Shown: positions 1 through 64,000 of the stretch, piece by piece
How the letters are laid out: every line of letters begins with the position of its first letter
Position numbering within the stretch: position 1 is the stretch's first letter
Source: Magnetospirillum sp. ME-1
GTDB lineage: Bacteria; Pseudomonadota; Alphaproteobacteria; Rhodospirillales; Magnetospirillaceae
Reading direction: 5' to 3'
NCBI RefSeq assembly: GCF_002105535.1
Contig: NZ_CP015848.1
Span: 3,576,926-3,640,925 of the forward strand
Length of the DNA: 64,000 nt
Program-made: the position numbers and the translations under genes
Notes under the pieces: generated by a model
What the model saw: only the letters and a program-made list of their open reading frames with translations
Database searches by the model: none
Told to the model about the DNA's origin: nothing

Positions 1-131
1 ATACCCACACCCCCGACGATCTGGTGGCCATCGGCCGCGACATCGAGAACGTGGTGCTGGCCCGCGCGGTGCGCTGGCACACCGAGCACCGGGTGCTGCT
101 CAACGGCTCGAAGACGGTGGTGTTCCGGTAA
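1..131 (+). CDS. purU: Formyltetrahydrofolate deformylase PurU, C-terminal end (partial)
   Basis: The open frame enters from outside the window and stops with TAA at 129-131. The last 42 residues include [16 protein letters not shown] followed by [13 protein letters not shown], which I recognise as the conserved C-terminus of formyltetrahydrofolate deformylase. The enzyme hydrolyses 10-formyl-THF to formate and THF, feeding purine synthesis and one-carbon balance in the cytoplasm. Only the tail is visible, so the ACT domain and the catalytic residues cannot be checked. The gene converges on the FecR protein gene with only three bases between the stops. Confidence 0.75.
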
Positions 132-134
132 GGC

Positions 135-761
135 TTAATTACCGAAGCTGACCGTGGCGAAGGCGCGGCTGATCCGGTCCTCGCCCCAGAAGGACGGCGG
201 GCGCGGCGCCTGGCCGGGGCCGCCCACCGAGGTGCCGGCGCCGGGTGTGTCCAGGTCCACGGTGCCGGCGGCGGAGCTGACCACCACGCGGCCTTCGAGC
301 AGCAGTACGCTGAGCGGCGCATCCAGCGGCCCGCCCCAGAATCGGGTGCCGCGCACCCCCACCGAGGCCAGGGGCGTCTTCACCGTCAGGGGATGGTCGG
401 GCAGCTTGCCCACCGCGCCGGTCGCGAGCAGAAACGAGCCCTCGGACAGGGCCAGTTCCGCCTTGCCCGCCTTGCGGTCCGGCGCCCAGTCATAGGCCGC
501 CAGGGTCATCTCGGCGCCGTCGCTCAAAGTCAGTTCCATGCCGTCGCTGAACTGGACCAGCAGGCGCGAGCCGGGGCCGGTGCGCAGGGTCTCGCCCGAC
601 CGCACCGGGTCGCCGACCGCCAGGGGGCGGCTGGCGGCGCCGTCGCGGGCCTGGGCGGCGCCCTGCAGGCGGATCACCTTGGCGGCATCCTCGGCGCGGC
701 CTTCACCGGCCAGCAGGCCCAGGCCCAGCAACAGGGCAAGCAGGATGCGCGGAACGGCCAT
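135..761 (-). CDS. Exported FecR-domain protein
   Basis: This 208-residue protein begins with a clear Sec signal peptide (hydrophobic residues about 5-18, cleavage near GRA-ED). The mature part holds a FecR domain: SGETLRTGPGSRLLVQFSDG at about residues 55-75, followed by the beta-rich TLASVGVRGTRF-like stretch at about 130-142. Classical FecR is a membrane anti-sigma factor for iron-citrate signalling, but this protein has no cytoplasmic N-terminal domain and no transmembrane segment besides the signal. It is therefore a periplasmic or surface FecR-domain protein of unknown partner. No sigma factor or TonB receptor gene is nearby. The start ATG is the only sensible one in front of the signal peptide. 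Confidence 0.8.
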   Translation of the reverse strand: MAVPRILLALLLGLGLLAGEGRAEDAAKVIRLQGAAQARDGAASRPLAVGDPVRSGETLRTGPGSRLLVQFSDGMELTLSDGAEMTLAAYDWAPDRKAGKAELALSEGSFLLATGAVGKLPDHPLTVKTPLASVGVRGTRFWGGPLDAPLSVLLLEGRVVVSSAAGTVDLDTPGAGTSVGGPGQAPRPPSFWGEDRISRAFATVSFGN

Positions 762-839
762 TCCAATATCCCCCCGTGGCGGTCAAACGTGGTTCTATAT
801 TTCGTGCGGCGGAGCGGACGGATCAAGGAGGCGAGACGC

Positions 840-1208
840 ATGCGTATCTGGTTGGTGCTGGCCGGGCTGAACGGAGCCATGGCCGTGGGGTTCGCGGCCT
901 GGGGCTCCCATGGGCTGGAGGGCGATTCCGCCCGCTGGGTGGGGCTGGCCAGCCAGTTCCAGCTACTGCACGCCGCCGCCCTGCTGGGGCTGGCGCGGTT
1001 CTGCGCCGAAGGGCGCCGCCTGTTCCGGCCCGCCGCTTTCCTGATGGTCGCCGGCATCGTCTTGTTCTCCGGCTCGCTCTATGCGAAGGCCCTGGGCGTG
1101 GCCTTGCCGGTGCCCATGCTTACACCCCTGGGAGGCATCACTTTCATCGTGTCGTGGCTGCTGCTGATCCCGGCGGGCTGGTTAGCCGGCGATCATGCTC
1201 GGGTTTGA
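840..1208 (+). CDS. DUF423 family inner-membrane protein
   Basis: The 122-residue product has four predicted membrane segments and the typical DUF423 opening, GLNGAMAVGFAAWGSHGL, in which a small membrane protein keeps an A-x-G-S/A-H-G motif near the end of helix 1. The function of the family (YgdD-like) is not established. The ATG at 840 is chosen because a strong Shine-Dalgarno sequence, AAGGAGG, lies about eight bases upstream; a longer in-frame extension runs back into the FecR gene on the other strand and is implausible. It is transcribed divergently from the FecR gene. Confidence 0.8.
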   Translation: MRIWLVLAGLNGAMAVGFAAWGSHGLEGDSARWVGLASQFQLLHAAALLGLARFCAEGRRLFRPAAFLMVAGIVLFSGSLYAKALGVALPVPMLTPLGGITFIVSWLLLIPAGWLAGDHARV

Positions 1209-1233
1209 CTTGGGCCCGGGAATTGCCCATGAT
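1205..1233 (+). promoter_or_regulatory. Candidate promoter for divK
   Basis: TTGACT at 1205-1210 and CATGAT at 1228-1233 are separated by 17 bases, a plausible sigma-70-type arrangement. It overlaps the last codons of the DUF423 gene and lies about 65 bases before the response-regulator start. Seen by eye only. Confidence 0.35.
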
Positions 1234-1296
1234 GCCAGGAAGCGGGCAGCCTGCGCCATCGGGGGCATATCGGGCTGAGTGGGAAACGGGTAGGTC

Positions 1297-1662
1297 ATGG
1301 CCAAGTCAGTGCTGATCGTCGAAGATAACGACTTGAATATGAAGTTGTTCAACGATTTGCTGCAGGCAAACGGCTACGAGACCATCCAGACCAAGGATGG
1401 CCGCGAGGCCATGGATATCGCCCGCAAGCATCATCCCGACCTGATCCTGATGGACATTCAGCTGCCCGAGATTTCCGGTCTGGAAATCACCAAGATGCTG
1501 AAGAACGACGCCGAGCTGAAGGCCATTCCGGTGATCGCCGTCACCGCCTTCGCCATGAAGGGCGACGAGGAAAAGATCCGCGAGGGCGGCTGCGAGGGCT
1601 ATATCGCCAAGCCCATCTCGGTGGCCAATTTCCTGCAGACCGTGGCGCGCTTCCTGGAATAG
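1297..1662 (+). CDS. divK: Single-domain response regulator DivK
   Basis: The 121-residue protein is a lone receiver domain. It shows [14 protein letters not shown] at the N-terminus, the acidic pair D9/D10 region, phospho-acceptor Asp53 in [13 protein letters not shown], the [17 protein letters not shown] stretch and the KPIS lysine near residue 107. The match to my memory of Caulobacter DivK is close along the whole length. DivK receives phosphate from the DivJ/PleC kinases and, through DivL and CckA, controls CtrA activity and the cell cycle. No kinase gene is adjacent, and in Caulobacter the downstream neighbour is pleD; here it is instead a repeat-rich gap and rpmG. Confidence 0.9.
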
Positions 1663-1693
1663 GGCGCGTCTATTTTCGGAACACGGCAGAACC

Positions 1694-1800
1694 TGTCATC
1701 CCGACGACCACCGGGAGGAGGGATCTCGTCCTGGCGCGATGTTGCCGGTTCGGCTCCGCCATGCCAGGAGGGGATCCCTCGCATACGCTCGGGATGACAT
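1694..1800. repeat. Dispersed palindromic repeat, family A copy 1
   Basis: The element starts TGTCATCCCGA and ends TCGGGATGACA, and inner parts GGAGGAGGGATCTCGTCCTGG and GGGATCCCTCG also pair imperfectly. Near-identical ends and interior occur at 14353-14459 and, inverted, at 33658-33765. It has no open frame and lies after divK. Confidence 0.75.
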
Positions 1801-1910
1801 ATTCCTTAGAGCATCGAGCCTCAAATATGAGGCGCGGTGCTCCTGCGCCCATTGAGGGCGCGGCCAAGCGCGTGGAGGCGCGCGCTAAGGCAGAGGGTCA
1901 ACGAATAAAC
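1801..1910. repeat. Dispersed repeat, family C copy 1
   Basis: ATTCCTTAGAGCATCGAGCC is followed by the hairpin GCCTCA-AATA-TGAGGC (1819-1834 region) and by GGTGCTCCTGCGCCCATTG with a GC-rich tail. The same left part recurs inverted at 42880-42932, and the GC-rich tail recurs at about 6320-6382. Shorter copies of the left edge sit at 6428-6437 (inverted) and 7693-7712. Confidence 0.65.
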
Positions 1911-1914
1911 TGAG

Positions 1915-1947
1915 AGAGCGTGATGCACATTTTGGGCATCACGCTCT
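1915..1947. terminator. Perfect 12-bp stem-loop, terminator-like
   Basis: AGAGCGTGATGC and GCATCACGCTCT pair perfectly around a nine-base loop. There is no clear T run on either side, so it may be a factor-dependent or processing signal, or the tip of the family C repeat, rather than a classical terminator. Confidence 0.45.
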
Positions 1948-1958
1948 GGCGGACAAAC

Positions 1959-1989
1959 GAAAAGGGCGCCCCCTTGGGACGCCCTTTGA
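1959..1989 (-). terminator. Rho-independent terminator of rpmG
   Basis: On the minus strand AAAGGGCG pairs with CGCCCTTT around a short loop and is followed by TTCGTTTG. It starts about 40 bases after the rpmG stop, the expected place. With the elements above it fills the gap 1663-2028. Confidence 0.7.
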
Positions 1990-2028
1990 TCCTTGCTGTC
2001 GCATCCGGCCGGGTCGGCCGGCGCTCCA

Positions 2029-2196
2029 CTACTTGATCTTGGCTTCCTTGAACTGGACGTGCTTGCGCACGACCGGATCGTACTTGCGGAATTCAAGCTT
2101 CTCGGTGGTCTTGCGGGGGTTCTTCTTGGCCACGTAGAAGAAGCCCGTCCCAGCGGTGCTCAGCAGCTTGATGAGAATGGTGGCAGGCTTAGCCAT
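2029..2196 (-). CDS. rpmG: 50S ribosomal protein L33
   Basis: The 55-residue frame reads [20 protein letters not shown], then [20 protein letters not shown] and a basic tail ending EAKIK. This is the full length and the expected signature of bacterial L33 (K-L-x-S-x-A-x-T-G-x-x-Y). It is an integral protein of the large ribosomal subunit. This copy has no zinc-binding CxxC pairs, so it is the Cys-minus type. It is a short gene with its own candidate promoter and terminator, downstream of the diguanylate cyclase gene on the same strand. Confidence 0.95.
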
Positions 2197-2241
2197 GGCG
2201 AAAATCCCGAACAGCGTTGGTGATGAAAACTTGAGGCGCGC

Positions 2242-2269
2242 ACCATACTGATACCGGCGGCAGAGTCAA
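2242..2269 (-). promoter_or_regulatory. Candidate promoter for rpmG
   Basis: On the minus strand TTGACT (2269-2264) and TATGGT (2247-2242) are 16 bases apart. It sits just after the diguanylate cyclase stop codon and leaves a leader of about 40 bases before rpmG. Confidence 0.5.
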
Positions 2270-2270
2270 G

Positions 2271-3299
2271 TCAGAATAGCTTGGCCTTGGCCAGAGAGGG
2301 GGAATCGAACGGTAATTCCCCCTGGGTGACCAGGTGTTCGAACGAGCGGACCTGATTGCGGCCGTGGCCCTTGGCGTAATACAGGGCGCGGTCGGCGTTG
2401 CCGATGACCACGGAGGGCTTGTCGTCGCAATCGATGCGGACGAAGCCGACGCTGACGGTGATGCGCCCCACGTCGGGGAAGGCGAAGGCCTCCACCGTGG
2501 CGCGGAAGCGTTCGAAAACCGCCTTGGCGGCCTCGAAGGTGGCGGGTGCCAGCAAGACGACGAACTCCTCGCCGCCGAAGCGGAACAGCCGGTCCTCGGC
2601 TCGGAAGGCCTTGCGCATCAGGGCCGACAGCAGCAGCAGCACCTCGTCGCCGAAGATGTGGCTGTAGGTGTCGTTGATCCGCTTGAAATGGTCGATGTCG
2701 ATGATGCCCAGCCAGTGGTGCTGGCCGTCCAGATGGGCTTCGCGCCGGTTACCGTTGAACGACACGTCGATGTGCCGGCTTTCGGCGACGATGGTGCTGA
2801 AATTCTCGTCGAAGGTCTTGCGGTTCTTCAGCCCCGTCAGGGTGTCGCGCGCCGCGTCCCACAGAATGGTGAGGTAATTGCGGTAGATGGCGATGAAGCC
2901 CTTGATCAGGGCGGCGGGCTCGTCCTGGCCGGGATTGGTGCGGGTGACCAGGAAGGCGCAGACCTTGCCGCGGTCGTCGATCACCGGATGGGCGCGGCGG
3001 ATGCCGCCGCCGGCCAGCGCCTCGCTGCGCTCGCAGCCCAGCGCCATGCAATCCAGCAGCAGGGGGTCGCTGCCGATCTCCTGCAATTCCTCCGGTGGGC
3101 CGGCGCCGTCATGGCTGCGGATGGCGGCCCAGTCGATGAAGATGCCGTTGGCGGTGGGCAGGGGCGCGCAGATGCCGCAGAACGGCAGGTTGGCCAGGTC
3201 GGCCAGCGTGGCGGTCAGGCAGTCTTCCAGGTGCTTCTGGCTTCGCTGCTCGGTCAGCAGCACAATCGATGATAGAACCGATTCCGGAGTGATTGCCAC
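2271..3299 (-). CDS. Diguanylate cyclase with N-terminal GAF-like domain
   Basis: This 342-residue protein makes c-di-GMP from two GTP. The C-terminal half is a GGDEF domain with DTLTGLKNRKTFDE, the GTP-binding DHFKRINDTYSH and the active-site loop GGEEF. An intact inhibitory site, RAED, lies five residues before GGEEF, so product inhibition is expected. Residues about 30-150 resemble a GAF-like sensor and contain several cysteines (FCGIC, LDCMALGCERS), which may bind a ligand or metal. No membrane segment is seen. The frame begins with GTG at 3297-3299 behind an AGAGGAAG ribosome site. The sensed signal is unknown. Confidence 0.88.
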   Translation of the reverse strand: MAITPESVLSSIVLLTEQRSQKHLEDCLTATLADLANLPFCGICAPLPTANGIFIDWAAIRSHDGAGPPEELQEIGSDPLLLDCMALGCERSEALAGGGIRRAHPVIDDRGKVCAFLVTRTNPGQDEPAALIKGFIAIYRNYLTILWDAARDTLTGLKNRKTFDENFSTIVAESRHIDVSFNGNRREAHLDGQHHWLGIIDIDHFKRINDTYSHIFGDEVLLLLSALMRKAFRAEDRLFRFGGEEFVVLLAPATFEAAKAVFERFRATVEAFAFPDVGRITVSVGFVRIDCDDKPSVVIGNADRALYYAKGHGRNQVRSFEHLVTQGELPFDSPSLAKAKLF

Positions 3300-3504
3300 G
3301 CGATGGCTTCCTCTAAAGTATCTAATCCTAGCTTATTCCTAAGGAGGAGCCAGGAGTCAATCCGTGTCGGGCGAAGGTGGCGGGACATAGCTTTTGGTTG
3401 GGGTGCTGGAGGATGGGCAAAACAACCTAGGAAAAATGTATTTTCAGAATCAATAACACATGATAGACGTTGTTTAACCCGAGGATGACCGAACGGAGTT
3501 TCCC

Positions 3505-4506
3505 ATGGCTTTTCGCTTTTCAACCCTGGCCGCCCTGGCGGCTCTGGTTCTGGCTCCGGCCGGCGCCCAGGCCCAGGACAAGGCGCCGGGCGAACTGCTC
3601 AACGTGTCCTACGACATCGCCCGCGAGCTGTTCCAGCAGATCAACCCCGCCTTCCAGGCCACCCCCGCCGGCAAGGGGCTCGAGATCAAGCAGAGCCACG
3701 CCGGCTCGTCCAAGCAGGCCCGCGCCATCCTCGAAGGCCTGCAGGCCGACGTGGTGACCTTCAACCAGGTGACCGACGTTCAGGTCCTGGCCGATCGGGG
3801 CTTCGTGCGCAAGGACTGGCAGACCGCCTTCCCCAATGGCGCCTCGCCCTATTATTCCCTGCCGGCTTTCGTGGTCAGGAAGGGCAACCCCAAGAACATC
3901 AGGAACTGGGACGATCTGGTCCGTCCCGACGTCAAGGTGGTGTTCCCCAATCCCAAGACCTCGGGCAACGGCCGCTACACCCATCTGGCCGCCTACGCCT
4001 TCGCGCTGGAGACCTACAAGGGCGATCAGGCCCAGGCCAAGGAGTTCATCCGCAAGCTGGTGGCCAACGTGCCGGTGTTCGACACCGGCGGGCGCGGCGC
4101 CACCACCACCTTCGTCGAGCGGGCCACCGGCGACGTGCTGGTCACCTTCGAGGCCGAGGTGGGCGGCGTGATCAAGGAATTCGGCGCCGACAAGGTCCAG
4201 GCGGTGATCCCCCCGGTCAGCATCCTGGCGGAATTCCCGGTGGCGGTGGTGGACAAGGTGGCGGCCAAGAAGGGCTCGGCCAAGACCGCCAAGGCCTATC
4301 TCGACTACCTCTATTCCGAAGAGGCGCAGGAGATCCTGGCCAGGAACTTCTACCGCGTGCGCTCGGACAAGGTGGCGGCCAAGCACGCCGCGGCCTTCCC
4401 CCAGGTGCGTCTGTACACCACCGAACTGTTCGGCGGCTGGGACAACATCCAGAAGATCCACTTCGCCGAAGGCGGCATCTTCGATCAGGTTTTCGGCAAG
4501 AAGTGA
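3505..4506 (+). CDS. Sulfate/thiosulfate ABC transporter, periplasmic binding protein
   Basis: The 333-residue product has a Sec signal peptide (residues 1-23, cleavage AQA-QD) and the sulfate-binding-protein family signature: LLNVSYDIARELFQQIN near the mature start, HAGSSKQARAILEGLQADVV, FPNPKTSGNGRYTHLAAYA and TTTFVERATGDVLVTFEAE. It captures sulfate or thiosulfate in the periplasm and passes it to the CysTW channel encoded next. It could be called Sbp or CysP; the sequence alone does not tell which. A conserved hairpin separates it from cysT, which may set binding-protein excess over permease. Confidence 0.92.
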   Translation: MAFRFSTLAALAALVLAPAGAQAQDKAPGELLNVSYDIARELFQQINPAFQATPAGKGLEIKQSHAGSSKQARAILEGLQADVVTFNQVTDVQVLADRGFVRKDWQTAFPNGASPYYSLPAFVVRKGNPKNIRNWDDLVRPDVKVVFPNPKTSGNGRYTHLAAYAFALETYKGDQAQAKEFIRKLVANVPVFDTGGRGATTTFVERATGDVLVTFEAEVGGVIKEFGADKVQAVIPPVSILAEFPVAVVDKVAAKKGSAKTAKAYLDYLYSEEAQEILARNFYRVRSDKVAAKHAAAFPQVRLYTTELFGGWDNIQKIHFAEGGIFDQVFGKK

Positions 4507-4537
4507 TGCGCGAACGGCTTTAGCCGGTTAAAAAGGC

Positions 4538-4567
4538 CGTCATCCCGCGCCCGCGCGCGGGATGACG
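4538..4567. repeat. Perfect 13-bp stem-loop between binding protein and cysT
   Basis: CGTCATCCCGCGC and GCGCGGGATGACG pair perfectly around the loop CCGC. The outer bases GTCATCCCG/CGGGATGAC are the same as the ends of family A repeats, so it looks like a minimal form of that element. In position it could work as an intercistronic mRNA-stabilising or attenuating hairpin. Confidence 0.6.
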
Positions 4568-4596
4568 TGCCGTTTGGTTTCCCCGGAGTTGGTGTG

Positions 4597-5421
4597 ATGC
4601 GCGCCCGCAGGCTGTTGCCCGGCTTTTCCCTGACCATGGGAATGACGCTGGCCTATCTCGGACTGATCGTCCTGCTGCCGCTGGGCGCCATGCTGGTCAA
4701 GGCGGCGGGCATGAGCCTGGACGGCTTCATCGCCGCCACCACCGGCCCGCGCGCCCTGGCCGCCTATTCTGTCACCCTGCTGTCGGCGGCCGAGGCGGTG
4801 CTGTTCAACGGCCTTGCCGGGCTGCTGTTCGCCTGGGTGCTGGCCCGCTACCAGTTTCCCGGCCGTAATCTGCTGGATGCCCTGATCGACCTGCCCTTCG
4901 CCATGCCCACCGCCGTGGCCGGCCTGGCGCTGGCCGCCGCCTTCGCGCCCAACGGCTGGGTGGGGCAGTATCTCGAGCCCTTGGGGCTGAAGGTGGTCCA
5001 CGCCCAGCCGGGCATCGCCATCGCCATGGCCTTCACCAGCCTGCCCTTCGTGGTCCGCAGCGTGCAGCCGGTGATCGAGGAGCTGGAGACCGAGACCGAG
5101 GAGGCGGCCCGCACCCTGGGGGCGTCCGAGACGCAGATCTTCCTCAAGGTGATCATGCCGACCCTGGCTCCGGCGCTGCTGGCCGGCATGTCGCTGGCCT
5201 TCGCCCGCTGCCTGGGCGAGTTCGGCGCCATCATCTTCATCGCCGGCAACCGCCCGTTCGAGACCGAGATCGCCGCCCTGCTGATCTTCATCAAGCTGGA
5301 GGAATACGAGTTCGGCTCGGCCACGGCGGTCGCCACCGTGGTGCTGGCCTTCGCCTTCATCACCATGCTGCTCACCAACGGCATCCAGGCCTGGCAGCAG
5401 CGCTATCTGGCAAAGGGGTAA
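4597..5421 (+). CDS. cysT: Sulfate ABC transporter permease CysT (CysU)
   Basis: This integral membrane permease (274 residues from the ATG at 4597) has about six membrane helices and the cytoplasmic EAA loop EEAARTLGASETQIFLKVIM near residue 170, which contacts the ATPase. Neighbouring phrases PFAMPTAVAGLAL and ARCLGEFGAIIFIAGN are typical of CysT. I chose ATG 4597 because GGAG lies just upstream and the protein then begins MRARRLLPGF with a basic N-terminus; an in-frame start at 4567 would lie inside the hairpin. It forms the channel with CysW, whose gene starts four bases after this stop. Confidence 0.92.
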   Translation: MRARRLLPGFSLTMGMTLAYLGLIVLLPLGAMLVKAAGMSLDGFIAATTGPRALAAYSVTLLSAAEAVLFNGLAGLLFAWVLARYQFPGRNLLDALIDLPFAMPTAVAGLALAAAFAPNGWVGQYLEPLGLKVVHAQPGIAIAMAFTSLPFVVRSVQPVIEELETETEEAARTLGASETQIFLKVIMPTLAPALLAGMSLAFARCLGEFGAIIFIAGNRPFETEIAALLIFIKLEEYEFGSATAVATVVLAFAFITMLLTNGIQAWQQRYLAKG

Positions 5422-5425
5422 GCCC

Positions 5426-6298
5426 ATGATACCCGCCATGGCCGTCCACCACGTGCCCCACCGCCAGCCGGGCGGCAAGCGTCGCCGCATCCTGATCGGT
5501 CTGGCCGGATTGCTGGCGCTGGGCTTCCTGATGGTGCCCATGGCGGTGATCTTCGCCCAGGCGTTCTCGAAAGGCTGGGCGTCATGGTGGGCGGCGGTCA
5601 GCCATCCCGAGACCCTGCACGCCATCGGCCTGTCCCTGCTGGTCCTGGCCGTCGTGGTGCCCATCAACGCCGTCTACGGCCTGGCGGTGGCCTGGACGGT
5701 GACCAAGTTCCGCTTTCGGGGAAAGAAGTGGCTGGTGGCCCTGGTCGAGGCGCCGTTCTCGGTGTCGCCCATCGTCGCCGGCGTTGCCGCCCTGATGGTC
5801 TATGGCGGCTCGGGCCTGCTGGGGCCCTGGCTGGAGGAGCACGACCTCAAGGTGATGTTCGCCCTGCCGGGCATCGTCATCGCCACCCTGTTCGTCACCA
5901 GCCCGTTCATCGCCCGCGAATTGCTGCCCCTGATGCAGTTGCAGGGCACCGACGACGAGGAGGCGGCCCTGACCCTGGGGGCGGGGGGGCTGGCCATCTT
6001 CCTGCGCGTCACCCTGCCCAACGTCAAATGGGCGCTGTATTACGGCATCATCCTGTGCGCGGCGCGCTCGCTGGGCGAGTTCGGCGCCGTCTCGGTGGTG
6101 TCGGGGCAGGTGAGGGGCGAGACCATGACGCTGCCCCTGCAGATCGACCTGCTCTATCACGATTACGAGACGTCGGGCGCCTTCGCCGCCGCCTCGGTGC
6201 TGACCCTGCTGGCCCTGGTCACCCTGGTGCTGAAGCTGCTGGTCGAGCGCTTCTATGACCGCCAGATCGAGGAAACCCTGGCCGAGCGCCAGGGCTGA
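5426..6298 (+). CDS. cysW: Sulfate ABC transporter permease CysW
   Basis: The 290-residue protein is the second channel subunit, with about six helices, the EAA loop EEAALTLGAGGLAIFLRVTL and the CysW-type phrases EAPFSVSPIVAGV and ARSLGEFGAVSVVSG. It follows cysT directly and should be co-translated. A strong stem-loop and a reversed gene follow, so the ATPase gene cysA that normally completes this operon is absent here and must be supplied from elsewhere if the system works. Confidence 0.93.
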   Translation: MIPAMAVHHVPHRQPGGKRRRILIGLAGLLALGFLMVPMAVIFAQAFSKGWASWWAAVSHPETLHAIGLSLLVLAVVVPINAVYGLAVAWTVTKFRFRGKKWLVALVEAPFSVSPIVAGVAALMVYGGSGLLGPWLEEHDLKVMFALPGIVIATLFVTSPFIARELLPLMQLQGTDDEEAALTLGAGGLAIFLRVTLPNVKWALYYGIILCAARSLGEFGAVSVVSGQVRGETMTLPLQIDLLYHDYETSGAFAAASVLTLLALVTLVLKLLVERFYDRQIEETLAERQG

Positions 6299-6299
6299 A

Positions 6300-6437
6300 C
6301 GCTCGGATGCAGGGAGAGGTTGCTCCAGCGGCCATTGAGGCCGCGGCCAAGCTCGCGGAGGCGAGCGCCCGGCGAGGGGCAAATATGAATCCTTAGACCA
6401 TTGAGCGTCGCGTTTGACGCTCAATGGTCTAAGGAAT
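6300..6437. repeat. Family C repeat copy with a 19-bp perfect hairpin
   Basis: Bases 6320-6382 (GTTGCTCCAGCGGCCATTGA and the GC-rich tail) match the tail of the element at 1838-1897. Bases 6391-6409 and 6416-6434 form a perfect 19-bp stem around a six-base loop. The right arm contains the TAG stop codon of the thioesterase gene on the minus strand, and the minus-strand string ATTCCTTAGA is shared with 1801-1810. It lies between convergent genes and could stop transcription from both sides. Confidence 0.65.
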
Positions 6438-6839
6438 GGCGTAGGTGGCCGTCACGTGGGCGACCAGCTCGTCGCTGCCCGCCGCGATCAGCTCGACCGC
6501 GCCCATGGCCAGGCGGCGGCCCTGCTTCAGCAAGGTGGCCTCGGCGATGATGTCGCAGCGCTCGGCCTTGCGCAGGAAGCTGATGTTGAGATTGCTGGTC
6601 ACCGCCATTTCCTGCTGGCCGATGGCCGACAGCACGGCGGCGTACAGCCCCACGTCGGCCAGCGTCATCAGCGCCGGGCCGCACACCACGTCCACGGGAC
6701 GGGTGAGATGGGGGCCGAAGGGCATGATCAGCCGGGCGCTGCCCTTGCCGATGCTTTCGGCCCGGATGGCCAGGTCGCGGGCCATGGGCAGCTTTTCCAT
6801 CAGCAGGGCGTTGAACTGTTCGGCAGAGATGGCGGACAT
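6429..6839 (-). CDS. PaaI-type hotdog thioesterase
   Basis: The 136-residue product is a single hotdog domain. The phrase GPALMTLADVGLYAAVLSAIG corresponds to the active-site helix of PaaI/YbgC-like acyl-CoA thioesterases (the acidic residue of LAD acts on the thioester), and VTSNLNISFLRKA plus GRRLAMGAVEL are the usual beta strands. It most likely hydrolyses an acyl- or aryl-CoA. The ATG at 6839 follows a strong GGGAGG site. It is divergent from an enoyl-CoA hydratase-like gene with a palindromic operator between them. Its last two codons and stop lie within a dispersed repeat. Confidence 0.8.
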   Translation of the reverse strand: MSAISAEQFNALLMEKLPMARDLAIRAESIGKGSARLIMPFGPHLTRPVDVVCGPALMTLADVGLYAAVLSAIGQQEMAVTSNLNISFLRKAERCDIIAEATLLKQGRRLAMGAVELIAAGSDELVAHVTATYAIP

Positions 6840-6853
6840 CGGACCTCCCGGGT

Positions 6854-6872
6854 AAACTGGTCCGACCAGTTT
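6854..6872. promoter_or_regulatory. Perfect palindromic operator, FadR/GntR type
   Basis: AAACTGGTC-C-GACCAGTTT is a perfect 9-bp inverted repeat with one central base. It fits the GntR/FadR-subfamily half-site pattern TGGTC...GACCA and is very close to the E. coli FadR consensus. It sits in the 70-bp gap between two divergent acyl-CoA genes, so a fatty-acid or acyl-CoA responsive repressor is the likely ligand. Confidence 0.65.
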
Positions 6873-6909
6873 CAGGGATTCCCGGCGAAGATGGCAAGGG
6901 AGGTTTGGT

Positions 6910-7695
6910 ATGTCCGAGGTCGAACCCATTCTGATCCGCTCCGACCAGGGGGGCGTTGCCACCCTGACGCTCAACCGCCCGGCGGCGCGCAACGCCCTGT
7001 CGGTGGCTCTGATGAGCGAGCTGGAAAAGGCCCTGGCCGCCATCGCCGCCGATCCGTCCGTCAAGGCGGTGGTGCTGGCCGCCAACGGCCCGGCCTTCTG
7101 CGCCGGCCACGACCTCAAGGAGATGCGCTCGCTCTCCACCGCCCAGCAGGTGTCGGCGGTGTTCGACCTGTGCTCAAGGGTGATGAAGGCCATCGTGCGG
7201 CTGCCCCAGCCGGTGATCGCCAAGGTCCATGCCATGGCCACGGCGGCCGGCTGCCAGCTGGTGGCCAGCTGCGATCTGGCCTATGCCGCCGAGACGGCGA
7301 AATTCGCCACGCCGGGGGTCAATATCGGTCTGTTCTGCTCGACGCCCATGGTGGCGCTGTCGCGCGCCGTGGGGCGCAAGCAGGCCATGGAGATGCTGCT
7401 GTCCGGGGTGCCGGTGGACGCCGTCACGGCCCAAGCCTGGGGGCTGGTCAACCGCGCGGTGGCGCCCCAGGCGCTGGACGGCGCCGTGGCGGAGATGGCG
7501 GGGCTGATCGCCGCCAAATCCTCCTACACCGTCAAGGTGGGCAAGGAGGCGTTCTACCGCCAGCTGGAGATGGGCCTGGACGACGCCTACGCCCATGCCT
7601 CCAAGGTGATGACCGAGAACATGCTGGCCCAGGATGCGGCCGAGGGCATCGACGCCTTCCTGGAAAAGCGCCCGCCGGTGTGGCGCGGCTGCTAG
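6910..7695 (+). CDS. Enoyl-CoA hydratase/isomerase (crotonase) family protein, catalytic glutamates not conserved
   Basis: The 261-residue protein has the crotonase fold: LTLNRPAARNALS at the N-terminus, FCAGHDLKEM for the first oxyanion loop and ATAAGCQLVASCDLAYAAE for the second. In true enoyl-CoA hydratases the two catalytic glutamates fall in GGCEL and in PEINIG. Here these positions read GCQLV and PGVNIG, so both glutamates are missing. It resembles the ECHDC3-like branch, whose chemistry is unclear. It probably binds an acyl-CoA but may not be a hydratase. It is divergent from the thioesterase gene and shares its operator. Confidence 0.8.
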   Translation: MSEVEPILIRSDQGGVATLTLNRPAARNALSVALMSELEKALAAIAADPSVKAVVLAANGPAFCAGHDLKEMRSLSTAQQVSAVFDLCSRVMKAIVRLPQPVIAKVHAMATAAGCQLVASCDLAYAAETAKFATPGVNIGLFCSTPMVALSRAVGRKQAMEMLLSGVPVDAVTAQAWGLVNRAVAPQALDGAVAEMAGLIAAKSSYTVKVGKEAFYRQLEMGLDDAYAHASKVMTENMLAQDAAEGIDAFLEKRPPVWRGC

Positions 7696-7719
7696 AAGCA
7701 TCGAGCGTTAAATCAGAGG
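7690..7719. repeat. Family C repeat, short copy at a stop codon
   Basis: TAGAAGCATCGAGCGTTAAA starts exactly at the TAG stop of the crotonase gene and continues TCAGAGGCG. It aligns with TAGAGCATCGAGCCTCAAAT at 1807 and with the inverted copy at the colD stop. Confidence 0.5.
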
Positions 7720-7724
7720 CGGAT

Positions 7725-7814
7725 TGTCACCCTGAGCCTCGGCGAAGGGTCTTTCAGGCACAGGCGGCAACCGCTTCGGGCTGAAAGATGCTTCGCCGAG
7801 GCTCAGCATGACAG
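7725..7814. repeat. Dispersed palindromic repeat, family B copy 1
   Basis: The element runs from TGTCACCCTGAGCCTCGGCG through GGGTCTTTCAG and CTGAAAGATGC to CGCCGAGGCTCAGCATGACA, forming a long imperfect hairpin. A second copy is at 18003-18092. It is non-coding and lies between convergent genes. Confidence 0.7.
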
Positions 7815-7847
7815 CACGATTCAGATTTGATGCGCGCCGCTAAAGCC

Positions 7848-8150
7848 CTATTGGAACTCGAACAGGGTCTGGAAGGCGGCGCGGTCCAGGGCTTCGCGCA
7901 CCGGTCCGGCGGCGCCCCGGATCACCACCTTGGTGCCGGCGGCGTTGGCGGCGTCGTAGATGTGGACGAACAGGCTCATGCCGGTGGAATCGATGACGTC
8001 CAGGCCGGACAGCAGGATGTCCCACTTTGCCTTTCCCACCTTTTCAAGTTCCGCCAGGACCTTGGGGAACAGGTGGGCCTCGGCGAAGGTGAGCCGCCCC
8101 TTGATGGTGATCTCGGCCCCGCCGCCGACCTCGCGGATGCTGTGTTGCAT
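7848..8150 (-). CDS. STAS-domain protein (anti-sigma-factor antagonist-like)
   Basis: The 100-residue product is a lone STAS domain. The strand ITIKGRLTFAEA and the phospho-serine region LLSGLDVIDSTGMSLFVHIYD match SpoIIAA/RsbV-type antagonists; the Ser in DSTGMS is the usual phosphorylation site. Such proteins bind anti-sigma kinases or other switch partners in the cytoplasm. It starts 11 bases after the chemoreceptor stop and is evidently co-transcribed with it. No kinase or phosphatase gene is next to it, so its partner is unknown. Confidence 0.82.
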   Translation of the reverse strand: MQHSIREVGGGAEITIKGRLTFAEAHLFPKVLAELEKVGKAKWDILLSGLDVIDSTGMSLFVHIYDAANAAGTKVVIRGAAGPVREALDRAAFQTLFEFQ

Positions 8151-8161
8151 GATCGTCGATC

Positions 8162-10210
8162 CTAGGATGCACGGATGGAGGTCAGGAAGGTGTCGACCCG
8201 GTCGCGCAGATTGGTGGCGCGCTCTGACACATCCTGGGCGGTCTGCAGCACCTCGGCCGAGGCGTGCTTGGTTTCTTCCGCCGCCTTGTTGACGCCGGTG
8301 ACGTTGGCGCTGATCTCGCCGGTGGCGGTGGCCACCTGCTGGACGTTGGCGGCGATCTCGCCGGTGGCGGCGTCCTGGCCGCGCACCGCCTCGGCGATGC
8401 CGGTGGCCACGCCGTGGACCTGTTCGATCACCGAAGTGATGGAGGTGATGGCCGAGACGGCGTCGCCGGTGACCTTCTGCACGGTGTTGATCTGGCCGGC
8501 GATCTCCTCGGTGGCCTTGGCGGTCTGGTTGGCCAGATGCTTGACCTCGTTGGCGACGACGGCGAAGCCCTTGCCCGCCTCGCCGGCCCTGGCCGCCTCG
8601 ATGGTGGCGTTGAGCGCCAGCAGGTTGGTCTGGGCCGCGATGTCGTTGATCAGGGCGACCACGGCGCCGATCTTGTCCACCGCCGAGGCCAGGCCGTCGA
8701 TCAGTTCGGTGGTGCGGCGGGCCTCGGACGAGGCCTCCTCGCTGATGCGCACCGAGTCCTGCACCTTGCGGCTGATGTCCTCGCCCGAATGGGCCAACTG
8801 CTCGGCCGAGCCGGCAGCGGTGCGCATGTTGACGGCGGTTTCCTCGATGCCGGCGGCCACGGCCGAGGCCTGGGCCGACGCGTCCTCCGCCGTGGAGGAC
8901 AGGGAGCGCGAGGTGGCCTCCAGTTCGGTGGCGGTGGAGGCCATGCCGGCCAGGGCGTCGGAGACTTCCTCGTTGAACTCGCGCAGAAGGTTGTCGATGA
9001 CCCGGGCGCGCTTGTCCTTGGTCCACTCGGCCTGGCGCCGCTCCTCGTCCAACTGGTCGGCGCGGATCAGGCCTTCCTTGAAGATCTCCACGGCGCGGGC
9101 CATGGCGCCGATCTCGTCGCCGCGCGTCAGGCCGTTGATGGCGACGGTCTTGTCGCCCTCGGCCAGCTTGGTCATGTCGACGGTCATTTCGGCCAGGGGA
9201 CGGGTGATGCCGCGGGCGATGACCCATACCAGGACGACGCCCAGCGTCAGCACGCCGCCGGTGATGACCAGATAGGCGTACAGGGCGCCCAGAGTGTTGT
9301 CGTGCCCCTTGTCGGCCATGTTGACCAGGGAGGCGGAGGCCAGGTCCTCCACCTGCTTCAGGAGGTCGATCTTCTTGGTGATGGTGTCGAACCACACCGG
9401 CGCCTCGATGCCGTCCAGATCGTTGGTGAAGGGGGACTCCAGCGCCACGGCGCGCATGCGGTCCACTTCCCTGGTCACCGGATCGGCGGCGACCTTCTCG
9501 AAGGCCTGGCGCAGTTCGGGCTCGGCATTCTTGACGAAGGTGTCGAAGAACACCTCCTGGCGGGCGATCAACTGGGCGAAGTTCCGGTGAAGCGCCGGCT
9601 CGAACTTTTTGGCGCCGAAGCCGCCGCTGGCGGTGGCGCGCTCTTGGCCTGCCCGCTCCTTACCCTGCAGCAGCTGGACATAGGCGACGATGGCCTTGGT
9701 GACGCGGGCGTCGCGGCTGACCACCGCCATCTCCTCGATCACCGCCAGCTGTTTGGCGATGGTGCCGGTGTAGTAGCCGGTGGCCTCGCCCAGCGGGATC
9801 GAGAGGTTGCTGATGGCGGCGCGCTTGTCGCCCAGGGCCTTGATGGCGTCGGCGGCGCCGTCCAGCTTGGACTTGAAGGCGGTGCCGTATGCGGCGGCGG
9901 GAAAATGCGCCAGAACGCCCGAGAGTTCCGCCAGCTTGGCGTCGGTCAGCTTGCGCTGCTCCGGCAGGCGATCCTTGAATTTTTCGCCCTTGCTGCCGAC
10001 GAACCCGGCCGAGGTGCCGCGTTCCTTCTGCAGCTCGTGGACCAGGGCGCTGATGGCCGGCGCCAGCCGGGCCAGTTCCTCGACCTGTTCCATCTCATCG
10101 GCCTGACGGGCCTTTTCGGACAGGGCCAGGCCGGCATAGACGACGACGGCCGCCAGCGGAATGATCAGCGCCAGGATCAGCCGGACCGCGATTTTGAAAT
10201 TATTGAGCAT
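8162..10210 (-). CDS. Methyl-accepting chemotaxis protein with NIT (nitrate/nitrite-sensing) domain
   Basis: The 682-residue receptor has an N-terminal membrane helix (about 8-29) and a periplasmic NIT domain (about 45-300) that begins with the typical [15 protein letters not shown] motif. A second membrane helix near 310-330, a HAMP domain and a long coiled-coil signalling domain follow. The hairpin tip, [20 protein letters not shown] then [17 protein letters not shown], is intact, so CheW/CheA coupling is expected. NIT domains are known or predicted to sense nitrate and nitrite. I chose ATG 10210, which places the basic residues and helix correctly; the longer frame adds 43 unlikely residues. 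A STAS gene follows 11 bases downstream. Confidence 0.88.
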
Positions 10211-10293
10211 GGGAGCCTCTCGGGCGTTCGAGCGTGGACTCGACGGCAGCCACGACGTCACGACTTGTTGCGTGGAGGCACGGCGGAATAGCG

Positions 10294-10320
10294 CCTCCGC
10301 CTTACATGATATGGCGGAGG
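10294..10320. other. Inverted repeat upstream of the chemoreceptor gene
   Basis: CCTCCGCC and GGCGGAGG pair around an 11-base AT-rich loop, about 85 bases before the receptor start. It could be an operator or leader hairpin. No clear promoter boxes were recognised beside it. Confidence 0.3.
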
Positions 10321-10413
10321 ATTGTATCGGCCAATCCATAAATCGTGACGGATTGGTGCAAATGCAAAACGTTCAAGAATATATGTAATATTACCTACGG
10401 CGAGGGGGTGCTT

Positions 10414-10743
10414 CTATTCGACGAGAATGTCGTGAGCGTACTCGAAGCTTTCGCCGGTTTCGTCGAACCAGGTCAACTTGATCTTGCCGCTGGAGGTTGC
10501 CACTGCGAAGAAGCTGGCGAACGGGTTGGCCGAGACCGCCTGATGCCAGTCGGCGCTGATCACCGGCTCGTTGTTCCAGGTGCAGGTGAAGCGGTTGATG
10601 ATGCGCCGGGGAATGGTCTTGCCGGCCCCGTCCTTGCGCAGTCCGGTTTCCATGTCGTGGCTGATCTGGGTCTTGATCTCGATGATCTCGCCCTTCTTGG
10701 CCTTGGCCGGGATGCGGACCTTGACGCGATCTGAATTGGCCAT
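10414..10743 (-). CDS. soxZ: Sulfur oxidation carrier subunit SoxZ
   Basis: The 109-residue protein shows the SoxZ pattern: VRIPAKAKKGEIIEIKTQIS, HDMETGLRKD, PRRIINRFTCTWN and a C-terminal SFEYAHDILVE. SoxZ pairs with SoxY to form the periplasmic carrier on which thiosulfate sulfur is bound and oxidised. It has no signal peptide and is expected to be exported with SoxY as a Tat hitch-hiker. ATG 10743 is six bases after the soxY stop. SoxA, SoxX, SoxB and SoxCD genes are not in the window. Confidence 0.92.
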   Translation of the reverse strand: MANSDRVKVRIPAKAKKGEIIEIKTQISHDMETGLRKDGAGKTIPRRIINRFTCTWNNEPVISADWHQAVSANPFASFFAVATSSGKIKLTWFDETGESFEYAHDILVE

Positions 10744-10748
10744 TGCCC

Positions 10749-11207
10749 TCAGCCTCCACAGCCGCCGATGGTGACGGTGACCTCCTGGCGGGCGATCCAC
10801 ACCTCGCCGTCCGAGGTTACCGCATAGGCCCGTACCGTCTGGGTCTTGGCCAGGCGCATGCGGAAACTGACCTCGGCGCGGCCCGAGCGCGGCGTCAGGT
10901 ACCAGGACGACACCACCGGATAGGGATTGCCTTCCGCCAGGACGTGGATGGCCTTGACGTGATCGGCGGCGGTCATGGGCGAGTCCACCGTTACGGTGAT
11001 GGGCTCGTTGGCGCCGCTGGCGGCCACGTCGCGCATCTTCAGCCTGACCTTGCCGTCCCTGGCCTTGAAGGGGCCCATCAGCTTGCGGGCCAACTCGTCC
11101 GCCTCCTGCGCGGCCGCCGGCGCGGGAAAGCCCAGGCCCGCCGAGGCGGCGGCCATGGCGGTTCCGGCCAGCACGGCGCGGCGGTTTACTCGCGTGGTGG
11201 TGTCCAC
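10749..11207 (-). CDS. soxY: Sulfur oxidation carrier subunit SoxY
   Basis: The 152-residue product carries a Tat signal (NRRAVLAGTAMAAASAGLG, cleavage near AAA-QE) and ends with the diagnostic swinging arm GGCGG, whose cysteine carries the covalently bound sulfur substrate. The middle GANEPITVTVDSPM is the SoxY core. I chose GTG at 11205-11207 because GGAGGAG lies just upstream; an ATG 66 bases further back has no ribosome site and would bury the Tat motif. It is co-transcribed with soxZ and probably with the upstream sulfur transporter gene. Confidence 0.92.
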   Translation of the reverse strand: MDTTTRVNRRAVLAGTAMAAASAGLGFPAPAAAQEADELARKLMGPFKARDGKVRLKMRDVAASGANEPITVTVDSPMTAADHVKAIHVLAEGNPYPVVSSWYLTPRSGRAEVSFRMRLAKTQTVRAYAVTSDGEVWIARQEVTVTIGGCGG

Positions 11208-11275
11208 TGTCGTCTCCTCCCCCTCCCCGGACTTTTTTCTTTCATGGTAGCGGAGGCGAGCGAAAGGGCGCAACC

Positions 11276-11291
11276 GAATATATCAATATTC
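11276..11291. promoter_or_regulatory. AT-rich inverted repeat before soxY
   Basis: GAATAT-ATCA-ATATTC stands out in a GC-rich setting, in the gap between the transporter stop and soxY. A related string, TTGAATATTAG, occurs at about 12468-12478 before the divergent transporter/tusA pair. It is a possible operator for an ArsR-type sulfur regulator (BigR/SqrR/SoxR class), by inference only. Confidence 0.35.
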
Positions 11292-11293
11292 TA

Positions 11294-12403
11294 TTATATG
11301 CGAAAACCCAGCAGCGTCTTCAGCCCGGCGAGCGGGCCGCCTTCCTCGAGGCTTTTCAGCCCCCACACGCCTCCGGCGACGATGGCGGCCAGCGCCAGGA
11401 ACGAGGTCATGGACAGGGTGGAAAGGCCGGTCAGCCCCTGGCCGATGGTGCAGCCCATGGCCAGCACGCCGCCGGTTCCCATCAGGGCGCCGCCGGCCAG
11501 ATGGCGGAGCATGTCGGCCTTGTCGGTGAAACTCTCCAGCATGAAGGTGCGGCTCAGGCGGGCCGAGAGGTGGGATCCGACGATGACGCCGCCCACCGCG
11601 GCAATGCCGAAATTGATGGTCGAGCCGGTATAGGTCATCAGATAGATCAGCCCGTCGCCCATGGGGGCGATGAACGAGAACGAGGCCAGGGCCACGGGAT
11701 CGAACTCGTCGGCGCCCAGAATGCCGGTGATGGCCCAGCCGGCGGGAATGGCGGCTCCGATGATTACGGCCCCGGCCAGCATGCGGCGCGACGCCCGGAA
11801 GGCGCCGTCCCTCAGGCACCAGGCCAGGGCGCCGCCGGCCAGGATGGTGACGCAGGCCAGACGGGCGGCCGTCCGCTCCAGCCCCAGGGTGGACAGCAGG
11901 GCGGGCAGGCTCTGGTCGGCGAGGCCCAGCCGGGCGGGGGCGAGGTTGGTAGTCTGCTCGATGGCGATGCGCTCGACCGCCAGCAGACCCTTCAGCGTCA
12001 TGGTGGCGAACAGCCCGATCATCAGGGCGACCACCAGGGACTTGAGGTTGCCGCCGCCCAGGCGCACCAGGGTCTTGGAGCCGCAGCCGCCCGCCAGGGT
12101 CATGCCGTAGCCGAACATCAGGCCGCCCAGGATGGCCCCGGCCCAGGCGATGGAGCCGCCGAGATAGATGGACTTGCCCAGGTCGACCAGCCCGGCCGCC
12201 TGCAGCGCCTGCGATCCCAGCATGGCCACCGCCATGGCCAGCACCCAGGCGCGCAGCCGCCGGCGATCACCCATGAACACCAGATCGGACAAGGCCCCCA
12301 TGGTGCAGAACTCGCTGGCCCTGGCCGTCCAGCCGAAGACCGCGCCCACCGCGAAGGTGGCCGTGCCGACAAGGGTGGTGAGCGGAATCTCGGACAACGG
12401 CAC
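11294..12403 (-). CDS. YeeE/YedE family (TsuA-like) sulfur-compound transporter
   Basis: The 369-residue protein is almost entirely membrane helices, about nine or more, built as two related halves. It has the family cysteine motifs: EFCTMGALSD near residue 33, TLAGGCGSKTLVRLGGGN near 105 and LAMGCTIGQGLTGLST near 310. In TsuA (YeeE), conserved cysteines line the pathway and pass thiosulfate into the cytoplasm. The neighbours soxY, soxZ and a divergent TusA-like gene support a role in importing thiosulfate or sulfane sulfur. The start is GTG at 12401-12403 because no better-placed ATG exists; its ribosome site is weak, so the true start may differ. Confidence 0.85.
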   Translation of the reverse strand: MPLSEIPLTTLVGTATFAVGAVFGWTARASEFCTMGALSDLVFMGDRRRLRAWVLAMAVAMLGSQALQAAGLVDLGKSIYLGGSIAWAGAILGGLMFGYGMTLAGGCGSKTLVRLGGGNLKSLVVALMIGLFATMTLKGLLAVERIAIEQTTNLAPARLGLADQSLPALLSTLGLERTAARLACVTILAGGALAWCLRDGAFRASRRMLAGAVIIGAAIPAGWAITGILGADEFDPVALASFSFIAPMGDGLIYLMTYTGSTINFGIAAVGGVIVGSHLSARLSRTFMLESFTDKADMLRHLAGGALMGTGGVLAMGCTIGQGLTGLSTLSMTSFLALAAIVAGGVWGLKSLEEGGPLAGLKTLLGFRI

Positions 12404-12537
12404 TCTCCATTCAACGGTGTCCAGGCTATCACCGCCGAGCGGGCGGCATCAATGGACTGGGACAGGATTGAATATTAGTGTAGCCTGATATCAGAGAGGC
12501 GGTCGGAACCGCTAGAACCATGCGAGGGAGGATGCGG

Positions 12538-12765
12538 ATGTCGAACACCGTTCTGGACGTGAAGGGCCTCAACTGCCCGCTGCCCATTCTGCGCGCCAAG
12601 AAGGCGATCAAGGATCTGTCGGCCGGGGCGGTGCTGGAGGTGATCGCCACCGATCCGGGTTCGGTCGCCGATTTCGACGCCTTCTGCCGCCAGACCGGCA
12701 ACACCCTGCTCAGCCAGGAGCAGGACAACGGCGTCTACACCTTTAAAATCCAGAAGGGCGCCTAG
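12538..12765 (+). CDS. TusA-like sulfur carrier protein
   Basis: The 75-residue protein has the SirA/TusA fold signature LDVKGLNCPLPILRAKKAI, with the sulfur-carrying cysteine in the CPLP motif, and a second half VLEVIATDPGSVADFDAFC. These proteins hold a persulfide and hand it to tRNA modification, molybdenum cofactor synthesis or sulfur oxidation enzymes. A TusA-like gene is commonly coupled to YeeE/YedE transporters, as seen here in divergent arrangement. ATG 12538 follows GGGAGG. The stop overlaps that of the amidase gene by four bases. Confidence 0.88.
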   Translation: MSNTVLDVKGLNCPLPILRAKKAIKDLSAGAVLEVIATDPGSVADFDAFCRQTGNTLLSQEQDNGVYTFKIQKGA

Positions 12766-13442
12766 CGCACGATCCGCAGAAGCGAGCGCAGGCGGCCGAC
12801 GCTTTCCTCGTCGATCAGCCCGTCCACCTTCCAGGGCCGGAAATGGCGCTGGAAGGCGGTGAGCGCCGCCTTGGGGTCGTGGATGTCGTAGCCCACGTGG
12901 GACAGGCCCGACAGCAGAACATGCTCGGGCGGCAGGGGCGTGGGCTCGCCGCACGGCCACAGGCCGATGCCGTGACGCTCGGCCAGGTCTTGCCACGGGA
13001 ACAACTCGCCCGGGTCCTGCTTGCGGGTCGGCGCCACGTCGGAATGCCCCACCACGTTGCGGGGCGCAATGGGGTGGCGGGCCAGGATCTCGCGGGACAG
13101 GCGGATCAGCGCCTCGATCTGCGCGGCCGGAAAGGCGCGGTAGCCGAATTCGTGGCCGGGATTGACCAGCTCGATGCCGATGGAGCGGGAATTGACGTCG
13201 GCCTCGCCCCGCCACGACGAGGCACCGGCATGCCAGGCCCGCATCTCTTCCGCCACCAGGGCGAAGACGCGCCCGTCCTCCTCGATGACGTAATGGGCGC
13301 TGACCTTGGCCTGCGCGTCGCACAGCCGCGCCAGGGCGGCCTCGCCGCTTTCCATGCCGGTGTAGTGCAGCACCAGCGTGTCGATTTGGGCCCCGGCGGG
13401 GCGCGGCTCGAAATTGGGCGAGGGGCGGGCGATGACGGTCAT
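12762..13442 (-). CDS. N-acetylmuramoyl-L-alanine amidase (AmpD-like, Amidase_2)
   Basis: The 226-residue protein contains an Amidase_2 zinc domain: LVLHYTGM supplies the first zinc His, SIGIELVNPGHE supplies the catalytic acid, and VGHSDVAPTRKQDPGELFPW supplies the second His and the Asp ligand. A C-terminal peptidoglycan-binding-like tail includes GYDIHDPKAALTAFQRHFRP. It cleaves the lactyl-alanine amide of peptidoglycan or anhydro-muropeptides. No signal peptide is seen, so it likely recycles muropeptides in the cytoplasm as AmpD does. Its ATG overlaps the stop of the upstream EamA gene by four bases. Confidence 0.88.
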   Translation of the reverse strand: MTVIARPSPNFEPRPAGAQIDTLVLHYTGMESGEAALARLCDAQAKVSAHYVIEEDGRVFALVAEEMRAWHAGASSWRGEADVNSRSIGIELVNPGHEFGYRAFPAAQIEALIRLSREILARHPIAPRNVVGHSDVAPTRKQDPGELFPWQDLAERHGIGLWPCGEPTPLPPEHVLLSGLSHVGYDIHDPKAALTAFQRHFRPWKVDGLIDEESVGRLRSLLRIVR

Positions 13443-14338
13443 GTTCCGGGCTCCGGTTCGTCGGCGCGGTGGATGGCGCGGCCGGGCAGCAATTCCACCA
13501 CGGCGACGCCGAGAACGGTCAGCGCCCCGCCCACCAGCTTGTGCCAGGTCAGCGGCTCGCCCAGCAGCAGAACGCCGCCGGCCAGCCCGACCACCGGCCC
13601 CAGCAGGGTGAAGGGCACCACCCGGTTGATGGAGTGCCGGGCGATCAGCTTGTACCACAGGGTATAGGCGATCAGGGTCGAGCCGATGACGGTGTAGGCC
13701 ACGCCGCTCCAGCCCTTGATCCCGGTGGCGGCCATGGCCTCCATCTGGCCGCTTTCGGTGGCCAGCGACAGGGCCAGCAGCATGGGTGCGGCCAGCAGGG
13801 CCATCCAGCCGTTCAGCGCCAGGGGATTGACGGGGCCTAGGCGCTTGATCACCACATTGGCCAGCGCCCAGGCCAGGCCCGAGGCCACCACGGCGACGAA
13901 GGGGGCTATCCGGGGCAGGTGGGGCTCACCCGCCAGCAGGGCGACGCCGACGAAGGACACCGCCAGGCCCAGGCCGCGCCCCAGCCCCAGCACCTCGCCG
14001 AAGAAGGCCCAGGCCAGGATGGCGGAAAAGGGGATGGACAGCTCGATGACGATGGCGGCGGTGGCGGCGTCCATGCCCGCCACGCCGAAGAACATCAGGC
14101 CGAAATGCCCGACTCCCAGCAGTAGGGCGAGCAAGAGGATGCCGGGCAGAAGGGCGCGGCCGGGCCTAAAGAACGGCGCCAGGACCAAGGCGGTGCAGGC
14201 GAAGCGCAGCGCGGTCAGCAGGAAGGGCGGCAACGTGCCCAGTGCCGTCTTCACCGCCACGAAATTGAGCCCCCAGATGGTGACGACCAGGGTGGCCGAC
14301 GCCCATTCCAGGGGGGACAGGCGGTTGGGCGCGGTCAT
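13439..14338 (-). CDS. EamA/DMT superfamily transporter
   Basis: The 299-residue protein has ten membrane helices in two EamA repeats: VTIWGLNFVAVKTAL in repeat 1 and PVNPLALNGWMALLAAPML plus GPVVGLAGGVLLLGEPLTW in repeat 2. Members export amino acids, metabolites or drugs; the substrate cannot be read from the sequence. It lies upstream of, and is translationally coupled with, the amidase gene. Confidence 0.85.
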   Translation of the reverse strand: MTAPNRLSPLEWASATLVVTIWGLNFVAVKTALGTLPPFLLTALRFACTALVLAPFFRPGRALLPGILLLALLLGVGHFGLMFFGVAGMDAATAAIVIELSIPFSAILAWAFFGEVLGLGRGLGLAVSFVGVALLAGEPHLPRIAPFVAVVASGLAWALANVVIKRLGPVNPLALNGWMALLAAPMLLALSLATESGQMEAMAATGIKGWSGVAYTVIGSTLIAYTLWYKLIARHSINRVVPFTLLGPVVGLAGGVLLLGEPLTWHKLVGGALTVLGVAVVELLPGRAIHRADEPEPGT

Positions 14339-14352
14339 GGCGTCTGCGTCCT

Positions 14353-14459
14353 TGTCATCCCGACGACCATCGGGAGGAGGGATCTCGTCCTGGCACGGCT
14401 TTTTCCGGTCGGCTCCGTCGGCACAGGCGGAGATCCCTCGGCTTCGCTCGGGATGCCAG
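14353..14459. repeat. Dispersed palindromic repeat, family A copy 2
   Basis: It opens TGTCATCCCGACGACCATCG and closes GCTTCGCTCGGGATGCCA, nearly the same as 1694-1800. The right end carries GGGATGCC in place of GGGATGAC. Confidence 0.75.
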
Positions 14460-14480
14460 GAAAACGGAGTGGTGAATGGC

Positions 14481-16295
14481 TCACTTCCCCGCCGCCTCTT
14501 CGCGCTTGGCCTCCAGTTCCAGCCAGCGCACTTCCGCCTCGTCCAGTTCGGACCTTGCCGCCTCGGCGCGGGCGGCCAGTTTTTGGAAGCGGGCGGCGTC
14601 CTTGGCGTAGAGGTTGGGGTCGGCCAGATCGCTTTCCAGCTTGGCGATCTCCGCCGTCAGCGTGTCGATGCGGCCGGGCAGCTGGTCCAGTTCGCGCTGT
14701 TCGTTGTAGGACAGGCGCGTGCGGGCGCTTTGCGGCTTAGGCGGGGCCTGGGGCTTGGACGGCGGCTTGGGCGCCGCCTTTTCCGCCTTGACCGGGCGCT
14801 GGCGCAGGTAATCGGAATAGCCGCCCACATACTCGGCCACCTCGGCATCGCCCTCCACGGCGATGACGCTGGTCACCAGCCGGTCGAGGAAGTCGCGGTC
14901 GTGGCTGACCACCAGCAGGGTGCCGTCGTAATCGGCCAGCACCTCTTCCAGCAGGTCCAGGGTGTCCATGTCGAGATCGTTGGTGGGCTCGTCCAGGATC
15001 AAGAGGTTGGACGGCTTGGCCAGCAGCTTGGCCAGCAGCAGGCGGTTCCGTTCGCCGCCCGACAGGGCGCGGACCGGCGTGCGGGCCTGGGCTTCCGAGA
15101 ACAGGAAGTCCTTCATGTAGCCGACCACGTGCTGGGGCGTGCCCCGCACCCAGACATTGTCGCCGCGTCCGTCGGTCAGCGTGTCCCACACGCTCTTGTC
15201 GGGATCGAGCGCGGCGCGGCGCTGGTCGAAATAGGCGGTCTCCAGATTGGTGCCCAGACGCACCACGCCACCGTCGGGGGCCAGTTCGCCGGTCAGCATG
15301 CGCAAAAGCGTGGTCTTGCCGGCACCGTTGGGGCCGATCAGCCCGACCCGGTCGCCCCTGAGGATGCGGGTGGAGAAGTCCTGGCAGATGCGCTTGTCGC
15401 CGAACGACTTGCTGACGTTTTCCGCCTCGATCACCAGCCGGCCGGACAGCTCGCCCGAATCCGTGGCCAGATTGACCTGGCGGCCGGCGGCCAGCACCTG
15501 GGACTTGCGTTCGGCCCGTTCCGAGCGCAGGCCCTGCAGGGCGCGCAAGCGGCCCATGTTGCGCTTGCGGCGCGCCGTGACGCCCCGGGCCAGCCAGTGC
15601 AGCTCCTGGCGCATGCGGGTGTCCATGCGGGCCAGTTCCGCCTCCTCGGCGGCGAAGACCTCGTCCTGCCAGGCGGGGAATTTCTCGAAGCCGAATTCGG
15701 CGCGGCGCACCTGGCCCCGCTCCAGCCACAGGGTCTGTTTCGACACGGTTTCCAGGAAACGGCGGTCGTGGCTGATCATCACCAGGGCGCCGCCATAGGC
15801 GGACAGCCATTCCTCCAGCCACAGGATGGTGGGCAGGTCCAGATGGTTGGTGGGCTCGTCCAGCAGCAGGGCGTCGGGCTGGCCCACCAGGGCGCGGGCC
15901 AAAGCGGCGCGGCGGCCTTCGCCACCCGACAGCACCACCGGGTCGCGGTCGCCGTCCATGCCCATGGCGTCGAGGACCGCCTCGACCCGGTACATCTGGT
16001 CGCGCTCGTCGGGGCGCAGGCCCTGGGCCACGTAATCGGCGATGGTGGGCGCCAGGATGATGGGGTCCTGGGGCAGCACGGCGATGGTGGTGCCGGGCTG
16101 GACGAAGCGTTCGCCGGAATCGGGCGCGATCTCGCCGGCCAGAACCTTGAGCAGGGTGGACTTGCCCGAGCCGTTGCGGCCGACCAGGCAGGTCTTGTCG
16201 CCCTTGGCGATCCAGGTGGTGACGCCCTCGAACAGCGGCTTGCCGCCGAAGGTCAGACGAACGTCGCGAAGGGCGAGGAGGGGAGGTGGAGCCAT
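14481..16295 (-). CDS. uup: ABC-F family ATPase Uup
   Basis: The 604-residue protein has two ABC ATPase domains: Walker A GRNGSGKST near residue 40 and GPNGAGKTT near 325, signatures LSGGEGRRAAL and [11 protein letters not shown], and Walker [12 protein letters not shown] and [11 protein letters not shown]. It has no membrane part. The C-terminal 100 residues are a charged coiled coil (ELDQLPGRIDTLTAEIAKLE), the hallmark of Uup, which binds ribosomes or branched DNA and affects transposon excision and translation. Upstream of the coil is a Pro/Lys-rich linker. It is not an exporter despite the ABC fold. Confidence 0.9.
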   Translation of the reverse strand: MAPPPLLALRDVRLTFGGKPLFEGVTTWIAKGDKTCLVGRNGSGKSTLLKVLAGEIAPDSGERFVQPGTTIAVLPQDPIILAPTIADYVAQGLRPDERDQMYRVEAVLDAMGMDGDRDPVVLSGGEGRRAALARALVGQPDALLLDEPTNHLDLPTILWLEEWLSAYGGALVMISHDRRFLETVSKQTLWLERGQVRRAEFGFEKFPAWQDEVFAAEEAELARMDTRMRQELHWLARGVTARRKRNMGRLRALQGLRSERAERKSQVLAAGRQVNLATDSGELSGRLVIEAENVSKSFGDKRICQDFSTRILRGDRVGLIGPNGAGKTTLLRMLTGELAPDGGVVRLGTNLETAYFDQRRAALDPDKSVWDTLTDGRGDNVWVRGTPQHVVGYMKDFLFSEAQARTPVRALSGGERNRLLLAKLLAKPSNLLILDEPTNDLDMDTLDLLEEVLADYDGTLLVVSHDRDFLDRLVTSVIAVEGDAEVAEYVGGYSDYLRQRPVKAEKAAPKPPSKPQAPPKPQSARTRLSYNEQRELDQLPGRIDTLTAEIAKLESDLADPNLYAKDAARFQKLAARAEAARSELDEAEVRWLELEAKREEAAGK

Positions 16296-16326
16296 GCCCG
16301 ATGGCTACACCTTGGGGGCCGGGATG

Positions 16327-16803
16327 TCAAACCGGGGGCGCGTCGGGGCAGCCGAACCAGACCGGCTTGGCATCCTGCGGGCCGAGGTGGTGGTAGCCCT
16401 CGCGGATCAGCGAGCCGACCAGCTCGGTATCGTCCACCAGCAGGTCGTGCATCAGCTCGAAATAGGCGCCGAGGAAGGCCGGAAGGCTTTCATAGCCGGT
16501 GGGCAACTGTCCGGCCAGTACCGTCTGGGCCTGTTTGATCAGGCGGGCGTGGCCGCGGCAATGCTCGTCCACATGGGGGCCGAAGCGGTCGCGGGGCAGC
16601 CTGCGCAGCAATTGCTCCTCGTAGAAGCAGTGCGACACCAGCAGCCGGAAGAAATCGTGGCAAAGCGGCAGGATGTTCTCGACCCGGGCGGCCTTTTCCG
16701 CCTCCACCTCGATGCGGGCGGCAAGCTCGATCAGGCGGCGGTGCTCGCGGTCGATCCGCTCGTGCCCCAACGCGAAGTGTTCGGACCAGGCCAAGGTGCG
16801 CAT
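16327..16803 (-). CDS. Haemerythrin-like oxygen/di-iron protein
   Basis: The 158-residue single-domain protein has the haemerythrin iron ligands: HERIDREHRRL, then HCFYEEQLL with His and Glu, HVDEHCRGHARLI and MHDLLVDD. It should bind a non-haem di-iron centre and oxygen, or sense redox state or nitric oxide. Such proteins are numerous in microaerophilic, magnetotactic and chemotactic alphaproteobacteria. ATG 16803 places the motif at the usual distance. It stands alone on the minus strand between uup and a divergent small gene. Confidence 0.85.
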   Translation of the reverse strand: MRTLAWSEHFALGHERIDREHRRLIELAARIEVEAEKAARVENILPLCHDFFRLLVSHCFYEEQLLRRLPRDRFGPHVDEHCRGHARLIKQAQTVLAGQLPTGYESLPAFLGAYFELMHDLLVDDTELVGSLIREGYHHLGPQDAKPVWFGCPDAPPV

Positions 16804-17003
16804 GCTGCCTCTCCTCGATCTCCCGTGCCCATCCCCACGCGGCATCCCATGCCATCGTCGAGTTGAGCATGCCGTTCGTCCGGTGTCCGCCCACGCTTTG
16901 AATCGTTCTGTGACCCTATCTTTCGAATAGGTATTTTGCCGGCGACCCGGGCGCGCCGTTGCGGTAGCCTGGGGCGATCCGGTCAAGGTCAGGGAACGAC
17001 GAT

Positions 17004-17348
17004 ATGCCTTATGTCAGCCGCGACGGGCAGGGCCGTGTGGTCGGGCTTTTCGAGCAGGCCAGCGAGGCTGCCGCCGAAAATCTGCCGGCCAGCCATCCCG
17101 ATGTTCTGGACTTTCTGTTCCGCGATACCGGGGGCGAGCGCAATTCCGCCCGCTTCCTGGCCTCGGACCTGGCCTTCATCCGCGTGGTCGAGGATCTGGT
17201 GGCGGTGCTGGTGGAAAAGCGGGTGATCGCCTTCACCGACCTGCCGCCCGCCGCCCAGGACAAGCTGCTGGACCGCCGGTCCATGCGCTCCTACCTGTCG
17301 GGCGTCTCGGGGGTGTTTTCCGGCGATGGCGAGGCCAAGATCATCTGA
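17004..17348 (+). CDS. Uncharacterised 114-residue protein
   Basis: I do not recognise a function. The opening MPYVSRDGQGRVVGLFEQ is shared with a widespread family of small proteins that databases have sometimes mislabelled as tryptophan synthase beta-like. The rest is acidic and helical (DLAFIRVVEDLVAVLVEKRV), without signal peptide or membrane segment. A GC-rich hairpin follows the stop, so it is probably a single-gene transcript. Confidence 0.65.
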   Translation: MPYVSRDGQGRVVGLFEQASEAAAENLPASHPDVLDFLFRDTGGERNSARFLASDLAFIRVVEDLVAVLVEKRVIAFTDLPPAAQDKLLDRRSMRSYLSGVSGVFSGDGEAKII

Positions 17349-17411
17349 AACAGGCCCCTTTTCCTGCCCCATACGTTTGGACTAAGCTTTCCCGTCGCAC
17401 ATAAGCGGCTC

Positions 17412-17434
17412 CTCCCGGCGGCCCTCGCCGGGAG
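17412..17434 (+). terminator. Stem-loop after the 17004 gene
   Basis: CTCCCGGCG and CGCCGGGAG form a perfect 9-bp stem with a five-base loop. No T run follows. It lies 64 bases past the upstream stop and 26 bases before the carbonic-anhydrase-like start, so it could end the first transcript or shape the leader of the second. Confidence 0.5.
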
Positions 17435-17459
17435 CGACAAACGGGAAGGAAACGCCAAC

Positions 17460-17993
17460 ATGTCCCAATGCTGTAGCGATGCGCTGAAAGACCTGTCGCG
17501 CCGGGGCTTCGTCAAGTTCGCGCTGGGGGCGGGAGCCGCCCTGTGGGTCGGCTTCAGGCCCGAGATCAGCCTGGCCGCCGGCGGCACCGACGCCCTGCTG
17601 CTGTCGTGCATGGATTACCGCCTGATGGACGATATCGTCCGCTACATGGGCGGCCGCAACATGACCGACAAATACGATCATGTGGTGCTGGCCGGCGCCT
17701 CGCTGGGCGTGCTTCAGGACAAGAACGTCTCGTGGGGCCAGACCTTCTGGGATCACGTCCAGGTCGCCATCGACCTGCATCAGATCAAGAAGGTGATCGT
17801 CATGGATCACCGCGATTGCGGCGCCTACAAGGTGTTCCTCGGTGCCGACGCGGTGAAGGACAAGGCGACCGAAACCGCCTCGCACGCCGCCAAGCTGAAG
17901 GCGCTGGGCGCTCAGATCGGCGCCAGGCATCCCGGTCTGGCGGTGGAACTGCTGATCATGGATCTGGACGGCAAGGTCGAAGCCGTGGCCTGA
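17460..17993 (+). CDS. Tat-exported beta-carbonic-anhydrase-like protein
   Basis: The 177-residue product starts with a Tat signal (LSRRGFVKFALGAGAALWVG, about residues 12-31). The rest resembles beta-class carbonic anhydrase: LLSCMDYRL gives the Cys ligand with the Asp-Arg dyad, and VMDHRDCGAYK gives the His and second Cys ligands of zinc. The usual cytoplasmic enzyme has no export signal and is a little longer. If active, it would interconvert CO2 and bicarbonate in the periplasm. The protein is short at the C-terminus, so activity is not certain. ATG 17460 follows GGGAAGGAAA. Confidence 0.75.
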   Translation: MSQCCSDALKDLSRRGFVKFALGAGAALWVGFRPEISLAAGGTDALLLSCMDYRLMDDIVRYMGGRNMTDKYDHVVLAGASLGVLQDKNVSWGQTFWDHVQVAIDLHQIKKVIVMDHRDCGAYKVFLGADAVKDKATETASHAAKLKALGAQIGARHPGLAVELLIMDLDGKVEAVA

Positions 17994-18002
17994 GTCGCGT
18001 CC

Positions 18003-18092
18003 TGTCACCCTGAGACGACGTCGAAGGGTCTTTCAGGCGAGAGCGGGTGCGCCTCAGGCTGAAAGATCCCTCGGCTGCGCCTCGGGATGACA
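18003..18092. repeat. Dispersed palindromic repeat, family B copy 2
   Basis: TGTCACCCTGAGACGACGTC, GGGTCTTTCAGGC, GCTGAAAGATCCCTCG and CTCGGGATGACA repeat the plan of 7725-7814. It lies between convergent genes and ends nine bases before the Kup stop. Confidence 0.7.
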
Positions 18093-18100
18093 ATATGCCG

Positions 18101-19993
18101 CTACAGCTGGACCTGGATGCCCAGCTCCACCACGCGGCCCGCCGGGATGCGGAAGAAGTCGGTGGCGGCCACGGCGTTGCGGCTCATGATGACGAACAGG
18201 CGTTCGCGCCATTCCGGCATCTCGGGATGGGTGGACGGCACCAGGGTCTCGCGGCCCAGGAAGAACGAGGTGTCCATCATCTCGAATTCCAGGCCGAAGG
18301 CCTTGCACAGGCGCAGCACCTTGGGGATGTCCGGCTCCTGGAAGAAGCCGTAGCGCACCGTGATGCGGTAGAAGCCCTCGGCAAGGCCCTCCACCACCAG
18401 ACGGTCGCGGGCCGAGACGCGGGGGATGTCCTCGGTGATGACGGTCAGGAACACCACCCGCTGGTGCAGCACCTTGTTGTGCTTCAGGTTGTGCAGCAGG
18501 GCGATGGGCACCGTGTCGGTGCCCCCCGTCATGAACACGGCGGTGCCGCGCACCCTGAGGATGTTGCTGGACTCCTTCTGCTGGGCCATGAACATGTCCA
18601 GCGGCATGGCCCCATCGGCCAGGCGGCGCGACAGGATTTCGCGCCCCTTGCGCCAGGTGGCCATCAGCAGCAGCATGCCGAAGCCCACCGCCAGCGGGAA
18701 CCAGCCGCCCTGGGCGACCTTCAGCAGGTTGGCGCTGAGGAAGCCGATATCGATGGACAGGAACGCCACCCCCAGCACCACGCACAACCACAGCGGCCAG
18801 TTCCAGCTGCGGTGCGCCACCACCAGCGCCAGGATGGTGGTGGCCGCCATGGTGCCGGTCACCGCGATGCCGTAGGCGGCGGCGAGATTGCTCGAGCTCT
18901 TGAAGCCGATCACCAGGGCGAAGATTCCCAGCAGCAGGCCCCAGTTGGCGCGCGGAATGTAGATCTGGCCCTCTTCCTCGTCCGAGGTGTGGCGGATGTC
19001 CAGCCGCGGCGAATAGCCCAGCTGCACCGCCTGGCGCGACAGCGAGAACACCCCCGAGATCACCGCCTGGCTGGCGATGATGGTCGCCATGGTCGCCAGG
19101 ATCACCATGGGATAGAGCCCCCAGTCGGGGACCAGCAGATAGAACGGATTCTTGGCCGCCGCCGGGTCTTCCAGGATCAGGGCGGCCTGGCCGAAATAGT
19201 TCAGCGCCAGCGCCGGCAGTACCAGGATGAACCACGCCAGCTGGATGGGGCGCTTGCCGAAATGGCCCATGTCGGCGTAAAGCGCCTCGGCGCCCGTCAC
19301 CGCCAGCACCACCGAGCCCAGCACGATGAAGGCGATCCAGCCGTGGGTGGCCAGGAAGACGGCGCCGTAGGCCGGGTTCATGGCCTTCAGGATGTAGGGG
19401 TGCTCGACGATCTGGGCGATTCCCAGGACGGCCAGGGTGATGAACCACACCACCATCACCGGGCCGAACAGCCGACCCACCGTTTCGGTGCCCCGGCTCT
19501 GGATGGCGAACAGGCCGACCAGCACGGCCAGGGTGATGGGCACCACGAAGGGGGCGAAGAACGGCGTTCCCACCTCCAGGCCCTCGACCGCCGACAGCAC
19601 CGAGATGGCCGGGGTGATCATGCCGTCGCCGATGAACAGGGCGGCGCCGAACAGGCCCAGCCCGACCATGGGGCCGACCAGTCCGCGGTCGCCGCCGGTG
19701 GCGCGCACCGCCAGCGCCAGCAGCGACAGGATGCCGCCCTCGCCCCGGTTGTCGGCGCGCATGACGAACAGGACGTATTTGGCCGTGACCACCAGGAGGA
19801 TGGCCCAGAACACCAGCGAGGCGATGCCGATGACGTTGTCGGGGGTGGACGGGATGCCGTGATCGGGATCGAAGCATTCCTTCAGGGTGTAGAGCGGGCT
19901 GGTGCCGATATCGCCGTAGACGACGCCGATGGCCGCCAGGGTCAGGGCGCCCATGCGCTTTACATCTGTTTTTTCCGTCGCGGCCGGTTCCAT
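18101..19993 (-). CDS. kup: Low-affinity potassium transporter Kup, second of a tandem pair
   Basis: The 630-residue protein has about twelve membrane helices and a C-terminal cytoplasmic domain. Family signatures are GVVYGDIGTSPLYTLKECF at residue 20, ADNRGEGGILSLLALAV, TGAEALYADMGHFGKRPIQ and DISFFLGRE-like TSFFLGRETLVPS near the end. Kup imports K+ with protons and is the main uptake route at low pH. It starts two bases after the stop of the first kup gene, so the two form an operon. Length matches E. coli Kup (622). Confidence 0.93.
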   Translation of the reverse strand: MEPAATEKTDVKRMGALTLAAIGVVYGDIGTSPLYTLKECFDPDHGIPSTPDNVIGIASLVFWAILLVVTAKYVLFVMRADNRGEGGILSLLALAVRATGGDRGLVGPMVGLGLFGAALFIGDGMITPAISVLSAVEGLEVGTPFFAPFVVPITLAVLVGLFAIQSRGTETVGRLFGPVMVVWFITLAVLGIAQIVEHPYILKAMNPAYGAVFLATHGWIAFIVLGSVVLAVTGAEALYADMGHFGKRPIQLAWFILVLPALALNYFGQAALILEDPAAAKNPFYLLVPDWGLYPMVILATMATIIASQAVISGVFSLSRQAVQLGYSPRLDIRHTSDEEEGQIYIPRANWGLLLGIFALVIGFKSSSNLAAAYGIAVTGTMAATTILALVVAHRSWNWPLWLCVVLGVAFLSIDIGFLSANLLKVAQGGWFPLAVGFGMLLLMATWRKGREILSRRLADGAMPLDMFMAQQKESSNILRVRGTAVFMTGGTDTVPIALLHNLKHNKVLHQRVVFLTVITEDIPRVSARDRLVVEGLAEGFYRITVRYGFFQEPDIPKVLRLCKAFGLEFEMMDTSFFLGRETLVPSTHPEMPEWRERLFVIMSRNAVAATDFFRIPAGRVVELGIQVQL

Positions 19994-19995
19994 GG

Positions 19996-21885
19996 CTACA
20001 ACTCGATCTGGCTGCCCAGCTCAACCACGCGGTTGCTGGGCAGGTGGAAGAAGTCCATGGCGCTGGTGGCCATGCGCGAAAGGGTGCCGAACAGGGTTTC
20101 GCGCAGGCCCTCGAAGCCCTTCTTCTCGGTGGGGACCAGGGTCTCGCGCGAGACGAAATAGGACACCGACATGGGCTCGTAGAAGAAGCCCAGCTGGTCG
20201 GTGCGGGCATGGGCCAGCGCCTTGGGCACGTTGGGGCTCTCCATGAAGCCGTAGCGCAGGAACAACCGGTGGAAATTGGGGGCCAGCAGGCGGTTTTCCA
20301 GGCGCTGCTCCTCGGGGACGAAGGGCACTTCCTCCACCAGCACGGTCAGCAGCACGACGCGCTCGTGGACGATCTTGTTGTGCTTCATGTTGTGGAGCAG
20401 GGCGATGGGCACGCCTTCCGAGGTGCCGGTCAGGAACACGGCGGTGCCCGGCACGCGCGGCACCCGGTCCGACAGCGAGGCCAGGAAATCCTCGACCGGC
20501 AGGGCGTCGGCCTTCAGGCGGGCCAGCAGGCGCCGGCGGCCGTCCTTCCAGGTGGTCAGCAGGGTGAACAGCAGGCCGCCCACCACCAGCGGGAACCAGC
20601 CGCCATCGGGAATCTTGATGGAATTGGCCAGGAAGAAGGCCAGGTCCACCACCAGGAACCCGCCGATCAGCCACTTCACCTTGCGCGGATTCCACTTCCA
20701 GATCAGCAGCATCACCGTGCCCACCAGCAGGGCGTCGATGACCATGGTGCCGGTCACCGCCACGCCGTAGGCGGCGGCCAGATTGGACGAGGTCTTGAAG
20801 CCCACCACCAGGGCCATGACCATGGCCATCAGCAGCCAGTTCACGAAGGGCAGGTAGATCTGGCCCATCTCCTCTTCCGAGGTGTGGATGATCTCCATGC
20901 GCGGCAGGAAGCCCAGTTGGATGGCCTGGCGGGTCACCGAAAACGCGCCGGAGATCACCGCTTGGCTGGCGATCACCGTCGCCATGGTGGCCAGGATCAC
21001 CAGCGGCAGGGCCAGATGGGCGGGCGCCAGGTTGAAGAACGGGTTGGCGATGGCCTCGGGCTGGGCGATCAGCAGGGCGCCCTGGCCGAAATAGTTCAGG
21101 ATCAGGGCCGGCAGCACCAGGATGTACCAGGCCAGCCGGATGGGCAGGCGGCCGAAATGCCCCATGTCGGTGTAAAGCGCCTCGGCGCCGGTCACCGCCA
21201 GCACCACCGAGCCCAGCGCCAGGAAGGCGTGCCAGCCCTCGCGGAACAGGAACGAGATGGCGTAATGGGGCGACAGCGCCGCCAGCACGCTGGGGGCGTG
21301 CGACAGGTTGCGGATCCCTAAGATGGCCAGCGTCAGGAACCACACCAGCATCACGGGGCCGAACATCTTGCCCACCAGGTCGGTGCCGTGGCTTTGGATG
21401 GCGAACAGCACGAACAGGATGCAAAGGGTCAGCGGCACCACCCATTGCCCCAGGTGCGGCGCAGCCACCTGCAGGCCTTCCACCGCCGACAGCACGGAAA
21501 TGGCCGGGGTGATGATGGAATCGCCGTAGAACAGGGCGGCGGCGAAGATGCCCAGCGCGCTGACCATGATGGACAGGCGGCGGTTGCTCTCGGCGGCGTG
21601 GCTGACCAGGGCCAGCAGGGCCAGCGAACCGCCCTCACCCCGGTTGTCGGCCCGCATGATGATGACCACGTACTTGAACGAGACGATGATGGTGATGGCC
21701 CAGAACACCAGGGACAGCACGCCCAGGATGTTGCCCTTGTCCATGGCGACCGCGTGCGGGCCGCTGAAGGTTTCCTTCATGGCGTAGAGCGGGCTGGTAC
21801 CGATGTCGCCGAACACCACCCCGACGGCGGCGAGCATCAGGCCGGCGACGTTGCGGGACTTTCCGTCTCCGCCATGGGCCGTCAT
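19996..21885 (-). CDS. kup: Low-affinity potassium transporter Kup, first of a tandem pair
   Basis: The 629-residue protein repeats the Kup plan: GVVFGDIGTSPLYAMKETF, ADNRGEGGSLALLALVSHA, TGAEALYTDMGHFGRLPIR and SYFVSRETLVP. It is clearly a paralogue of the next gene but has diverged over its whole length, including the C-terminal cytoplasmic domain, so the copies are old and both appear intact. The reason for two adjacent copies is unknown; they may differ in affinity, cation choice or regulation, for example by c-di-AMP-like ligands in other bacteria. Confidence 0.93.
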   Translation of the reverse strand: MTAHGGDGKSRNVAGLMLAAVGVVFGDIGTSPLYAMKETFSGPHAVAMDKGNILGVLSLVFWAITIIVSFKYVVIIMRADNRGEGGSLALLALVSHAAESNRRLSIMVSALGIFAAALFYGDSIITPAISVLSAVEGLQVAAPHLGQWVVPLTLCILFVLFAIQSHGTDLVGKMFGPVMLVWFLTLAILGIRNLSHAPSVLAALSPHYAISFLFREGWHAFLALGSVVLAVTGAEALYTDMGHFGRLPIRLAWYILVLPALILNYFGQGALLIAQPEAIANPFFNLAPAHLALPLVILATMATVIASQAVISGAFSVTRQAIQLGFLPRMEIIHTSEEEMGQIYLPFVNWLLMAMVMALVVGFKTSSNLAAAYGVAVTGTMVIDALLVGTVMLLIWKWNPRKVKWLIGGFLVVDLAFFLANSIKIPDGGWFPLVVGGLLFTLLTTWKDGRRRLLARLKADALPVEDFLASLSDRVPRVPGTAVFLTGTSEGVPIALLHNMKHNKIVHERVVLLTVLVEEVPFVPEEQRLENRLLAPNFHRLFLRYGFMESPNVPKALAHARTDQLGFFYEPMSVSYFVSRETLVPTEKKGFEGLRETLFGTLSRMATSAMDFFHLPSNRVVELGSQIEL

Positions 21886-21950
21886 ATCAGGTGTCCCCCT
21901 TAGACATCAGGGCGTATGGCTACTGATATCGCGCCCAGAGTCAAGAGCGG

Positions 21951-22664
21951 TTAGCGTGACAGCAGCTCTTCCACAAAAGCGGGCACCAGCTGAGAGGCAG
22001 GGCCCATGCGGGTTTCACGGAAGAGCGACGCCCCTTCGGATGGTTCCAGATTAAGCTCGATCGTATGGGCGCGGCCCTGATTGGCCACTGTCTGGACGAA
22101 GCCGGCGGCGGGGTAGACGTGCCCCGACGTGCCGATGGAGACGAACAGCGCGCAGCGGGCCAAGGCGTCGAAGATGCGGTCCATGTGAAGCGGCATTTCG
22201 CCGAACCACACCACGTGGGGGCGCAAACTGCCGGTCCGGTGGCAGTCGGGACATTTGGCGTCCACCGCCAGGTCCTCGCTCCAGGCGAAGGGGCGGGCGC
22301 ATTTGCCGCAGCGGATCTTCAGCAGTTCGCCATGCATGTGGATCAGGTTTTCCGTCCCGGCCCGCTCGTGCAGGTCGTCGATGTTCTGGGTGACCACCAG
22401 CACCTCGCCCGGCCATTCCCGCTCGAGGCGCGCCAGGGCCAGATGGGCGGCGTTGGGCCGGATGTCGCCTTCCACCAGATTGCGCCGCCTTGTGTTGTAG
22501 AAGGCCTGGACGCGGGCGGGATCGCGGCGGAAGCCGTCGGGCGTGGCCACGTCTTCCAGCCGCACCTTGGACCAGATGCCGTCCTTGTCGCGGAAGGTGT
22601 CCAGGCCGGATTCCTTGGAAATCCCGGCGCCGGTCAGAATGACGATGCTGTCCTTTCCAGCCAT
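21951..22664 (-). CDS. cobB: NAD-dependent protein deacylase (sirtuin, CobB type)
   Basis: The 237-residue protein is a class III sirtuin. It has the NAD site ILTGAGISKESGLDTFRDKD, the catalytic TQNIDDLHERAG and HMHGELLKIRC (active His), and a zinc module CGKC...CPDC. It removes acetyl or succinyl groups from lysine in exchange for NAD. The Tyr-x-x-Arg motif that marks desuccinylases is represented by AFYNTRRR. ATG 22664 is preferred over the in-frame ATG 30 bases upstream because GAAGGA lies before it. It is divergent from the phosphatase gene. Confidence 0.92.
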   Translation of the reverse strand: MAGKDSIVILTGAGISKESGLDTFRDKDGIWSKVRLEDVATPDGFRRDPARVQAFYNTRRRNLVEGDIRPNAAHLALARLEREWPGEVLVVTQNIDDLHERAGTENLIHMHGELLKIRCGKCARPFAWSEDLAVDAKCPDCHRTGSLRPHVVWFGEMPLHMDRIFDALARCALFVSIGTSGHVYPAAGFVQTVANQGRAHTIELNLEPSEGASLFRETRMGPASQLVPAFVEELLSR

Positions 22665-22831
22665 GACGCGTTCCTTCGTTCCAATGCCCCTCAAGCGCCG
22701 GGCGCGCGTCCCGCGCTTGGCTTCCGCGCCATAAGGCGCGCGGCCCCTTGGGCCTAACCAGATCCCGATGAGCCATGCTCACCGGACTCTGGTATCATAG
22801 TGCCGGTCAACGAAACGGCAGGAAGCGCTCC

Positions 22832-23305
22832 ATGGTCAAGGTTCTGTTCGTCTGCACCGGCAACATCTGCCGTTCGCCCACCGCCGACGGGGTGTTCCGC
22901 GCCCTGGTGGCCGCCGAGGGGCTGGCCGGGCGGGTAGGCGTGGATTCCGCCGGAACCCACGCCTACCACGTGGGCGAACCGCCGGACCGCCGTTCCACCG
23001 AGGCGGCGCGCAAGCGGGGCTACGAGTTGAAGGACCTGCGGGCGCGCGCCCTGAAGAAGAGTGATTTCGCCGAGTTCGACCTGCTGCTGGCCATGGACCG
23101 CGGCCATCTGGAGATCATGCGCCGGGCCTGTCCGCCCGAATATCACGGGCGGCTGGCGCTGTTCCTGTCGTTTGCGCCGCAACTGGGCCTGCAGGACGTT
23201 CCCGACCCCTATTACGGGGCGGGCGATGGCTTCGAGCGGGTGCTGGACATGATCGAGGCCGGCTCGGCCGGACTGCTCGCCCATATCCGGGAAAGGGTGC
23301 GGTAG
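22832..23305 (+). CDS. Low-molecular-weight protein-tyrosine phosphatase
   Basis: The 157-residue enzyme has the LMW-PTP P-loop VLFVCTGNICRSPTADGV (Cys nucleophile and Arg) and the general-acid loop DVPDPYYG. It dephosphorylates phosphotyrosine proteins, often kinases that control exopolysaccharide synthesis; an arsenate reductase role is less likely. ATG 22832 puts the P-loop at residue 9, as in the family. No tyrosine kinase gene is adjacent. The stop nearly abuts that of a convergent gene. Confidence 0.9.
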   Translation: MVKVLFVCTGNICRSPTADGVFRALVAAEGLAGRVGVDSAGTHAYHVGEPPDRRSTEAARKRGYELKDLRARALKKSDFAEFDLLLAMDRGHLEIMRRACPPEYHGRLALFLSFAPQLGLQDVPDPYYGAGDGFERVLDMIEAGSAGLLAHIRERVR

Positions 23306-23306
23306 C

Positions 23307-23717
23307 CTATCCCAGGGCGTTGTTGATCAGGTACTGGGCGATGTCGGCCGGCTTGACCTTGATCTCCTTGGGCTCCTGGCCGGTTTCCAGGGCCTTTCGG
23401 ATACGGATCGAATTCTCCACCTTGGCCGGGTCCACCTTCACCAGGCCGCGCGCGCCGCGGATGCGGGGGTAATAGGTGGGGTCCACCAGCTTTTCCTTGC
23501 GTCCCAGGCGTTCCAGCAGGCCAGCCTCGTCGACGCCTTCGGCGGCGTCCTGGGCCTTGACCACCGCCCAGTCCTTCTCGCCCGCCAGTCCGGCGGCCAG
23601 GACCTGTTCCGGCGTGCCGTCCTCCACATAGCCGATGGCGTAGAGATTCTTTCCCAGGCCCACATCGGCCCCCCAGGATTGCAGCCCCTTGCTCCTGGCC
23701 ACGTAGATGGTGCCCAC
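23307..23717 (-). CDS. Uncharacterised 136-residue protein
   Basis: The frame starts with GTG at 23715-23717 behind a strong GGGAGGAAACG ribosome site and reads GTIYVARSKGLQSWGADVG. The remainder is charged and soluble, with WAVVKAQDAAEG in the middle and a C-terminal helix PADIAQYLINNALG. I do not recognise a domain with a known activity. It is convergent with the phosphatase gene and may be monocistronic. Confidence 0.6.
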   Translation of the reverse strand: MGTIYVARSKGLQSWGADVGLGKNLYAIGYVEDGTPEQVLAAGLAGEKDWAVVKAQDAAEGVDEAGLLERLGRKEKLVDPTYYPRIRGARGLVKVDPAKVENSIRIRKALETGQEPKEIKVKPADIAQYLINNALG

Positions 23718-23957
23718 CGTTTCCTCCCGCTCGTGATCGGCCCGGATCAAGGGTACACGCCCTTTCCGGCGGCGCAAGAGCCATGGCGATCCAAAGGGAA
23801 TTACCGCCGCGGCCTGAGAGGTGTGACCGGCTTCACAGAAACTTTCGCGGCGCAAAGGTATAAGCCTGTGAAATTGCGCCCTTTTAGGGTGTGAACCTGA
23901 TTGAGCCGGGCCAAAGGTTCCGGTAAATCATCGGGCATCACTGGGGGAACTACGTAC

Positions 23958-24149
23958 ATGCTTGCCACCACGGCCCTTCCGGACCGGCCCTACATCGCCA
24001 TCCGCTGCAACGCCTGCCGATATTTCGCGCTGGACCGGTGCTGCAACACGTCCGCCCGGCTGGATGGTCACGAGGACCGCGACGGCGAGTGCCCCCATTT
24101 CCGCTTCGGGCTGTCCAGCGGCCCGGCGCCCGAGTGGCAACTGCGCTAG
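23958..24149 (+). CDS. Small cysteine-rich protein (63 residues)
   Basis: The product carries a compact cluster, CNACRYFALDRCCNTS followed by GECPHF, with five or six cysteines that could bind zinc or an iron-sulfur centre. ATG 23958 has GGGGGAA just upstream; a longer TTG-started frame has no good ribosome site. It looks like a real small gene: it has a ribosome site and a strong terminator after it. Function unknown. Confidence 0.5.
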   Translation: MLATTALPDRPYIAIRCNACRYFALDRCCNTSARLDGHEDRDGECPHFRFGLSSGPAPEWQLR

Positions 24150-24171
24150 CTGAGCCGCCGGCATGCGTGAA

Positions 24172-24194
24172 CCTCCCCGCTTGAGGCGGGGAGG
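24172..24194. terminator. Terminator-like hairpin between convergent genes
   Basis: CCTCCCCGC and GCGGGGAGG form a perfect 9-bp stem with loop TTGAG. It lies between the small Cys-rich gene and the CBS-domain gene and could serve both. Confidence 0.6.
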
Positions 24195-24209
24195 GGTGAA
24201 TTCCTCTTC

Positions 24210-24650
24210 TCAGCGTCCCGCCATCACGTAATCGCGCAGGGATTCCGCCTCCATCTTGGTCTCGTCCAGGCGGGACTTCACCACGTCGCCGATGGTGACC
24301 ATGCCGGCCACGTCGCCGTTGGCGTCGACCACCGGCAGGTGACGGATGCGCTTGGCGGTCATGATTTCCATCAGCCGCTCGACGGTGTCGTCCTCGTGGC
24401 AGACGAAGACCTCGGTGGTCATCAGGTCCCGGACCTTGGCGGTGATGCAGACGTCCACCGCATCGGCCAGCCCGCGCACGATGTCGCGTTCGGACAGGAT
24501 GCCGGCCACCCGGTCGCCGTTCATGACCAGCACGGCGCCGATCTTGTGTTGGGACAGCAGGCGGGCGGCGTCGCCGACGCTGGCGTCGGGGGTGACGGAA
24601 ACGATGCCCGCGCCGCGGGCCTTGGTCTTCAGGATGGTTTTGACGATCAT
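24210..24650 (-). CDS. CBS-domain-pair protein
   Basis: The 146-residue protein consists of two CBS repeats: ARLLSQHKIGAVLVMNGDRV/AGILSERDIVRGL and MTAKRIRHLPVVDANGDVA/GMVTIGDVV. Such stand-alone pairs (Bateman modules) bind AMP, ATP or other nucleotides and sense energy state. The target is unknown. ATG 24650 is five bases after GGAGGG; the GTG two codons upstream overlaps that site and is unlikely. Confidence 0.85.
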   Translation of the reverse strand: MIVKTILKTKARGAGIVSVTPDASVGDAARLLSQHKIGAVLVMNGDRVAGILSERDIVRGLADAVDVCITAKVRDLMTTEVFVCHEDDTVERLMEIMTAKRIRHLPVVDANGDVAGMVTIGDVVKSRLDETKMEAESLRDYVMAGR

Positions 24651-24736
24651 GGGCACCCTCCCTCGAGGTCGGAGTCTCAGGTCTCTCCCTTCAAGACTTT
24701 GGGGTGGGACCGGAGCGCTTCAAGGGCGGGGGGCCG

Positions 24737-25702
24737 TCAGTATAGCAGTTTCACCGCCTGGGCCCGGTCGGCGGGCGGCAAGGTCTGGTTGCCCAGCAGG
24801 TAGTGAAGGGCGGTGCGGCCCCGCGCGTCGGCCCGGTGGGGATCGGCGCCGGCGTTCATGGCCTTGGTGATGTCGGCCAGGCTGCCCTTGGCGGCGGCGG
24901 TCATCAGCGGGGTCTTGAGATCGCGCGGCAGCGGGCCGTGGCCGTTGGCCGACGAGGTGAGGGCCGCCGCCGGGTCGCGGGCGATGCGTTCCAGATGGTT
25001 GAAGTCGGCTTCGCGGCCCTTGGGCGTGGGGCAATCGGTCAGCGGCCCGCCGGCGAGCGGTCCCAGGCGCCGGGCGGTCTCTTCCAGCAGCGCGCGGTGG
25101 CTGACCACGATCCGGCAGGGAAAGCGCAGGTTCATGCCGTCGAACACCGAAGGCTCGGGCTCGGTCTTGCGGGCCACCAGATCGTAGCCCTTGGTGGACG
25201 GCATGGTCTCGGCCAGCAGCACCGCCTCGACCTTGCGCAGGGTCAGCGCGTAGCGGATGAAGACGTAGGTGTCGGCCTTGACGCCCTTGCCCTGGGGGGC
25301 GTCGGGCAGCAATTCGAAATAGCTGATCAGCCATTCCTCCTTGTCGGCCAGCAGGGGGTCCGCTTCCACCTGCTCGTCGGTGGGCACCCGAAGGTCGATC
25401 TCGGAATCGATCTCGTCGAGCATGTTGGACGCCTTGACCGTGTTGCCGGCCAGGAATTCACGCAAAGCACCGCCGATGGCTTCCAGCTTGTCGGCGTTGG
25501 GGTCGGCGGGCAAAGCGGGCTTGCCCGCGCCGGCGCGGTTCATCTCGGTCTGGATGCGGGCGAAGGTGACCAGGCCGTCGCCCGGCACCGCCGCCAGTTC
25601 ATCGCCTCCGCCGGCCGGCGCGCGGCCCGCCAGGAACCAGGCGCCGGTCCCCGCCGCCAGGAGCAGGGCGCAGGCGGCGGCGACGACCGTGTGCTTCGAC
25701 AT
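24737..25702 (-). CDS. Exported or anchored protein with C-terminal ankyrin repeats
   Basis: The 321-residue product begins with one hydrophobic segment (VVAAACALLLAAGTGAWFLA, about 5-25), a signal peptide or N-terminal anchor. The middle 200 residues match nothing I know. The last 65 contain ankyrin-like units: KTPLMTAAAKGSLADITKAM and then GADPHRADARGRTALHYLLG. A periplasmic protein-binding role is likely. The stop is 11 bases from that of ettA upstream on the same strand, so the two may be co-transcribed. Confidence 0.65.
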   Translation of the reverse strand: MSKHTVVAAACALLLAAGTGAWFLAGRAPAGGGDELAAVPGDGLVTFARIQTEMNRAGAGKPALPADPNADKLEAIGGALREFLAGNTVKASNMLDEIDSEIDLRVPTDEQVEADPLLADKEEWLISYFELLPDAPQGKGVKADTYVFIRYALTLRKVEAVLLAETMPSTKGYDLVARKTEPEPSVFDGMNLRFPCRIVVSHRALLEETARRLGPLAGGPLTDCPTPKGREADFNHLERIARDPAAALTSSANGHGPLPRDLKTPLMTAAAKGSLADITKAMNAGADPHRADARGRTALHYLLGNQTLPPADRAQAVKLLY

Positions 25703-25713
25703 GCGGGTCGGTC

Positions 25714-27393
<1,680 letters not shown>

Positions 27394-27469
27394 GGGGGCT
27401 CTCCGCTTGGGCGTGATGGATTTGGGAGACTGAGTAGACGGGTGGGGCCGCTCCGTCAAGCTTTGGGGA

Positions 27470-28882
27470 CTAGCGATAGGGTTGCATCCCGTAGAGGGGG
27501 GCGTCGGGCGGCTCTTGGACGGCGGGCGGAGGCGGGTTCGGCGCTTGCGGCGGATCGGCCAGATGGACCATGGCGGGCACGGCCAGGACCAGGGCCAGAA
27601 CCGCCATCTGCACGGCCAGGAAGGGCGCCAGGGCACGCACCAGGGCTTTCGTCGAAGTGGCGCCCGTCACCGTCTTGCGGGCCATCAGTACCGCCTGGCC
27701 CAGCGGCGGGAGGAGGAAACTGGCCTGCAGCGTAAGCAAGGCCGCCACCGCCACCCACACGGCGTCGGGGCTGCGGATCAGCAAGGGCGGCATCAAGACC
27801 GGCACGATGACGAAGATGATCTCGAAGGCGTCCAGCACCAGGGCCGAGGCCGCCAGGATCAGCAGCACGCCGCCCAGGGCGCCGGTGGCTCCGAAGGGCA
27901 GGCTCTCCACCAGCGAGGCCAGCAGCCGGTCCGAGCCGAACAGGCGGAACACCAGGGTGAAGGTGGTGGCGCCCACGAACAGGGCGAACAGCGCGCCGCT
28001 GGCCGCCATGGTGTCGGTCAGGACCTCGTTCAGCACCTTGGGCGTGAGGTGGCCGGACAGGGCGCCGCCCAGCGCCAGGGCGAAGGCGCCCATGGCCGCC
28101 GCCTCCACGGCATAGAAGCGCCCCAGCGCCACGCCGCCCAGCAGCAGGGCGATGAAGGACGCCGTCGCCGCCGCCAGGGCCAGCCGGCCCCATCCCGGGC
28201 GGGGCAGGGGGAGTGCCTGTTCCTTGCGCCCGCTCCACCAGGCCAGCAGCAGGGATGCCCCCAGCAGCAGGGCGGCGGGCGCCATGGCGCCCCGGAACAG
28301 GTCCTGGGTGTTGATGAGGCGCGAAAGCGTGCCGGTGGCGTTCAAGGCCTCGGTATGGGCGCGCATCATGGAATCGCCCAGCAGCAGCAGGACCAGCGAG
28401 GGCGGCACCACCACGCCGAAGGTGCTGGCCAGGCAGATGGCCGCCAGCGAACGGGCGGGGGCGATGCCGGCCTGGGTGAGGCGGGGGGCAACCACCCGGC
28501 CCAAAGTCGCCGCGCTGGCTCCCACCGAGCCGTTCATGGGGGCGATCAGCGCGCCGACGCCCAGGGCGGCCAGCAGCGGCGCCGCTCTGGAGCGCCGCAC
28601 CAGGGTGGCGGCGGCACCGAACAGGGTCTCGGCCAGGGGCAGGCGGTCGAGCAGGGCGCCCATCAGCACATAGAGCGGCAGGGCCTGGAGCAGGTCGTTG
28701 TCCAGCAATCCGGTGAGCCGGCTGGGAAGGGCGGTGAGAACGGCCGGTCCGAACACGCCCCCGGCCAGCCCGGCCAGAGCCGCCAGGACCGAGACTCCCA
28801 CCAGCACGACGAAGACCGGCAGACCGGTGAGGCCCAGCAAGACCGCCACTGCCGCCAGCATGAGCAGTCCGGCGGCCTCCAT
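27470..28882 (-). CDS. TRAP transporter large permease (DctM-like)
   Basis: The 470-residue protein has about twelve to thirteen membrane helices. [39 protein letters not shown] and [18 protein letters not shown] are typical DctM phrases. It moves an organic acid or similar solute with sodium or protons, together with the small permease. The C-terminus carries an extra Pro-rich tail ([15 protein letters not shown]), longer than usual. Its ATG overlaps the small-permease stop by one base. No DctP receptor gene is present. Confidence 0.85.
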
Positions 28883-29346
28883 TATTTTGGCCTCCGGAGC
28901 TGGAGCAGCGCTTGCGCCAGAGCCAGGGCGGCCAAGCCCCAAGTGGCCAGCCGCACCAGGAAATAGCCGGGATTGTAGGTGTCGGGAAAGGCTTCCAACT
29001 GCCCCAGGGATTGCAGCGTGGCCGGGGTGGCGGTGACCAGGATGAACAGCGCCCAGGGTGTCACGAACAACAGGTTGCCGGCCTGCCCGATCAGGCGCCG
29101 CGTCGCGGGGGGAAAGGATTCAGCCCACGAGGCGGCGGCGAGATGGGCGTGGCGGCGGCTGGCGAAGGTGAGCGCCAGGGCCACGTAGAGGGCGAACAGC
29201 GCCTGGGCCGCGTCATTGGCCTGGCGCGAGCCGGCCTGGATCAGGTCGCGCAACGGCCATTGCGCCAACAGCAGCAGGCTGACCGGCAGCACCAGCCAAC
29301 GCCCGGCCATGACAATCCGCTCCAGCCAAAGATCCAGCCTGTCCAC
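28882..29346 (-). CDS. TRAP transporter small permease (DctQ-like)
   Basis: The 154-residue protein has four hydrophobic helices and the DctQ-style motif RRHAHLAAASWAESFPPATR after helix 2. It partners the large permease encoded next, with one base of overlap. The frame begins with GTG at 29344-29346 behind GGAGAGG. The sequence is diverged from the best known DctQ proteins, so the call leans on topology and neighbour. Confidence 0.75.
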   Translation of the reverse strand: MDRLDLWLERIVMAGRWLVLPVSLLLLAQWPLRDLIQAGSRQANDAAQALFALYVALALTFASRRHAHLAAASWAESFPPATRRLIGQAGNLLFVTPWALFILVTATPATLQSLGQLEAFPDTYNPGYFLVRLATWGLAALALAQALLQLRRPK

Positions 29347-29395
29347 GCCGCGCCCTCTCCAGGTCGTCGGTAATCAGGCTAGCACGGCGCCCTGG

Positions 29396-29797
29396 TCAGC
29401 GCGAAACCATCAGGTGGGTGACCGTCGGCAGTTCGGCCAGCAATTGGTCGGCCAGCAGGCGCGACCATGACCGGCCTTGGGCATCGGTGAACGAGGATTC
29501 CAGCGCCGCGTCCATGCGCATCTGCCAGTCGTCCATGGGAAACAGCGCCACCCATTCGACGCCGTCGTCGAAGCTCAGCACCGGGAACAGAACGTCGCGG
29601 GTCATGCGCCACGGCGTGTCGGCGTCCAGGCAGCGGCCGCTGTTCTGCAAAAGGCAGCGGGGACCGTCGGCGCCATAGCTCAGCACCGCGTGGCGGCCAT
29701 GCCCGGTCTCGCCGCAGATGGCCTGGGTGAAGCGCCGGAAGGTGGCCTCGGCTTGCGGGTCGTTCAGGCTGATGCGGAAGATTTCGGTCTTGGCCAT
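29396..29797 (-). CDS. Uncharacterised 133-residue protein
   Basis: A soluble protein with no signal peptide, reading KTEIFRISLNDPQAEATFRR at the start and rich in aromatic residues (VEWVALFPMDDWQMRMD). I do not recognise a family with known function. It lies between the TRAP operon and the MNT/HEPN pair and has its own ribosome site (AGGAGCACCCC). Confidence 0.55.
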   Translation of the reverse strand: MAKTEIFRISLNDPQAEATFRRFTQAICGETGHGRHAVLSYGADGPRCLLQNSGRCLDADTPWRMTRDVLFPVLSFDDGVEWVALFPMDDWQMRMDAALESSFTDAQGRSWSRLLADQLLAELPTVTHLMVSR

Positions 29798-29931
29798 GGG
29801 GTGCTCCTCAAGGCCTTATCACAGCATGGCGGGCGGAAAGGACCCTTGATGGGGGTCAAGCGGACCCAGGCATTCCGTGTGTCACGGGGATGCGCTATAA
29901 CTGGCTCAGGTCGTTTGATGGATCGCGGGTC

Positions 29932-30234
29932 ATGGCCAAACTCGATGATGTCCTTGCCGTGTTGCGCGCCCACGCCGACGAGCTGCGGGCGCGGGGCGTC
30001 CTGCATGCCGGTGTGTTCGGTTCGGTGGCGCGGGGCGAGGATACCGGGGAGTCCGATGTGGATGTGGCCGTGGAATTCGATCCCGCCCATCCCGTCGGTC
30101 TGTTCCAGTTCGTGGCGATCGAGAGAACCATCAGCGACTTGCTCGGCAGTCCCGTGGATATGATCGAGTTGCACGAGATGAGCCGTCCCCGCTTCCGGCA
30201 GGCGGTGGAGAGGGATCGGGTCGATGCCTTCTGA
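29932..30234 (+). CDS. MNT-type nucleotidyltransferase (antitoxin MntA-like)
   Basis: The 100-residue protein has the minimal nucleotidyltransferase signature GSVARGEDTGESDVDVAVEF, with the two catalytic aspartates in DVD. In characterised HepT/MntA pairs, the MNT protein neutralises the HEPN toxin by adding AMP to a tyrosine. It overlaps the next gene by 11 bases, which supports a functional pair. ATG 29932 is used because the upstream part of the frame overlaps the divergent promoter region. Confidence 0.85.
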   Translation: MAKLDDVLAVLRAHADELRARGVLHAGVFGSVARGEDTGESDVDVAVEFDPAHPVGLFQFVAIERTISDLLGSPVDMIELHEMSRPRFRQAVERDRVDAF

Positions 30235-30583
30235 GCGTCCGGCGCAAAGACTTCAGGACATCATCGACAGCATTGACGATGCCACCGCTTTCATTGGTGG
30301 CGTTGCCGATACCGCCGCGATCAACCAGGATCGCAAGACCTTGCGTGCCGTGGAGCGTTGTTTTCAGATCATCAGCGAGGCGGCAATAAAGCTCGGGGCC
30401 GAGGCTGAGCGTCTTTGTCCGGGGCTGCCATGGGCCGACATCCGGGGAATCGGCAATCCTCTCCGCCACGAGTACGACGTCATTTCACCGGCTCGCCTGT
30501 GGCAGAGTATCCGTGACGATCTTCCGCCGCTGCGGGCGGCCTGCGTCCAGGCCCTGAAAACCCATTTTGGAGACGACGGCTGA
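30224..30583 (+). CDS. HEPN/DUF86 protein (HepT-like toxin), variant active site
   Basis: The 119-residue all-helical protein belongs to the DUF86/HepT family: RLQDIIDSIDDATAFI at the start and a C-terminal active-site region WADIRGIGNPLRHEYDVI. In canonical HepT the RNase motif is R-x4-H-x-Y. Here the Arg position is Gly (GNPLRHEY), with an Arg directly before the His and another eight residues before it, while the His and Tyr are kept. It therefore may be a weak or altered RNase, or a subfamily with a shifted Arg. Confidence 0.8.
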   Translation: MPSERPAQRLQDIIDSIDDATAFIGGVADTAAINQDRKTLRAVERCFQIISEAAIKLGAEAERLCPGLPWADIRGIGNPLRHEYDVISPARLWQSIRDDLPPLRAACVQALKTHFGDDG

Positions 30584-30614
30584 CATCGGCCCCTCCGCTC
30601 TATAGGCTGGGGGC

Positions 30615-32861
30615 ATGAAAAAGCCGACGCACAAGCCCAAGAAGATCGTCCCCATTCCGTCCAAGCAGGAAATCCTCGACTTCATCAGGGCCCAGCCCGG
30701 ACGGGTCGGCAAGCGCGAGCTGGCGCGGGCCTTCAACCTCAAGGGCGCCGACAAGATCGACCTCAAGGCCATCCTGAAGGAGCTGGAGAGGGAAGGCGCC
30801 GTCGAGCGCGGCCAGAAGCGGCGCTTCGCCCGTCCCGGCGCGCTGCCCGACGTGGGCGTGGTGGAGATCATCGGCAGCGACAGTGACGGCGAATTGCTGG
30901 CGCGGCCTCTGAACTGGGAGGGTGACGGGCGGCCGCCGCGCATCTTCATGGCGCCCTTCCGTCCCGGCGAGGCGGCGGTGGGCGTCGGCGACCGGGTGCT
31001 GGCCAAGCTGAAGCGGGTCAGGGGCGAGGACGTCTACGAGGCGCGGCCCATCCGCGTCATCGGCGAGGCCAGGGCCCGCGTGCTGGGCGTGTTCGAGCCC
31101 AACCCCGACGGCTCGGGCCGCTTGCGCCCCACCTCGCGCAAGGAAAAGGCCGAGTACATCGTGCCCAGGGGCGAAACCTCTGACGCCAAGGCGGGCGAAC
31201 TGGTGCTCGCCGACATCATGCCTGGGCGGCTCTATGGCGTGCGCACCGCCTCGGTGAAGGAGCGCATGGGCCTGTTGGGCGCGCCGCGCTCGGTCAGCCT
31301 GGTGGCCATCCACACCAACGACATTCCCTTCGAGTTCCCCGAGGCCGCCCTGAAACAGGCGGCAGCCGAGGGGCCGGCGCCCATGGGCGACCGCACCGAC
31401 CTGCGTTCCATCCCCCTGGTCACCATCGACGGCGAGGATGCGCGCGACTTCGACGACGCGGTGTTCGCCGAGCCCGATTCCGACCCCAAGAATCCCGGCG
31501 GCTGGCACTGCATCGTCGCCATCGCCGACGTGTCGTGGTACGTGCGGCCCGGCGACGCCCTGGACAAGGAAGCCTTCAAGCGCGGCAACTCGGTCTATTT
31601 CCCCGACCGGGTGGTGCCCATGCTGCCCGAGGAGCTGTCCAACGGCTGGTGCTCGTTGAAGCCCGACGAGGACCGCCCCTGCATGGGGGTGCATTTCTGG
31701 CTGGACGCCCTGGGCAACAAGCTGCGGCATCGTTTCGTGCGGGGAATGATGCGCTCGGTGGCGCGCCTCACCTATACCCAGGTGCAGGCGGCCAGGGACG
31801 GGCGGCCCGACGACAAGACCGCCCCGCTGCTCTCCAATGTGATCGAGCCGTTGTACGGTGCCTGGGCGGCCTTGTTTCGCGAGCGTAAGGAACGCGGCGT
31901 GCTCGAGCTCGACATCCCCGAGCGCAAGGTGACCATCACGCCGGACGGCAAGGTGGAGTCCATCACCGAGCGCGAACGCTTCGACAGCCACCGGCTGATC
32001 GAGGACTTCATGATCATGGCCAATGTCTGCGCCGCCGAGACCCTGGAGAAGGTCGGGAAGCCCTGCATGTACCGCATCCACGATTTGCCCTCCCAGGAGA
32101 AGCTGGAGGGCCTGCGGGAATTCCTGTCGTCGCTGGACCTGAAACTGGCCAAGGGCCAGGTGCTGCGTCCCGCCCATTTCAACCGCATCCTCGAAGCCGT
32201 GGCCGACACCGCCAATTCCCATCTGGTGAGCGAGGTGATCCTGCGCTCCCAGGCCCAGGCCCAGTACAGCCCGGAGAATATCGGCCATTTCGGCCTGGGG
32301 CTGGCGCGCTATGCCCACTTCACCTCGCCCATCCGCCGCTATGCCGATCTGCTGGTCCACCGGGCGCTGATCGCCGGGCTGCATCTGGGCGAGGGCGCGC
32401 TGCCTGCGGATGCAGTCGCACACTTCGCCGAGTGGGGCGAGCACATTTCGATCACGGAACGGCGCGCCGCGGTGGCCGAGCGCGAAGCGGTGGACCGCTA
32501 CGTAACCGCCTTCCTGTCGGACCGGGTGGGGGCGACCTTTGCGGGCAAGGTGTCGGGCGTCACCCGCTTCGGCCTGTTCGTCACCCTGGATCAGACCGGG
32601 GCCGACGGGCTGGTGCCCATCTCGACGCTGCCCGAGGATTTCTACGTCCATGACGAGGTCCACCACTGCCTGGTGGGCAAGCGCACCCGCAAGACGTTCC
32701 AACTGGGCCAGAAGCTGGAGGTGGAACTGGCCGAGGCCAACACGCTCACCGGCTCCATGGTGTTCCGCTTAGGCGGAGCGCCCGAACGTCCCGCCCGTCC
32801 GCCCCGTCCGGGGTCCAGGCCGTTCCGCCCCGGCGGCGGAGGGCGCAAAGGGCGGCGATGA
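30615..32861 (+). CDS. rnr: Ribonuclease R
   Basis: The 748-residue 3'-5' exoribonuclease has an N-terminal winged-helix (about 10-70), cold-shock domains (75-250), the RNB catalytic domain with the four aspartates in TIDGEDARDFDDAV (about 280), ISPIRRYADLLVH-like TSPIRRYADLLVH, and an S1 domain (VGATFAGKVSGVTRFGLFV, about 640-720). A Lys/Arg/Gly/Pro-rich tail follows. It degrades structured mRNA and rRNA and trims tmRNA. It is translationally coupled to the next methyltransferase gene, with ATGA overlap. Confidence 0.95.
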   Translation: MKKPTHKPKKIVPIPSKQEILDFIRAQPGRVGKRELARAFNLKGADKIDLKAILKELEREGAVERGQKRRFARPGALPDVGVVEIIGSDSDGELLARPLNWEGDGRPPRIFMAPFRPGEAAVGVGDRVLAKLKRVRGEDVYEARPIRVIGEARARVLGVFEPNPDGSGRLRPTSRKEKAEYIVPRGETSDAKAGELVLADIMPGRLYGVRTASVKERMGLLGAPRSVSLVAIHTNDIPFEFPEAALKQAAAEGPAPMGDRTDLRSIPLVTIDGEDARDFDDAVFAEPDSDPKNPGGWHCIVAIADVSWYVRPGDALDKEAFKRGNSVYFPDRVVPMLPEELSNGWCSLKPDEDRPCMGVHFWLDALGNKLRHRFVRGMMRSVARLTYTQVQAARDGRPDDKTAPLLSNVIEPLYGAWAALFRERKERGVLELDIPERKVTITPDGKVESITERERFDSHRLIEDFMIMANVCAAETLEKVGKPCMYRIHDLPSQEKLEGLREFLSSLDLKLAKGQVLRPAHFNRILEAVADTANSHLVSEVILRSQAQAQYSPENIGHFGLGLARYAHFTSPIRRYADLLVHRALIAGLHLGEGALPADAVAHFAEWGEHISITERRAAVAEREAVDRYVTAFLSDRVGATFAGKVSGVTRFGLFVTLDQTGADGLVPISTLPEDFYVHDEVHHCLVGKRTRKTFQLGQKLEVELAEANTLTGSMVFRLGGAPERPARPPRPGSRPFRPGGGGRKGRR

Positions 32862-33628
32862 GCGTCTTTGCCGCCGCTGATCCCGCCCCGGTCGCCTGCA
32901 CGGTGTGCGGCGCGCCGTCGCCGCTGATGGGCGTGGTGGACTTTCACAAGAGCTGTCTGGAACTGGACGGCAAGCGCCTGGGCCTGCGGGGCATTCCGGT
33001 CTATTACCGCCGCTGTCCCCGCTGCGGTCTGGTCTTCTGCGACACCATGCTGCGCTGGAGCGACGAGGACTTCGCCCGGCGCATCTACAACGCCGATTAC
33101 GCCGTCGTCGACCCCGAATACGCCGAGACACGGCCGGTGGGCAACGCGGCCCTACTGCTCGATCTGCTGGGAGAGGGGGCGACGGGCGTCTCGGTGATGG
33201 ATTACGGCGGCGGCAACGGGCGCTTCGCCGCCGAGCTGAGGGCGGCGGGATTGCGCGCCGCCACCGTCGATCCCCACACGCCCCATCCTACCCCCGACTT
33301 CGCCACCGCCGATCTGGTCACCGCCTTCGAGGTGTTCGAGCACGCCATGCGGCCCCAGCGGGTGCTGGACGAGGCGCTGGCGCTGATGGAGCCGGACGGC
33401 GCGCTGATGTTCTCCACCTTGCTGCAGCCGGCCGAGTTCGACGCCCTGGGGCTGGGCTGGTGGTACGTGGCGCCGCGCAACGGCCATGTCTCCATCCATT
33501 CCCGGACATCGCTGAGCGAATTGCTGGGCTCGCGGGGCTTGCGTCTGGTCTCCTTCTCCGACGGGCTGCACCTGGCGTTCCGCCAAATGCCCGCTTTCCT
33601 CCGCCATCGCCTGAAGGAGGCGCGATGA
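32858..33628 (+). CDS. SAM-dependent methyltransferase with N-terminal zinc ribbon
   Basis: The 256-residue protein begins with two Cys pairs (CTVCGAPSP and CPRCGLVFC) forming a zinc ribbon and continues with a class I methyltransferase fold. VMDYGGGNGRFAAELRAAGL is motif I, and VTAFEVFEHAMRPQRVLDE plus MEPDGALMFSTLLQ are motifs II and III. It resembles sugar- or cofactor-modifying methyltransferases; the substrate is unknown. The gene overlaps rnr by four bases, so it is in the same transcript. Confidence 0.8.
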   Translation: MSVFAAADPAPVACTVCGAPSPLMGVVDFHKSCLELDGKRLGLRGIPVYYRRCPRCGLVFCDTMLRWSDEDFARRIYNADYAVVDPEYAETRPVGNAALLLDLLGEGATGVSVMDYGGGNGRFAAELRAAGLRAATVDPHTPHPTPDFATADLVTAFEVFEHAMRPQRVLDEALALMEPDGALMFSTLLQPAEFDALGLGWWYVAPRNGHVSIHSRTSLSELLGSRGLRLVSFSDGLHLAFRQMPAFLRHRLKEAR

Positions 33629-33657
33629 TGCCACTTCGTCTTTGGTCCGATTCGTCA

Positions 33658-33765
33658 TGTCATCCCGAGCCTATGCGAGGGATCTCCGCCTGGACCATTG
33701 GTGCCGGCTTCTGAGAAATCGTGCCAGGATGAGATCCCTCCGCCCTCCGGGCGTCGGGATGACAG
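33658..33765. repeat. Dispersed palindromic repeat, family A copy 3 (inverted)
   Basis: It has the same ends, TGTCATCCCGA and TCGGGATGACA, but is in the reverse orientation to the copies at 1694 and 14353; read on the minus strand it gives CGGAGGGATCTCATCCTGGC. It fills the gap before the S41 protease gene. Confidence 0.75.
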
Positions 33766-33834
33766 GTTGGTTGATTTGATGGCCCGTATGAAAGCTCTGT
33801 ACCGGCGGGCCGGGCCTTGCGCATAATCGCCGCC

Positions 33835-35409
33835 ATGAGCCGATCCGAGATCACGGGAGCCGGGGTCGCCCTGGCCGTCTGTCTCTTCTCGTCGCCTGCC
33901 GCCGCCGGCTGGGTGGCGAGCGAGGCCGAGCGCACCATCGCCTTCGGCTTCGACGCCATCGTCGAGCGCCATCTGCAACCCGTGACCGCCCAGACCATCG
34001 CGCTGGACGGGCTGCGCGGCCTAGCCGAGATCGATCCGCAGCTGGCCGTCACCCTGGACCAGGGCCGCCTGCGCCTCGCCACCCCCGAATTGGTGCTGGC
34101 CGATTACCCGGCCGCGCCCCCCGACGACGCGGTGGGCTGGGCGCGCATCACCGTCAACGCCGCCCTGGAGGCCGCACAGGCTTCCGAGCGCCTGAAGGAC
34201 GCCGATGCCGAGCGCCTGTACCAGGCGGTGTTCGAGGGCGCGCTGGGCAAGGCCGACCTGTTCTCGCGCTATGCCGGGGCCAGGGAAGCACGCGAGCACC
34301 GCTCCAACCGCTCGGGCTTCGGCGGCATCGGCATCCGCTTCGACATCATCGACGGCGAGGTCCGCATCGTCGAGGTGGTGGAGGACGGTCCCGCCGCCAA
34401 GCTGGGCCTGAAATCCGGCGACGTCATCACCGCCATCGACGGCGAGGCGGTCAAGGGACTGGAGCGCCCCGACATTTCCGCGAAGCTGCGCGGCGCCGTC
34501 GCCACCGAGGTGATGCTGGCGCTGCGCCGGGGCGCCCAGATGCTGCAGTTCAGCCTGCGCCGCTCGCTGATCGTGCCCCAGACGGTGACCAGCAGCGTCA
34601 ACGGCGGCATCGCTCATTTCAAGATCACCAGCTTCAACCAGCGCACCGCCTACGGCCTGGAAAACCAGCTGAAGGACATCCGTACCCGGCTGGGCGCCGG
34701 CCTGCAGGGCGTGGTGCTGGACCTGCGCGGCAATCCCGGCGGCTTGCTGGACAAGGCGGTGGCGGTGGTCGACCTGTTCGTGGCCGAGGGCACCATCATC
34801 TCGACCCGTGGCCGCCATCCGGCGGCGGCCAATGCCTTCGAGGCCAAGCCCGGCGACATCGGCGAGGATCTGCCCCTGGTGGTGCTGGTGGACGGGCGGT
34901 CGGCCTCGGCCGCCGAGATCGTCGCCTCGGCTCTGCAGGATTCGGGGCGCGCCGTGGTGATCGGCTCCAATTCCTATGGCAAGGGCACCGTCCAGACGGT
35001 GGTGCGCCTGCCCAATGACGGCGAGATCACGCTGACCTGGTCGCGCTTCCACGCGCCGTCGGGCTATGCCCTGCACGGTCTGGGGGTGCTGCCGGCCCTG
35101 TGCACGGTGGGAACCACCCAGTCGGCGGCCCAGATGGTCGAGGGCATCGCGCGCGGCATCCTGCCGGGCAAGCCGGCCGAGACCCTGGCGGTGTGGCGCG
35201 GCACCGGCATCGGCGACACCGAACTGCGCCACCGGCTGCGCGACACCTGCGCCCCGGCCAAATTGAGCGACAGCAAGCTGGAGATGGATCTGGCCGACCG
35301 GCTGCTGGCCAACCGCGCCGCCTATGCCCGCGCCCTGGCCGCCTCGGCCCCCACACGGGGGCTGGAGGCGTTGCAGACCCGGCCGTCGCCGGAAACCGGA
35401 TCGCACTGA
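33835..35409 (+). CDS. S41 family carboxy-terminal processing protease (CtpA-like)
   Basis: The 524-residue protein has a signal peptide (VALAVCLFSSPAAAG), a PDZ domain (GGIGIRFDIIDGEVRIVEVV and VEDGPAAKLGLKSGDVITAI, about 175-230) and the S41 core. The core has the Ser in DGRSASAAEIVASAL and the Lys in NSYGKGTVQTVVRLP, a Ser-Lys catalytic dyad. It trims C-termini of periplasmic proteins. The C-terminal 120 residues are less conserved. ATG 33835 is preferred over TTG 33817 because it starts the signal peptide correctly. It is followed closely by the hydratase gene. Confidence 0.88.
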   Translation: MSRSEITGAGVALAVCLFSSPAAAGWVASEAERTIAFGFDAIVERHLQPVTAQTIALDGLRGLAEIDPQLAVTLDQGRLRLATPELVLADYPAAPPDDAVGWARITVNAALEAAQASERLKDADAERLYQAVFEGALGKADLFSRYAGAREAREHRSNRSGFGGIGIRFDIIDGEVRIVEVVEDGPAAKLGLKSGDVITAIDGEAVKGLERPDISAKLRGAVATEVMLALRRGAQMLQFSLRRSLIVPQTVTSSVNGGIAHFKITSFNQRTAYGLENQLKDIRTRLGAGLQGVVLDLRGNPGGLLDKAVAVVDLFVAEGTIISTRGRHPAAANAFEAKPGDIGEDLPLVVLVDGRSASAAEIVASALQDSGRAVVIGSNSYGKGTVQTVVRLPNDGEITLTWSRFHAPSGYALHGLGVLPALCTVGTTQSAAQMVEGIARGILPGKPAETLAVWRGTGIGDTELRHRLRDTCAPAKLSDSKLEMDLADRLLANRAAYARALAASAPTRGLEALQTRPSPETGSH

Positions 35410-35411
35410 CC

Positions 35412-36242
35412 ATGAAGCTCACCCATTGGATCGGCCGGACCGAGACGCTCCACGACGTGGCTGCCCCGGCGCCGCTCCTCGGTCTGGCCGCCACCCTGGA
35501 CCATGCCGAGCCGCCGTGGATCGCCGGCGAGGTGCCGCCCCTGGGCCACTGGCTCTATTTCCTGCCGCGTGCGCTGGAGCGCGACATCGCCGCCGACGGC
35601 CATCCGCACAAGGGCGGCTTCCTGCCGCCGGTGGAACTGCCCCGGCGCATGTGGGCAGGCGGCGAGTTCACCTTCCGCGCGCCCATCCCGGTGGGCCAGG
35701 CCATCACCCGGCGCTCGACCATCGCCGACGTGACGGAGAAGAGCGGGCGTTCCGGTCCCATGGTGTTCGTGCGCGTCGAGCACGAGATTTCCACGCCCGA
35801 GGGACCGGCGCTCTCGGAAGTCCACCACATCGTCTACCGCGAGGCGCCAAGGCCGGGCGAGGCCCCGCCACCGGCCGAACCGGCCCCCGAGGGCGCGGTG
35901 TGGCGGCGGTGCATTCAGCCCGATATCGTGCTGCTGTTCCGCTATTCGGCGCTGACCTTCAACGGCCACCGCATCCACTACGACCGCGACTATTGCCGCG
36001 AGGTGGAGGGCTATCCCGGCCTGATCGTCCACGGGCCGCTGACCGCCACCCTGCTGATGGATCTGTTCCTGCGCCACAATCCGGGCGCACGGATCACCGG
36101 GTTCAGGTTCCGCGCCAGGCGCCCGCTGTTCGACATCCATCCGCTGGAGGTGTGCGGACGCCCCGTTCCCGGCGGAGCGGAACTGTGGGCGGTGGACCAC
36201 CAGGGCAATCTGGCCATGAGCGCCGAGGTGGAGGCCGCTTGA
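35412..36242 (+). CDS. MaoC/HTD2-like acyl-CoA (or thioester) dehydratase
   Basis: The 276-residue protein has an N-terminal FAS1-like hotdog half and a C-terminal hydratase half, seen as LTFNGHRIHYDRDYCREVEG and YPGLIVHGPLTATLLMDL. This pattern fits the HTD2/mesaconyl-C4-CoA hydratase branch rather than short MaoC. It would dehydrate or hydrate a 3-hydroxyacyl-CoA. The exact substrate is not shown. It lies two bases after the S41 stop and is convergent with an SDR gene; the coupling to a protease is likely only transcriptional. Confidence 0.75.
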   Translation: MKLTHWIGRTETLHDVAAPAPLLGLAATLDHAEPPWIAGEVPPLGHWLYFLPRALERDIAADGHPHKGGFLPPVELPRRMWAGGEFTFRAPIPVGQAITRRSTIADVTEKSGRSGPMVFVRVEHEISTPEGPALSEVHHIVYREAPRPGEAPPPAEPAPEGAVWRRCIQPDIVLLFRYSALTFNGHRIHYDRDYCREVEGYPGLIVHGPLTATLLMDLFLRHNPGARITGFRFRARRPLFDIHPLEVCGRPVPGGAELWAVDHQGNLAMSAEVEAA

Positions 36243-36264
36243 GAGGAGCGGCCTCCCCATTGAC

Positions 36265-37017
36265 TCAGCCGATGGTGTAGCCGCCGTCGACCACGATTTC
36301 CTGGCCCCAGATGTTCTTGGCCTGATCCGAGCACAGGAAGGCGGCGGTGGCGGCGATGTCGCCGGGCTCGCCGAAGGCGCCGGGCATCAGGCGCGCCGTC
36401 ACCTGGGTGGCCACCGCCTGCAGCACGTCGGCGGGCAGGCCGATGCTGCCCCAGATGGGGGTGCCGATGGGGCCGGGGGCCACGGAGTTGACGCGGATGC
36501 CCTTGGGCGCCAGTTCGGCGGCCAGGGTCTGCGAGAACGACTTCAGCGCCGCCTTGCTGGCGCTGTAGATGGCCAGGCCGGGGAAGCCCACCTGGGTCAG
36601 GAAGGTGGTGACGAACAGCACCGAGCCGCCCTTGCGGATATGGGGCAGGAAGCCGCGCACCGTCTGCACCGCGCCGGTGAAGTTGACGCCGAACTGATGC
36701 TCGATGGCCGCCGCGTCGCTCTGTTCGAAGGGCACCACCTTGGCGATGCCGGCATTGGGCACCACGATGTCGACGCCGCCGAAGCGCTTCACCGTCTCGG
36801 CCACCAGCCGGTCCAGATCGGCGGCGCTGGTGACGTCGCCGGTCACCACCAGCACGGATTCCTCGCGGCCCTTGGCGATCTCGGCCAGGGCGGCGGCATT
36901 GCGGGCGAAGACGGCGACCTTGGCGCCATCGGCCAGGAAGCGCTCGGCGATGGAGCGGCCGATGCCGCTGCTGGCGCCGGTGATGACGGCGATCTTGCCG
37001 GCAAGGGAAGTGGTCAT
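36265..37017 (-). CDS. Short-chain dehydrogenase/reductase
   Basis: The 250-residue classical SDR has the NAD(P)-binding motif VITGASSGIGRSIAERF, NAG in VPNAGIAK, and the catalytic YSASKAALKSF. At the position 13 residues before the Tyr, where the catalytic Ser normally sits, there is Thr (VTTFLTQVG), an uncommon change that may reduce or alter activity. C-terminal phrases RVNSVAPGPIGTPIW and VVDGGYTIG are standard. The substrate is unknown. ATG 37017 is used because AAAAAGGA precedes it; the longer frame has no ribosome site. Confidence 0.85.
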   Translation of the reverse strand: MTTSLAGKIAVITGASSGIGRSIAERFLADGAKVAVFARNAAALAEIAKGREESVLVVTGDVTSAADLDRLVAETVKRFGGVDIVVPNAGIAKVVPFEQSDAAAIEHQFGVNFTGAVQTVRGFLPHIRKGGSVLFVTTFLTQVGFPGLAIYSASKAALKSFSQTLAAELAPKGIRVNSVAPGPIGTPIWGSIGLPADVLQAVATQVTARLMPGAFGEPGDIAATAAFLCSDQAKNIWGQEIVVDGGYTIG

Positions 37018-37028
37018 GGGCTTATCCT

Positions 37029-37052
37029 TTTTGGGGGAAGATGCCCCCAAAA
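37029..37052. other. Stem-loop in the leader of the SDR gene
   Basis: TTTTGGGGG and CCCCCAAAA form a 9-bp stem with a six-base loop, ending about 12 bases before the start codon. It is so close to the ribosome site that it might affect translation, or it may terminate transcripts coming from the lipoprotein gene on the same strand. Confidence 0.4.
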
Positions 37053-37143
37053 CGTCATAGCCCTTCCGTCCCGACCTTGAGGCCGGTCAAGGCGCGGGGG
37101 AGGGGAAGAAAATAAAGATGCTCCGAATATGCAGAATAGAGGT

Positions 37144-37548
37144 TTATTCCGCCGCCTTGACCTCGGGCGCGGGCTTTTTCGCATAGGGCGAGATGGCCTG
37201 GCCCATGTTGCGCATCTGCTGGCGGTCGTCGCCCGACCAGGAATGGAAGCGCAAGCGGCCGTCGGGACCGAACATCAGGCCGGCCTCGCCGCTTTTCACG
37301 TCCCAGCCGCCCCAGACATGGGAGGCCAGCGGCACGAAGTTCACCGCCCGTGTGCTGGAGCGCTGGGCCACATAGGTCAGCATGCGCGAGCCGTCGGGCA
37401 GGGTCTCGTCGCGGTCGGGCGAGCCGAGCAGCGCCATGGCTTCGTCCACCGTGGACTTGCCGCTGTGCAGTTGAGCCAGCTTGTCGGGATTGGCCCCCGA
37501 ACACGCCGCCAGCACCGCAACCGCCGCCACTGCCCAGAACCGCCGCAT
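37144..37548 (-). CDS. Small lipoprotein, SmpA/OmlA-like
   Basis: The 134-residue product has a lipoprotein signal (WAVAAVAVLAAC lipobox with Cys at about residue 16) and then LHSGKSTVDEAMALLGSPD, which follows the G-x-T-x-x-E-V-x-x-x-x-G-x-P pattern of the SmpA/OmlA (BamE) fold. It should be an outer-membrane-directed lipoprotein. It is not clearly BamE itself. ATG 37548 is favoured by an upstream GGAGAGA; an in-frame ATG at 37566 is possible. Confidence 0.75.
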   Translation of the reverse strand: MRRFWAVAAVAVLAACSGANPDKLAQLHSGKSTVDEAMALLGSPDRDETLPDGSRMLTYVAQRSSTRAVNFVPLASHVWGGWDVKSGEAGLMFGPDGRLRFHSWSGDDRQQMRNMGQAISPYAKKPAPEVKAAE

Positions 37549-37715
37549 TTTTCGTCTCTCCGCCATAAACCGCTTCCATCATGGCCCAAGCCGGGCGATG
37601 GGGCAATCGCCAGAGCTTGGCCGCATTGGTGATAGAACATCCTGACCCTTGACTCGCGGCGGGTGGGGACCCAAGCATGGAGTCCCCATCCTTTTTCCGC
37701 TCCGGGACCCCCATC

Positions 37716-38321
37716 ATGAAGCTGCGCTATTCCACCACCTCGCCCTATGCCCGCAAGTGCTGGGTGGTCGCCGCCGAGACCGGGCTGGAATCCCGCCTGG
37801 ACTTCGTGGTGACCAACGCCTGGTCGCCGGAGACCGACCTGCCCAACGACAACCCCCTGGGCAAGGTTCCCTGCCTGATCACCGAGGGCGGCGAGGCGCT
37901 GTTCGATTCGCCGGTGATCTGCGAATACCTGGATTCGCTCCATGACGGGCAGAAGCTGTTTCCGCCGGTGGGGGGCGCGCGCTGGGAACAGCTGCGCCTG
38001 GCCGCCCTGGCCGACGGCATCCTCGACGCCGCGGTGGGCAAGCGCATCGAGCTGACCATGCGGCCCGAGGACAAGCGCTGGAGCGACTGGACCGACCGCC
38101 AGACCCGCGCCATCGTCCGGGCCCTGGACGTGATGGAGGAGGAATGCGCCGGCTGGGGCCGCGACTTCCTGATCGGCCAGATCGGCGCGGCGGTGGCCTT
38201 GGGCTATCTCGACCTGCGCTTCAAGGCCGAGGACTGGCGCGCCGCCCACCCCAATCTGGCCAAGTGGTATGCCGAGGCGGCCAAGCGCCCCTCCATGGTC
38301 AAATCCGAACCCAGGGAGTGA
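37716..38321 (+). CDS. Glutathione S-transferase family protein
   Basis: The 201-residue protein has an N-terminal thioredoxin-like half (YSTTSPYARKCWVVAAETGL; PLGKVPCLITEGGEALFDS with cis-Pro and the Glu/Asp-Ser glutathione contact) and a helical C-terminal half. The Ser or Cys near SPYARK is the likely catalytic position. It probably conjugates or reduces small electrophiles. The stop overlaps the next start by one base, so these genes are coupled. Confidence 0.85.
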   Translation: MKLRYSTTSPYARKCWVVAAETGLESRLDFVVTNAWSPETDLPNDNPLGKVPCLITEGGEALFDSPVICEYLDSLHDGQKLFPPVGGARWEQLRLAALADGILDAAVGKRIELTMRPEDKRWSDWTDRQTRAIVRALDVMEEECAGWGRDFLIGQIGAAVALGYLDLRFKAEDWRAAHPNLAKWYAEAAKRPSMVKSEPRE

Positions 38322-38749
38322 TGGTGCAGACCGCCGAAACCGTCATCGCCCGGCTGGGGCTGACGCCCCATCCCGAGGGCGGCCACTACGCCGAGACCTG
38401 GCGGCACGCCCCCGAAGGCGGCGGACGGGGCGCGGGCACGGCCATCCATTACCTGCTGAAGGCGGGCGAGCGCTCCCACTGGCACCGGGTCGATGCCACC
38501 GAGATCTGGCACTACCATGCCGGCGATCCGCTGCGCCTGCTGCTGTCGGGCGACGGGCGGGAGACGCGCACGGTTCTGCTGGGTCCCGATCTGGACGCCG
38601 GGCAGGTTCCCCAGGTGATCGTGCCGCCCCATTGCTGGCAGGCGGCCGAACCCACGGGGGCCTGGACCCTGGTGGGCTGCACTGTATCCCCGGCCTTCGA
38701 GTTCGCCGGTTTCGAAATGGCCCCCAAGGGATGGAGCCCGGGACAATGA
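38321..38749 (+). CDS. DUF985 cupin protein
   Basis: The 142-residue protein shows the DUF985 hallmarks: LTPHPEGGHYAETWR at the N-terminus, IHYLLKAGERSHWHRVDATE, WHYHAGDPLRLLL and VPPHCWQAAEPTGAWTLVGC. The His-rich motifs suggest a metal-binding cupin. The family's reaction is not firmly known. It is translationally coupled with GST upstream and the lipoprotein downstream by overlapping starts. Confidence 0.85.
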   Translation: MVQTAETVIARLGLTPHPEGGHYAETWRHAPEGGGRGAGTAIHYLLKAGERSHWHRVDATEIWHYHAGDPLRLLLSGDGRETRTVLLGPDLDAGQVPQVIVPPHCWQAAEPTGAWTLVGCTVSPAFEFAGFEMAPKGWSPGQ

Positions 38750-39222
38750 AGCTTCACCGTCTGGCCGCCATCGTGTCGCTGTCCGTCCTGGCCGCCTGTG
38801 CCGGGTCCGACACGGTGAGCGGCCGCCTGCCGCCCGGCTTCGTGGCCGACGCCGCCGAGATCGTCGCCGGCGCCGATTGGGCGGTGCCCGAGGAGGTGCG
38901 GGTGACCATCGAGGGCCATGCCTTCAAGCCGTCCCAGTGGACCTTCCGCCGCGACCGCGCCACACGGCTGGTGCTGGTCAACGCCACCGGGTCCGACCAC
39001 GGCCTGTCGGCCCGCCAGTTCTTCGCCGACATCGCGGTGGAAAGCGTGCGCGGCGAAGGCCTGGTGCTGAAAGGCCCCTGGATCGAAAGCCTGTCCATTC
39101 CGGCGGGGCAGACCAAGGAATTGTGGTTCGTGCCGGCCCGTTTCGGCTCCTACGCCTTCGAATGCTCGGCCATCGGCCACCCCAGCTTGGGCGAGCGCGG
39201 CGTTATCGACGTGGTGCGCTGA
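38746..39222 (+). CDS. Cupredoxin-like lipoprotein
   Basis: The 158-residue protein has a lipobox (LSVLAACAG) and a beta-rich domain resembling cupredoxins: VTIEGHAFKPSQWTFRRD, ATGSDHGLSARQF and YAFECSAIGHPSLGE. The Cys and His residues could coordinate copper, though the usual axial Met is missing. It would be attached to a membrane in the periplasm. The start overlaps the DUF985 stop by four bases. Confidence 0.7.
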   Translation: MKLHRLAAIVSLSVLAACAGSDTVSGRLPPGFVADAAEIVAGADWAVPEEVRVTIEGHAFKPSQWTFRRDRATRLVLVNATGSDHGLSARQFFADIAVESVRGEGLVLKGPWIESLSIPAGQTKELWFVPARFGSYAFECSAIGHPSLGERGVIDVVR

Positions 39223-39223
39223 C

Positions 39224-39889
39224 ATGATGAACCGGGTCGCCGCGCTGATCTTCGATGTGGACGGCACCCTGGCCGAGACCGAGGAAGCGCATCGCTACGC
39301 CTTCAACCGCGCCTTTTCCGAATCCGGCCTCAGCTGGACCTGGAACCAGGCCATCTATCGCCAGTTGCTGAAGGTGTCGGGCGGCAAGGAGCGCATCCTG
39401 GCCTTCGCGCCCGACGCCTCGCCCGAACTGGTGGCCGGGCTGCACAGCCGCAAGAACCAGATCTACACCAAGATGGTGGCCAGCGGGCAGGTGTCGTTTC
39501 GCCCCGGAATCGAATCGCTGATCTCGTCGGCGCGGGCCCAGGGGCTGAAACTGGCCATCGCCACCACCGCGACACGAGCCAATGTGGAAGCGCTGCTGGG
39601 CGCCCGCAAGGCCTTCTTCCACACCATCGCCTGCGCCGAGGACGTGCGCCGGAAGAAGCCCGACCCCGAAGTCTACGCCCTGGTGCTGAAGCGCCTGGAC
39701 CTGGCCCCCGACAAGTGCCTGGTGCTGGAGGATTCCCCCAACGGCCTGATCGCCGCCACCGCCCTGGGCCTCAAGGTGATCGTGACCCCCAGCCTGTATA
39801 CCAGGGGGCTGGATTTCTCGGGCGCCTGCGCCGTGTTGCCCGATCTGGGCGGTGTGACCCTGGCCCGGCTCATCGATCTCAAGGGATGA
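39224..39889 (+). CDS. HAD-family hydrolase, beta-phosphoglucomutase/CbbY-like
   Basis: The 221-residue enzyme has the HAD motifs: nucleophile Asp in LIFDVDGTLAETE, Thr in IATTATRANVEAL, Lys in RRKKPDPEVYALVL and the acidic pair in LVLEDSPNGLIAA. The cap domain (residues about 20-90) is helical, as in the CbbY/phosphoglycolate phosphatase group. It dephosphorylates a small phospho-metabolite. The start is two adjacent ATG codons; it follows the lipoprotein by one base and overlaps the next gene by four. Confidence 0.87.
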   Translation: MMNRVAALIFDVDGTLAETEEAHRYAFNRAFSESGLSWTWNQAIYRQLLKVSGGKERILAFAPDASPELVAGLHSRKNQIYTKMVASGQVSFRPGIESLISSARAQGLKLAIATTATRANVEALLGARKAFFHTIACAEDVRRKKPDPEVYALVLKRLDLAPDKCLVLEDSPNGLIAATALGLKVIVTPSLYTRGLDFSGACAVLPDLGGVTLARLIDLKG

Positions 39890-40473
39890 GCGAAAGCCTG
39901 GGCGAACTTGCCGCCCGCATGCGGGCATGCCGGGTGTGCGAGGCCAGCCTTCCCCTGGGACCCCGGCCGGTGTTCCGCCTGTCGGAAACCGCCCGGTTGC
40001 TGATCATCGGCCAGGCGCCGGGCACCAGGGTGCACGAGACCGGCATTCCCTGGAACGACCGTTCCGGCGACCGGCTGCGCCTGTGGCTGGGTCTCGACCA
40101 CGAGACCTTCTACGATTCGTCGCGCATCGCCATCCTGCCCACCGGCCTGTGCTATCCCGGCCGCCTGCCCCGGGGCGGCGATCGTCCGCCCCGGCCGGAA
40201 TGCGCGCCGCTGTGGCACGGGCCGGTGCTGGAGCATCTCCCCGAATTGCGCCTGACCCTGCTGGTGGGAAGCTACGCCCAGGCGTTTCATCTGGGGGAAC
40301 GGCGCAAGGCCACGCTGACCCGGACGGTGGCGGCGTGGCGCGACTATCTGCCGCGCTTTCTGGTGCTGCCCCATCCCTCGTGGCGGACCACCGCCTGGGA
40401 GGCCAAGACCCCGTGGTTCGGGAGCGAACTGCTGCCCGAGGCGCGGCGGCGGGTGGGCGCCACCCTGGCCTGA
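39886..40473 (+). CDS. Uracil-DNA-glycosylase-superfamily protein, probable Fe-S type
   Basis: The 195-residue protein has the family A motif LIIGQAPGTRVHETG and the HPSWR motif near residue 160, typical of UDG families 4/5. Four cysteines fit the Fe-S ligands of family 4: CRVC near residue 15, then TGLC and PEC about 17 residues apart. It lacks the standard GEAPG spelling. It likely binds uracil- or deaminated-base DNA, though glycosylase activity is not proven. Its start overlaps the HAD stop by four bases. Confidence 0.75.
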   Translation: MSESLGELAARMRACRVCEASLPLGPRPVFRLSETARLLIIGQAPGTRVHETGIPWNDRSGDRLRLWLGLDHETFYDSSRIAILPTGLCYPGRLPRGGDRPPRPECAPLWHGPVLEHLPELRLTLLVGSYAQAFHLGERRKATLTRTVAAWRDYLPRFLVLPHPSWRTTAWEAKTPWFGSELLPEARRRVGATLA

Positions 40474-40546
40474 AAGGTTTGTTAACACCGGTCCGCTACC
40501 ATCGCTCACCGGCTTTTTCCGGCTTCGGATGAGGAGACGACGCGGC

Positions 40547-41056
40547 ATGCAGGTGAGCAAGACCCCCCTCGATGGCGTTCTGTTGATCACGCCGCCGACC
40601 ATCTTCGAGGACTTTCGCGGCCAGTTCGTGGAAACCTACAACCGCGAGCTCTACAACGAAGCCGGCATCACCGTCGATTTCATCCAGGACGACATCTCCG
40701 TCTCGTCGCGCCACGTGCTGCGCGGCGTCCACGGCGATGCGGCGACCTGGAAGCTGCTGTCATGCCTGCATGGCAGCCTGTACCTGATGGTGATAAACAA
40801 CGATCCCGCCTCTGCGCAATACCGCCAGTGGACCTCGTTCACCCTGTCGGAGAAGAACCGCCAGCAGGTGCTGGTTCCTCCTAAGTTCGGTAACGGCCAT
40901 CTGGTGCTGAGCGAGCAGGCCATCCTCCATTACAAGCAGAACACCACCTATTGCCGCGAGGGCCAGTTCACCATCATGTGGAACGACCCGGCCTATGGCA
41001 TGTGGTGGCCCATCAGCAACCCGATCCTGTCCCGGCGCGACCTGGGGCTCGGCTGA
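40547..41056 (+). CDS. RmlC-like nucleotide-sugar 3,5-epimerase
   Basis: The 169-residue cupin has the RmlC plan: VSSRHVLRGVHGD supplies the catalytic His, YKQNTTYCREGQFTIMWNDP supplies the Tyr and the sheet around the sugar, and GMWWPISNPILSRRD is the C-terminal edge. It should epimerise C3 and/or C5 of a 4-keto-6-deoxy nucleotide sugar. With HddA- and HddC-like neighbours, the substrate may be a GDP-heptose derivative, as with MlghB/DdahB in Campylobacter (inference). ATG 40547 is chosen because GAGGAG precedes it. Confidence 0.8.
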   Translation: MQVSKTPLDGVLLITPPTIFEDFRGQFVETYNRELYNEAGITVDFIQDDISVSSRHVLRGVHGDAATWKLLSCLHGSLYLMVINNDPASAQYRQWTSFTLSEKNRQQVLVPPKFGNGHLVLSEQAILHYKQNTTYCREGQFTIMWNDPAYGMWWPISNPILSRRDLGLG

Positions 41057-41058
41057 GC

Positions 41059-41784
41059 GTGGCGGGGGCCTGTCTTGCGGCGGTGACGGCCGTCATCCTG
41101 GCCGGCGGCAAGGGCACCCGCATCGCCGGGCTGTTTCCCGGCATTCCCAAGCCGATGATTCCGGTGGCCGGCCAGCCCTTCCTGCATTGGGTGGTGCGCT
41201 GGCTGGACCAGCGCGGGATCGGCGACATCATGATCAGCGTCGGCCATCTGGCCGGGGCGATCGAGCAATGGGCCGCCGGGAAACCCCACGGCATCACCCT
41301 GCGCACCGTGGCCGAGACCGAGCCGCTGGGCACCGGCGGGGCGGTGGTGTCCTGCCTGGATGCCTGCCGCGACTGGGTTCTGGTGCTCAACGGCGATTCC
41401 CTGGTCGAGGTGGATCTGGCGGCCATGGTCGAGCGTGTCCGGCGTGACGGCCTGGACGGCGGCGTGGTCGGCGTGCGCGTCGCTGATGCCAGCCGCTACG
41501 GGTCGCTGGCGGTGGGGCCTGGGTTCCTGCTGACCGGTTTCGCCGAGAAGCGGGCCGGGGCGGGGCTGATCAATGCCGGGGTCTATCTGTTCCGCGCCGA
41601 GCTTTTGCGGCGCTTCCCATCGGGGCAACCGCTCAGCATGGAAACCGACATCATGCCGGCCCTGCTGGCAGGCGGCGCTCATCTGGCGGTGGAGGAGAGC
41701 ACTGGTCCCTTCCTCGACATCGGAACGCCGGAATCGGTGGTTCTGGCCGAAGATTTCGTCGGCGGGCTGTTCGGCGCCATCTAA
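41059..41784 (+). CDS. Sugar nucleotidyltransferase, HddC-like (heptose-1-phosphate guanylyltransferase type)
   Basis: The 241-residue protein has the nucleotidyltransferase signature VILAGGKGTRIAGLFPGIPK, PMIPVAGQPFLHWVV, and LNGDSLVEVDL for metal and nucleotide binding. It belongs to the branch that activates alpha-D-manno-heptose-1-P, or N-acetyl-muramate-type sugars, with GTP or UTP. The neighbouring HddA-like kinase makes GDP-heptose the best guess. The frame begins with GTG at 41059, two bases after the preceding stop. Confidence 0.8.
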   Translation: MAGACLAAVTAVILAGGKGTRIAGLFPGIPKPMIPVAGQPFLHWVVRWLDQRGIGDIMISVGHLAGAIEQWAAGKPHGITLRTVAETEPLGTGGAVVSCLDACRDWVLVLNGDSLVEVDLAAMVERVRRDGLDGGVVGVRVADASRYGSLAVGPGFLLTGFAEKRAGAGLINAGVYLFRAELLRRFPSGQPLSMETDIMPALLAGGAHLAVEESTGPFLDIGTPESVVLAEDFVGGLFGAI

Positions 41785-41861
41785 GTAATTTCTTAAGCGA
41801 GTCGGGCGTCTGATGATCGCCGGCGCACCCTGCCTCGACTGTCCAGAATGGGCTTTGACCG

Positions 41862-42878
41862 ATGTCGTTCGTAGTCTCGAGAACACCGTTCCGCGTGTCT
41901 TTTTTTGGGGGAGGGACCGACTATCCGGCCTGGTACCTGAAACATGGCGGTGTCGTGCTGTCGGCGGCCATCCGCCAGTACTGCTACATCACCTGCCGGT
42001 ACTTTCCGCCCTATTTCGAGACCGCCCACCGCATCGTCTGGTCCCATATCGAGGTGGTGTCGTCGTTCCGCGAGATCCTGCACCCGGCGGTGCGGGTGGC
42101 GCTGCCCGCGCTGGGCTTTCGCGACGACCAGGGGCTTGAGATCCATCACCAGGGCGACCTGCCGGCGCGGACCGGCATCGGCTCCAGTTCGTCCTTCGCC
42201 GTCGGCCTGATCAATGCGCTGAAAGCGCTGAGGGGCGAGACCATCAGCCGCCACGAACTGGCCCTGGCCGCCATCGATCTCGAACAGAACCTGCTGGGCG
42301 ACACGGTGGGCTCCCAGGATCAGGTGGCGGCGGCCTATGGCGGGCTGAACCTGATCCGCTTCAACACCGACGGCTCCTTCGTGGTCGAGCCGCTGGGCCT
42401 GTCTGCGGAAGCCCTGGCGGCCTTCGAAAGCCGCCTGCTGCTGGTCTATACCGGCAGCAAGCGCTTCGCCTCGGACATGGCGAAGAAACTGGTCGAGAAC
42501 ATCGAGGACAAGAACGATCGCCTGCGCCGCATGTATGATTTGACCTTCGAGGCGGCCAACACCCTGCGGGAAGGCCGGTTCGACGATTTCGGCCGCATGC
42601 TGGACGAGACCTGGCAGATCAAGCGCAGCCTCGATCCCTCCATCAGTACCTCGGCCATCGACCAGATCTATCAGGCGGCCCGGGCGGCGGGGGCTCTGGG
42701 CGGCAAGCTGATGGGGGCCGGCGGGGCCGGCTTCATGGCCTTCTACATTCCCGAAGGCGCCGAGCAGTCGGTGCGCTCGGCCCTGGACGGCCTGATCCAG
42801 GTGCCGTTCCAGGTGGACCACGACGGCGCGGCCCTGCTGGAGGTCTATGCCAACCTGCCGCGTGATCAGAACCGATGA
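41862..42878 (+). CDS. hddA: GHMP kinase, D-glycero-D-manno-heptose 7-phosphate kinase (HddA)-like
   Basis: The 338-residue GHMP-family kinase has RTPFRVSFFGGGTDYPAWYL at the N-terminus and the ATP loop DLPARTGIGSSSSFAVGLIN near residue 105. The third motif is KLMGAGGAGFMAFY near 285. This is the pattern of HddA, which makes the alpha-1,7-bisphosphate of D-glycero-D-manno-heptose for GDP-heptose synthesis. The phosphatase GmhB and isomerase GmhA, needed before and after it, are not in the window. Confidence 0.85.
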   Translation: MSFVVSRTPFRVSFFGGGTDYPAWYLKHGGVVLSAAIRQYCYITCRYFPPYFETAHRIVWSHIEVVSSFREILHPAVRVALPALGFRDDQGLEIHHQGDLPARTGIGSSSSFAVGLINALKALRGETISRHELALAAIDLEQNLLGDTVGSQDQVAAAYGGLNLIRFNTDGSFVVEPLGLSAEALAAFESRLLLVYTGSKRFASDMAKKLVENIEDKNDRLRRMYDLTFEAANTLREGRFDDFGRMLDETWQIKRSLDPSISTSAIDQIYQAARAAGALGGKLMGAGGAGFMAFYIPEGAEQSVRSALDGLIQVPFQVDHDGAALLEVYANLPRDQNR

Positions 42879-42879
42879 G

Positions 42880-42932
42880 CCCACTGGGCGCAGGAGCACC
42901 GCGCCTCATATTTGAGGCTCGATTCTCTAGCG
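42880..42932. repeat. Family C repeat copy (inverted) at the colD stop
   Basis: GGGCGCAGGAGCACCGCGCC, then GCCTCATATTTGAGGC hairpin and CTCGATTCTCTAG, is the reverse complement of 1807-1850. It contains the TAG stop of the divergently read colD-like gene, the same overlap seen at the thioesterase and crotonase genes. Confidence 0.65.
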
Positions 42933-44099
42933 GCAAACGTGATCAAGAACGTCGTGCAGCCGACGCAATTGAGGCTCGATGTCGAAGGGGTGGTTGCCGA
43001 CGAAAAAGCCGTAGTCATGGGCAATGTCGGCATTGGGGGCTCCGCCGTTGACCACCTCGTAGTCATAGTGCTTAAGCACGTCGTGGCGCAGGAAATTGCC
43101 GCCGGTAATAATGCGGAAGCCGATGTCCGCCTCGCCGAGAGCCTTGAACACCTTGTTGCGGTCAGGGTTACGGGCCGGATTGAGGATTACCGTAAAGGAA
43201 AAGGCCGAGCTCTTGCCGTTTTCCTTCTGGATGATGAACCGCTCATCACCGCCGAGAAGCTGCTGAAACAATTGGAGGTTCTTGCGGCGAATCGCGGTGA
43301 AGCCGGGCAGCTTCTTCAATTGCTCGCGTCCGATGGCGGCCTCGATCTCCAGCGGGCGGACGTTGTAGCCCGGAAGGATGAAGCGGTAGGCCTCGTAATG
43401 ATCGTTGGATTTCCTGGAATAGATCGAACTGTCCGGGGGCAGGTCGCGGGTCCAGCCGTGAGCGCGCATGCTGCGGCACAAATCGGCCAGTTCGTCGTCG
43501 TCCGTCAGAACGATGCCACCTTCCATGGTCGAGATGTGATGGGAGAAAAAGAAGCTGAAGGTATTGAGGTCCCCGAACGTGCCGCACTTCTTGCCGTTCA
43601 ATTCGGCGTCCATGCTTTCGCAATTGTCTTCGATGAGGTACAGGCCGTGTTTGTCGGCGAAGGCGCGGATCACGTCCATTGCCGCCGGATTACCCAGAAT
43701 CGACACGGCGACGATGGCGCGGGTCTTCGGCGTCAGGGCCTTTTCCAGCAAGGATGGCGCCATGTTGAGGGTCTGAAGGTCGATGTCTGTGAACTTCAGC
43801 CTCAGGCCGTATTGTTGCAGCGGGTGGTAGGTGGTCGCCCACGACAGCGCCGGCACGATCACTTCGTCGCCGCGCTGGAGCGGCCGCTCCTTCTTGTAGA
43901 ACAGCGCGGCGGTGGCGATCAGATTGGCGGACGATCCCGAATTCACCATTATGCCGTGCTTGGCGCCGAAATAGGCCGCAAATTCGGCTTCGAACGCCTT
44001 GACCTCGGCACCCATTGTGGTGAAGGTCGAGTCGATAACCCGCTTGGCAGCCGCGATTTCCTCTTCCCCCCAGCTTGGGGCGGCCAGTTCATAGAACAT
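42927..44099 (-). CDS. colD: ColD-like PLP-dependent GDP-4-keto-6-deoxy-sugar 3-dehydratase
   Basis: The 390-residue protein is a fold-type I aminotransferase of the DegT/DnrJ/EryC1/StrS family, but the PLP lysine is replaced: FSFFFSHHISTMEGGIVL has His at residues 187-188. His instead of Lys is the mark of ColD, which removes the 3-hydroxyl of GDP-4-keto-6-deoxymannose (and of RfbH, which also has Fe-S cysteines not seen here). The length and the His position match E. coli ColD. It should deliver 3,6-dideoxy sugars. No ColC or GMD is obvious nearby. The divergent GT10 gene may use the product. Confidence 0.85.
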   Translation of the reverse strand: MFYELAAPSWGEEEIAAAKRVIDSTFTTMGAEVKAFEAEFAAYFGAKHGIMVNSGSSANLIATAALFYKKERPLQRGDEVIVPALSWATTYHPLQQYGLRLKFTDIDLQTLNMAPSLLEKALTPKTRAIVAVSILGNPAAMDVIRAFADKHGLYLIEDNCESMDAELNGKKCGTFGDLNTFSFFFSHHISTMEGGIVLTDDDELADLCRSMRAHGWTRDLPPDSSIYSRKSNDHYEAYRFILPGYNVRPLEIEAAIGREQLKKLPGFTAIRRKNLQLFQQLLGGDERFIIQKENGKSSAFSFTVILNPARNPDRNKVFKALGEADIGFRIITGGNFLRHDVLKHYDYEVVNGGAPNADIAHDYGFFVGNHPFDIEPQLRRLHDVLDHVCR

Positions 44100-44562
44100 C
44101 GGTCAATTCCGTTCCAGGAGAGTTTGCAATCAGCATTGGCAAGGGACGTGGAAGCAGACGGCCGGGAGGGAAATTGCACAACCGCACTATTTGGCCAGCC
44201 AGAGCCAATTCCTTCAGTTGTGGCCAGAGCCAGGCCATAGGTGTTCTGCTCCCTCTTCCTTCTTATTTGGTTTATTTGGCACCCGGCAATCTGCACTGTC
44301 AAGCAGTCATTCCCGCCCATTGTCCCGTGATCCCTGCTCTTCCAAGGGTCGGGGCGTCGCCGAGTGATTCCACCTTCCGGGCTGGCGGGAATTTAGCTAT
44401 TCTGCCGCCGTTCCGAGGGGGCTTCGGCTGGGAGATGTCGGACGAAGACAGGGGGGGGCTGCGCCCGTCTGCCAGCCATTTTCTTTTCACCCAAAGTGAT
44501 GACTGTTTCGTAACCCGGCCTGGAATTCGGCTAGGGCCTGCCGGAATGGACTGGAGATTCGA
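44100..44562. other. Divergent intergenic region between colD and the GT10 gene
   Basis: This 463-bp gap has no convincing gene. It must hold the promoters of both divergent genes. An imperfect hairpin joins ATTCCCGCC (44309-44317) with GGCGGGAAT (44384-44392), reminiscent of a decayed family A repeat. An AT-rich stretch (CTTATTTGGTTTATTTGGCA, about 44261-44280) stands out. Confidence 0.5.
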
Positions 44563-45921
44563 ATGGATGCCGCGCAAGCCTTCAACGAAGCCGTAACCGC
44601 CCTTCATGAGGGGCGTTTTCTGGATAGCCAGAAGTTGTGTCTCGAGATCCTCAACCAGGATCCTCGCCATTTCGGCAGTCTGATTATTATGGCAACTCTG
44701 CATCAACAGGTGGGAAACTTCCAGGAGGCCATCAATCTTCTGACTCACGCAGGGTCGTTCCAGCTCTTCAATGACTGGCAATTCGTGCTGTTCGCCCGGG
44801 CGCTGGCGGCGGTGGGGCGGAAAGGCGAGGCGGTCGATCAGTATTTGAAGGCGCTGGTCGCCAATCCCGATATCCGTGCGACGACGCCGGATCTCTACGC
44901 CTTGCTGGAAGAGAAGCGGCGGGAGCCGGACCTGCCCCACCATCCGTTTCCGTCACCTCCGTGGAAGGCGTCGTTGGTGGCGGACCGCGCCTTCATGGAA
45001 AACCGTATCTTCACCCCCATGCCCGATACCTATCTCAGCCATTGGCCGATTTCCAATTGGGTCGCCTTGCGCGCGGCCATGGCGACCTGCGGCATCGATC
45101 TGGCGACCTACGACATCAACCCGCCGGAAACGTCGGATCTCATCTTTTACGTCAACGTCAATTCCATGCGCCACCTGCCGGAGGGAGAGGAGATCAGCCG
45201 TTCCGTGCTGCTGGCTTACGAGCCGGCGGTGGTTATCGCCCGCAACCGTGATACGGCGGTGCACGAACACTTCGCCAAGGTATTCATTGCCGACGATTCG
45301 CTCGTGGACAATGTGAAGATTTTCAAAATGCCCATGGCCTATTGCGAGGTGCCGGCCACGCGCCCCCAATTCGACGCCCGCAGCAAGACAAAGCTGTGCA
45401 CCATGGTGAACAGTGCCAAGTATTGGCCTTATTTCAATGAGTTGTACAGCCAGCGCATGGCGCTGATCCGCTGGTTCGAGGAGCATCATCCCGAAGATTT
45501 CGAGTTCTACGGGGCGGGCTGGAAGGCGGCGGAGTACCCATCCTACCGGGGGGCGATCAGCAACCGGGAAAAGGTGTCCATTCAGGCTCCTTACCGGTTT
45601 GCCGTCTGCTACGAGAACAATTCGGACTCGCCCGGCGCCATCACCGAAAAGATTTTCGACTGCCTGCTGGGCGGCTGTGTCCCCATCTACTGGGGTGTTC
45701 CCAATATCACCGCCTATGTGCCCAAGACATGCTTCATCGATCGCCGGGATTTCGCCACCAACGAGGAGCTTTACAACTACCTCAAGGGCATGGGGGACGA
45801 TGAATTGCAGGGATATCTGGACAGCATCTCCGACTATCTGGTGGGGGATCGGTGCCGATACTTCACGGACCAGTGCTTTGCGTCGACGATTCTGCGCCAG
45901 GTTCTGGGGATGCTGCCTTAG
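44563..45921 (+). CDS. TPR-GT10 fusion glycosyltransferase (alpha-1,3-fucosyltransferase fold)
   Basis: The 452-residue protein starts with TPR-like helices (about 1-120; EALHEGRF-like TALHEGRFLDSQKLCLEIL and ALAAVGRKGEAVDQYLKALV) and continues with a family 10 glycosyltransferase. FAVCYENNSDSPGAITEKIF and DCLLGGCVPIYWG form the GDP-donor site of bacterial alpha-1,3-fucosyltransferases. A TPR fused to GT10 is unusual. As it faces a ColD-like gene, the donor may be a GDP-dideoxy sugar rather than GDP-fucose (inference). GGAG lies six bases before the ATG. Confidence 0.85.
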   Translation: MDAAQAFNEAVTALHEGRFLDSQKLCLEILNQDPRHFGSLIIMATLHQQVGNFQEAINLLTHAGSFQLFNDWQFVLFARALAAVGRKGEAVDQYLKALVANPDIRATTPDLYALLEEKRREPDLPHHPFPSPPWKASLVADRAFMENRIFTPMPDTYLSHWPISNWVALRAAMATCGIDLATYDINPPETSDLIFYVNVNSMRHLPEGEEISRSVLLAYEPAVVIARNRDTAVHEHFAKVFIADDSLVDNVKIFKMPMAYCEVPATRPQFDARSKTKLCTMVNSAKYWPYFNELYSQRMALIRWFEEHHPEDFEFYGAGWKAAEYPSYRGAISNREKVSIQAPYRFAVCYENNSDSPGAITEKIFDCLLGGCVPIYWGVPNITAYVPKTCFIDRRDFATNEELYNYLKGMGDDELQGYLDSISDYLVGDRCRYFTDQCFASTILRQVLGMLP

Positions 45922-46061
45922 CTGGTGCCTCTTGTGATTTTAGGGATTTTCTCTCGGTAGGATGCGTGATTCATGGTGGTCGGGTATTACTCAGTTGACT
46001 CCTGACGCTTTAGGTACAAACTTGCCTAGTGATCGAGGTGCGTGGATATATTGAGCGTGAG

Positions 46062-46973
46062 ATGATGGAGGGCGGTGCATTGAATCAGGTGGCGGGAACA
46101 TCCGTAGAAAATGAGAAATTTCTAGCCGCGATTGAACGTGGCGCAGTGTCGGCCAGTGATTTTCTATCGGCATCAAGTGCATTTCTGGAGAATTCAGATC
46201 TGTATGATCAGGTTTGCCGGAAGTGGATGAGGCATTATCAGGGCTGGGATATTATCGGTGTGTTAGCACTATTTGCTGATGTTTTAAAGTCTAACGGTAA
46301 TATTTTTGGGGCGCTTCAAATTTACCGCAAGATGTTGGCGGAGTTCCAATTGGATCCGGCTATTTTGTCCCAGATCAGACTTCTGCTCAATCAAGTTGGC
46401 TTTGATCAATATGCTCAGAATCAATACATTGCAAGTCCGATGATTGACGCCGAAATGGTGAGGGGGGGGGATGCGATTCTAAAGAGAATTTCACGTGGGG
46501 GGTTGTCATTCTCAGAGCTGTTGGTTTTGTTGAACAGCGTTGATCGCGCTACTAAAATTATTTTATTGATGAAGTGGGTCGGATTTCACCGGCTATCTCC
46601 ATTTTGCGGGGTTGCTTTGGCGTATTCTGCGATCAACCGATACTACTCCGGAGACCGTGAGGGGGCTTTTGAATGGTTTGAGTCTGCGCGAGGCTTGAAG
46701 GGGGCGGAGGCTTTTTGCTGTGCGGCTCTGCACAAAATCCATGGTAAGAAGTACAAAAAAAATAGCGATGCCAGATATAACTGGAGCAAATTTATTGCAG
46801 GAGTCTCTGCTCATCTTGATGAAAAATATGAAGATGCGATTGCAATATATGATGAGCTTGCCGGGGATAACCCAACTGAGAAAGATATTATTCTTTCAAT
46901 CGGGTTGCTTGCTATTGATTGTAATTTTGGTGGTCGTATTGATGCTCTTGCCCATTTAAAAATGGGACTCTGA
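46062..46973 (+). CDS. Uncharacterised AT-rich TPR-like protein
   Basis: About 300 residues, helical throughout, with repeats such as NGNIFGALQIYRKMLAEFQL and KYEDAIAIYDELAGDNPTEK that look like TPR units. No catalytic motif is seen. The DNA is AT-rich and uses codons (ATA, TTA, AGA) avoided by the neighbours. The start is unclear: GTG 46029 and ATG 46062 are possible, and TTG 46080 has a perfect GGAGGG at seven bases; I report ATG 46062. It probably assists a glycan or secretion step with the next gene. Confidence 0.6.
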   Translation: MMEGGALNQVAGTSVENEKFLAAIERGAVSASDFLSASSAFLENSDLYDQVCRKWMRHYQGWDIIGVLALFADVLKSNGNIFGALQIYRKMLAEFQLDPAILSQIRLLLNQVGFDQYAQNQYIASPMIDAEMVRGGDAILKRISRGGLSFSELLVLLNSVDRATKIILLMKWVGFHRLSPFCGVALAYSAINRYYSGDREGAFEWFESARGLKGAEAFCCAALHKIHGKKYKKNSDARYNWSKFIAGVSAHLDEKYEDAIAIYDELAGDNPTEKDIILSIGLLAIDCNFGGRIDALAHLKMGL

Positions 46974-47003
46974 GGCTTGTCTTAATTTTATAGGGGTAGT
47001 GTC

Positions 47004-47696
47004 ATGAGGAGATTTCCGCACTTTAGCCAGCCGAGGTCGTCAAGGTATTCGTCATTTTACGATATAGTATATCAAATGTATGAGCCCTACACATTGATAG
47101 ATAGGGAGTACTATGTGGATAATCTGTCTATCGTTGATCATTTTTCAACTTTTTTCTCTGGAGATATTGTTGAATGCGGGACATGGAAGGGGGGGATGGC
47201 CTGCGGAATGATGGCTGTTTGTGGTTCTGGAAAAAAATACCATTTTTTTGATTCTTTTGAGGGGCTTCCTCCGCCGCGGGATATTGATGGGGGGGCGGCG
47301 ATGAGCTTGCATCAAAAGCCTTATTATTATAATAATAACAGGGCTGACTATGATGAGTTTTGTCAACTTGTGTATGCGCAATCTGTTCCTCGTGAGAATA
47401 TAAGTATATATAAGGGGTGGTTTTCTGATACGTTGCGTCAATACAGTGGTGGCCCGATATCTGTTCTCCGCTTGGATGGTGACTGGTATGATTCAACGAT
47501 GCAGTGTTTGCGTGGGCTTTGGGATCTTGTTGAGCCTGGTGGTGTTGTAATTATTGATGATTACATAGCGTTTTCTGGATGCTCCAGGGCTGTTCATGAC
47601 TTTTTATCCAGTATATCGTCAATTTCGAGAATATCTAGGACGCCTAGAACCGAGGTTGCGTATATTTGGAAATGTGATGGTGCGTATGCGCCATAG
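47004..47696 (+). CDS. TylF/MycF-type O-methyltransferase
   Basis: The 230-residue protein has the TylF family pattern: GDIVECGTWKGGMACGMM for SAM, YHFFDSFEGLPPP, and VLRLDGDWYDSTMQCL followed by GGVVIIDDY with the metal-binding acidic residues. It methylates a sugar hydroxyl in surface polysaccharides or natural products. It sits on the AT-rich segment with the preceding gene, so both were probably acquired together. ATG 47004 precedes the typical basic N-terminus. Confidence 0.8.
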   Translation: MRRFPHFSQPRSSRYSSFYDIVYQMYEPYTLIDREYYVDNLSIVDHFSTFFSGDIVECGTWKGGMACGMMAVCGSGKKYHFFDSFEGLPPPRDIDGGAAMSLHQKPYYYNNNRADYDEFCQLVYAQSVPRENISIYKGWFSDTLRQYSGGPISVLRLDGDWYDSTMQCLRGLWDLVEPGGVVIIDDYIAFSGCSRAVHDFLSSISSISRISRTPRTEVAYIWKCDGAYAP

Positions 47697-47951
47697 TATA
47701 TATTTCTTGCTTATGACTTGATTTCACAGAGGAATCTGCGCGCAATCCTTATTTTGTCGGTTATAATATGTCAAACAATTGATCGAGTCGCGGTGTATGG
47801 AGGATTTTGCTGTATAAGCAATCTATTTTGCTTTTGGAGCGACAGGCCATACAGCTATGCAGAACCGACATCCGAAACTTTAGTTCTGCGCCGCCCCTGA
47901 GGGCGCTGGCAACTCTCCTCCATAGCTTGGTGTGGCAACTTTTGCCCCCAG
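47697..47951. other. AT-rich to GC-rich transition, no gene
   Basis: The first 180 bases remain AT-rich with no convincing frame; from about 47890 the base composition returns to the GC-rich norm. It marks the right edge of the foreign segment, beside the transposase remnant. Confidence 0.5.
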
Positions 47952-48095
47952 GACCTGCCGCGCCTGACACGCCGCTACAACTGGCACCGGCTCCATGGTA
48001 TCGTGACGCCACGGACGCCTGTGAGCCGGCTCGCGCCTGACCGGGGGCAACCTCTTGTCACGCCTCGGCTGGATGCGGTGCGGCGATGGTTGTGA
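47952..48095 (+). pseudogene. Degraded C-terminus of an IS481-type transposase
   Basis: The frame 47952-48095 reads DLPRLTRRYNWHRLHGIVTP, then RTPVSRL, and ends at TGA. The sequence YNWHR-x-H-x(5-8)-TP-x-SRL is the conserved tail of IS481-family transposases, here with substitutions and without the catalytic DDE part. No terminal inverted repeat was found. It is a remnant, not an active element. Confidence 0.55.
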
Positions 48096-48214
48096 TATTT
48101 TTTGATCCGAGGGACGGGCTTGTCACGGACAAGCGGTTTCCTTCTGTAGGCTCCCGTTGCTGTTTGGGGTGTACCCCGGCACTTGGGGGCGCCTGAGAGG
48201 AAAAGGGCAGTTAG
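48096..48214. promoter_or_regulatory. Leader before the B12/radical-SAM operon
   Basis: Two small inverted repeats are visible: GCTTGTC-ACG-GACAAGC (48118-48134) and GGGGT-GT-ACCCC (48166-48177). With no other gene between them and the start at 48215, either may be an operator or leader hairpin for the following operon. I did not recognise a cobalamin riboswitch here. Confidence 0.35.
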
Positions 48215-49702
48215 ATGGCAAAGGCCGTAGATGTTCTGTTCATTCACCCCGGTGACGCGAAGAAGATTTATCAGGGTTTGGCCGCCGATTTTGCCGCCAT
48301 CGAGCCGCCTCTGTTCGCCGGCCTCTATGCCAATTACGTCCGCTCCAAGGGCTTGGTTCCGGCCATCTACGACGCGCCGGCCATGCGGGCCAGCGCCGAA
48401 GAGACCGCCCGTGTCGCCACCGAAGAATATCGCGCACGCCTGATTGTGATCGTGGTTTACGGCCAGCAGCCTTCCGCCTCGACCCAGAACATGGGCGCCG
48501 CCGGCCGTATCGCCCGCCGGATCAAGGAACGCGATTCCGGGCAGAAGATCATGATGGTCGGCACCCATCCCGCCGCCCTGCCCGAGAGCACCCTGCGCGA
48601 CGAGGCCATCGACTTCGTCTGTGACCTCGAGGGGCCGGCCACCATCTACAAGACCGCCCGGGCGCTGATCGACGGCCAGGGCAACCTGGGCGACATCCCC
48701 AGCCTGTGGTGGCGCGATGGCGAGGCCATCGTCAAGCCGAATTCGGCCGAGCCGCTGATCCGCGATCTGGACGCCGAGTTGCCGGGCATGGCCTGGGACC
48801 TGCTGCCCATGGAGCTTTACCGCGCCCACAACTGGCACTGCTTCACCCACATCAACGAGCGTTCGCCCTACGCCTCGATCCACACCTCGCTGGGCTGCCC
48901 CTACAAGTGCAACTTCTGTTGCATCAACACGCCCTTCGGGCGGTCTTCGTATCGCATGTGGAGCCCCGAGAAGGTGGTGGCCGAGATCGACCACCTGGTC
49001 GAGACCTATGGCGTCAGGAACATCAAGATCGCCGACGAAATGTTCGTCCTGAACAAGCGTCATGTGAAGGCCATCTGCGAATTGCTGATCAGCCGTCCCT
49101 ACACCGTCAACATCTGGGCCTATGCCCGCGTCGATTCGGTGGACGAGGAATTGCTGCCGCTGTTGAAGCAGGCCGGCGTCAACTGGCTGTGCCTTGGCAT
49201 CGAAAGCGCGAGCGACAGCGTCCGCGATGGTGCCGACAAGATCTACACCATGGACGACATCAAGGATGTGTGTAGCCGCATTCAGGCGGCCGGCATTTTC
49301 ATCATCGGCAACTTCATCTTCGGCCTGCCCGACGATACGCCGGAACGCATGCAGGCGACCCTGGATCTGGCTCTCGAACTCAATTGCGAGTTCGCCAATT
49401 TCTATTCGGCCATGGCCTATCCGGGATCACAGCTTTATCGCGACGCGGTGGCCCAGGGGCTGGAACTGCCCGAGACCTGGGACGACTTCTCGCAGCACGG
49501 CTATAAGTGCAAGCCCCTGGCCAACCAGCACCTGACCGCCCGGCAGATTCTGGAATTCCGGGACCGCGCCTTCATGACCTATTTCACCCACCCGCCCTAT
49601 CTGGAGATGGTGCGCGAGAAATTCGGCCAGGAGGTGGTCGATCATATCAAGAGCGTGATTTCGATCCCGCTGAAGCGCCAACTTCTGGAAGCAGCCGAGT
49701 AG
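48215..49702 (+). CDS. B12-binding-domain radical SAM protein
   Basis: The 495-residue protein has an N-terminal Rossmann-like cobalamin-binding-type region (about 1-150) and a radical SAM domain with the iron-sulfur motif CPYKCNFCC (Cys 228, 232, 235), followed by IKIADEMFVLNKRHVKAIC and LGIESASDSVRDG. Class B radical SAM methyltransferases use this layout to methylate unactivated carbons or phosphinates; no DxHxxG cobalamin His motif is obvious, so the cofactor is not certain. It is followed within 11 bases by transketolase genes, which suggests one operon. Confidence 0.85.
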   Translation: MAKAVDVLFIHPGDAKKIYQGLAADFAAIEPPLFAGLYANYVRSKGLVPAIYDAPAMRASAEETARVATEEYRARLIVIVVYGQQPSASTQNMGAAGRIARRIKERDSGQKIMMVGTHPAALPESTLRDEAIDFVCDLEGPATIYKTARALIDGQGNLGDIPSLWWRDGEAIVKPNSAEPLIRDLDAELPGMAWDLLPMELYRAHNWHCFTHINERSPYASIHTSLGCPYKCNFCCINTPFGRSSYRMWSPEKVVAEIDHLVETYGVRNIKIADEMFVLNKRHVKAICELLISRPYTVNIWAYARVDSVDEELLPLLKQAGVNWLCLGIESASDSVRDGADKIYTMDDIKDVCSRIQAAGIFIIGNFIFGLPDDTPERMQATLDLALELNCEFANFYSAMAYPGSQLYRDAVAQGLELPETWDDFSQHGYKCKPLANQHLTARQILEFRDRAFMTYFTHPPYLEMVREKFGQEVVDHIKSVISIPLKRQLLEAAE

Positions 49703-49712
49703 GACATCCGCC

Positions 49713-50558
49713 ATGGGATTCGACATGAAGACGGTGAACGTGGCCGAGTTGATCAAGCGTTCGCAATGGCTGCGGCAGGCATTGTTCGAAATGGTGGTCA
49801 AACATCAGGCCGGTCACCTGCCCTCCAGTTTCTCGATGGCCGAGATTCTGGTGTCGCTGTATTACGGCGGCGTCGCCCGCGTCACCCGCGGCAACCCCAA
49901 GGATCCCAACCGCGACCGCATCCTGGTCTCGAAGGGCCACGCCGCCATGTCGCAGTACCCGATCCTGGCCGATTTCGGGTTTTTCCCGGCCGAGGAACTG
50001 GACCGCTTCACCCAGTTGGACGGTCTCCTGGGCATGTACGCCGATTTCCGCATCCCCGGCATCGAGGGCATCTCCGGCTCGCTGGGCCACGGCGTCGGGA
50101 TGGGGGCCGGCATCAGCCTTGCCGCCCGCATCGACGGTCAGAAACACCGGACCTTCGTCATCCTGGGCGACGGAGAGAATTACGAGGGGTCGATCTGGGA
50201 AAGCGCCATGTTCGCCGCCCATCACAAACTTGATAACCTGGTGGTGATCGTCGATCGCAACCAGCTGTGCATCCTGGGCCGTACCGAGGAGTTGCTTGAA
50301 CTGGGCGACCTCGAGGACAAGTGGCGGTCGTTCGGTTGGGACGCGGTCACTGTCGATGGCCATTCCTACAAGAGCCTGCTGCCCGCCTTCGAACGCATCG
50401 GCAGGAACGGCAAGCCCACCGCCATCATCGCCAACACGGTGAAGGGCAAGGGCGTGTCATTCATGGAAGGCCAGGCGGTTTGGCACAACCGGATGCCCAG
50501 CGAGCAGCAGGCGTTGCAGGCTCGCCGCGAATTGGCCGTTAACTGCATCATCGATTAA
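49713..50558 (+). CDS. Transketolase, N-terminal (TPP-binding) subunit
   Basis: The 281-residue protein is the first half of a split transketolase: KHQAGHLPSSFSMAEILVSL, DRILVSKGHAAMSQY and LGHGVGMGAGISLAARI, followed by the TPP motif LGDGENYEGSIWE...DNLVVIVDRN. It transfers two-carbon ketol units using TPP and Mg, together with the second subunit. Split transketolases are common in special-sugar and natural-product clusters. The next gene begins 13 bases after its stop. Confidence 0.88.
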   Translation: MGFDMKTVNVAELIKRSQWLRQALFEMVVKHQAGHLPSSFSMAEILVSLYYGGVARVTRGNPKDPNRDRILVSKGHAAMSQYPILADFGFFPAEELDRFTQLDGLLGMYADFRIPGIEGISGSLGHGVGMGAGISLAARIDGQKHRTFVILGDGENYEGSIWESAMFAAHHKLDNLVVIVDRNQLCILGRTEELLELGDLEDKWRSFGWDAVTVDGHSYKSLLPAFERIGRNGKPTAIIANTVKGKGVSFMEGQAVWHNRMPSEQQALQARRELAVNCIID

Positions 50559-50571
50559 GGGGGCGGATCTC

Positions 50572-51516
50572 TTGGCCAACGCAACTCTCATGCGCGACGC
50601 CTTCATCGACTATATCTACGATGCGGCGAAGGCAAACTCCAACCTGATGTTCCTGTCGGCCGATTTCGGCGCCAAGGCACTGGACCGTTTCCGCGAGGAC
50701 CTGCCGAACCAGTTCCTCCACACCGGTATCGCCGAGCAGAACATGGTCGATCTGGGGGCCGGCCTTGCCATCGCCGGCAAGCAGGTCATCCTGTACGCCA
50801 TGGCCCCCTTCCTGACCGCCCGCTGCTACGAGCAGATCAAGGCGGTGCTGTGCGCCATGAACCTGCCCATCGCCCTGGTCGGCGTCGGTGCGGGGCTGGG
50901 CTACGACCACGCCACCCTGACCCACTTCACCCCCGAGGATATCGCCTCGACCAAGGCGTTGAACCACATGGAAGTGTGGTCCATGGCCGATTCGCCCAGC
51001 GCCCTGGCCCTGGCCGAGTTGATCGCCGAGCAGCCGGCCCTGCGCTATGTCCGCCTGGAGCGCCAGCCGATGCCGCCGATTTACGGCACGGTCGGCCGTG
51101 CCGATCTGGAGCGCGGCTATGGCCATCTGCGCCAGGGACGCGACCTGTGTATCGTCGCTTGCGGCTACATGACCCACAAGGCGCTGATTGCCGCCGACCA
51201 GTTGGCGGCCGAGGGGATTTCGGCCGGCGTGGTCGATCTGTTCCGTATCAAGCCTCTGCCGGCCGACCTCGTCGGCCTGCTGGCCGGATATGGCGCCGTG
51301 ATCAGCGTCGAGGAGCAACTGCTCGAGGGCGGCTTCGGCAGCGGCGTTCTCGAAGGCCTCGCCGACGCCGGAATCATGCGCCCGTTCAAGCGCCTGGGCC
51401 TGCGCAACGGCTTCGACGTCACCAACGGCGATCGCGACCAGTTGCATGCCAAGTACGGCATCGACATCCCCGATATCGTGGCGGCGGCCCGTTCGCTGGG
51501 CGGCAAGGCTGTCTGA
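50572..51516 (+). CDS. Transketolase, C-terminal subunit
   Basis: The 314-residue protein is the second half: NLMFLSADFGAKALDRFRED, HTGIAEQNMVDLGAGLAIAG and GVGAGLGYDHATLTHFTPED form the pyrimidine-binding domain, with Glu in IAEQN activating TPP, and VDLFRIKPLPADLVGLL ends the C-terminal domain. It starts with TTG behind GGGGG. It completes the heterodimer with the previous gene. Confidence 0.88.
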   Translation: MANATLMRDAFIDYIYDAAKANSNLMFLSADFGAKALDRFREDLPNQFLHTGIAEQNMVDLGAGLAIAGKQVILYAMAPFLTARCYEQIKAVLCAMNLPIALVGVGAGLGYDHATLTHFTPEDIASTKALNHMEVWSMADSPSALALAELIAEQPALRYVRLERQPMPPIYGTVGRADLERGYGHLRQGRDLCIVACGYMTHKALIAADQLAAEGISAGVVDLFRIKPLPADLVGLLAGYGAVISVEEQLLEGGFGSGVLEGLADAGIMRPFKRLGLRNGFDVTNGDRDQLHAKYGIDIPDIVAAARSLGGKAV

Positions 51517-51531
51517 GCGGAAGGGCGCGGC

Positions 51532-52452
51532 ATGCCACGCATCAAGGTGACGTCGACCTCGTTCTCGCAAAATCCGCTGCTGGCCCAGGAATTGCGGGCC
51601 GTGTTTCCAGACGCCGTCCTGAATGAGGAAGGCCGCCGCCTGGCGGGGCCGGATTTGGCCGCCTTTCTGGCCGACGCCGACGGGGCGGTGATCGGGCTGG
51701 AAAAGGTCGATTCCGCACTGCTGGATGCCTGCCCCCGGCTGAAGATCGTCGCCAAATACGGTGTCGGCCTCGACAACATCGACATCCCAAAGTGCCAGGA
51801 CCGGGGTGTCGCCATCGGCTGGACAGGCGGAGTCAACCGCCGTTCGGTCGGCGAACTGGCCCTGTGCTTCATGCTGGGCCTGTGCCGCAACGTGTTCCGC
51901 ACCTCGACCCTGATGCGCGGTGGCGTGTGGGAAAAGAATGGCGGGGTCCAACTGTCCGGCAAGACGGTGGGCATCATCGGACTGGGCCACACCGGTCGCG
52001 AGGTGGCTCGCCTGCTCGAACCCCTGCATTGCCGGGTGCTCGCCAACGACATCCTCGACATGGGCGATTACTGCCGGGACAACGGCATCATCCCCGCGGG
52101 CAAGGAGCAGATTTTCGCCGAGGCGGACGTGCTGACCCTGCATGTTCCGTGCACGCCTTTGACGACCAGACTGGTCAATGCCGACACCCTGAGGGCCATG
52201 AAGCCTTCGGCGGTCCTGATCAACACCTGTCGGGGGGAGGTGGTGGACCAGGAGGCGCTGAAGGCTGCGCTGAAACAGGGCACCATCGCAGCGGCGGCCA
52301 TTGATGTGTACGAGGAGGAACCTCCCACCGACATGGAACTGTTGCTCCTGCCGAACCTGGTGTGCACGGCCCATATCGGAGGAAACGCCCACGAGGCGGT
52401 GGTGGCCATGGGGCGTTCCGCCATCGGGCATCTTACGGACTATTTCGGTTAG
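51532..52452 (+). CDS. D-2-hydroxyacid dehydrogenase (phosphoglycerate dehydrogenase-like)
   Basis: The 306-residue protein has the NAD motif VGIIGLGHTGREVARLL and the catalytic set: Arg in INTCRGEVVD, Glu in IDVYEEEPP and His in CTAHIGGNA. No ACT domain is present, so it is not a classical SerA. It reduces a 2-keto acid or oxidises a 2-hydroxyacid, presumably one formed in this sugar operon. GGAAGG precedes ATG 51532. It lies 15 bases after the transketolase gene. Confidence 0.87.
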   Translation: MPRIKVTSTSFSQNPLLAQELRAVFPDAVLNEEGRRLAGPDLAAFLADADGAVIGLEKVDSALLDACPRLKIVAKYGVGLDNIDIPKCQDRGVAIGWTGGVNRRSVGELALCFMLGLCRNVFRTSTLMRGGVWEKNGGVQLSGKTVGIIGLGHTGREVARLLEPLHCRVLANDILDMGDYCRDNGIIPAGKEQIFAEADVLTLHVPCTPLTTRLVNADTLRAMKPSAVLINTCRGEVVDQEALKAALKQGTIAAAAIDVYEEEPPTDMELLLLPNLVCTAHIGGNAHEAVVAMGRSAIGHLTDYFG

Positions 52453-52523
52453 GGAAGAAAACCACCCCGGTGCTCAAGGGGGCGATCATGCTGCGACGGC
52501 AGCCGCTATCGCGCCTTTCCGCC

Positions 52524-52562
52524 TTCCGGATGATCCGGAACTCGGTCTGCGGCAACGTCTGA
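52524..52562 (+). pseudogene. Remnant of a NAD-epimerase C-terminus
   Basis: The frame FRMIRNSVCGNV-stop closely matches the end FRMIRNAIYGNV-stop of the epimerase at 53576-54514 (33 of 39 bases by my count). It is preceded by no homologous body, so it is the last trace of a lost or recombined paralogue. Confidence 0.55.
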
Positions 52563-52610
52563 GAGAGGCCCTTGGCGATACCGAAGGCGCGAGATTGGAA
52601 AGGAATACAG

Positions 52611-53519
52611 ATGAAAACCATCGTCTTCGGCGGCAGCGGGTTCCTCGGCTCCTATGTGGTGGACGAGCTGACACATCGTGGCCACGACGTGGTTATCTTC
52701 GACCGCCAGCCATCGCCATATCGTCCCGACCTTCCTTTTATCCTGGGGAACATCCTTGATCGTGAGGCGGTCGCGGCGGCGGTGAAGGGATGCGACTATG
52801 TTTACAACCTGGCCGGAGCGGCCAACGTAGAATTGTCCATCGACTCTCCGCTCGAATATCTGGAGGTCAACATCATTGGCAACGCCAATGTCCTGGAAGC
52901 AGCCCGGCAGGCCGGCGTCAGCCGCTTCATATATGCCAGTTCGGCCTACGCGCTCTCAGACCGCGGCGCTTTTTACGGGACCTCGAAGCGCACCTCCGAA
53001 AAAGTGATCGAATTGTACCAGGAGCATTACGGCCTGAATTACACCATCTTGCGGTACGGTTCGGTCTACGGGACACGCTCGGATAACAGCAACCGCATCT
53101 ACCGCCTGCTGAAACAGGCCTTGACCGAGGGCAAGGTGGTATTTCCCGGCAGCGGCTCCGAGGAGCGGGAATACATTCACTGCGCCGATGCCGCGCGGCT
53201 ATCCGTGGACATCCTCGGCGACTGGGGCTGCAACGAGACCTTCATCCTGACCGGGATGGAACGTTTCAGCTATAAGGAACTGCTCAATCTGATCAGCGAA
53301 ATCATGGGCGGGAAGGTGAAAATCGAACTTCAGGAAGGCAATTACAAGGGGCACTACAACCTGACCCCCTACCATTTCAACCCCAGCTTGGGGAAGAAGC
53401 TGATCAGCAACCCTTGCATCGATTTCGGCCAGGGGCTTCTGGATTGCATTACGGCCCTGCACAATGAATTGCTCACTCCCGACGAGGTGATCGTGGAAGG
53501 ACCTCGGAAGGACGGCTGA
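52611..53519 (+). CDS. NAD-dependent sugar epimerase/dehydratase, extended SDR
   Basis: The 302-residue protein has the Rossmann motif VFGGSGFLGSYVVDELT and the catalytic YASSAYALSDRGAFYGTSKR with Ser/Tyr/Lys (YGTSK). It is similar to nucleotide-sugar 4-epimerases and dehydratases. The sugar is not known; it ends the B12/transketolase operon. ATG 52611 follows AAGGAATACAG. A long C-terminal half binds the nucleotide sugar. Confidence 0.85.
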   Translation: MKTIVFGGSGFLGSYVVDELTHRGHDVVIFDRQPSPYRPDLPFILGNILDREAVAAAVKGCDYVYNLAGAANVELSIDSPLEYLEVNIIGNANVLEAARQAGVSRFIYASSAYALSDRGAFYGTSKRTSEKVIELYQEHYGLNYTILRYGSVYGTRSDNSNRIYRLLKQALTEGKVVFPGSGSEEREYIHCADAARLSVDILGDWGCNETFILTGMERFSYKELLNLISEIMGGKVKIELQEGNYKGHYNLTPYHFNPSLGKKLISNPCIDFGQGLLDCITALHNELLTPDEVIVEGPRKDG

Positions 53520-53525
53520 TACCAA

Positions 53526-53555
53526 GATGCGATGATCGAAACCGATCATCGCATC
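53526..53555. terminator. 13-bp stem-loop between convergent epimerase genes
   Basis: GATGCGATGATCG and CGATCATCGCATC pair perfectly around AAAC. No strong T run, but its position between two facing genes suggests it ends both transcripts. Confidence 0.55.
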
Positions 53556-53575
53556 TCCTGCCGCCGGGGGCGTTC

Positions 53576-54514
53576 TCAGACGTTGCCGTAGATCGCGTTG
53601 CGGATCATCCTAAAGCCCTTGACCAGTTCCTTGATGCCGTCGTCCAGGGAATGGGCCGGGCGCCAGCCGGTGCCCTCGATCTTGGCGTTGGAGACGATGT
53701 AGTCGCGCTTGTCCATGTCCTCGCCGATGGGGGCCTCGACGGCGACGAATTCGGGCACGTGGCGGCGGATGCGCTCGGCCAGCTGGATCTTGGACAGGTT
53801 GGCGTCGGACAGGCCGACGTTATAGGCCTGGTCGCGCATGGTCTCGAAATTGTCCAGACCGTGCATGAAGGCCCGCGTCACGTCGCGGATATGGATGTAA
53901 TTGCGGATGAAGTGCCCTTCGAACAGCACCACCGCCCGGTCGTTGACCGCCCGGTGGACGAAGTCGTTGACCAGAAGGTCGATGCGCATGCGCGGCGCCA
54001 TGCCGAACACGGTGGCCAGGCGGAAGCTGATGGCGTTGCCGCGGTCCAGCAGCGCCCTTTCCACCTCGACCTTGTGAACGCCGTAAAGGGAAATGGGGCG
54101 CAGCGGCGTTTCCTCGGTGCATTCCTTGCCGGCCTCGCCGATGCCGTAGCCGGAATTGGTGATGGGCATCAGCACTCGCTGCTCCTTGGACAGCATCTTG
54201 AACAGATTGATCTGGCCGTCGAGGTTGAGCGAGGTGGCGCCGATGGGGTCCTGGTTGCACAAGGGCGCGCCCACCAGCGCGGCCAGCGGGATCACCACAT
54301 CCGTATCGGCCAGCAGCCTCTTCAAGAGCGCCTGATCGCGGGCGTCGCCCTTGATCACGTCGAACTTGGGGTTGGCGCAGCAATGGGCCAGCGAGTTCTG
54401 CTTGAACATGAAATTGTCGAGCACGGTCACGGTGTGACCGGCGGCAAGCAGTTCGGGGACCATGATCGAGCCGAGATAGCCGGCTCCGCCGGTGACCAGG
54501 ATCTTGTAAGGCAT
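53576..54514 (-). CDS. NAD-dependent epimerase/dehydratase, extended SDR
   Basis: The 312-residue protein has ILVTGGAGYLGSIMVPELLA and the catalytic TNSGYGIGE and SLYGVHKVEVERALL (YGVHK). It resembles nucleotide-sugar 4-epimerases/4,6-dehydratases. It leads from a divergent partner with a matching C-terminal remnant at 52524. It follows, on the same strand, the methyltransferase gene at 54552 by 37 bases. Confidence 0.87.
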   Translation of the reverse strand: MPYKILVTGGAGYLGSIMVPELLAAGHTVTVLDNFMFKQNSLAHCCANPKFDVIKGDARDQALLKRLLADTDVVIPLAALVGAPLCNQDPIGATSLNLDGQINLFKMLSKEQRVLMPITNSGYGIGEAGKECTEETPLRPISLYGVHKVEVERALLDRGNAISFRLATVFGMAPRMRIDLLVNDFVHRAVNDRAVVLFEGHFIRNYIHIRDVTRAFMHGLDNFETMRDQAYNVGLSDANLSKIQLAERIRRHVPEFVAVEAPIGEDMDKRDYIVSNAKIEGTGWRPAHSLDDGIKELVKGFRMIRNAIYGNV

Positions 54515-54551
54515 GGTGACGAATTCTCCCTTGGGCTTGGTCGGTCTCGGT

Positions 54552-55772
54552 TCAGGCGGTCTGCTTGCGCGCCAGGGCCCACACCATCAGCGGCACGTCG
54601 GGCTCGTTCTGCAGGGAATGGGAATAGGGGTCGTAGATGGCCGCCTGGTCGAAATTGGCGATGACGCACCAGCGGTTGCCCCACGACCCGGTCTTGATGT
54701 CCTCGGACCGGAAGCCGGCCGCTTCCAAGAGGTTGCGCAGGCCCATCTCGGTCCAGCGGGAATAGTCGCTGGGATCGGCATGGACCCGGAACATGAACGG
54801 CGTGGTGACCAGCAGGTAGCCGCCCTCGTTCAGGCTGGCATAGAGGCACTGGATGGCGACCCACGGGGTGGGGACGTGTTCCAGCACCTGCTCGGCGATC
54901 ACCATGTCGAAGCCGGTGCCGTCGCCCTTGCGCAGCACGTGCTTGGTGATGTCCACCTGGGGATAGATGGCGACGGCATAATCGCGGAAGCCGAAATTCT
55001 GCCAGCCGTTGCCCGACACCTCGACCGCCGACATGCAGGCGTAGTCCAGCTGCGACACCAGCTTCTTGGTTTCCTGGTTCATGACGATGCGGCACCAGTG
55101 GACGTCGGCCGGCGACATGATCTGGTTGCGCCGCAGCCAGTGGTCCTTGAGGCGGGTGATGTCGCGCTCGAGACCGACCATCTGGGTCAGCTTGGCGTTG
55201 TAGAGGTCGGGATGGATGCGGTCGAAGGAGGCGGGCGGGCGGTCGCTGGCGTGGCCCTTGCGGAAGACCAGCAGGTTCTGGCGGCACCACAGGTCGATGC
55301 GTCCGTCGTTCCAGATGGCTTCGCGGACGCTGTCGTCGGCGCCGAAGCCATGGGCGGCGAAGGCTTCGACCCAGAAGGAATGCCAGCGGGGATTGGTGAT
55401 GCCGGTGTCGATCTGGCCGGGGATGGTGGCGGCCATCACCACCGTATCGGCCAGCGCCGCCAGTTCGGCCACCAGGGACTCGGTGCGTTCGGGGGCGATG
55501 CGGTCGGCGGCGGCCAGGCACAGCGCCAGGTCGTAATGCCGGTCGGCCTTCACCGGCTGGGCCAGCTCCTCGGGGCCGGCGGCCAGCACCTTCTGTTCCT
55601 TGACCTTGCGCTTGGGCAGCTTGGCCAGCAACGCGGTGGCGCCGCCGCCCACGTCGCAGACCGAGGTGACGGGCGGCAGGCGTTCCAGCAGCAGGGGAAC
55701 CAGCGCCCCGGCGGCATCGGCCTCCAGAAGCGGGGCGGGGAGCGGGGTCATCTCGCTGGCGTTGTCATCCAT
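54552..55772 (-). CDS. Two-part class I SAM methyltransferase
   Basis: The 406-residue protein begins with a degenerate methyltransferase-like half (VTSVCDVGGGATALLAKLPK, about 45-180) and ends with a better conserved methyltransferase half: VEVSGNGWQNFGFRDYAV, FDMVIAEQVLEHVPTPWVAI and GGYLLVTTPFMFRVHADPSD. A double arrangement is seen in some glycan methyltransferases. ATG 55772 has CGGAGAG upstream; a longer frame without a ribosome site was rejected. It probably methylates the cluster's sugar. Confidence 0.75.
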   Translation of the reverse strand: MDDNASEMTPLPAPLLEADAAGALVPLLLERLPPVTSVCDVGGGATALLAKLPKRKVKEQKVLAAGPEELAQPVKADRHYDLALCLAAADRIAPERTESLVAELAALADTVVMAATIPGQIDTGITNPRWHSFWVEAFAAHGFGADDSVREAIWNDGRIDLWCRQNLLVFRKGHASDRPPASFDRIHPDLYNAKLTQMVGLERDITRLKDHWLRRNQIMSPADVHWCRIVMNQETKKLVSQLDYACMSAVEVSGNGWQNFGFRDYAVAIYPQVDITKHVLRKGDGTGFDMVIAEQVLEHVPTPWVAIQCLYASLNEGGYLLVTTPFMFRVHADPSDYSRWTEMGLRNLLEAAGFRSEDIKTGSWGNRWCVIANFDQAAIYDPYSHSLQNEPDVPLMVWALARKQTA

Positions 55773-55831
55773 GGAACTCTCCGTCGCTGGTGCTTGCCGC
55801 AAGCTGTCGATGGGGGCCTGGGGCGGCGGGA

Positions 55832-56512
55832 TCAGGACAGGACGAAGAAGGCGTTGCCCTCGGGCCACGCGCTGGTCCAGTTCTCCTTGACGCCCTTGAA
55901 GGTGTGACTGAAGCGGTCGACGTTCCATCCGGTCTCGGCGAACAGCCGGGTCCACCAGGCGGCGGTGCGCGCCGTGATGTGGGTGATGTCCTTGTCGTAG
56001 TCGGGGATGACGAAATTGGGGCTGTCGTCGCTGATGCCCAACGGGATCACCGCGAACATGCGCTTGACCTTGGGCCGCGCGCGGGCCAGCAGCTTGCGCA
56101 GATCGGGTTCGGCGATGTGCTCGAACACGTCCTTGGACAGCATCCAGTCGTATTCGCGCTCGAAGGCGGCCGGATCATCGCAGCCTTCCACCACCCGGCA
56201 GAAATGGCGGACCTCGGAGGGGGCCTGATCGATGGCGTAGGCCGACAGGTCGACGCCGTAGGTGTCCACGTCCAGGATGCGCATGGCCTTGACCAGGAAG
56301 CCCTTGGCGCAGCCGTAATCCAGCACCAGCTGGCCGGGATCGATGGGCAGCTGGTTGATGATGAAATGCGCCATGCGCAGCGTCGCCTCGGGCATCCATG
56401 AATAGTTCATGTAGCCGGAGATGCCGATCACCGCGCCGCGTTCGAAATAGGCCTCGCCGTAGACCGATGCTTCGATGGCCTTCTGGCCGTCAGGCTGTTG
56501 CATGGAAGACAT
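55832..56512 (-). CDS. Class I SAM-dependent methyltransferase
   Basis: The 226-residue protein has the SAM motif LVLDYGCAKGFLVKAMRIL and the downstream DWMLSKDVFEHIAEPDLRKL and RMFAVIPLG segments. The start ATG 56512 is preceded by GGGGGAGAGGGGA. It is encoded just after the radical SAM gene on the same strand and before the two-part methyltransferase, in a probable operon. Confidence 0.82.
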   Translation of the reverse strand: MSSMQQPDGQKAIEASVYGEAYFERGAVIGISGYMNYSWMPEATLRMAHFIINQLPIDPGQLVLDYGCAKGFLVKAMRILDVDTYGVDLSAYAIDQAPSEVRHFCRVVEGCDDPAAFEREYDWMLSKDVFEHIAEPDLRKLLARARPKVKRMFAVIPLGISDDSPNFVIPDYDKDITHITARTAAWWTRLFAETGWNVDRFSHTFKGVKENWTSAWPEGNAFFVLS

Positions 56513-56534
56513 TCCCCTCTCCCCCGTCATTCTG

Positions 56535-58061
56535 TCATGGGAAGTTGATGTGTTCGAGATCCGGGTTGGGCCGGATGGACTGGTATTCGGTGCGCGACGC
56601 CAGCTCCTTGACGAAGCGGTTGTTGCGCATGAACAGGCACGACGTGCAGTTCTTCCTGGGATCGAAGAAGGGGTGCACCTTCTCGGTGAACAGGCGGCTC
56701 ACCTCGGTGTTGGGCACCGTCCCCCACTTGGAGGGGTTGAACTTGCGCTCGGAGATGTTGACGTTGCCGTCGGTCTCCTCCTCGGCCAGCACGGTCACCG
56801 AATCACAGGGGTAGCAGAACGAATGGCCGTTCTCCTCGTGCCCGGTGGTGTCCCAGAAGACGTTGTAGGACTGCAGGAAGCACTGTCCCTTGTCCCACAG
56901 CTCGTCGGCCTCCTGGGGCGTGCCGTGATACTTGAACTGCTGGAACAGCCCGCCGGTGGGCACGCCCTTGTCGTCGATATGGCCGCCCTTGAACAGCATC
57001 TCGGCCAGGTCGCGGTGGGCGAGAAGCTGGGAGTCGCGGGTCAGGTTGCAATCGGTGAGCAGCCGTACATAGTCGAAGCCGTTGGCCTTCAGCATGCCCG
57101 ACAGCCGCTCCAAGATGCCGTCCTTGGCCCAGGGGCCGAACACGAAGGACATGCCCACCGTGACGTCCGGGTTGTTGCGCACCGTGGCGGGGATGTACTG
57201 GTCCTCGAAGCGGCCCTCGGGATAGAAGGGCGAGGCGTCCTCGGGCGTGATGGACAGCCGGATCCACTTGAAGCGGCGGTAGACCTCTTCCGGCACCTTC
57301 TGGGGAAAGCCGTTGGTGATCAGGCCGAGATCGATGTCCAGCGTCGCCAGCCATTCCACGAATTCGGCGAAGTGGGGCCACAGATTGGGCTGGCCGCCGC
57401 CCGACAGGATCAGGCCGCGCAGGCGGATGTCGGACCCGGTCAGCGCCTTGTAGCGTTCGTTGTATTCGGGGAAGTTCTTGCGGTTGAACTCGGCCTGCTC
57501 GAAATACAGGGCCTCGACGAAGGCCTTGGCCTCCTCCAGGCTGACGGAATCACGCTTGTTGCGCGCGATGGTCGAGCAGAACTGGCAGCGCGACGAGCAG
57601 ACCTGATGATTGGTCATGGTGGCGCGGATCAGGCTGCCGTAGCCGGTGTCGCGCAGCTTCTCGAAGATGGGCCAGTGGGCTTCCAGCTTGGCGCCGGTGG
57701 CGGTGAAGCTCTTTTCGGTGTTGGTCAGGGTGTGGCGCACGCCCTCGGGCGTGATGCGCTGGCCGCTGCGCGCCCCCAGCTTTCCGGCCGCCAGGTCGGC
57801 GGCGTGGATGTTGAGCGACTCGGTGTCGCCGCGCCGCTCGAAGTGCTCCATGATGAAGGCGGCCACTTCGGCGGTGATGGGGCGCTTCTCGATCAGCTTG
57901 CCGTCGTCGTCCAGCAGGTTGAAGCTGGTGTGCACCGCCTTGTGCTTGCCCTCGGCCTTGGCATACAGGGTGAGTTCCATGCGGCCGCTTTTGGCGTTGG
58001 CGGCGTAGACCAGCCGGTAGCGGTCTGTTTCACGCTCTAGTTGTGGCATGGCCTGGGTCAC
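56535..58061 (-). CDS. Radical SAM protein with C-terminal cysteine motifs
   Basis: The 508-residue protein has a 4Fe-4S site TNHQVCSSRCQFCSTIA (Cys 155, 159, 162), LRGLILSGGGQPNLWPHFAE and a C-terminal part with further Cys motifs, HSFCYPCDS and NCTSCLF, suggesting auxiliary clusters (SPASM-like). The first 130 residues are an unrecognised N-terminal domain. The substrate is unknown. GTG 58061 is preferred because AAGGAG lies eight bases upstream; GTG 58070 is too close to the same site. Confidence 0.82.
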   Translation of the reverse strand: MTQAMPQLERETDRYRLVYAANAKSGRMELTLYAKAEGKHKAVHTSFNLLDDDGKLIEKRPITAEVAAFIMEHFERRGDTESLNIHAADLAAGKLGARSGQRITPEGVRHTLTNTEKSFTATGAKLEAHWPIFEKLRDTGYGSLIRATMTNHQVCSSRCQFCSTIARNKRDSVSLEEAKAFVEALYFEQAEFNRKNFPEYNERYKALTGSDIRLRGLILSGGGQPNLWPHFAEFVEWLATLDIDLGLITNGFPQKVPEEVYRRFKWIRLSITPEDASPFYPEGRFEDQYIPATVRNNPDVTVGMSFVFGPWAKDGILERLSGMLKANGFDYVRLLTDCNLTRDSQLLAHRDLAEMLFKGGHIDDKGVPTGGLFQQFKYHGTPQEADELWDKGQCFLQSYNVFWDTTGHEENGHSFCYPCDSVTVLAEEETDGNVNISERKFNPSKWGTVPNTEVSRLFTEKVHPFFDPRKNCTSCLFMRNNRFVKELASRTEYQSIRPNPDLEHINFP

Positions 58062-58210
58062 GGGAGACACTCCTTCCTTGCCGCCGAGGATGGCGGCAAA
58101 TGCGTTAACAACGGATGAAGCGGCGGCTTTGCGCCGGTCCGGAGTTTAGATGTGGCCCCGCACTGGGGCGCCTGCTACCCTCTCGTGCCATCAGAAGGGG
58201 GGAGTGGCCC

Positions 58211-58858
58211 ATGCTCGACAACACGGCCGTGTATCAGGTCAATCTGGACCACCGGACCGACCGCTGGCAGCAATGCCTGGAGAACCACGCGGCCATGGGG
58301 TTCGAGTCCATGGGCATCCAGCGGGTGTCCGCCGCCCACGAGCAGGGCTACGCCCATCTGGGCTGCACCAAGTCGCACCTGAAGGCCTACACCCGCTTCC
58401 TCACCGAGGATTCGCGCGACTACATCATGGTGCTGGAGGACGATTTCGACTTCCGCATCACCCGCGACGAGCTGGCGCAGCGCATGGCGTTCCTCGATTC
58501 CACCGGTCTTGCCTGGGACGCGATGCTGCTGACCGCGTCGCAGATCAACGGCTTCGCCACCGAGCATCCCGGCCTGGGCCGCGTGTTCGAGTCGCTGACC
58601 ACCGCCGGCTACATCACCCGGCGGACCTATGTGCCCAAGCTGATGGAAATTTTCGTGGAATCGCTCGCCAACCTCGAGAAGTTCCGCCGGTTCGAGCCGC
58701 GCGACCTGATCACGTCGCGCTTCGCCAGCGACGTGCTGTGGCAGCGCCTGCAGCGGGCCGACAACTGGTACGTCTTCGTGCCGGCGGCGGGCGAGCAGCG
58801 GCCGTCCTATTCCGACGCCATGGGCGGCTACGTGGACTACCGCTCCATCTCCATCTGA
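58211..58858 (+). CDS. Glycosyltransferase family 25-like protein
   Basis: The 215-residue protein has the LPS glycosyltransferase signature: YQVNLDHRTDRWQQCLEN, LGCTKSHLKAYTRFL and YIMVLEDDFDF (Asp-x-Asp-type metal site). Family 25 enzymes add galactose or similar residues to surface oligosaccharides. It is divergent from the radical SAM operon and follows GGGGGAG. The donor is unknown. Confidence 0.78.
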   Translation: MLDNTAVYQVNLDHRTDRWQQCLENHAAMGFESMGIQRVSAAHEQGYAHLGCTKSHLKAYTRFLTEDSRDYIMVLEDDFDFRITRDELAQRMAFLDSTGLAWDAMLLTASQINGFATEHPGLGRVFESLTTAGYITRRTYVPKLMEIFVESLANLEKFRRFEPRDLITSRFASDVLWQRLQRADNWYVFVPAAGEQRPSYSDAMGGYVDYRSISI

Positions 58859-58888
58859 GGGTGCTGGCTTCGATCAGCGCACGCCGCC

Positions 58889-59845
58889 CTAATCCGTCGG
58901 CCGCGCCATTCCGAAGCTTTGCTGAATCTCGGCGAAGATCATGATCAGTTGGCGCTGCACCCAGTCGAGGAATTCGTGCAACCCCATGGCGATCACGTCG
59001 TCGATGGTCTTTTCCGTCAGTACGGCGCGCAGTTCATCCATCAGCTCCAGCGCCTTGACCCCGCCGCGCAGCTGATAGCGGGTGCGCAGCTGGGACAGCA
59101 GCCATTCCATCTGGCGCACGCACAAGATCACCGAGCGCGGGAAGGAATCCGAGAACAGCAGGAAGGCCGCCACCGATCTCGGCGTGATCTTGCCCGCCAT
59201 CACCCGGCGCGATGCCTGATAGCCGGCCACCGCCTTCAGCAGGGCGTTCCAGTGGCTGGTGTCGAGCGCCGAACCCACGTCCTCGGGCCGCGGCAGCAGG
59301 GTGTGGTACTTGATGTCCAAAAGGCGGGTGGTCTGGTCGGCGCGTTCGATGGACTTGCCCAGGTGATAGAAGTAGTGGGCCTGGTCGCGGTAGAAGGTGC
59401 CCTCGGTGATGCCCATGTGCAACTGGCAGGCCTCCTTGATCTCCTCGCACAGGGCGACGAGGTTGGCGGGCGCCACGGCATTGGCCGACAATCCCGTCAT
59501 CCAGCTGTTCATGCGGTTGATCTGGCGCCACATCTCGATGGAGATCAGCGGGCGCAGCGTGCGGGCGTTTTCCCGCGCCGCCTTGACCGAGGACAGGATG
59601 GAATTGGGGTTGTCGGAGTCCAGGATGTAGAAGTGCGGCACCGTCTTGGCATCGGCCACCCGGTGGCGGGTGAAGAAGCGCTCCCCGTCGGCGTTGATCT
59701 GCACCACCGCCAGCCAGTTGCGCCCGGCCCGGTCGCGGGCGAAGGTTTCGGCCACCCCCAGGATGCGGGCCAGATTCTCGGCCCGCTCCATGTAGCGGGC
59801 CAGCCAGATGATGCAATCGGCGTTGCGGGCAAGCAATTCAGTCAT
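58889..59845 (-). CDS. Alpha-E domain protein
   Basis: The 318-residue all-helical protein begins MTELLARNADCIIWLARYME and contains RAENLARILGVAETFARD, the hallmark of the alpha-E family. Alpha-E proteins are found next to circularly permuted ATP-grasp and transglutaminase-like proteins in many bacteria; the trio is predicted to make or ligate peptides. Its exact role is unknown. It is one base from the ATP-grasp gene. Confidence 0.88.
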   Translation of the reverse strand: MTELLARNADCIIWLARYMERAENLARILGVAETFARDRAGRNWLAVVQINADGERFFTRHRVADAKTVPHFYILDSDNPNSILSSVKAARENARTLRPLISIEMWRQINRMNSWMTGLSANAVAPANLVALCEEIKEACQLHMGITEGTFYRDQAHYFYHLGKSIERADQTTRLLDIKYHTLLPRPEDVGSALDTSHWNALLKAVAGYQASRRVMAGKITPRSVAAFLLFSDSFPRSVILCVRQMEWLLSQLRTRYQLRGGVKALELMDELRAVLTEKTIDDVIAMGLHEFLDWVQRQLIMIFAEIQQSFGMARPTD

Positions 59846-59846
59846 T

Positions 59847-61319
59847 TTATGCGTCCCCCGCCAGTACCCAGGTGTCCTTGGATCCGCCGCCCTGGCTCGA
59901 GTTGACCACCAGCGATCCCTCCTTCATGGCCACGCGGGTCAGGCCGCCGGCCAGCACCCTGGTCGAGGCGCCGGTCACCGCGAAGGGACGGAAGTCCACG
60001 TGGCGGGGCTGGGTGCCCTTATCGGTGAGCGTGGGCGACACCGACAGGCCGATCATGGGCTGGCTGATGTAATTGGCGGGGTCGGCCTTGAGCTTGGCGC
60101 GGAACTCGTCGATCTCGGCCCGCGTCGCCTTGGGGCCGAGAATCATGCCGTAGCCGCCCGATTCGCCCACCGGCTTGACCACCAGATGCTCCAGGTTGTC
60201 CAGGGTGTACTTCAGCCCCTCCGCCTCGCGGCAGATGAAGGTCTCGACGTTGGGGAGGATGGCGTCCTCGCCCAGGTAATACTTGATGATGCGCGGCATG
60301 TAGGCATAGACCGCCTTGTCGTCGGCCACCCCGGTGCCCGGCGCGTTGGCCAGCGAGACGTTGCCCTTGCGGTAGGCCTCCATCAGCCCGGGCACGCCCA
60401 GCATGGAATCGGGGCGGAACACCTTGGGGTCGAGGAAGGCATCGTCGATGCGGCGATAGATGCTGTGGACCGGCGCCCGTCCGGCGGTGGTCCGCATGTA
60501 GACCCGGTCGTTCTCCACCACCAGATCGCGGCCTTCCACCAGGGGCACGCCCATCTCGCGGGCCAGGAAGACGTGCTCGAAGAAAGCCGAATTGTAGATG
60601 CCGGGCGACAGCAGCACCACGCAGGGCTCCTCGACGCCCGAAGGCGCGATCTCTTCCAGGGCCCGGCGCAGCATCAGGCCGTAATCGTCCACGGCCCGCA
60701 CCCTGGTGCCTTCCATCAGATCGGGGAAGCATTGCAGCATCAGGTTGCGGTTCTCGACCACGTAGGACACGCCCGACGGCGTGCGGGCATTGTCCTCCAG
60801 TACCCGGAACAGGCCGTCCTGGTCGCGGATCAGGTCGATGCCGCACACATGGGAATAGGTGCCGCAGGGCACTTTCATGCCGCGCATGAAGTCGTGGAAA
60901 TTGGCGTTGCCCAGCACCAGATCGGCGGGCACCACCTTGTCGGCCAGAATCTTCTGGCCGCCGTAGAGGTCGGCCAGGAACAGGTTGATGGCGGCGACCC
61001 GCTGGACGATGCCGGCCTCGAGCCGCGACCACTCGGCGGCCGTGATGACGCGGGGCAGCACGTCGAAGGGCAGGATGCGGTCGATGGCGTCCTTGTCGGA
61101 ATAGACCGTGAAGGTGATCCCTAGGTCGAACAGCTCCTTCTCCGCCCGGGCGGCGCGGCGGCGCAGATCGTCGGGGTCCAGCGCGTTGAGGCGTTCGGCG
61201 ATGGCGGCCAGCTCCGCGCCGCCTTCATCGCGGGCCGACAGCGCCTCGCAGAAGAATTCGGTCGGGTCGTAGCCCGAAAGCAGGCCGGGGCCGGGCAGGG
61301 TGAGTCGTGGCCGGGTCAT
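59847..61319 (-). CDS. Circularly permuted ATP-grasp protein (type 2)
   Basis: The 490-residue protein has the permuted ATP-grasp layout: the N-terminal part reads YDPTEFFCEALSARDEGGAE, the middle has YSHVCGIDLIRDQDGLFRVL plus EDNARTPSGVSYVVENR with metal ligands, and the C-terminal part has VKPVGESGGYGMILGPKATR. It should use ATP to form amide bonds, with the alpha-E protein as partner. It is the middle member of a module shared with the divergent transglutaminase gene. Confidence 0.88.
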   Translation of the reverse strand: MTRPRLTLPGPGLLSGYDPTEFFCEALSARDEGGAELAAIAERLNALDPDDLRRRAARAEKELFDLGITFTVYSDKDAIDRILPFDVLPRVITAAEWSRLEAGIVQRVAAINLFLADLYGGQKILADKVVPADLVLGNANFHDFMRGMKVPCGTYSHVCGIDLIRDQDGLFRVLEDNARTPSGVSYVVENRNLMLQCFPDLMEGTRVRAVDDYGLMLRRALEEIAPSGVEEPCVVLLSPGIYNSAFFEHVFLAREMGVPLVEGRDLVVENDRVYMRTTAGRAPVHSIYRRIDDAFLDPKVFRPDSMLGVPGLMEAYRKGNVSLANAPGTGVADDKAVYAYMPRIIKYYLGEDAILPNVETFICREAEGLKYTLDNLEHLVVKPVGESGGYGMILGPKATRAEIDEFRAKLKADPANYISQPMIGLSVSPTLTDKGTQPRHVDFRPFAVTGASTRVLAGGLTRVAMKEGSLVVNSSQGGGSKDTWVLAGDA

Positions 61320-61393
61320 CGTCGTGGTCCCCCTTATCGGCGCTCTTCGGGATGCGGCGCGTTTTGCAGTCTATCGCGGCAATTCGAATTGAT

Positions 61394-61430
61394 CAAATTT
61401 CAGGCACGCATGGCAGCATGCTGAAATTTG
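61394..61430. promoter_or_regulatory. Inverted repeat in the divergent promoter of the ATP-grasp/transglutaminase module
   Basis: CAAATTTCAG (61394-61403) and CTGAAATTTG (61421-61430) are perfect 10-base inverted repeats separated by 17 bases. They lie in the 186-bp gap between the divergent genes and make a plausible operator for both. Confidence 0.5.
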
Positions 61431-61505
61431 GAGCTTTTGCTGCGACCCGCCGTCGCTCTCTGTGCTACGCTGCCGGTTGCTTTCCGCCACCGCGTCCGGA
61501 TGATC

Positions 61506-64000
61506 ATGGGCATTCACGTCAAGCTTCGCCATACCACTCGCTACAAGTATGACCGACCGGTCGTTCTGTCTCCGCAGGTGGTGCGGCTTCGCCCGGCGCC
61601 CCACAGCCGGATTCCGGTCCTGTCCTATTCCCTGGACATCGAGCCCAAGACCCATTTCATCAACTGGCAGCAGGACCCCCAGGGCAACTGGCTGGCCCGG
61701 CTGGTGTTCCCCGACAAGGTGGAGTCCTTCACCGTCGACGTGGACCTGGTGGCCGACCTGTCGGTGGTGAACCCCTTCGACTTCTTCCTGGAGCCCGAGG
61801 CGGAGCACTTTCCCTTCGCCTACGACCATGTCCTGGACCACGAGCTGAAGCCGTTCTTGCTGTGCGAGGAGGCGGGACCGCTGCTGGACGCCTATGTGGC
61901 GGCCATCGACACCTCGACGCCGGTGCAGACCACCAACTTCCTGGTGGCCCTGAACCAGCGCCTGCAGGCCGACATCAGCTACACCATCCGCATGGAGCCG
62001 GGCGTCCAGACCCCGGAGCAGACCCTGGCGCTGAAAAGCGGCTCGTGCCGCGATTCCGCCTGGCTGCTGGTGCAGATCCTGCGGCGTTTAGGGCTCGCCG
62101 CCCGTTTCGTCTCGGGCTATCTGATCCAGCTGGTTCCCGACGTCAAGCCGCTGGACGGCCCGGCGGGCGCGGCCGAGGACTTCACCGACCTGCACGCCTG
62201 GACCGAGGTCTACCTGCCGGGCGCCGGCTGGATCGGCCTGGACCCCACCTCGGGCCTCTTGACCGGCGAGGGCCACATTCCGCTGGCCGCCTCGCCCGAT
62301 CCCACCAGCGCGGCGCCCATCACCGGCGCGGTGGAGATGTGCGAGGTTTCGTTCGAGCACCACATGGGCGTCACCCGCGTGCTGGAGACACCCCGCGTCA
62401 CCAAGCCCTACACCGAGGAGGAGTGGCAGGCGGTCCTCGCCCTGGGCGATGCGGTGGACGAGCGGCTGGCGGCCGGCGACGTGCGCCTGACCCAGGGCGG
62501 CGAGCCCACCTTCGTCTCGGCCTTCGACATGGAGGGCGAGGAGTGGAGCACGTCGGCGGTGGGCCCCACCAAGCGCGCCCATGCCGACGTGCTGATCCGC
62601 AAGCTGCGCGACCGCTTCGCGCCGGGCGCCCTGATCACCTACGGCCAGGGCAAGTGGTATCCGGGCGAAAGCCTGCCGCGCTGGGCCTTCTCGCTGATCT
62701 GGCGCGACGACGGCGAGGCGGTGTGGCGCAATCCGAAGCTGATCGCCCTGGAATCCGAGGACAACGCCCCCACCCATGAGCAGGCCCGCGACTTTGCCCA
62801 GGCGCTGTGCCGCCATCTCAACGTCGATCCCGATTACGCCCTGCCGGCCTGGGAGGACCCCGCCTATTACCTGCTGCGGGAAAACGCCCTGCCCATCAAC
62901 GTGGACCCCATCGATTCCAAGCTGGAGAACCCCGAGGAGCGCGCCCGGCTGGCCGGGGTGTTCAAGCGGGGCCTGGGCACGCCCACCGGCTATGTCCTGC
63001 CGCTGCAGCCCTGGCAGGCCAGGGATACCTTCCGCTGGATCACCGGGCCGTGGCCGACGCGGGACGGCAAGCTGCTGACCATCCCCGGCGACTCTCCCCT
63101 GGGATTCCGCCTGCCGCTGGAATCCCTGCCGTGGATTCCCGCCGATGCCTACCCCTATCACTCCGAGCGCGACCCCTTCGAGCCGCGCGGCCCCCTGGCC
63201 CCGGCCCGGCGCCAGCGGGCTCAGACCGAGCAGGTTCCGGGATCGGGCGCGGCCAAGGCCACGGTGCTGCAGCAGGTGCCGGTGGATCTGCGGCCCGTGG
63301 AGACCGCCAGGGGCCTGGTGTCCGAGAACGTGCGCACCGCCCTTTGCGTCCAGCCCCGGGACGGCCGCCTCAACGTCTTCCTGCCGCCGGTGGAAACCGC
63401 CGAGCAGTACCTCGACCTGATCGAGGCGGTGGAGATGGCCGCCGCCGAGTTCGGCACGCCGGTGCATGTGGAAGGCTATCCGCCGCCCAACGACCATCGC
63501 CTGAAGATCATCAAGGTCACCCCCGATCCCGGCGTCATCGAGGTCAACGTCCATCCGGTGGAACACTGGCGCGAACTGGTGGCCAGCACCGAGAGCCTGT
63601 ACGAGGAGGCCCACCAGGCCCGCCTGGGCACCGAGAAGTTCATGGTCGACGGCCGCCATGTGGGGACGGGGGGCGGCAACCACATGGTGCTGGGCGGCGC
63701 GACGCCGGCCGACAGCCCGTTCCTGCGCCGCCCCGACCTGCTGGGCAGCCTGATCCGCTTCTGGCAGAACCACCCCAGCCTGTCGTATCTGTTCTCCGGC
63801 CTGTTCATCGGCCCCACCAGCCAGCATCCCCGCGTGGACGAGGCCCGCGACGACACCCTGTACGAGCTGGAGATCGCGCTGGGCCAGTTGCCCGGGCGCG
63901 GCACCAGCGTGGCCCCCTGGGTGGTGGACCGGGTGCTGAGAAACGTGCTGATCGACGCTTCCGGCAACACCCATCGCACCGAGATCTGTATCGACAAGCT
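61506..64000 (+). CDS. Transglutaminase/DUF2126 fusion protein (partial, runs off the window)
   Basis: The open frame runs from ATG 61506 to the window end, 831 codons, with no stop. Residues about 1-285 hold a transglutaminase-like fold with the N-terminal beta module (KLRHTTRYKYDRPVVLSPQV), catalytic Cys in LKSGSCRDSAWLLVQILRRL, His in DLHAWTEVYLPGAGWIGL and Asp in DPTSG. The rest matches DUF2126 (VRLTQGGEPTFVSAFDMEGE; ITYGQGKWYPGESLPRWAF; GRHVGTGGGNHMVLGGA). These fusions accompany alpha-E and ATP-grasp genes. It is divergent from them and probably acts in the same pathway. Confidence 0.88.
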   Translation, partial: MGIHVKLRHTTRYKYDRPVVLSPQVVRLRPAPHSRIPVLSYSLDIEPKTHFINWQQDPQGNWLARLVFPDKVESFTVDVDLVADLSVVNPFDFFLEPEAEHFPFAYDHVLDHELKPFLLCEEAGPLLDAYVAAIDTSTPVQTTNFLVALNQRLQADISYTIRMEPGVQTPEQTLALKSGSCRDSAWLLVQILRRLGLAARFVSGYLIQLVPDVKPLDGPAGAAEDFTDLHAWTEVYLPGAGWIGLDPTSGLLTGEGHIPLAASPDPTSAAPITGAVEMCEVSFEHHMGVTRVLETPRVTKPYTEEEWQAVLALGDAVDERLAAGDVRLTQGGEPTFVSAFDMEGEEWSTSAVGPTKRAHADVLIRKLRDRFAPGALITYGQGKWYPGESLPRWAFSLIWRDDGEAVWRNPKLIALESEDNAPTHEQARDFAQALCRHLNVDPDYALPAWEDPAYYLLRENALPINVDPIDSKLENPEERARLAGVFKRGLGTPTGYVLPLQPWQARDTFRWITGPWPTRDGKLLTIPGDSPLGFRLPLESLPWIPADAYPYHSERDPFEPRGPLAPARRQRAQTEQVPGSGAAKATVLQQVPVDLRPVETARGLVSENVRTALCVQPRDGRLNVFLPPVETAEQYLDLIEAVEMAAAEFGTPVHVEGYPPPNDHRLKIIKVTPDPGVIEVNVHPVEHWRELVASTESLYEEAHQARLGTEKFMVDGRHVGTGGGNHMVLGGATPADSPFLRRPDLLGSLIRFWQNHPSLSYLFSGLFIGPTSQHPRVDEARDDTLYELEIALGQLPGRGTSVAPWVVDRVLRNVLIDASGNTHRTEICIDK

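Follow-up and report, generated by a model that had tools for sequence, protein, structure and literature searches.

Among the closest described systems is the modification of capsular GDP-heptoses in Campylobacter jejuni, in which the sugar is activated by HddA and HddC, oxidised by a C4-dehydrogenase, and altered by RmlC-like epimerases and a C3-dehydratase, with GmhB encoded outside the cluster (PMC10680097). In vitro, the C4-dehydrogenase Cj1427 together with a C3-dehydratase gives GDP-D-glycero-3-deoxy-4-keto-heptose, seen at m/z 616.08. The 3,6-dideoxy-heptoses of C. jejuni arise without any ThDP enzyme, and the words "transketolase" and "branched" are both absent from that paper (PMC10680097).

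Attachment of a two-carbon branch to a keto-sugar by a ThDP enzyme has been described in other pathways (PMC12247030). YerE, of the yersiniose pathway, is a member of the decarboxylase superfamily; it puts a C2 unit on a surface-glycan sugar in the NDP-bound 3-deoxy-4-keto form, its substrate being a CDP-hexose. E1-type (alphaKADH2) heterodimers, such as KbDH of kibdelomycin, attach C2 branches to the keto-sugars of antibiotics with pyruvate as the donor. Split transketolases have been proposed to add C2 branches for miharamycin and amipurimycin by transferring hydroxyacetyl onto a keto-sugar; as far as the review relates the study that it cites, the 13 predicted split-gene transketolases are all from Streptomycetes. 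According to that review, no ketone-accepting transketolase has been characterised in vitro, nor has any of the split transketolases been shown there to transfer hydroxyacetyl onto a ketone (PMC12247030).

Here we analysed a 64,000-nucleotide stretch of the Magnetospirillum sp. ME-1 genome (hereafter the window). It seems fairly probable that a cluster in the window directs the synthesis of a GDP-activated heptose with a carbon branch, destined for a surface glycan, the sugar being oxidised at C4, deoxygenated at C3 and given a C2 branch by a split transketolase. Our literature search for glycan clusters with a transketolase or a branched heptose yielded nothing beyond the ThDP review and the Campylobacter study cited above, and a C4-branched GDP-heptose sugar of the proposed kind was not found in the literature searched.

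Gene content of the cluster

All of the genes named in the initial annotation (listed with others in Table 1) are intact open reading frames with codon-position GC as in real genes and with Pfam, NCBIfam or PDB support. The initial annotation covered positions 40547-53519 and missed the C4-dehydrogenase gene, which lies just beyond. It had also listed NAD epimerases; the SDR is indeed of this kind, while the neighbouring gene encodes a D-2-hydroxyacid dehydrogenase.

Table 1. Features of the cluster in window coordinates
Feature	Position	Strand	Support
RmlC-like cupin, predicted GDP-4-keto-heptose C3/C5-epimerase	40547..41056	+	Pfam 1.9e-44; PDB 7ang 2.1e-31, 8db5 7.4e-31
HddC-like D-glycero-D-manno-heptose-1-phosphate guanylyltransferase	41068..41784	+	PDB 6jq8 ("6-deoxy-D-mannoheptose pathway protein") 2.3e-32
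HddA-like GHMP kinase (heptose-7-phosphate 1-kinase)	41862..42878	+	PDB 3k85 heptose kinase 5.6e-36
ColD-type PMP-dependent C3-dehydratase, His for catalytic Lys	42927..44099	-	PDB ColD 2gms 6e-114; motif SHH
TPR + GT10 (fucosyltransferase-like) glycosyltransferase	44563..45921	+	Pfam Glyco_transf_10 3.5e-12
TylF	47004-47696		Pfam/NCBIfam/PDB
B12-binding radical-SAM protein, recurrent module member	48215..49702	+	Pfam
Split transketolase, ThDP-binding N chain (tkN)	49713..50558	+	Pfam Transketolase_N 3.6e-32; PDB 6yak 2.8e-62
Split transketolase, C chain (tkC)	50572..51516	+	Pfam; PDB 6yaj 8.4e-41
D-2-hydroxyacid dehydrogenase (phosphoglycerate dehydrogenase/hydroxypyruvate reductase-like)	51532..52452	+	Pfam 2-Hacid_dh_C 2.8e-51; PDB 1wwk 2.5e-50
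SDR, NAD epimerase/reductase kind	52611..53519	+	Pfam Epimerase 2.4e-45 (scanned from 52572)
Cj1427-type GDP-heptose C4-dehydrogenase (SDR)	53576..54514	-	PDB 6vo6/6vo8 6e-115

The GT10 glycosyltransferase, 84% conserved in the related locus L023, is a possible user of the GDP-sugar product. TylF and the ORF at 46029 lie within a low-GC stretch (45%), and no counterparts of the two were found in the related loci that were searched with both.

Predicted heptose activation and probable substrate of the ColD-type enzyme

The C4-dehydrogenase is 53% identical to Campylobacter Cj1427. Its AlphaFold model, for which an alignment of 27 sequences (pLDDT 91) was used instead of one of 8 sequences (pLDDT 56), superposes on Cj1427 with a Z-score of 43.5 and an rmsd of 1.2 Å, and the best match outside Cj1427 reaches only Z 35. 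The HddA-like and HddC-like proteins have HddA/HddC-type enzymes as their nearest solved structures, although both fall below the NCBIfam equivalog cut-offs. For the HddA-like protein, HddA is the best NCBIfam model (129 bits, below cut-off). The HddC-like protein scores 113 bits against the HddC model, below its 300-bit cut-off, and is outscored there by the model for mannose-1-phosphate guanylyltransferase, also below cut-off. The nearest solved relatives of the RmlC-like protein include the GDP-4-keto-heptose C3/C5 epimerases of C. jejuni.

GmhA and GmhB, whose absence from the interval had been remarked on, were looked for in the whole genome. GmhA-like homologues occur at 2749669 and 2852519 and a GmhB-like one at 2867678, assignments of moderate certainty, all of the matches being below the curated cut-offs. 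In the loci L184 and L188, GmhA-like and GmhB-like genes lie inside the same 20-kb stretch. A HAD gene (39224) and a uracil-DNA-glycosylase-like gene (39892) were considered as stand-ins for GmhB and GmhA and rejected as conserved flanks (86-95% in L023 and L025).

The ColD-type protein carries an SHH motif aligned with that of ColD, with His at the position of the catalytic Lys, and is therefore of the C3-dehydratase type. The known substrate of ColD is GDP-4-keto-6-deoxymannose. It would thus be conceivable that a colitose-like GDP-3,6-dideoxy-hexose is made from GDP-mannose and that the transketolase branches this hexose. A true GMD is present in the genome, and one locus (L189) holds GMD, a ColD (52%) and a split transketolase together, so that some of these transketolases may act on hexoses. 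The GMD of the genome, however, has a ColD paralogue of its own next to it, which shares the His motif (2179512-2180648), and the ColD kind found in the window occurs together with hddA/hddC and the Cj1427-type enzyme, GMD being present in only one of the 24 loci described below. We consider the hexose product unlikely, and with the Cj1427 relative in hand we dropped the product of GMD as the substrate of this ColD. The context points to GDP-4-keto-heptose as the predicted substrate.

HddA, HddC, the Cj1427-type, RmlC-like and ColD-type enzymes, which stand together here and most of which recur together in many related genomes, support the view, already taken in the initial annotation from the HddA- and HddC-like genes, that the product would be a deoxy sugar derived from GDP-heptose. 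The cluster shares with that of C. jejuni the activating enzymes, the C4-dehydrogenase, the RmlC-like kind of epimerase, a C3-dehydratase and a GmhB encoded elsewhere. In contrast to C. jejuni, the C4-dehydrogenase and C3-dehydratase here belong to one module, which has three further components: a ThDP heterodimer, a 2-hydroxyacid dehydrogenase and a B12/radical-SAM protein (PMC10680097).

A conserved module in related genomes

Gene order was compared in a survey anchored on ColD and not on the transketolase, with earlier loci added; it covers Alphaproteobacteria only, and its rows are related. The colD and C4-dehydrogenase genes occur together in 24 loci, with hddA in 21 and the B12/radical-SAM protein in 15. 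A ThDP heterodimer is present in 22 of these loci, usually adjoining colD: 15 have an E1alpha/E1beta pair, seven a split transketolase, none both and two neither (Fisher p 1e-4 for mutual exclusion, the loci not being independent). The pyruvate-dehydrogenase-E1-like pair stands immediately before colD in most of the loci that have it. In related Alphaproteobacteria, colD, the C4-dehydrogenase and hddC/hddA make up a conserved module that includes a single ThDP heterodimer of one kind or the other. On the ColD tree three changes of the transketolase label are needed, of which well-supported branches force at most one; repeated exchange between the transketolase and the E1 pair is likely.

The initial annotation named, as a finding that would refute it, related genomes that retain just part of the gene set at unconnected sites; in this comparison the cluster as a unit was not refuted. 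In L063 and L064 nine genes form one same-strand run (rSAM-tkN-tkC-HADH-SDR-colD-C4DH-hddC-hddA). The SDR has 57% orthologues in L062-L064, L062 showing tkN-tkC-HADH-SDR without heptose genes within the 20.9 kb read. The hddC and hddA of the window are only about 40-47% identical to those of L063 and L064 and hence of a different lineage, which makes the cluster a mosaic. The genome of L023 (G016) carries the same island with the transketolase and the C4-dehydrogenase, yet a ColD-type gene was found nowhere in that genome; 3-deoxygenation is therefore not obligatory.

These facts also bear on whether the sugar is branched at all. Gene content, key residues and the conservation of the module are what we observed, and from them we infer all of the reactions, where the branch is placed, which donor is used and what glycan results; C. 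jejuni, moreover, forms its dideoxy-heptoses with no ThDP enzyme. The product could thus be an unbranched 3-deoxy-heptose, the ThDP pair and the 2-hydroxyacid dehydrogenase serving another step, for example an acyl substituent. Such a role is very unlikely in view of the near-constant presence of the heterodimer in these loci, usually beside colD, and of its persistence in G016 without ColD.

Role of the split transketolase

The domains of the transketolase are Pfam Transketolase_N, Transket_pyr and Transketolase_C, and not those of the decarboxylase superfamily of YerE. In two-chain arrangement and family it resembles the metabolic enzyme of Carboxydothermus (PDB 6yak/6yaj). The latter keeps the equivalents of Ser385, His461 and Asp469 (E. 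coli numbering), substrate-pocket residues which metabolic transketolases conserve, whereas the window C chain has lost all three (to Lys, Gly and Ala, respectively) and keeps Glu411 and His473. Arg358 and Arg520 are also retained, so that phosphate binding need not have been lost. By changes at Ser385, Asp469 and Arg520, E. coli transketolase has been evolved to take non-phosphorylated acceptors in place of phosphorylated ones (PMC5073344).

In a scan of genome contigs, nucleotide-sugar genes were nearby in 36 of 57 loci whose split transketolase lacks His461 and in 2 of 22 whose enzyme keeps it (p 1.2e-5), and several of those without His461 adjoin RfbH-type C3-dehydratases. The window enzyme likewise stands beside NDP-keto-sugar genes, as do the split-transketolase branching enzymes of the miharamycin kind, and the D-2-hydroxyacid dehydrogenase adjoins tkC in all loci with this transketolase clade.

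The initial annotation had suggested that the split transketolase could supply sedoheptulose-7-phosphate for the first heptose step. With this assignment the enzyme would feed GmhA, and the remaining genes would make an ordinary deoxy GDP-heptose. HddA, HddC and the C4-dehydrogenase are indeed heptose-type genes, GmhA homologues are present in the genome, and sedoheptulose-7-phosphate is the substrate of GmhA (PMC10680097). The genome, however, has a complete household transketolase elsewhere (847 bits), and related modules have in place of the split enzyme an E1-like pair, a family not known for making sedoheptulose-7-phosphate. Together with the loss of the three pocket residues, these facts make the assignment quite improbable.

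Another possible role lies before activation: the transketolase might lengthen a sugar phosphate to an octose or nonose, as the transaldolase of the lincosamide pathway does, and HddA and HddC would activate the longer sugar. In lincosamide producers, HddA/HddC homologues activate GDP-octose, and a second split-transketolase cluster of the ME-1 genome carries an HldE-like fusion. Against this role, the BLAST panel gave no GmhA-like isomerase beside the window's transketolase clade, the pocket is altered, and the enzyme is exchanged with E1-like pairs in related loci. We give it very little credence. It is likelier that the split transketolase adds extra carbons to a 4-keto sugar, and the earlier suggestion of a carbon-extended product looks right in this respect.

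Proposed pathway and its meaning

In the branched-heptose pathway that we favour, C4 of GDP-heptose would be oxidised by the Cj1427-type enzyme, the C3 hydroxyl would be removed by the ColD-type enzyme, and C3/C5 might be inverted by the RmlC-like enzyme. The split transketolase would then serve as a carboligase that places a hydroxyacetyl unit, of two carbons, on the ketone at C4 to yield a tertiary alcohol. The donor could be hydroxypyruvate, perhaps made by the adjacent D-2-hydroxyacid dehydrogenase, and the SDR would reduce the product at the new branch or at a ring ketone. As in the YerE pathway, a ThDP enzyme would add a C2 unit to a surface-glycan sugar in the NDP-bound 3-deoxy-4-keto form, here with a split transketolase and a predicted GDP-heptose instead; its transketolase would resemble those of miharamycin and amipurimycin, here in an alphaproteobacterial glycan cluster. 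The E1-like pairs that replace it recall the alphaKADH2 enzymes of antibiotic sugars; standing among GDP-heptose genes, they are putative branching enzymes.

ThDP-dependent C2-branching of sugars is known from a few antibiotics and is not described for GDP-heptoses. We suggest tentatively that the split transketolase, giving a hydroxyacetyl branch, and the E1-like pair, giving an acetyl branch, are interchangeable in one module that builds on GDP a widespread and so far undescribed class of surface sugars, C4-branched (3-deoxy-)heptoses of nine carbons, and that split transketolases without His461 serve bacteria and archaea in general as a "hydroxyacetyl YerE". If so, the module would be a route to carbon-branched higher sugars, and a ketone-accepting transketolase would become testable. 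The residue signature would then tell split transketolases of the glycan type apart from the metabolic ones, where many would otherwise be labelled simply "transketolase".

Genes of the cluster

The gene kinds named in the initial annotation are all present as intact genes in the interval 40547-53519, except that one of the supposed NAD epimerases is a D-2-hydroxyacid dehydrogenase. The closest solved relatives are a heptose kinase (3k85) for the HddA-like protein, 6jq8 of the 6-deoxy-mannoheptose pathway for the HddC-like protein and 6yak/6yaj for the split transketolase; Campylobacter jejuni GDP-4-keto-heptose epimerases are among the best for the RmlC-like protein. The ColD-like protein is closest to ColD itself (E 6e-114) and has the SHH motif, and therefore carries His in place of the catalytic Lys. 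Just beyond the interval lies a close relative (E 6e-115) of Cj1427, an NAD-dependent GDP-heptose C4-dehydrogenase (PMC10680097). Its predicted model (pLDDT 91) matched Cj1427 with a Z of 43.5 and an rmsd of 1.2 Å over 302 residues (53% identity), and the best other match had a Z of 35.

Positions of features in the window
Feature	Position	Strand	Remark
Low-GC stretch	46000-48200		GC about 45% vs 65%
TPR-like ORF	46029-46973		in low-GC stretch
TylF-type methyltransferase	47004-47696		in low-GC stretch
B12/radical-SAM protein	48215-49702		
Split transketolase, tkN	49713-50558		
Split transketolase, tkC	50572-51516		
D-2-hydroxyacid dehydrogenase	51532-52452		
SDR	52611-53519		
C4-dehydrogenase	53576-54514	-	
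Further genes	54552-58070	-	two methyltransferase-like genes, second radical-SAM protein

The low-GC stretch looks like a recent insertion; neither of its two genes turned up in the related loci that were examined. The rmlC-hddC-hddA group is nearer to that of three related loci (L025, L027 and L030; 59-79%) than hddC/hddA are to those of L063 and L064 (40-47%), and the window is therefore a mosaic.

Precursor supply in the genome

A search of the remaining genome for gmhA and gmhB found two GmhA-like genes and one GmhB-like gene, so that GDP-heptose can be made. The split transketolase had been proposed as the source of sedoheptulose-7-phosphate. It is not required as such, since the genome encodes a full-length transketolase (847 bits). 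A true GMD is also present and adjoins a second ColD-type gene with the same His motif, 41% to the window's ColD (L055, G000:C1:2170001-2190000). The two look like an ordinary 3,6-dideoxyhexose pair, and the hexose route therefore has its own ColD.

A second split transketolase lies in a different glycan cluster of this genome (L041, G000:C1:2777000-2796900). That cluster also has an APH-like kinase, a CTP_transf-PfkB fusion that resembles HldE but has its domains in swapped order, two DegT proteins with a catalytic-site Lys, and an SDR that shares about 33% identity with the C4-dehydrogenase. This gene set recurs in part in L033, L037, L040 and L042.

Related loci

So that loci were not chosen by transketolase, 385 genomes of the class were searched for ColD, and twenty stretches, none longer than 20 kb, were read. 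With the loci found earlier through the transketolase added, ColD and a Cj1427-type enzyme occurred together in 24 loci, accompanied by hddA in 21, hddC in 19, radical-SAM in 15 and GMD in 1. An E1alpha/E1beta pair (Pfam E1_dh; Transket_pyr plus Transketolase_C) was present in 15/24, directly before colD in most cases, a split transketolase in 7/24, neither in 2/24 and both in 0/24 (Fisher p 1e-4, the rows being related and not independent). In L184, GmhB-like, GmhA-like, radical-SAM, E1alpha, E1beta, colD, C4-dehydrogenase, hddC and hddA genes stand together, in effect the entire proposed route starting at sedoheptulose-7-phosphate.

Among the loci found through the transketolase, four of the same genus (L032, L035, L036, L039) carry another split transketolase (identity about 43%) immediately beside a ColD orthologue (80%); next come a C4-dehydrogenase orthologue (79%) and a relative of the B12/radical-SAM protein. 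In L063 and L064 (Rhodospirillaceae), rSAM-tkN-tkC-2HADH-SDR-colD-C4DH-hddC-hddA are consecutive on one strand. A Caenispirillum locus (L024, the same as L066) carries a transketolase of the window's clade, and its ColD gene lies a few kb off. L023 (genome G016) has the window's island and flanks but lacks colD, and a search of G016 turned up no ColD-type gene, which suggests that 3-deoxygenation is optional. The genes at 54552-58070 are 92-98% conserved there; the transketolase-HADH-SDR core is 71-79%.

Transketolase active site

The split transketolase was compared with the full transketolase of the same genome and with 6yaj. Arg358, Glu411, His473 and Arg520 (E. coli numbering) are kept, and Ser385, His461 and Asp469 are replaced by Lys, Gly and Ala. 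His461 has a role in phosphate binding. Among 79 split transketolases from a scan of genome contigs, it was kept in 22 and absent in 57; nucleotide-sugar genes lay near 2/22 of the former versus 36/57 of the latter (p 1.2e-5). Ser385, Asp469 and Arg520 are involved in acceptor choice in the E. coli enzyme (PMC5073344).

Proposed reactions

Cj1427 and a C3-dehydratase convert GDP-heptose to GDP-D-glycero-3-deoxy-4-keto-heptose in vitro (PMC10680097). YerE branches the same kind of substrate, a 3-deoxy-4-keto nucleotide sugar, and in antibiotics E1-like pairs add C2 units to keto-sugars, as split transketolases are proposed to do (PMC12247030). On these precedents we infer, for all reactions of the module, that it most simply reads as follows: the heptose would be activated, C4 oxidised, O3 removed and a C2 unit added at C4. 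In the transketolase version this unit would be hydroxyacetyl, and hydroxypyruvate from the neighbouring 2-hydroxyacid dehydrogenase is a suggested donor. The dehydrogenase gene directly follows tkC in all loci of the window's transketolase clade (window, L023, L024/L066, L062-L065).

In L062, from a 'Candidatus Magnetocorallium' MAG, tkN-tkC-2HADH-SDR stand alone, with no heptose or ColD genes nearby; these four genes may be a portable C2-branching cassette. Several split transketolases lacking His461 adjoin RfbH-type C3-dehydratases in unrelated phyla. Such dehydratases (AHH/PHH motif) share a locus with a glycan-type split transketolase in L029, L069, L070, L076, L082, L088, L090, L096, L107, L124, L135 and L137. 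The hosts include archaea, Clostridia and Chlorobiaceae, and a 4,6-dehydratase-like gene is often present as well. These loci may represent the same branching chemistry on CDP-sugars.
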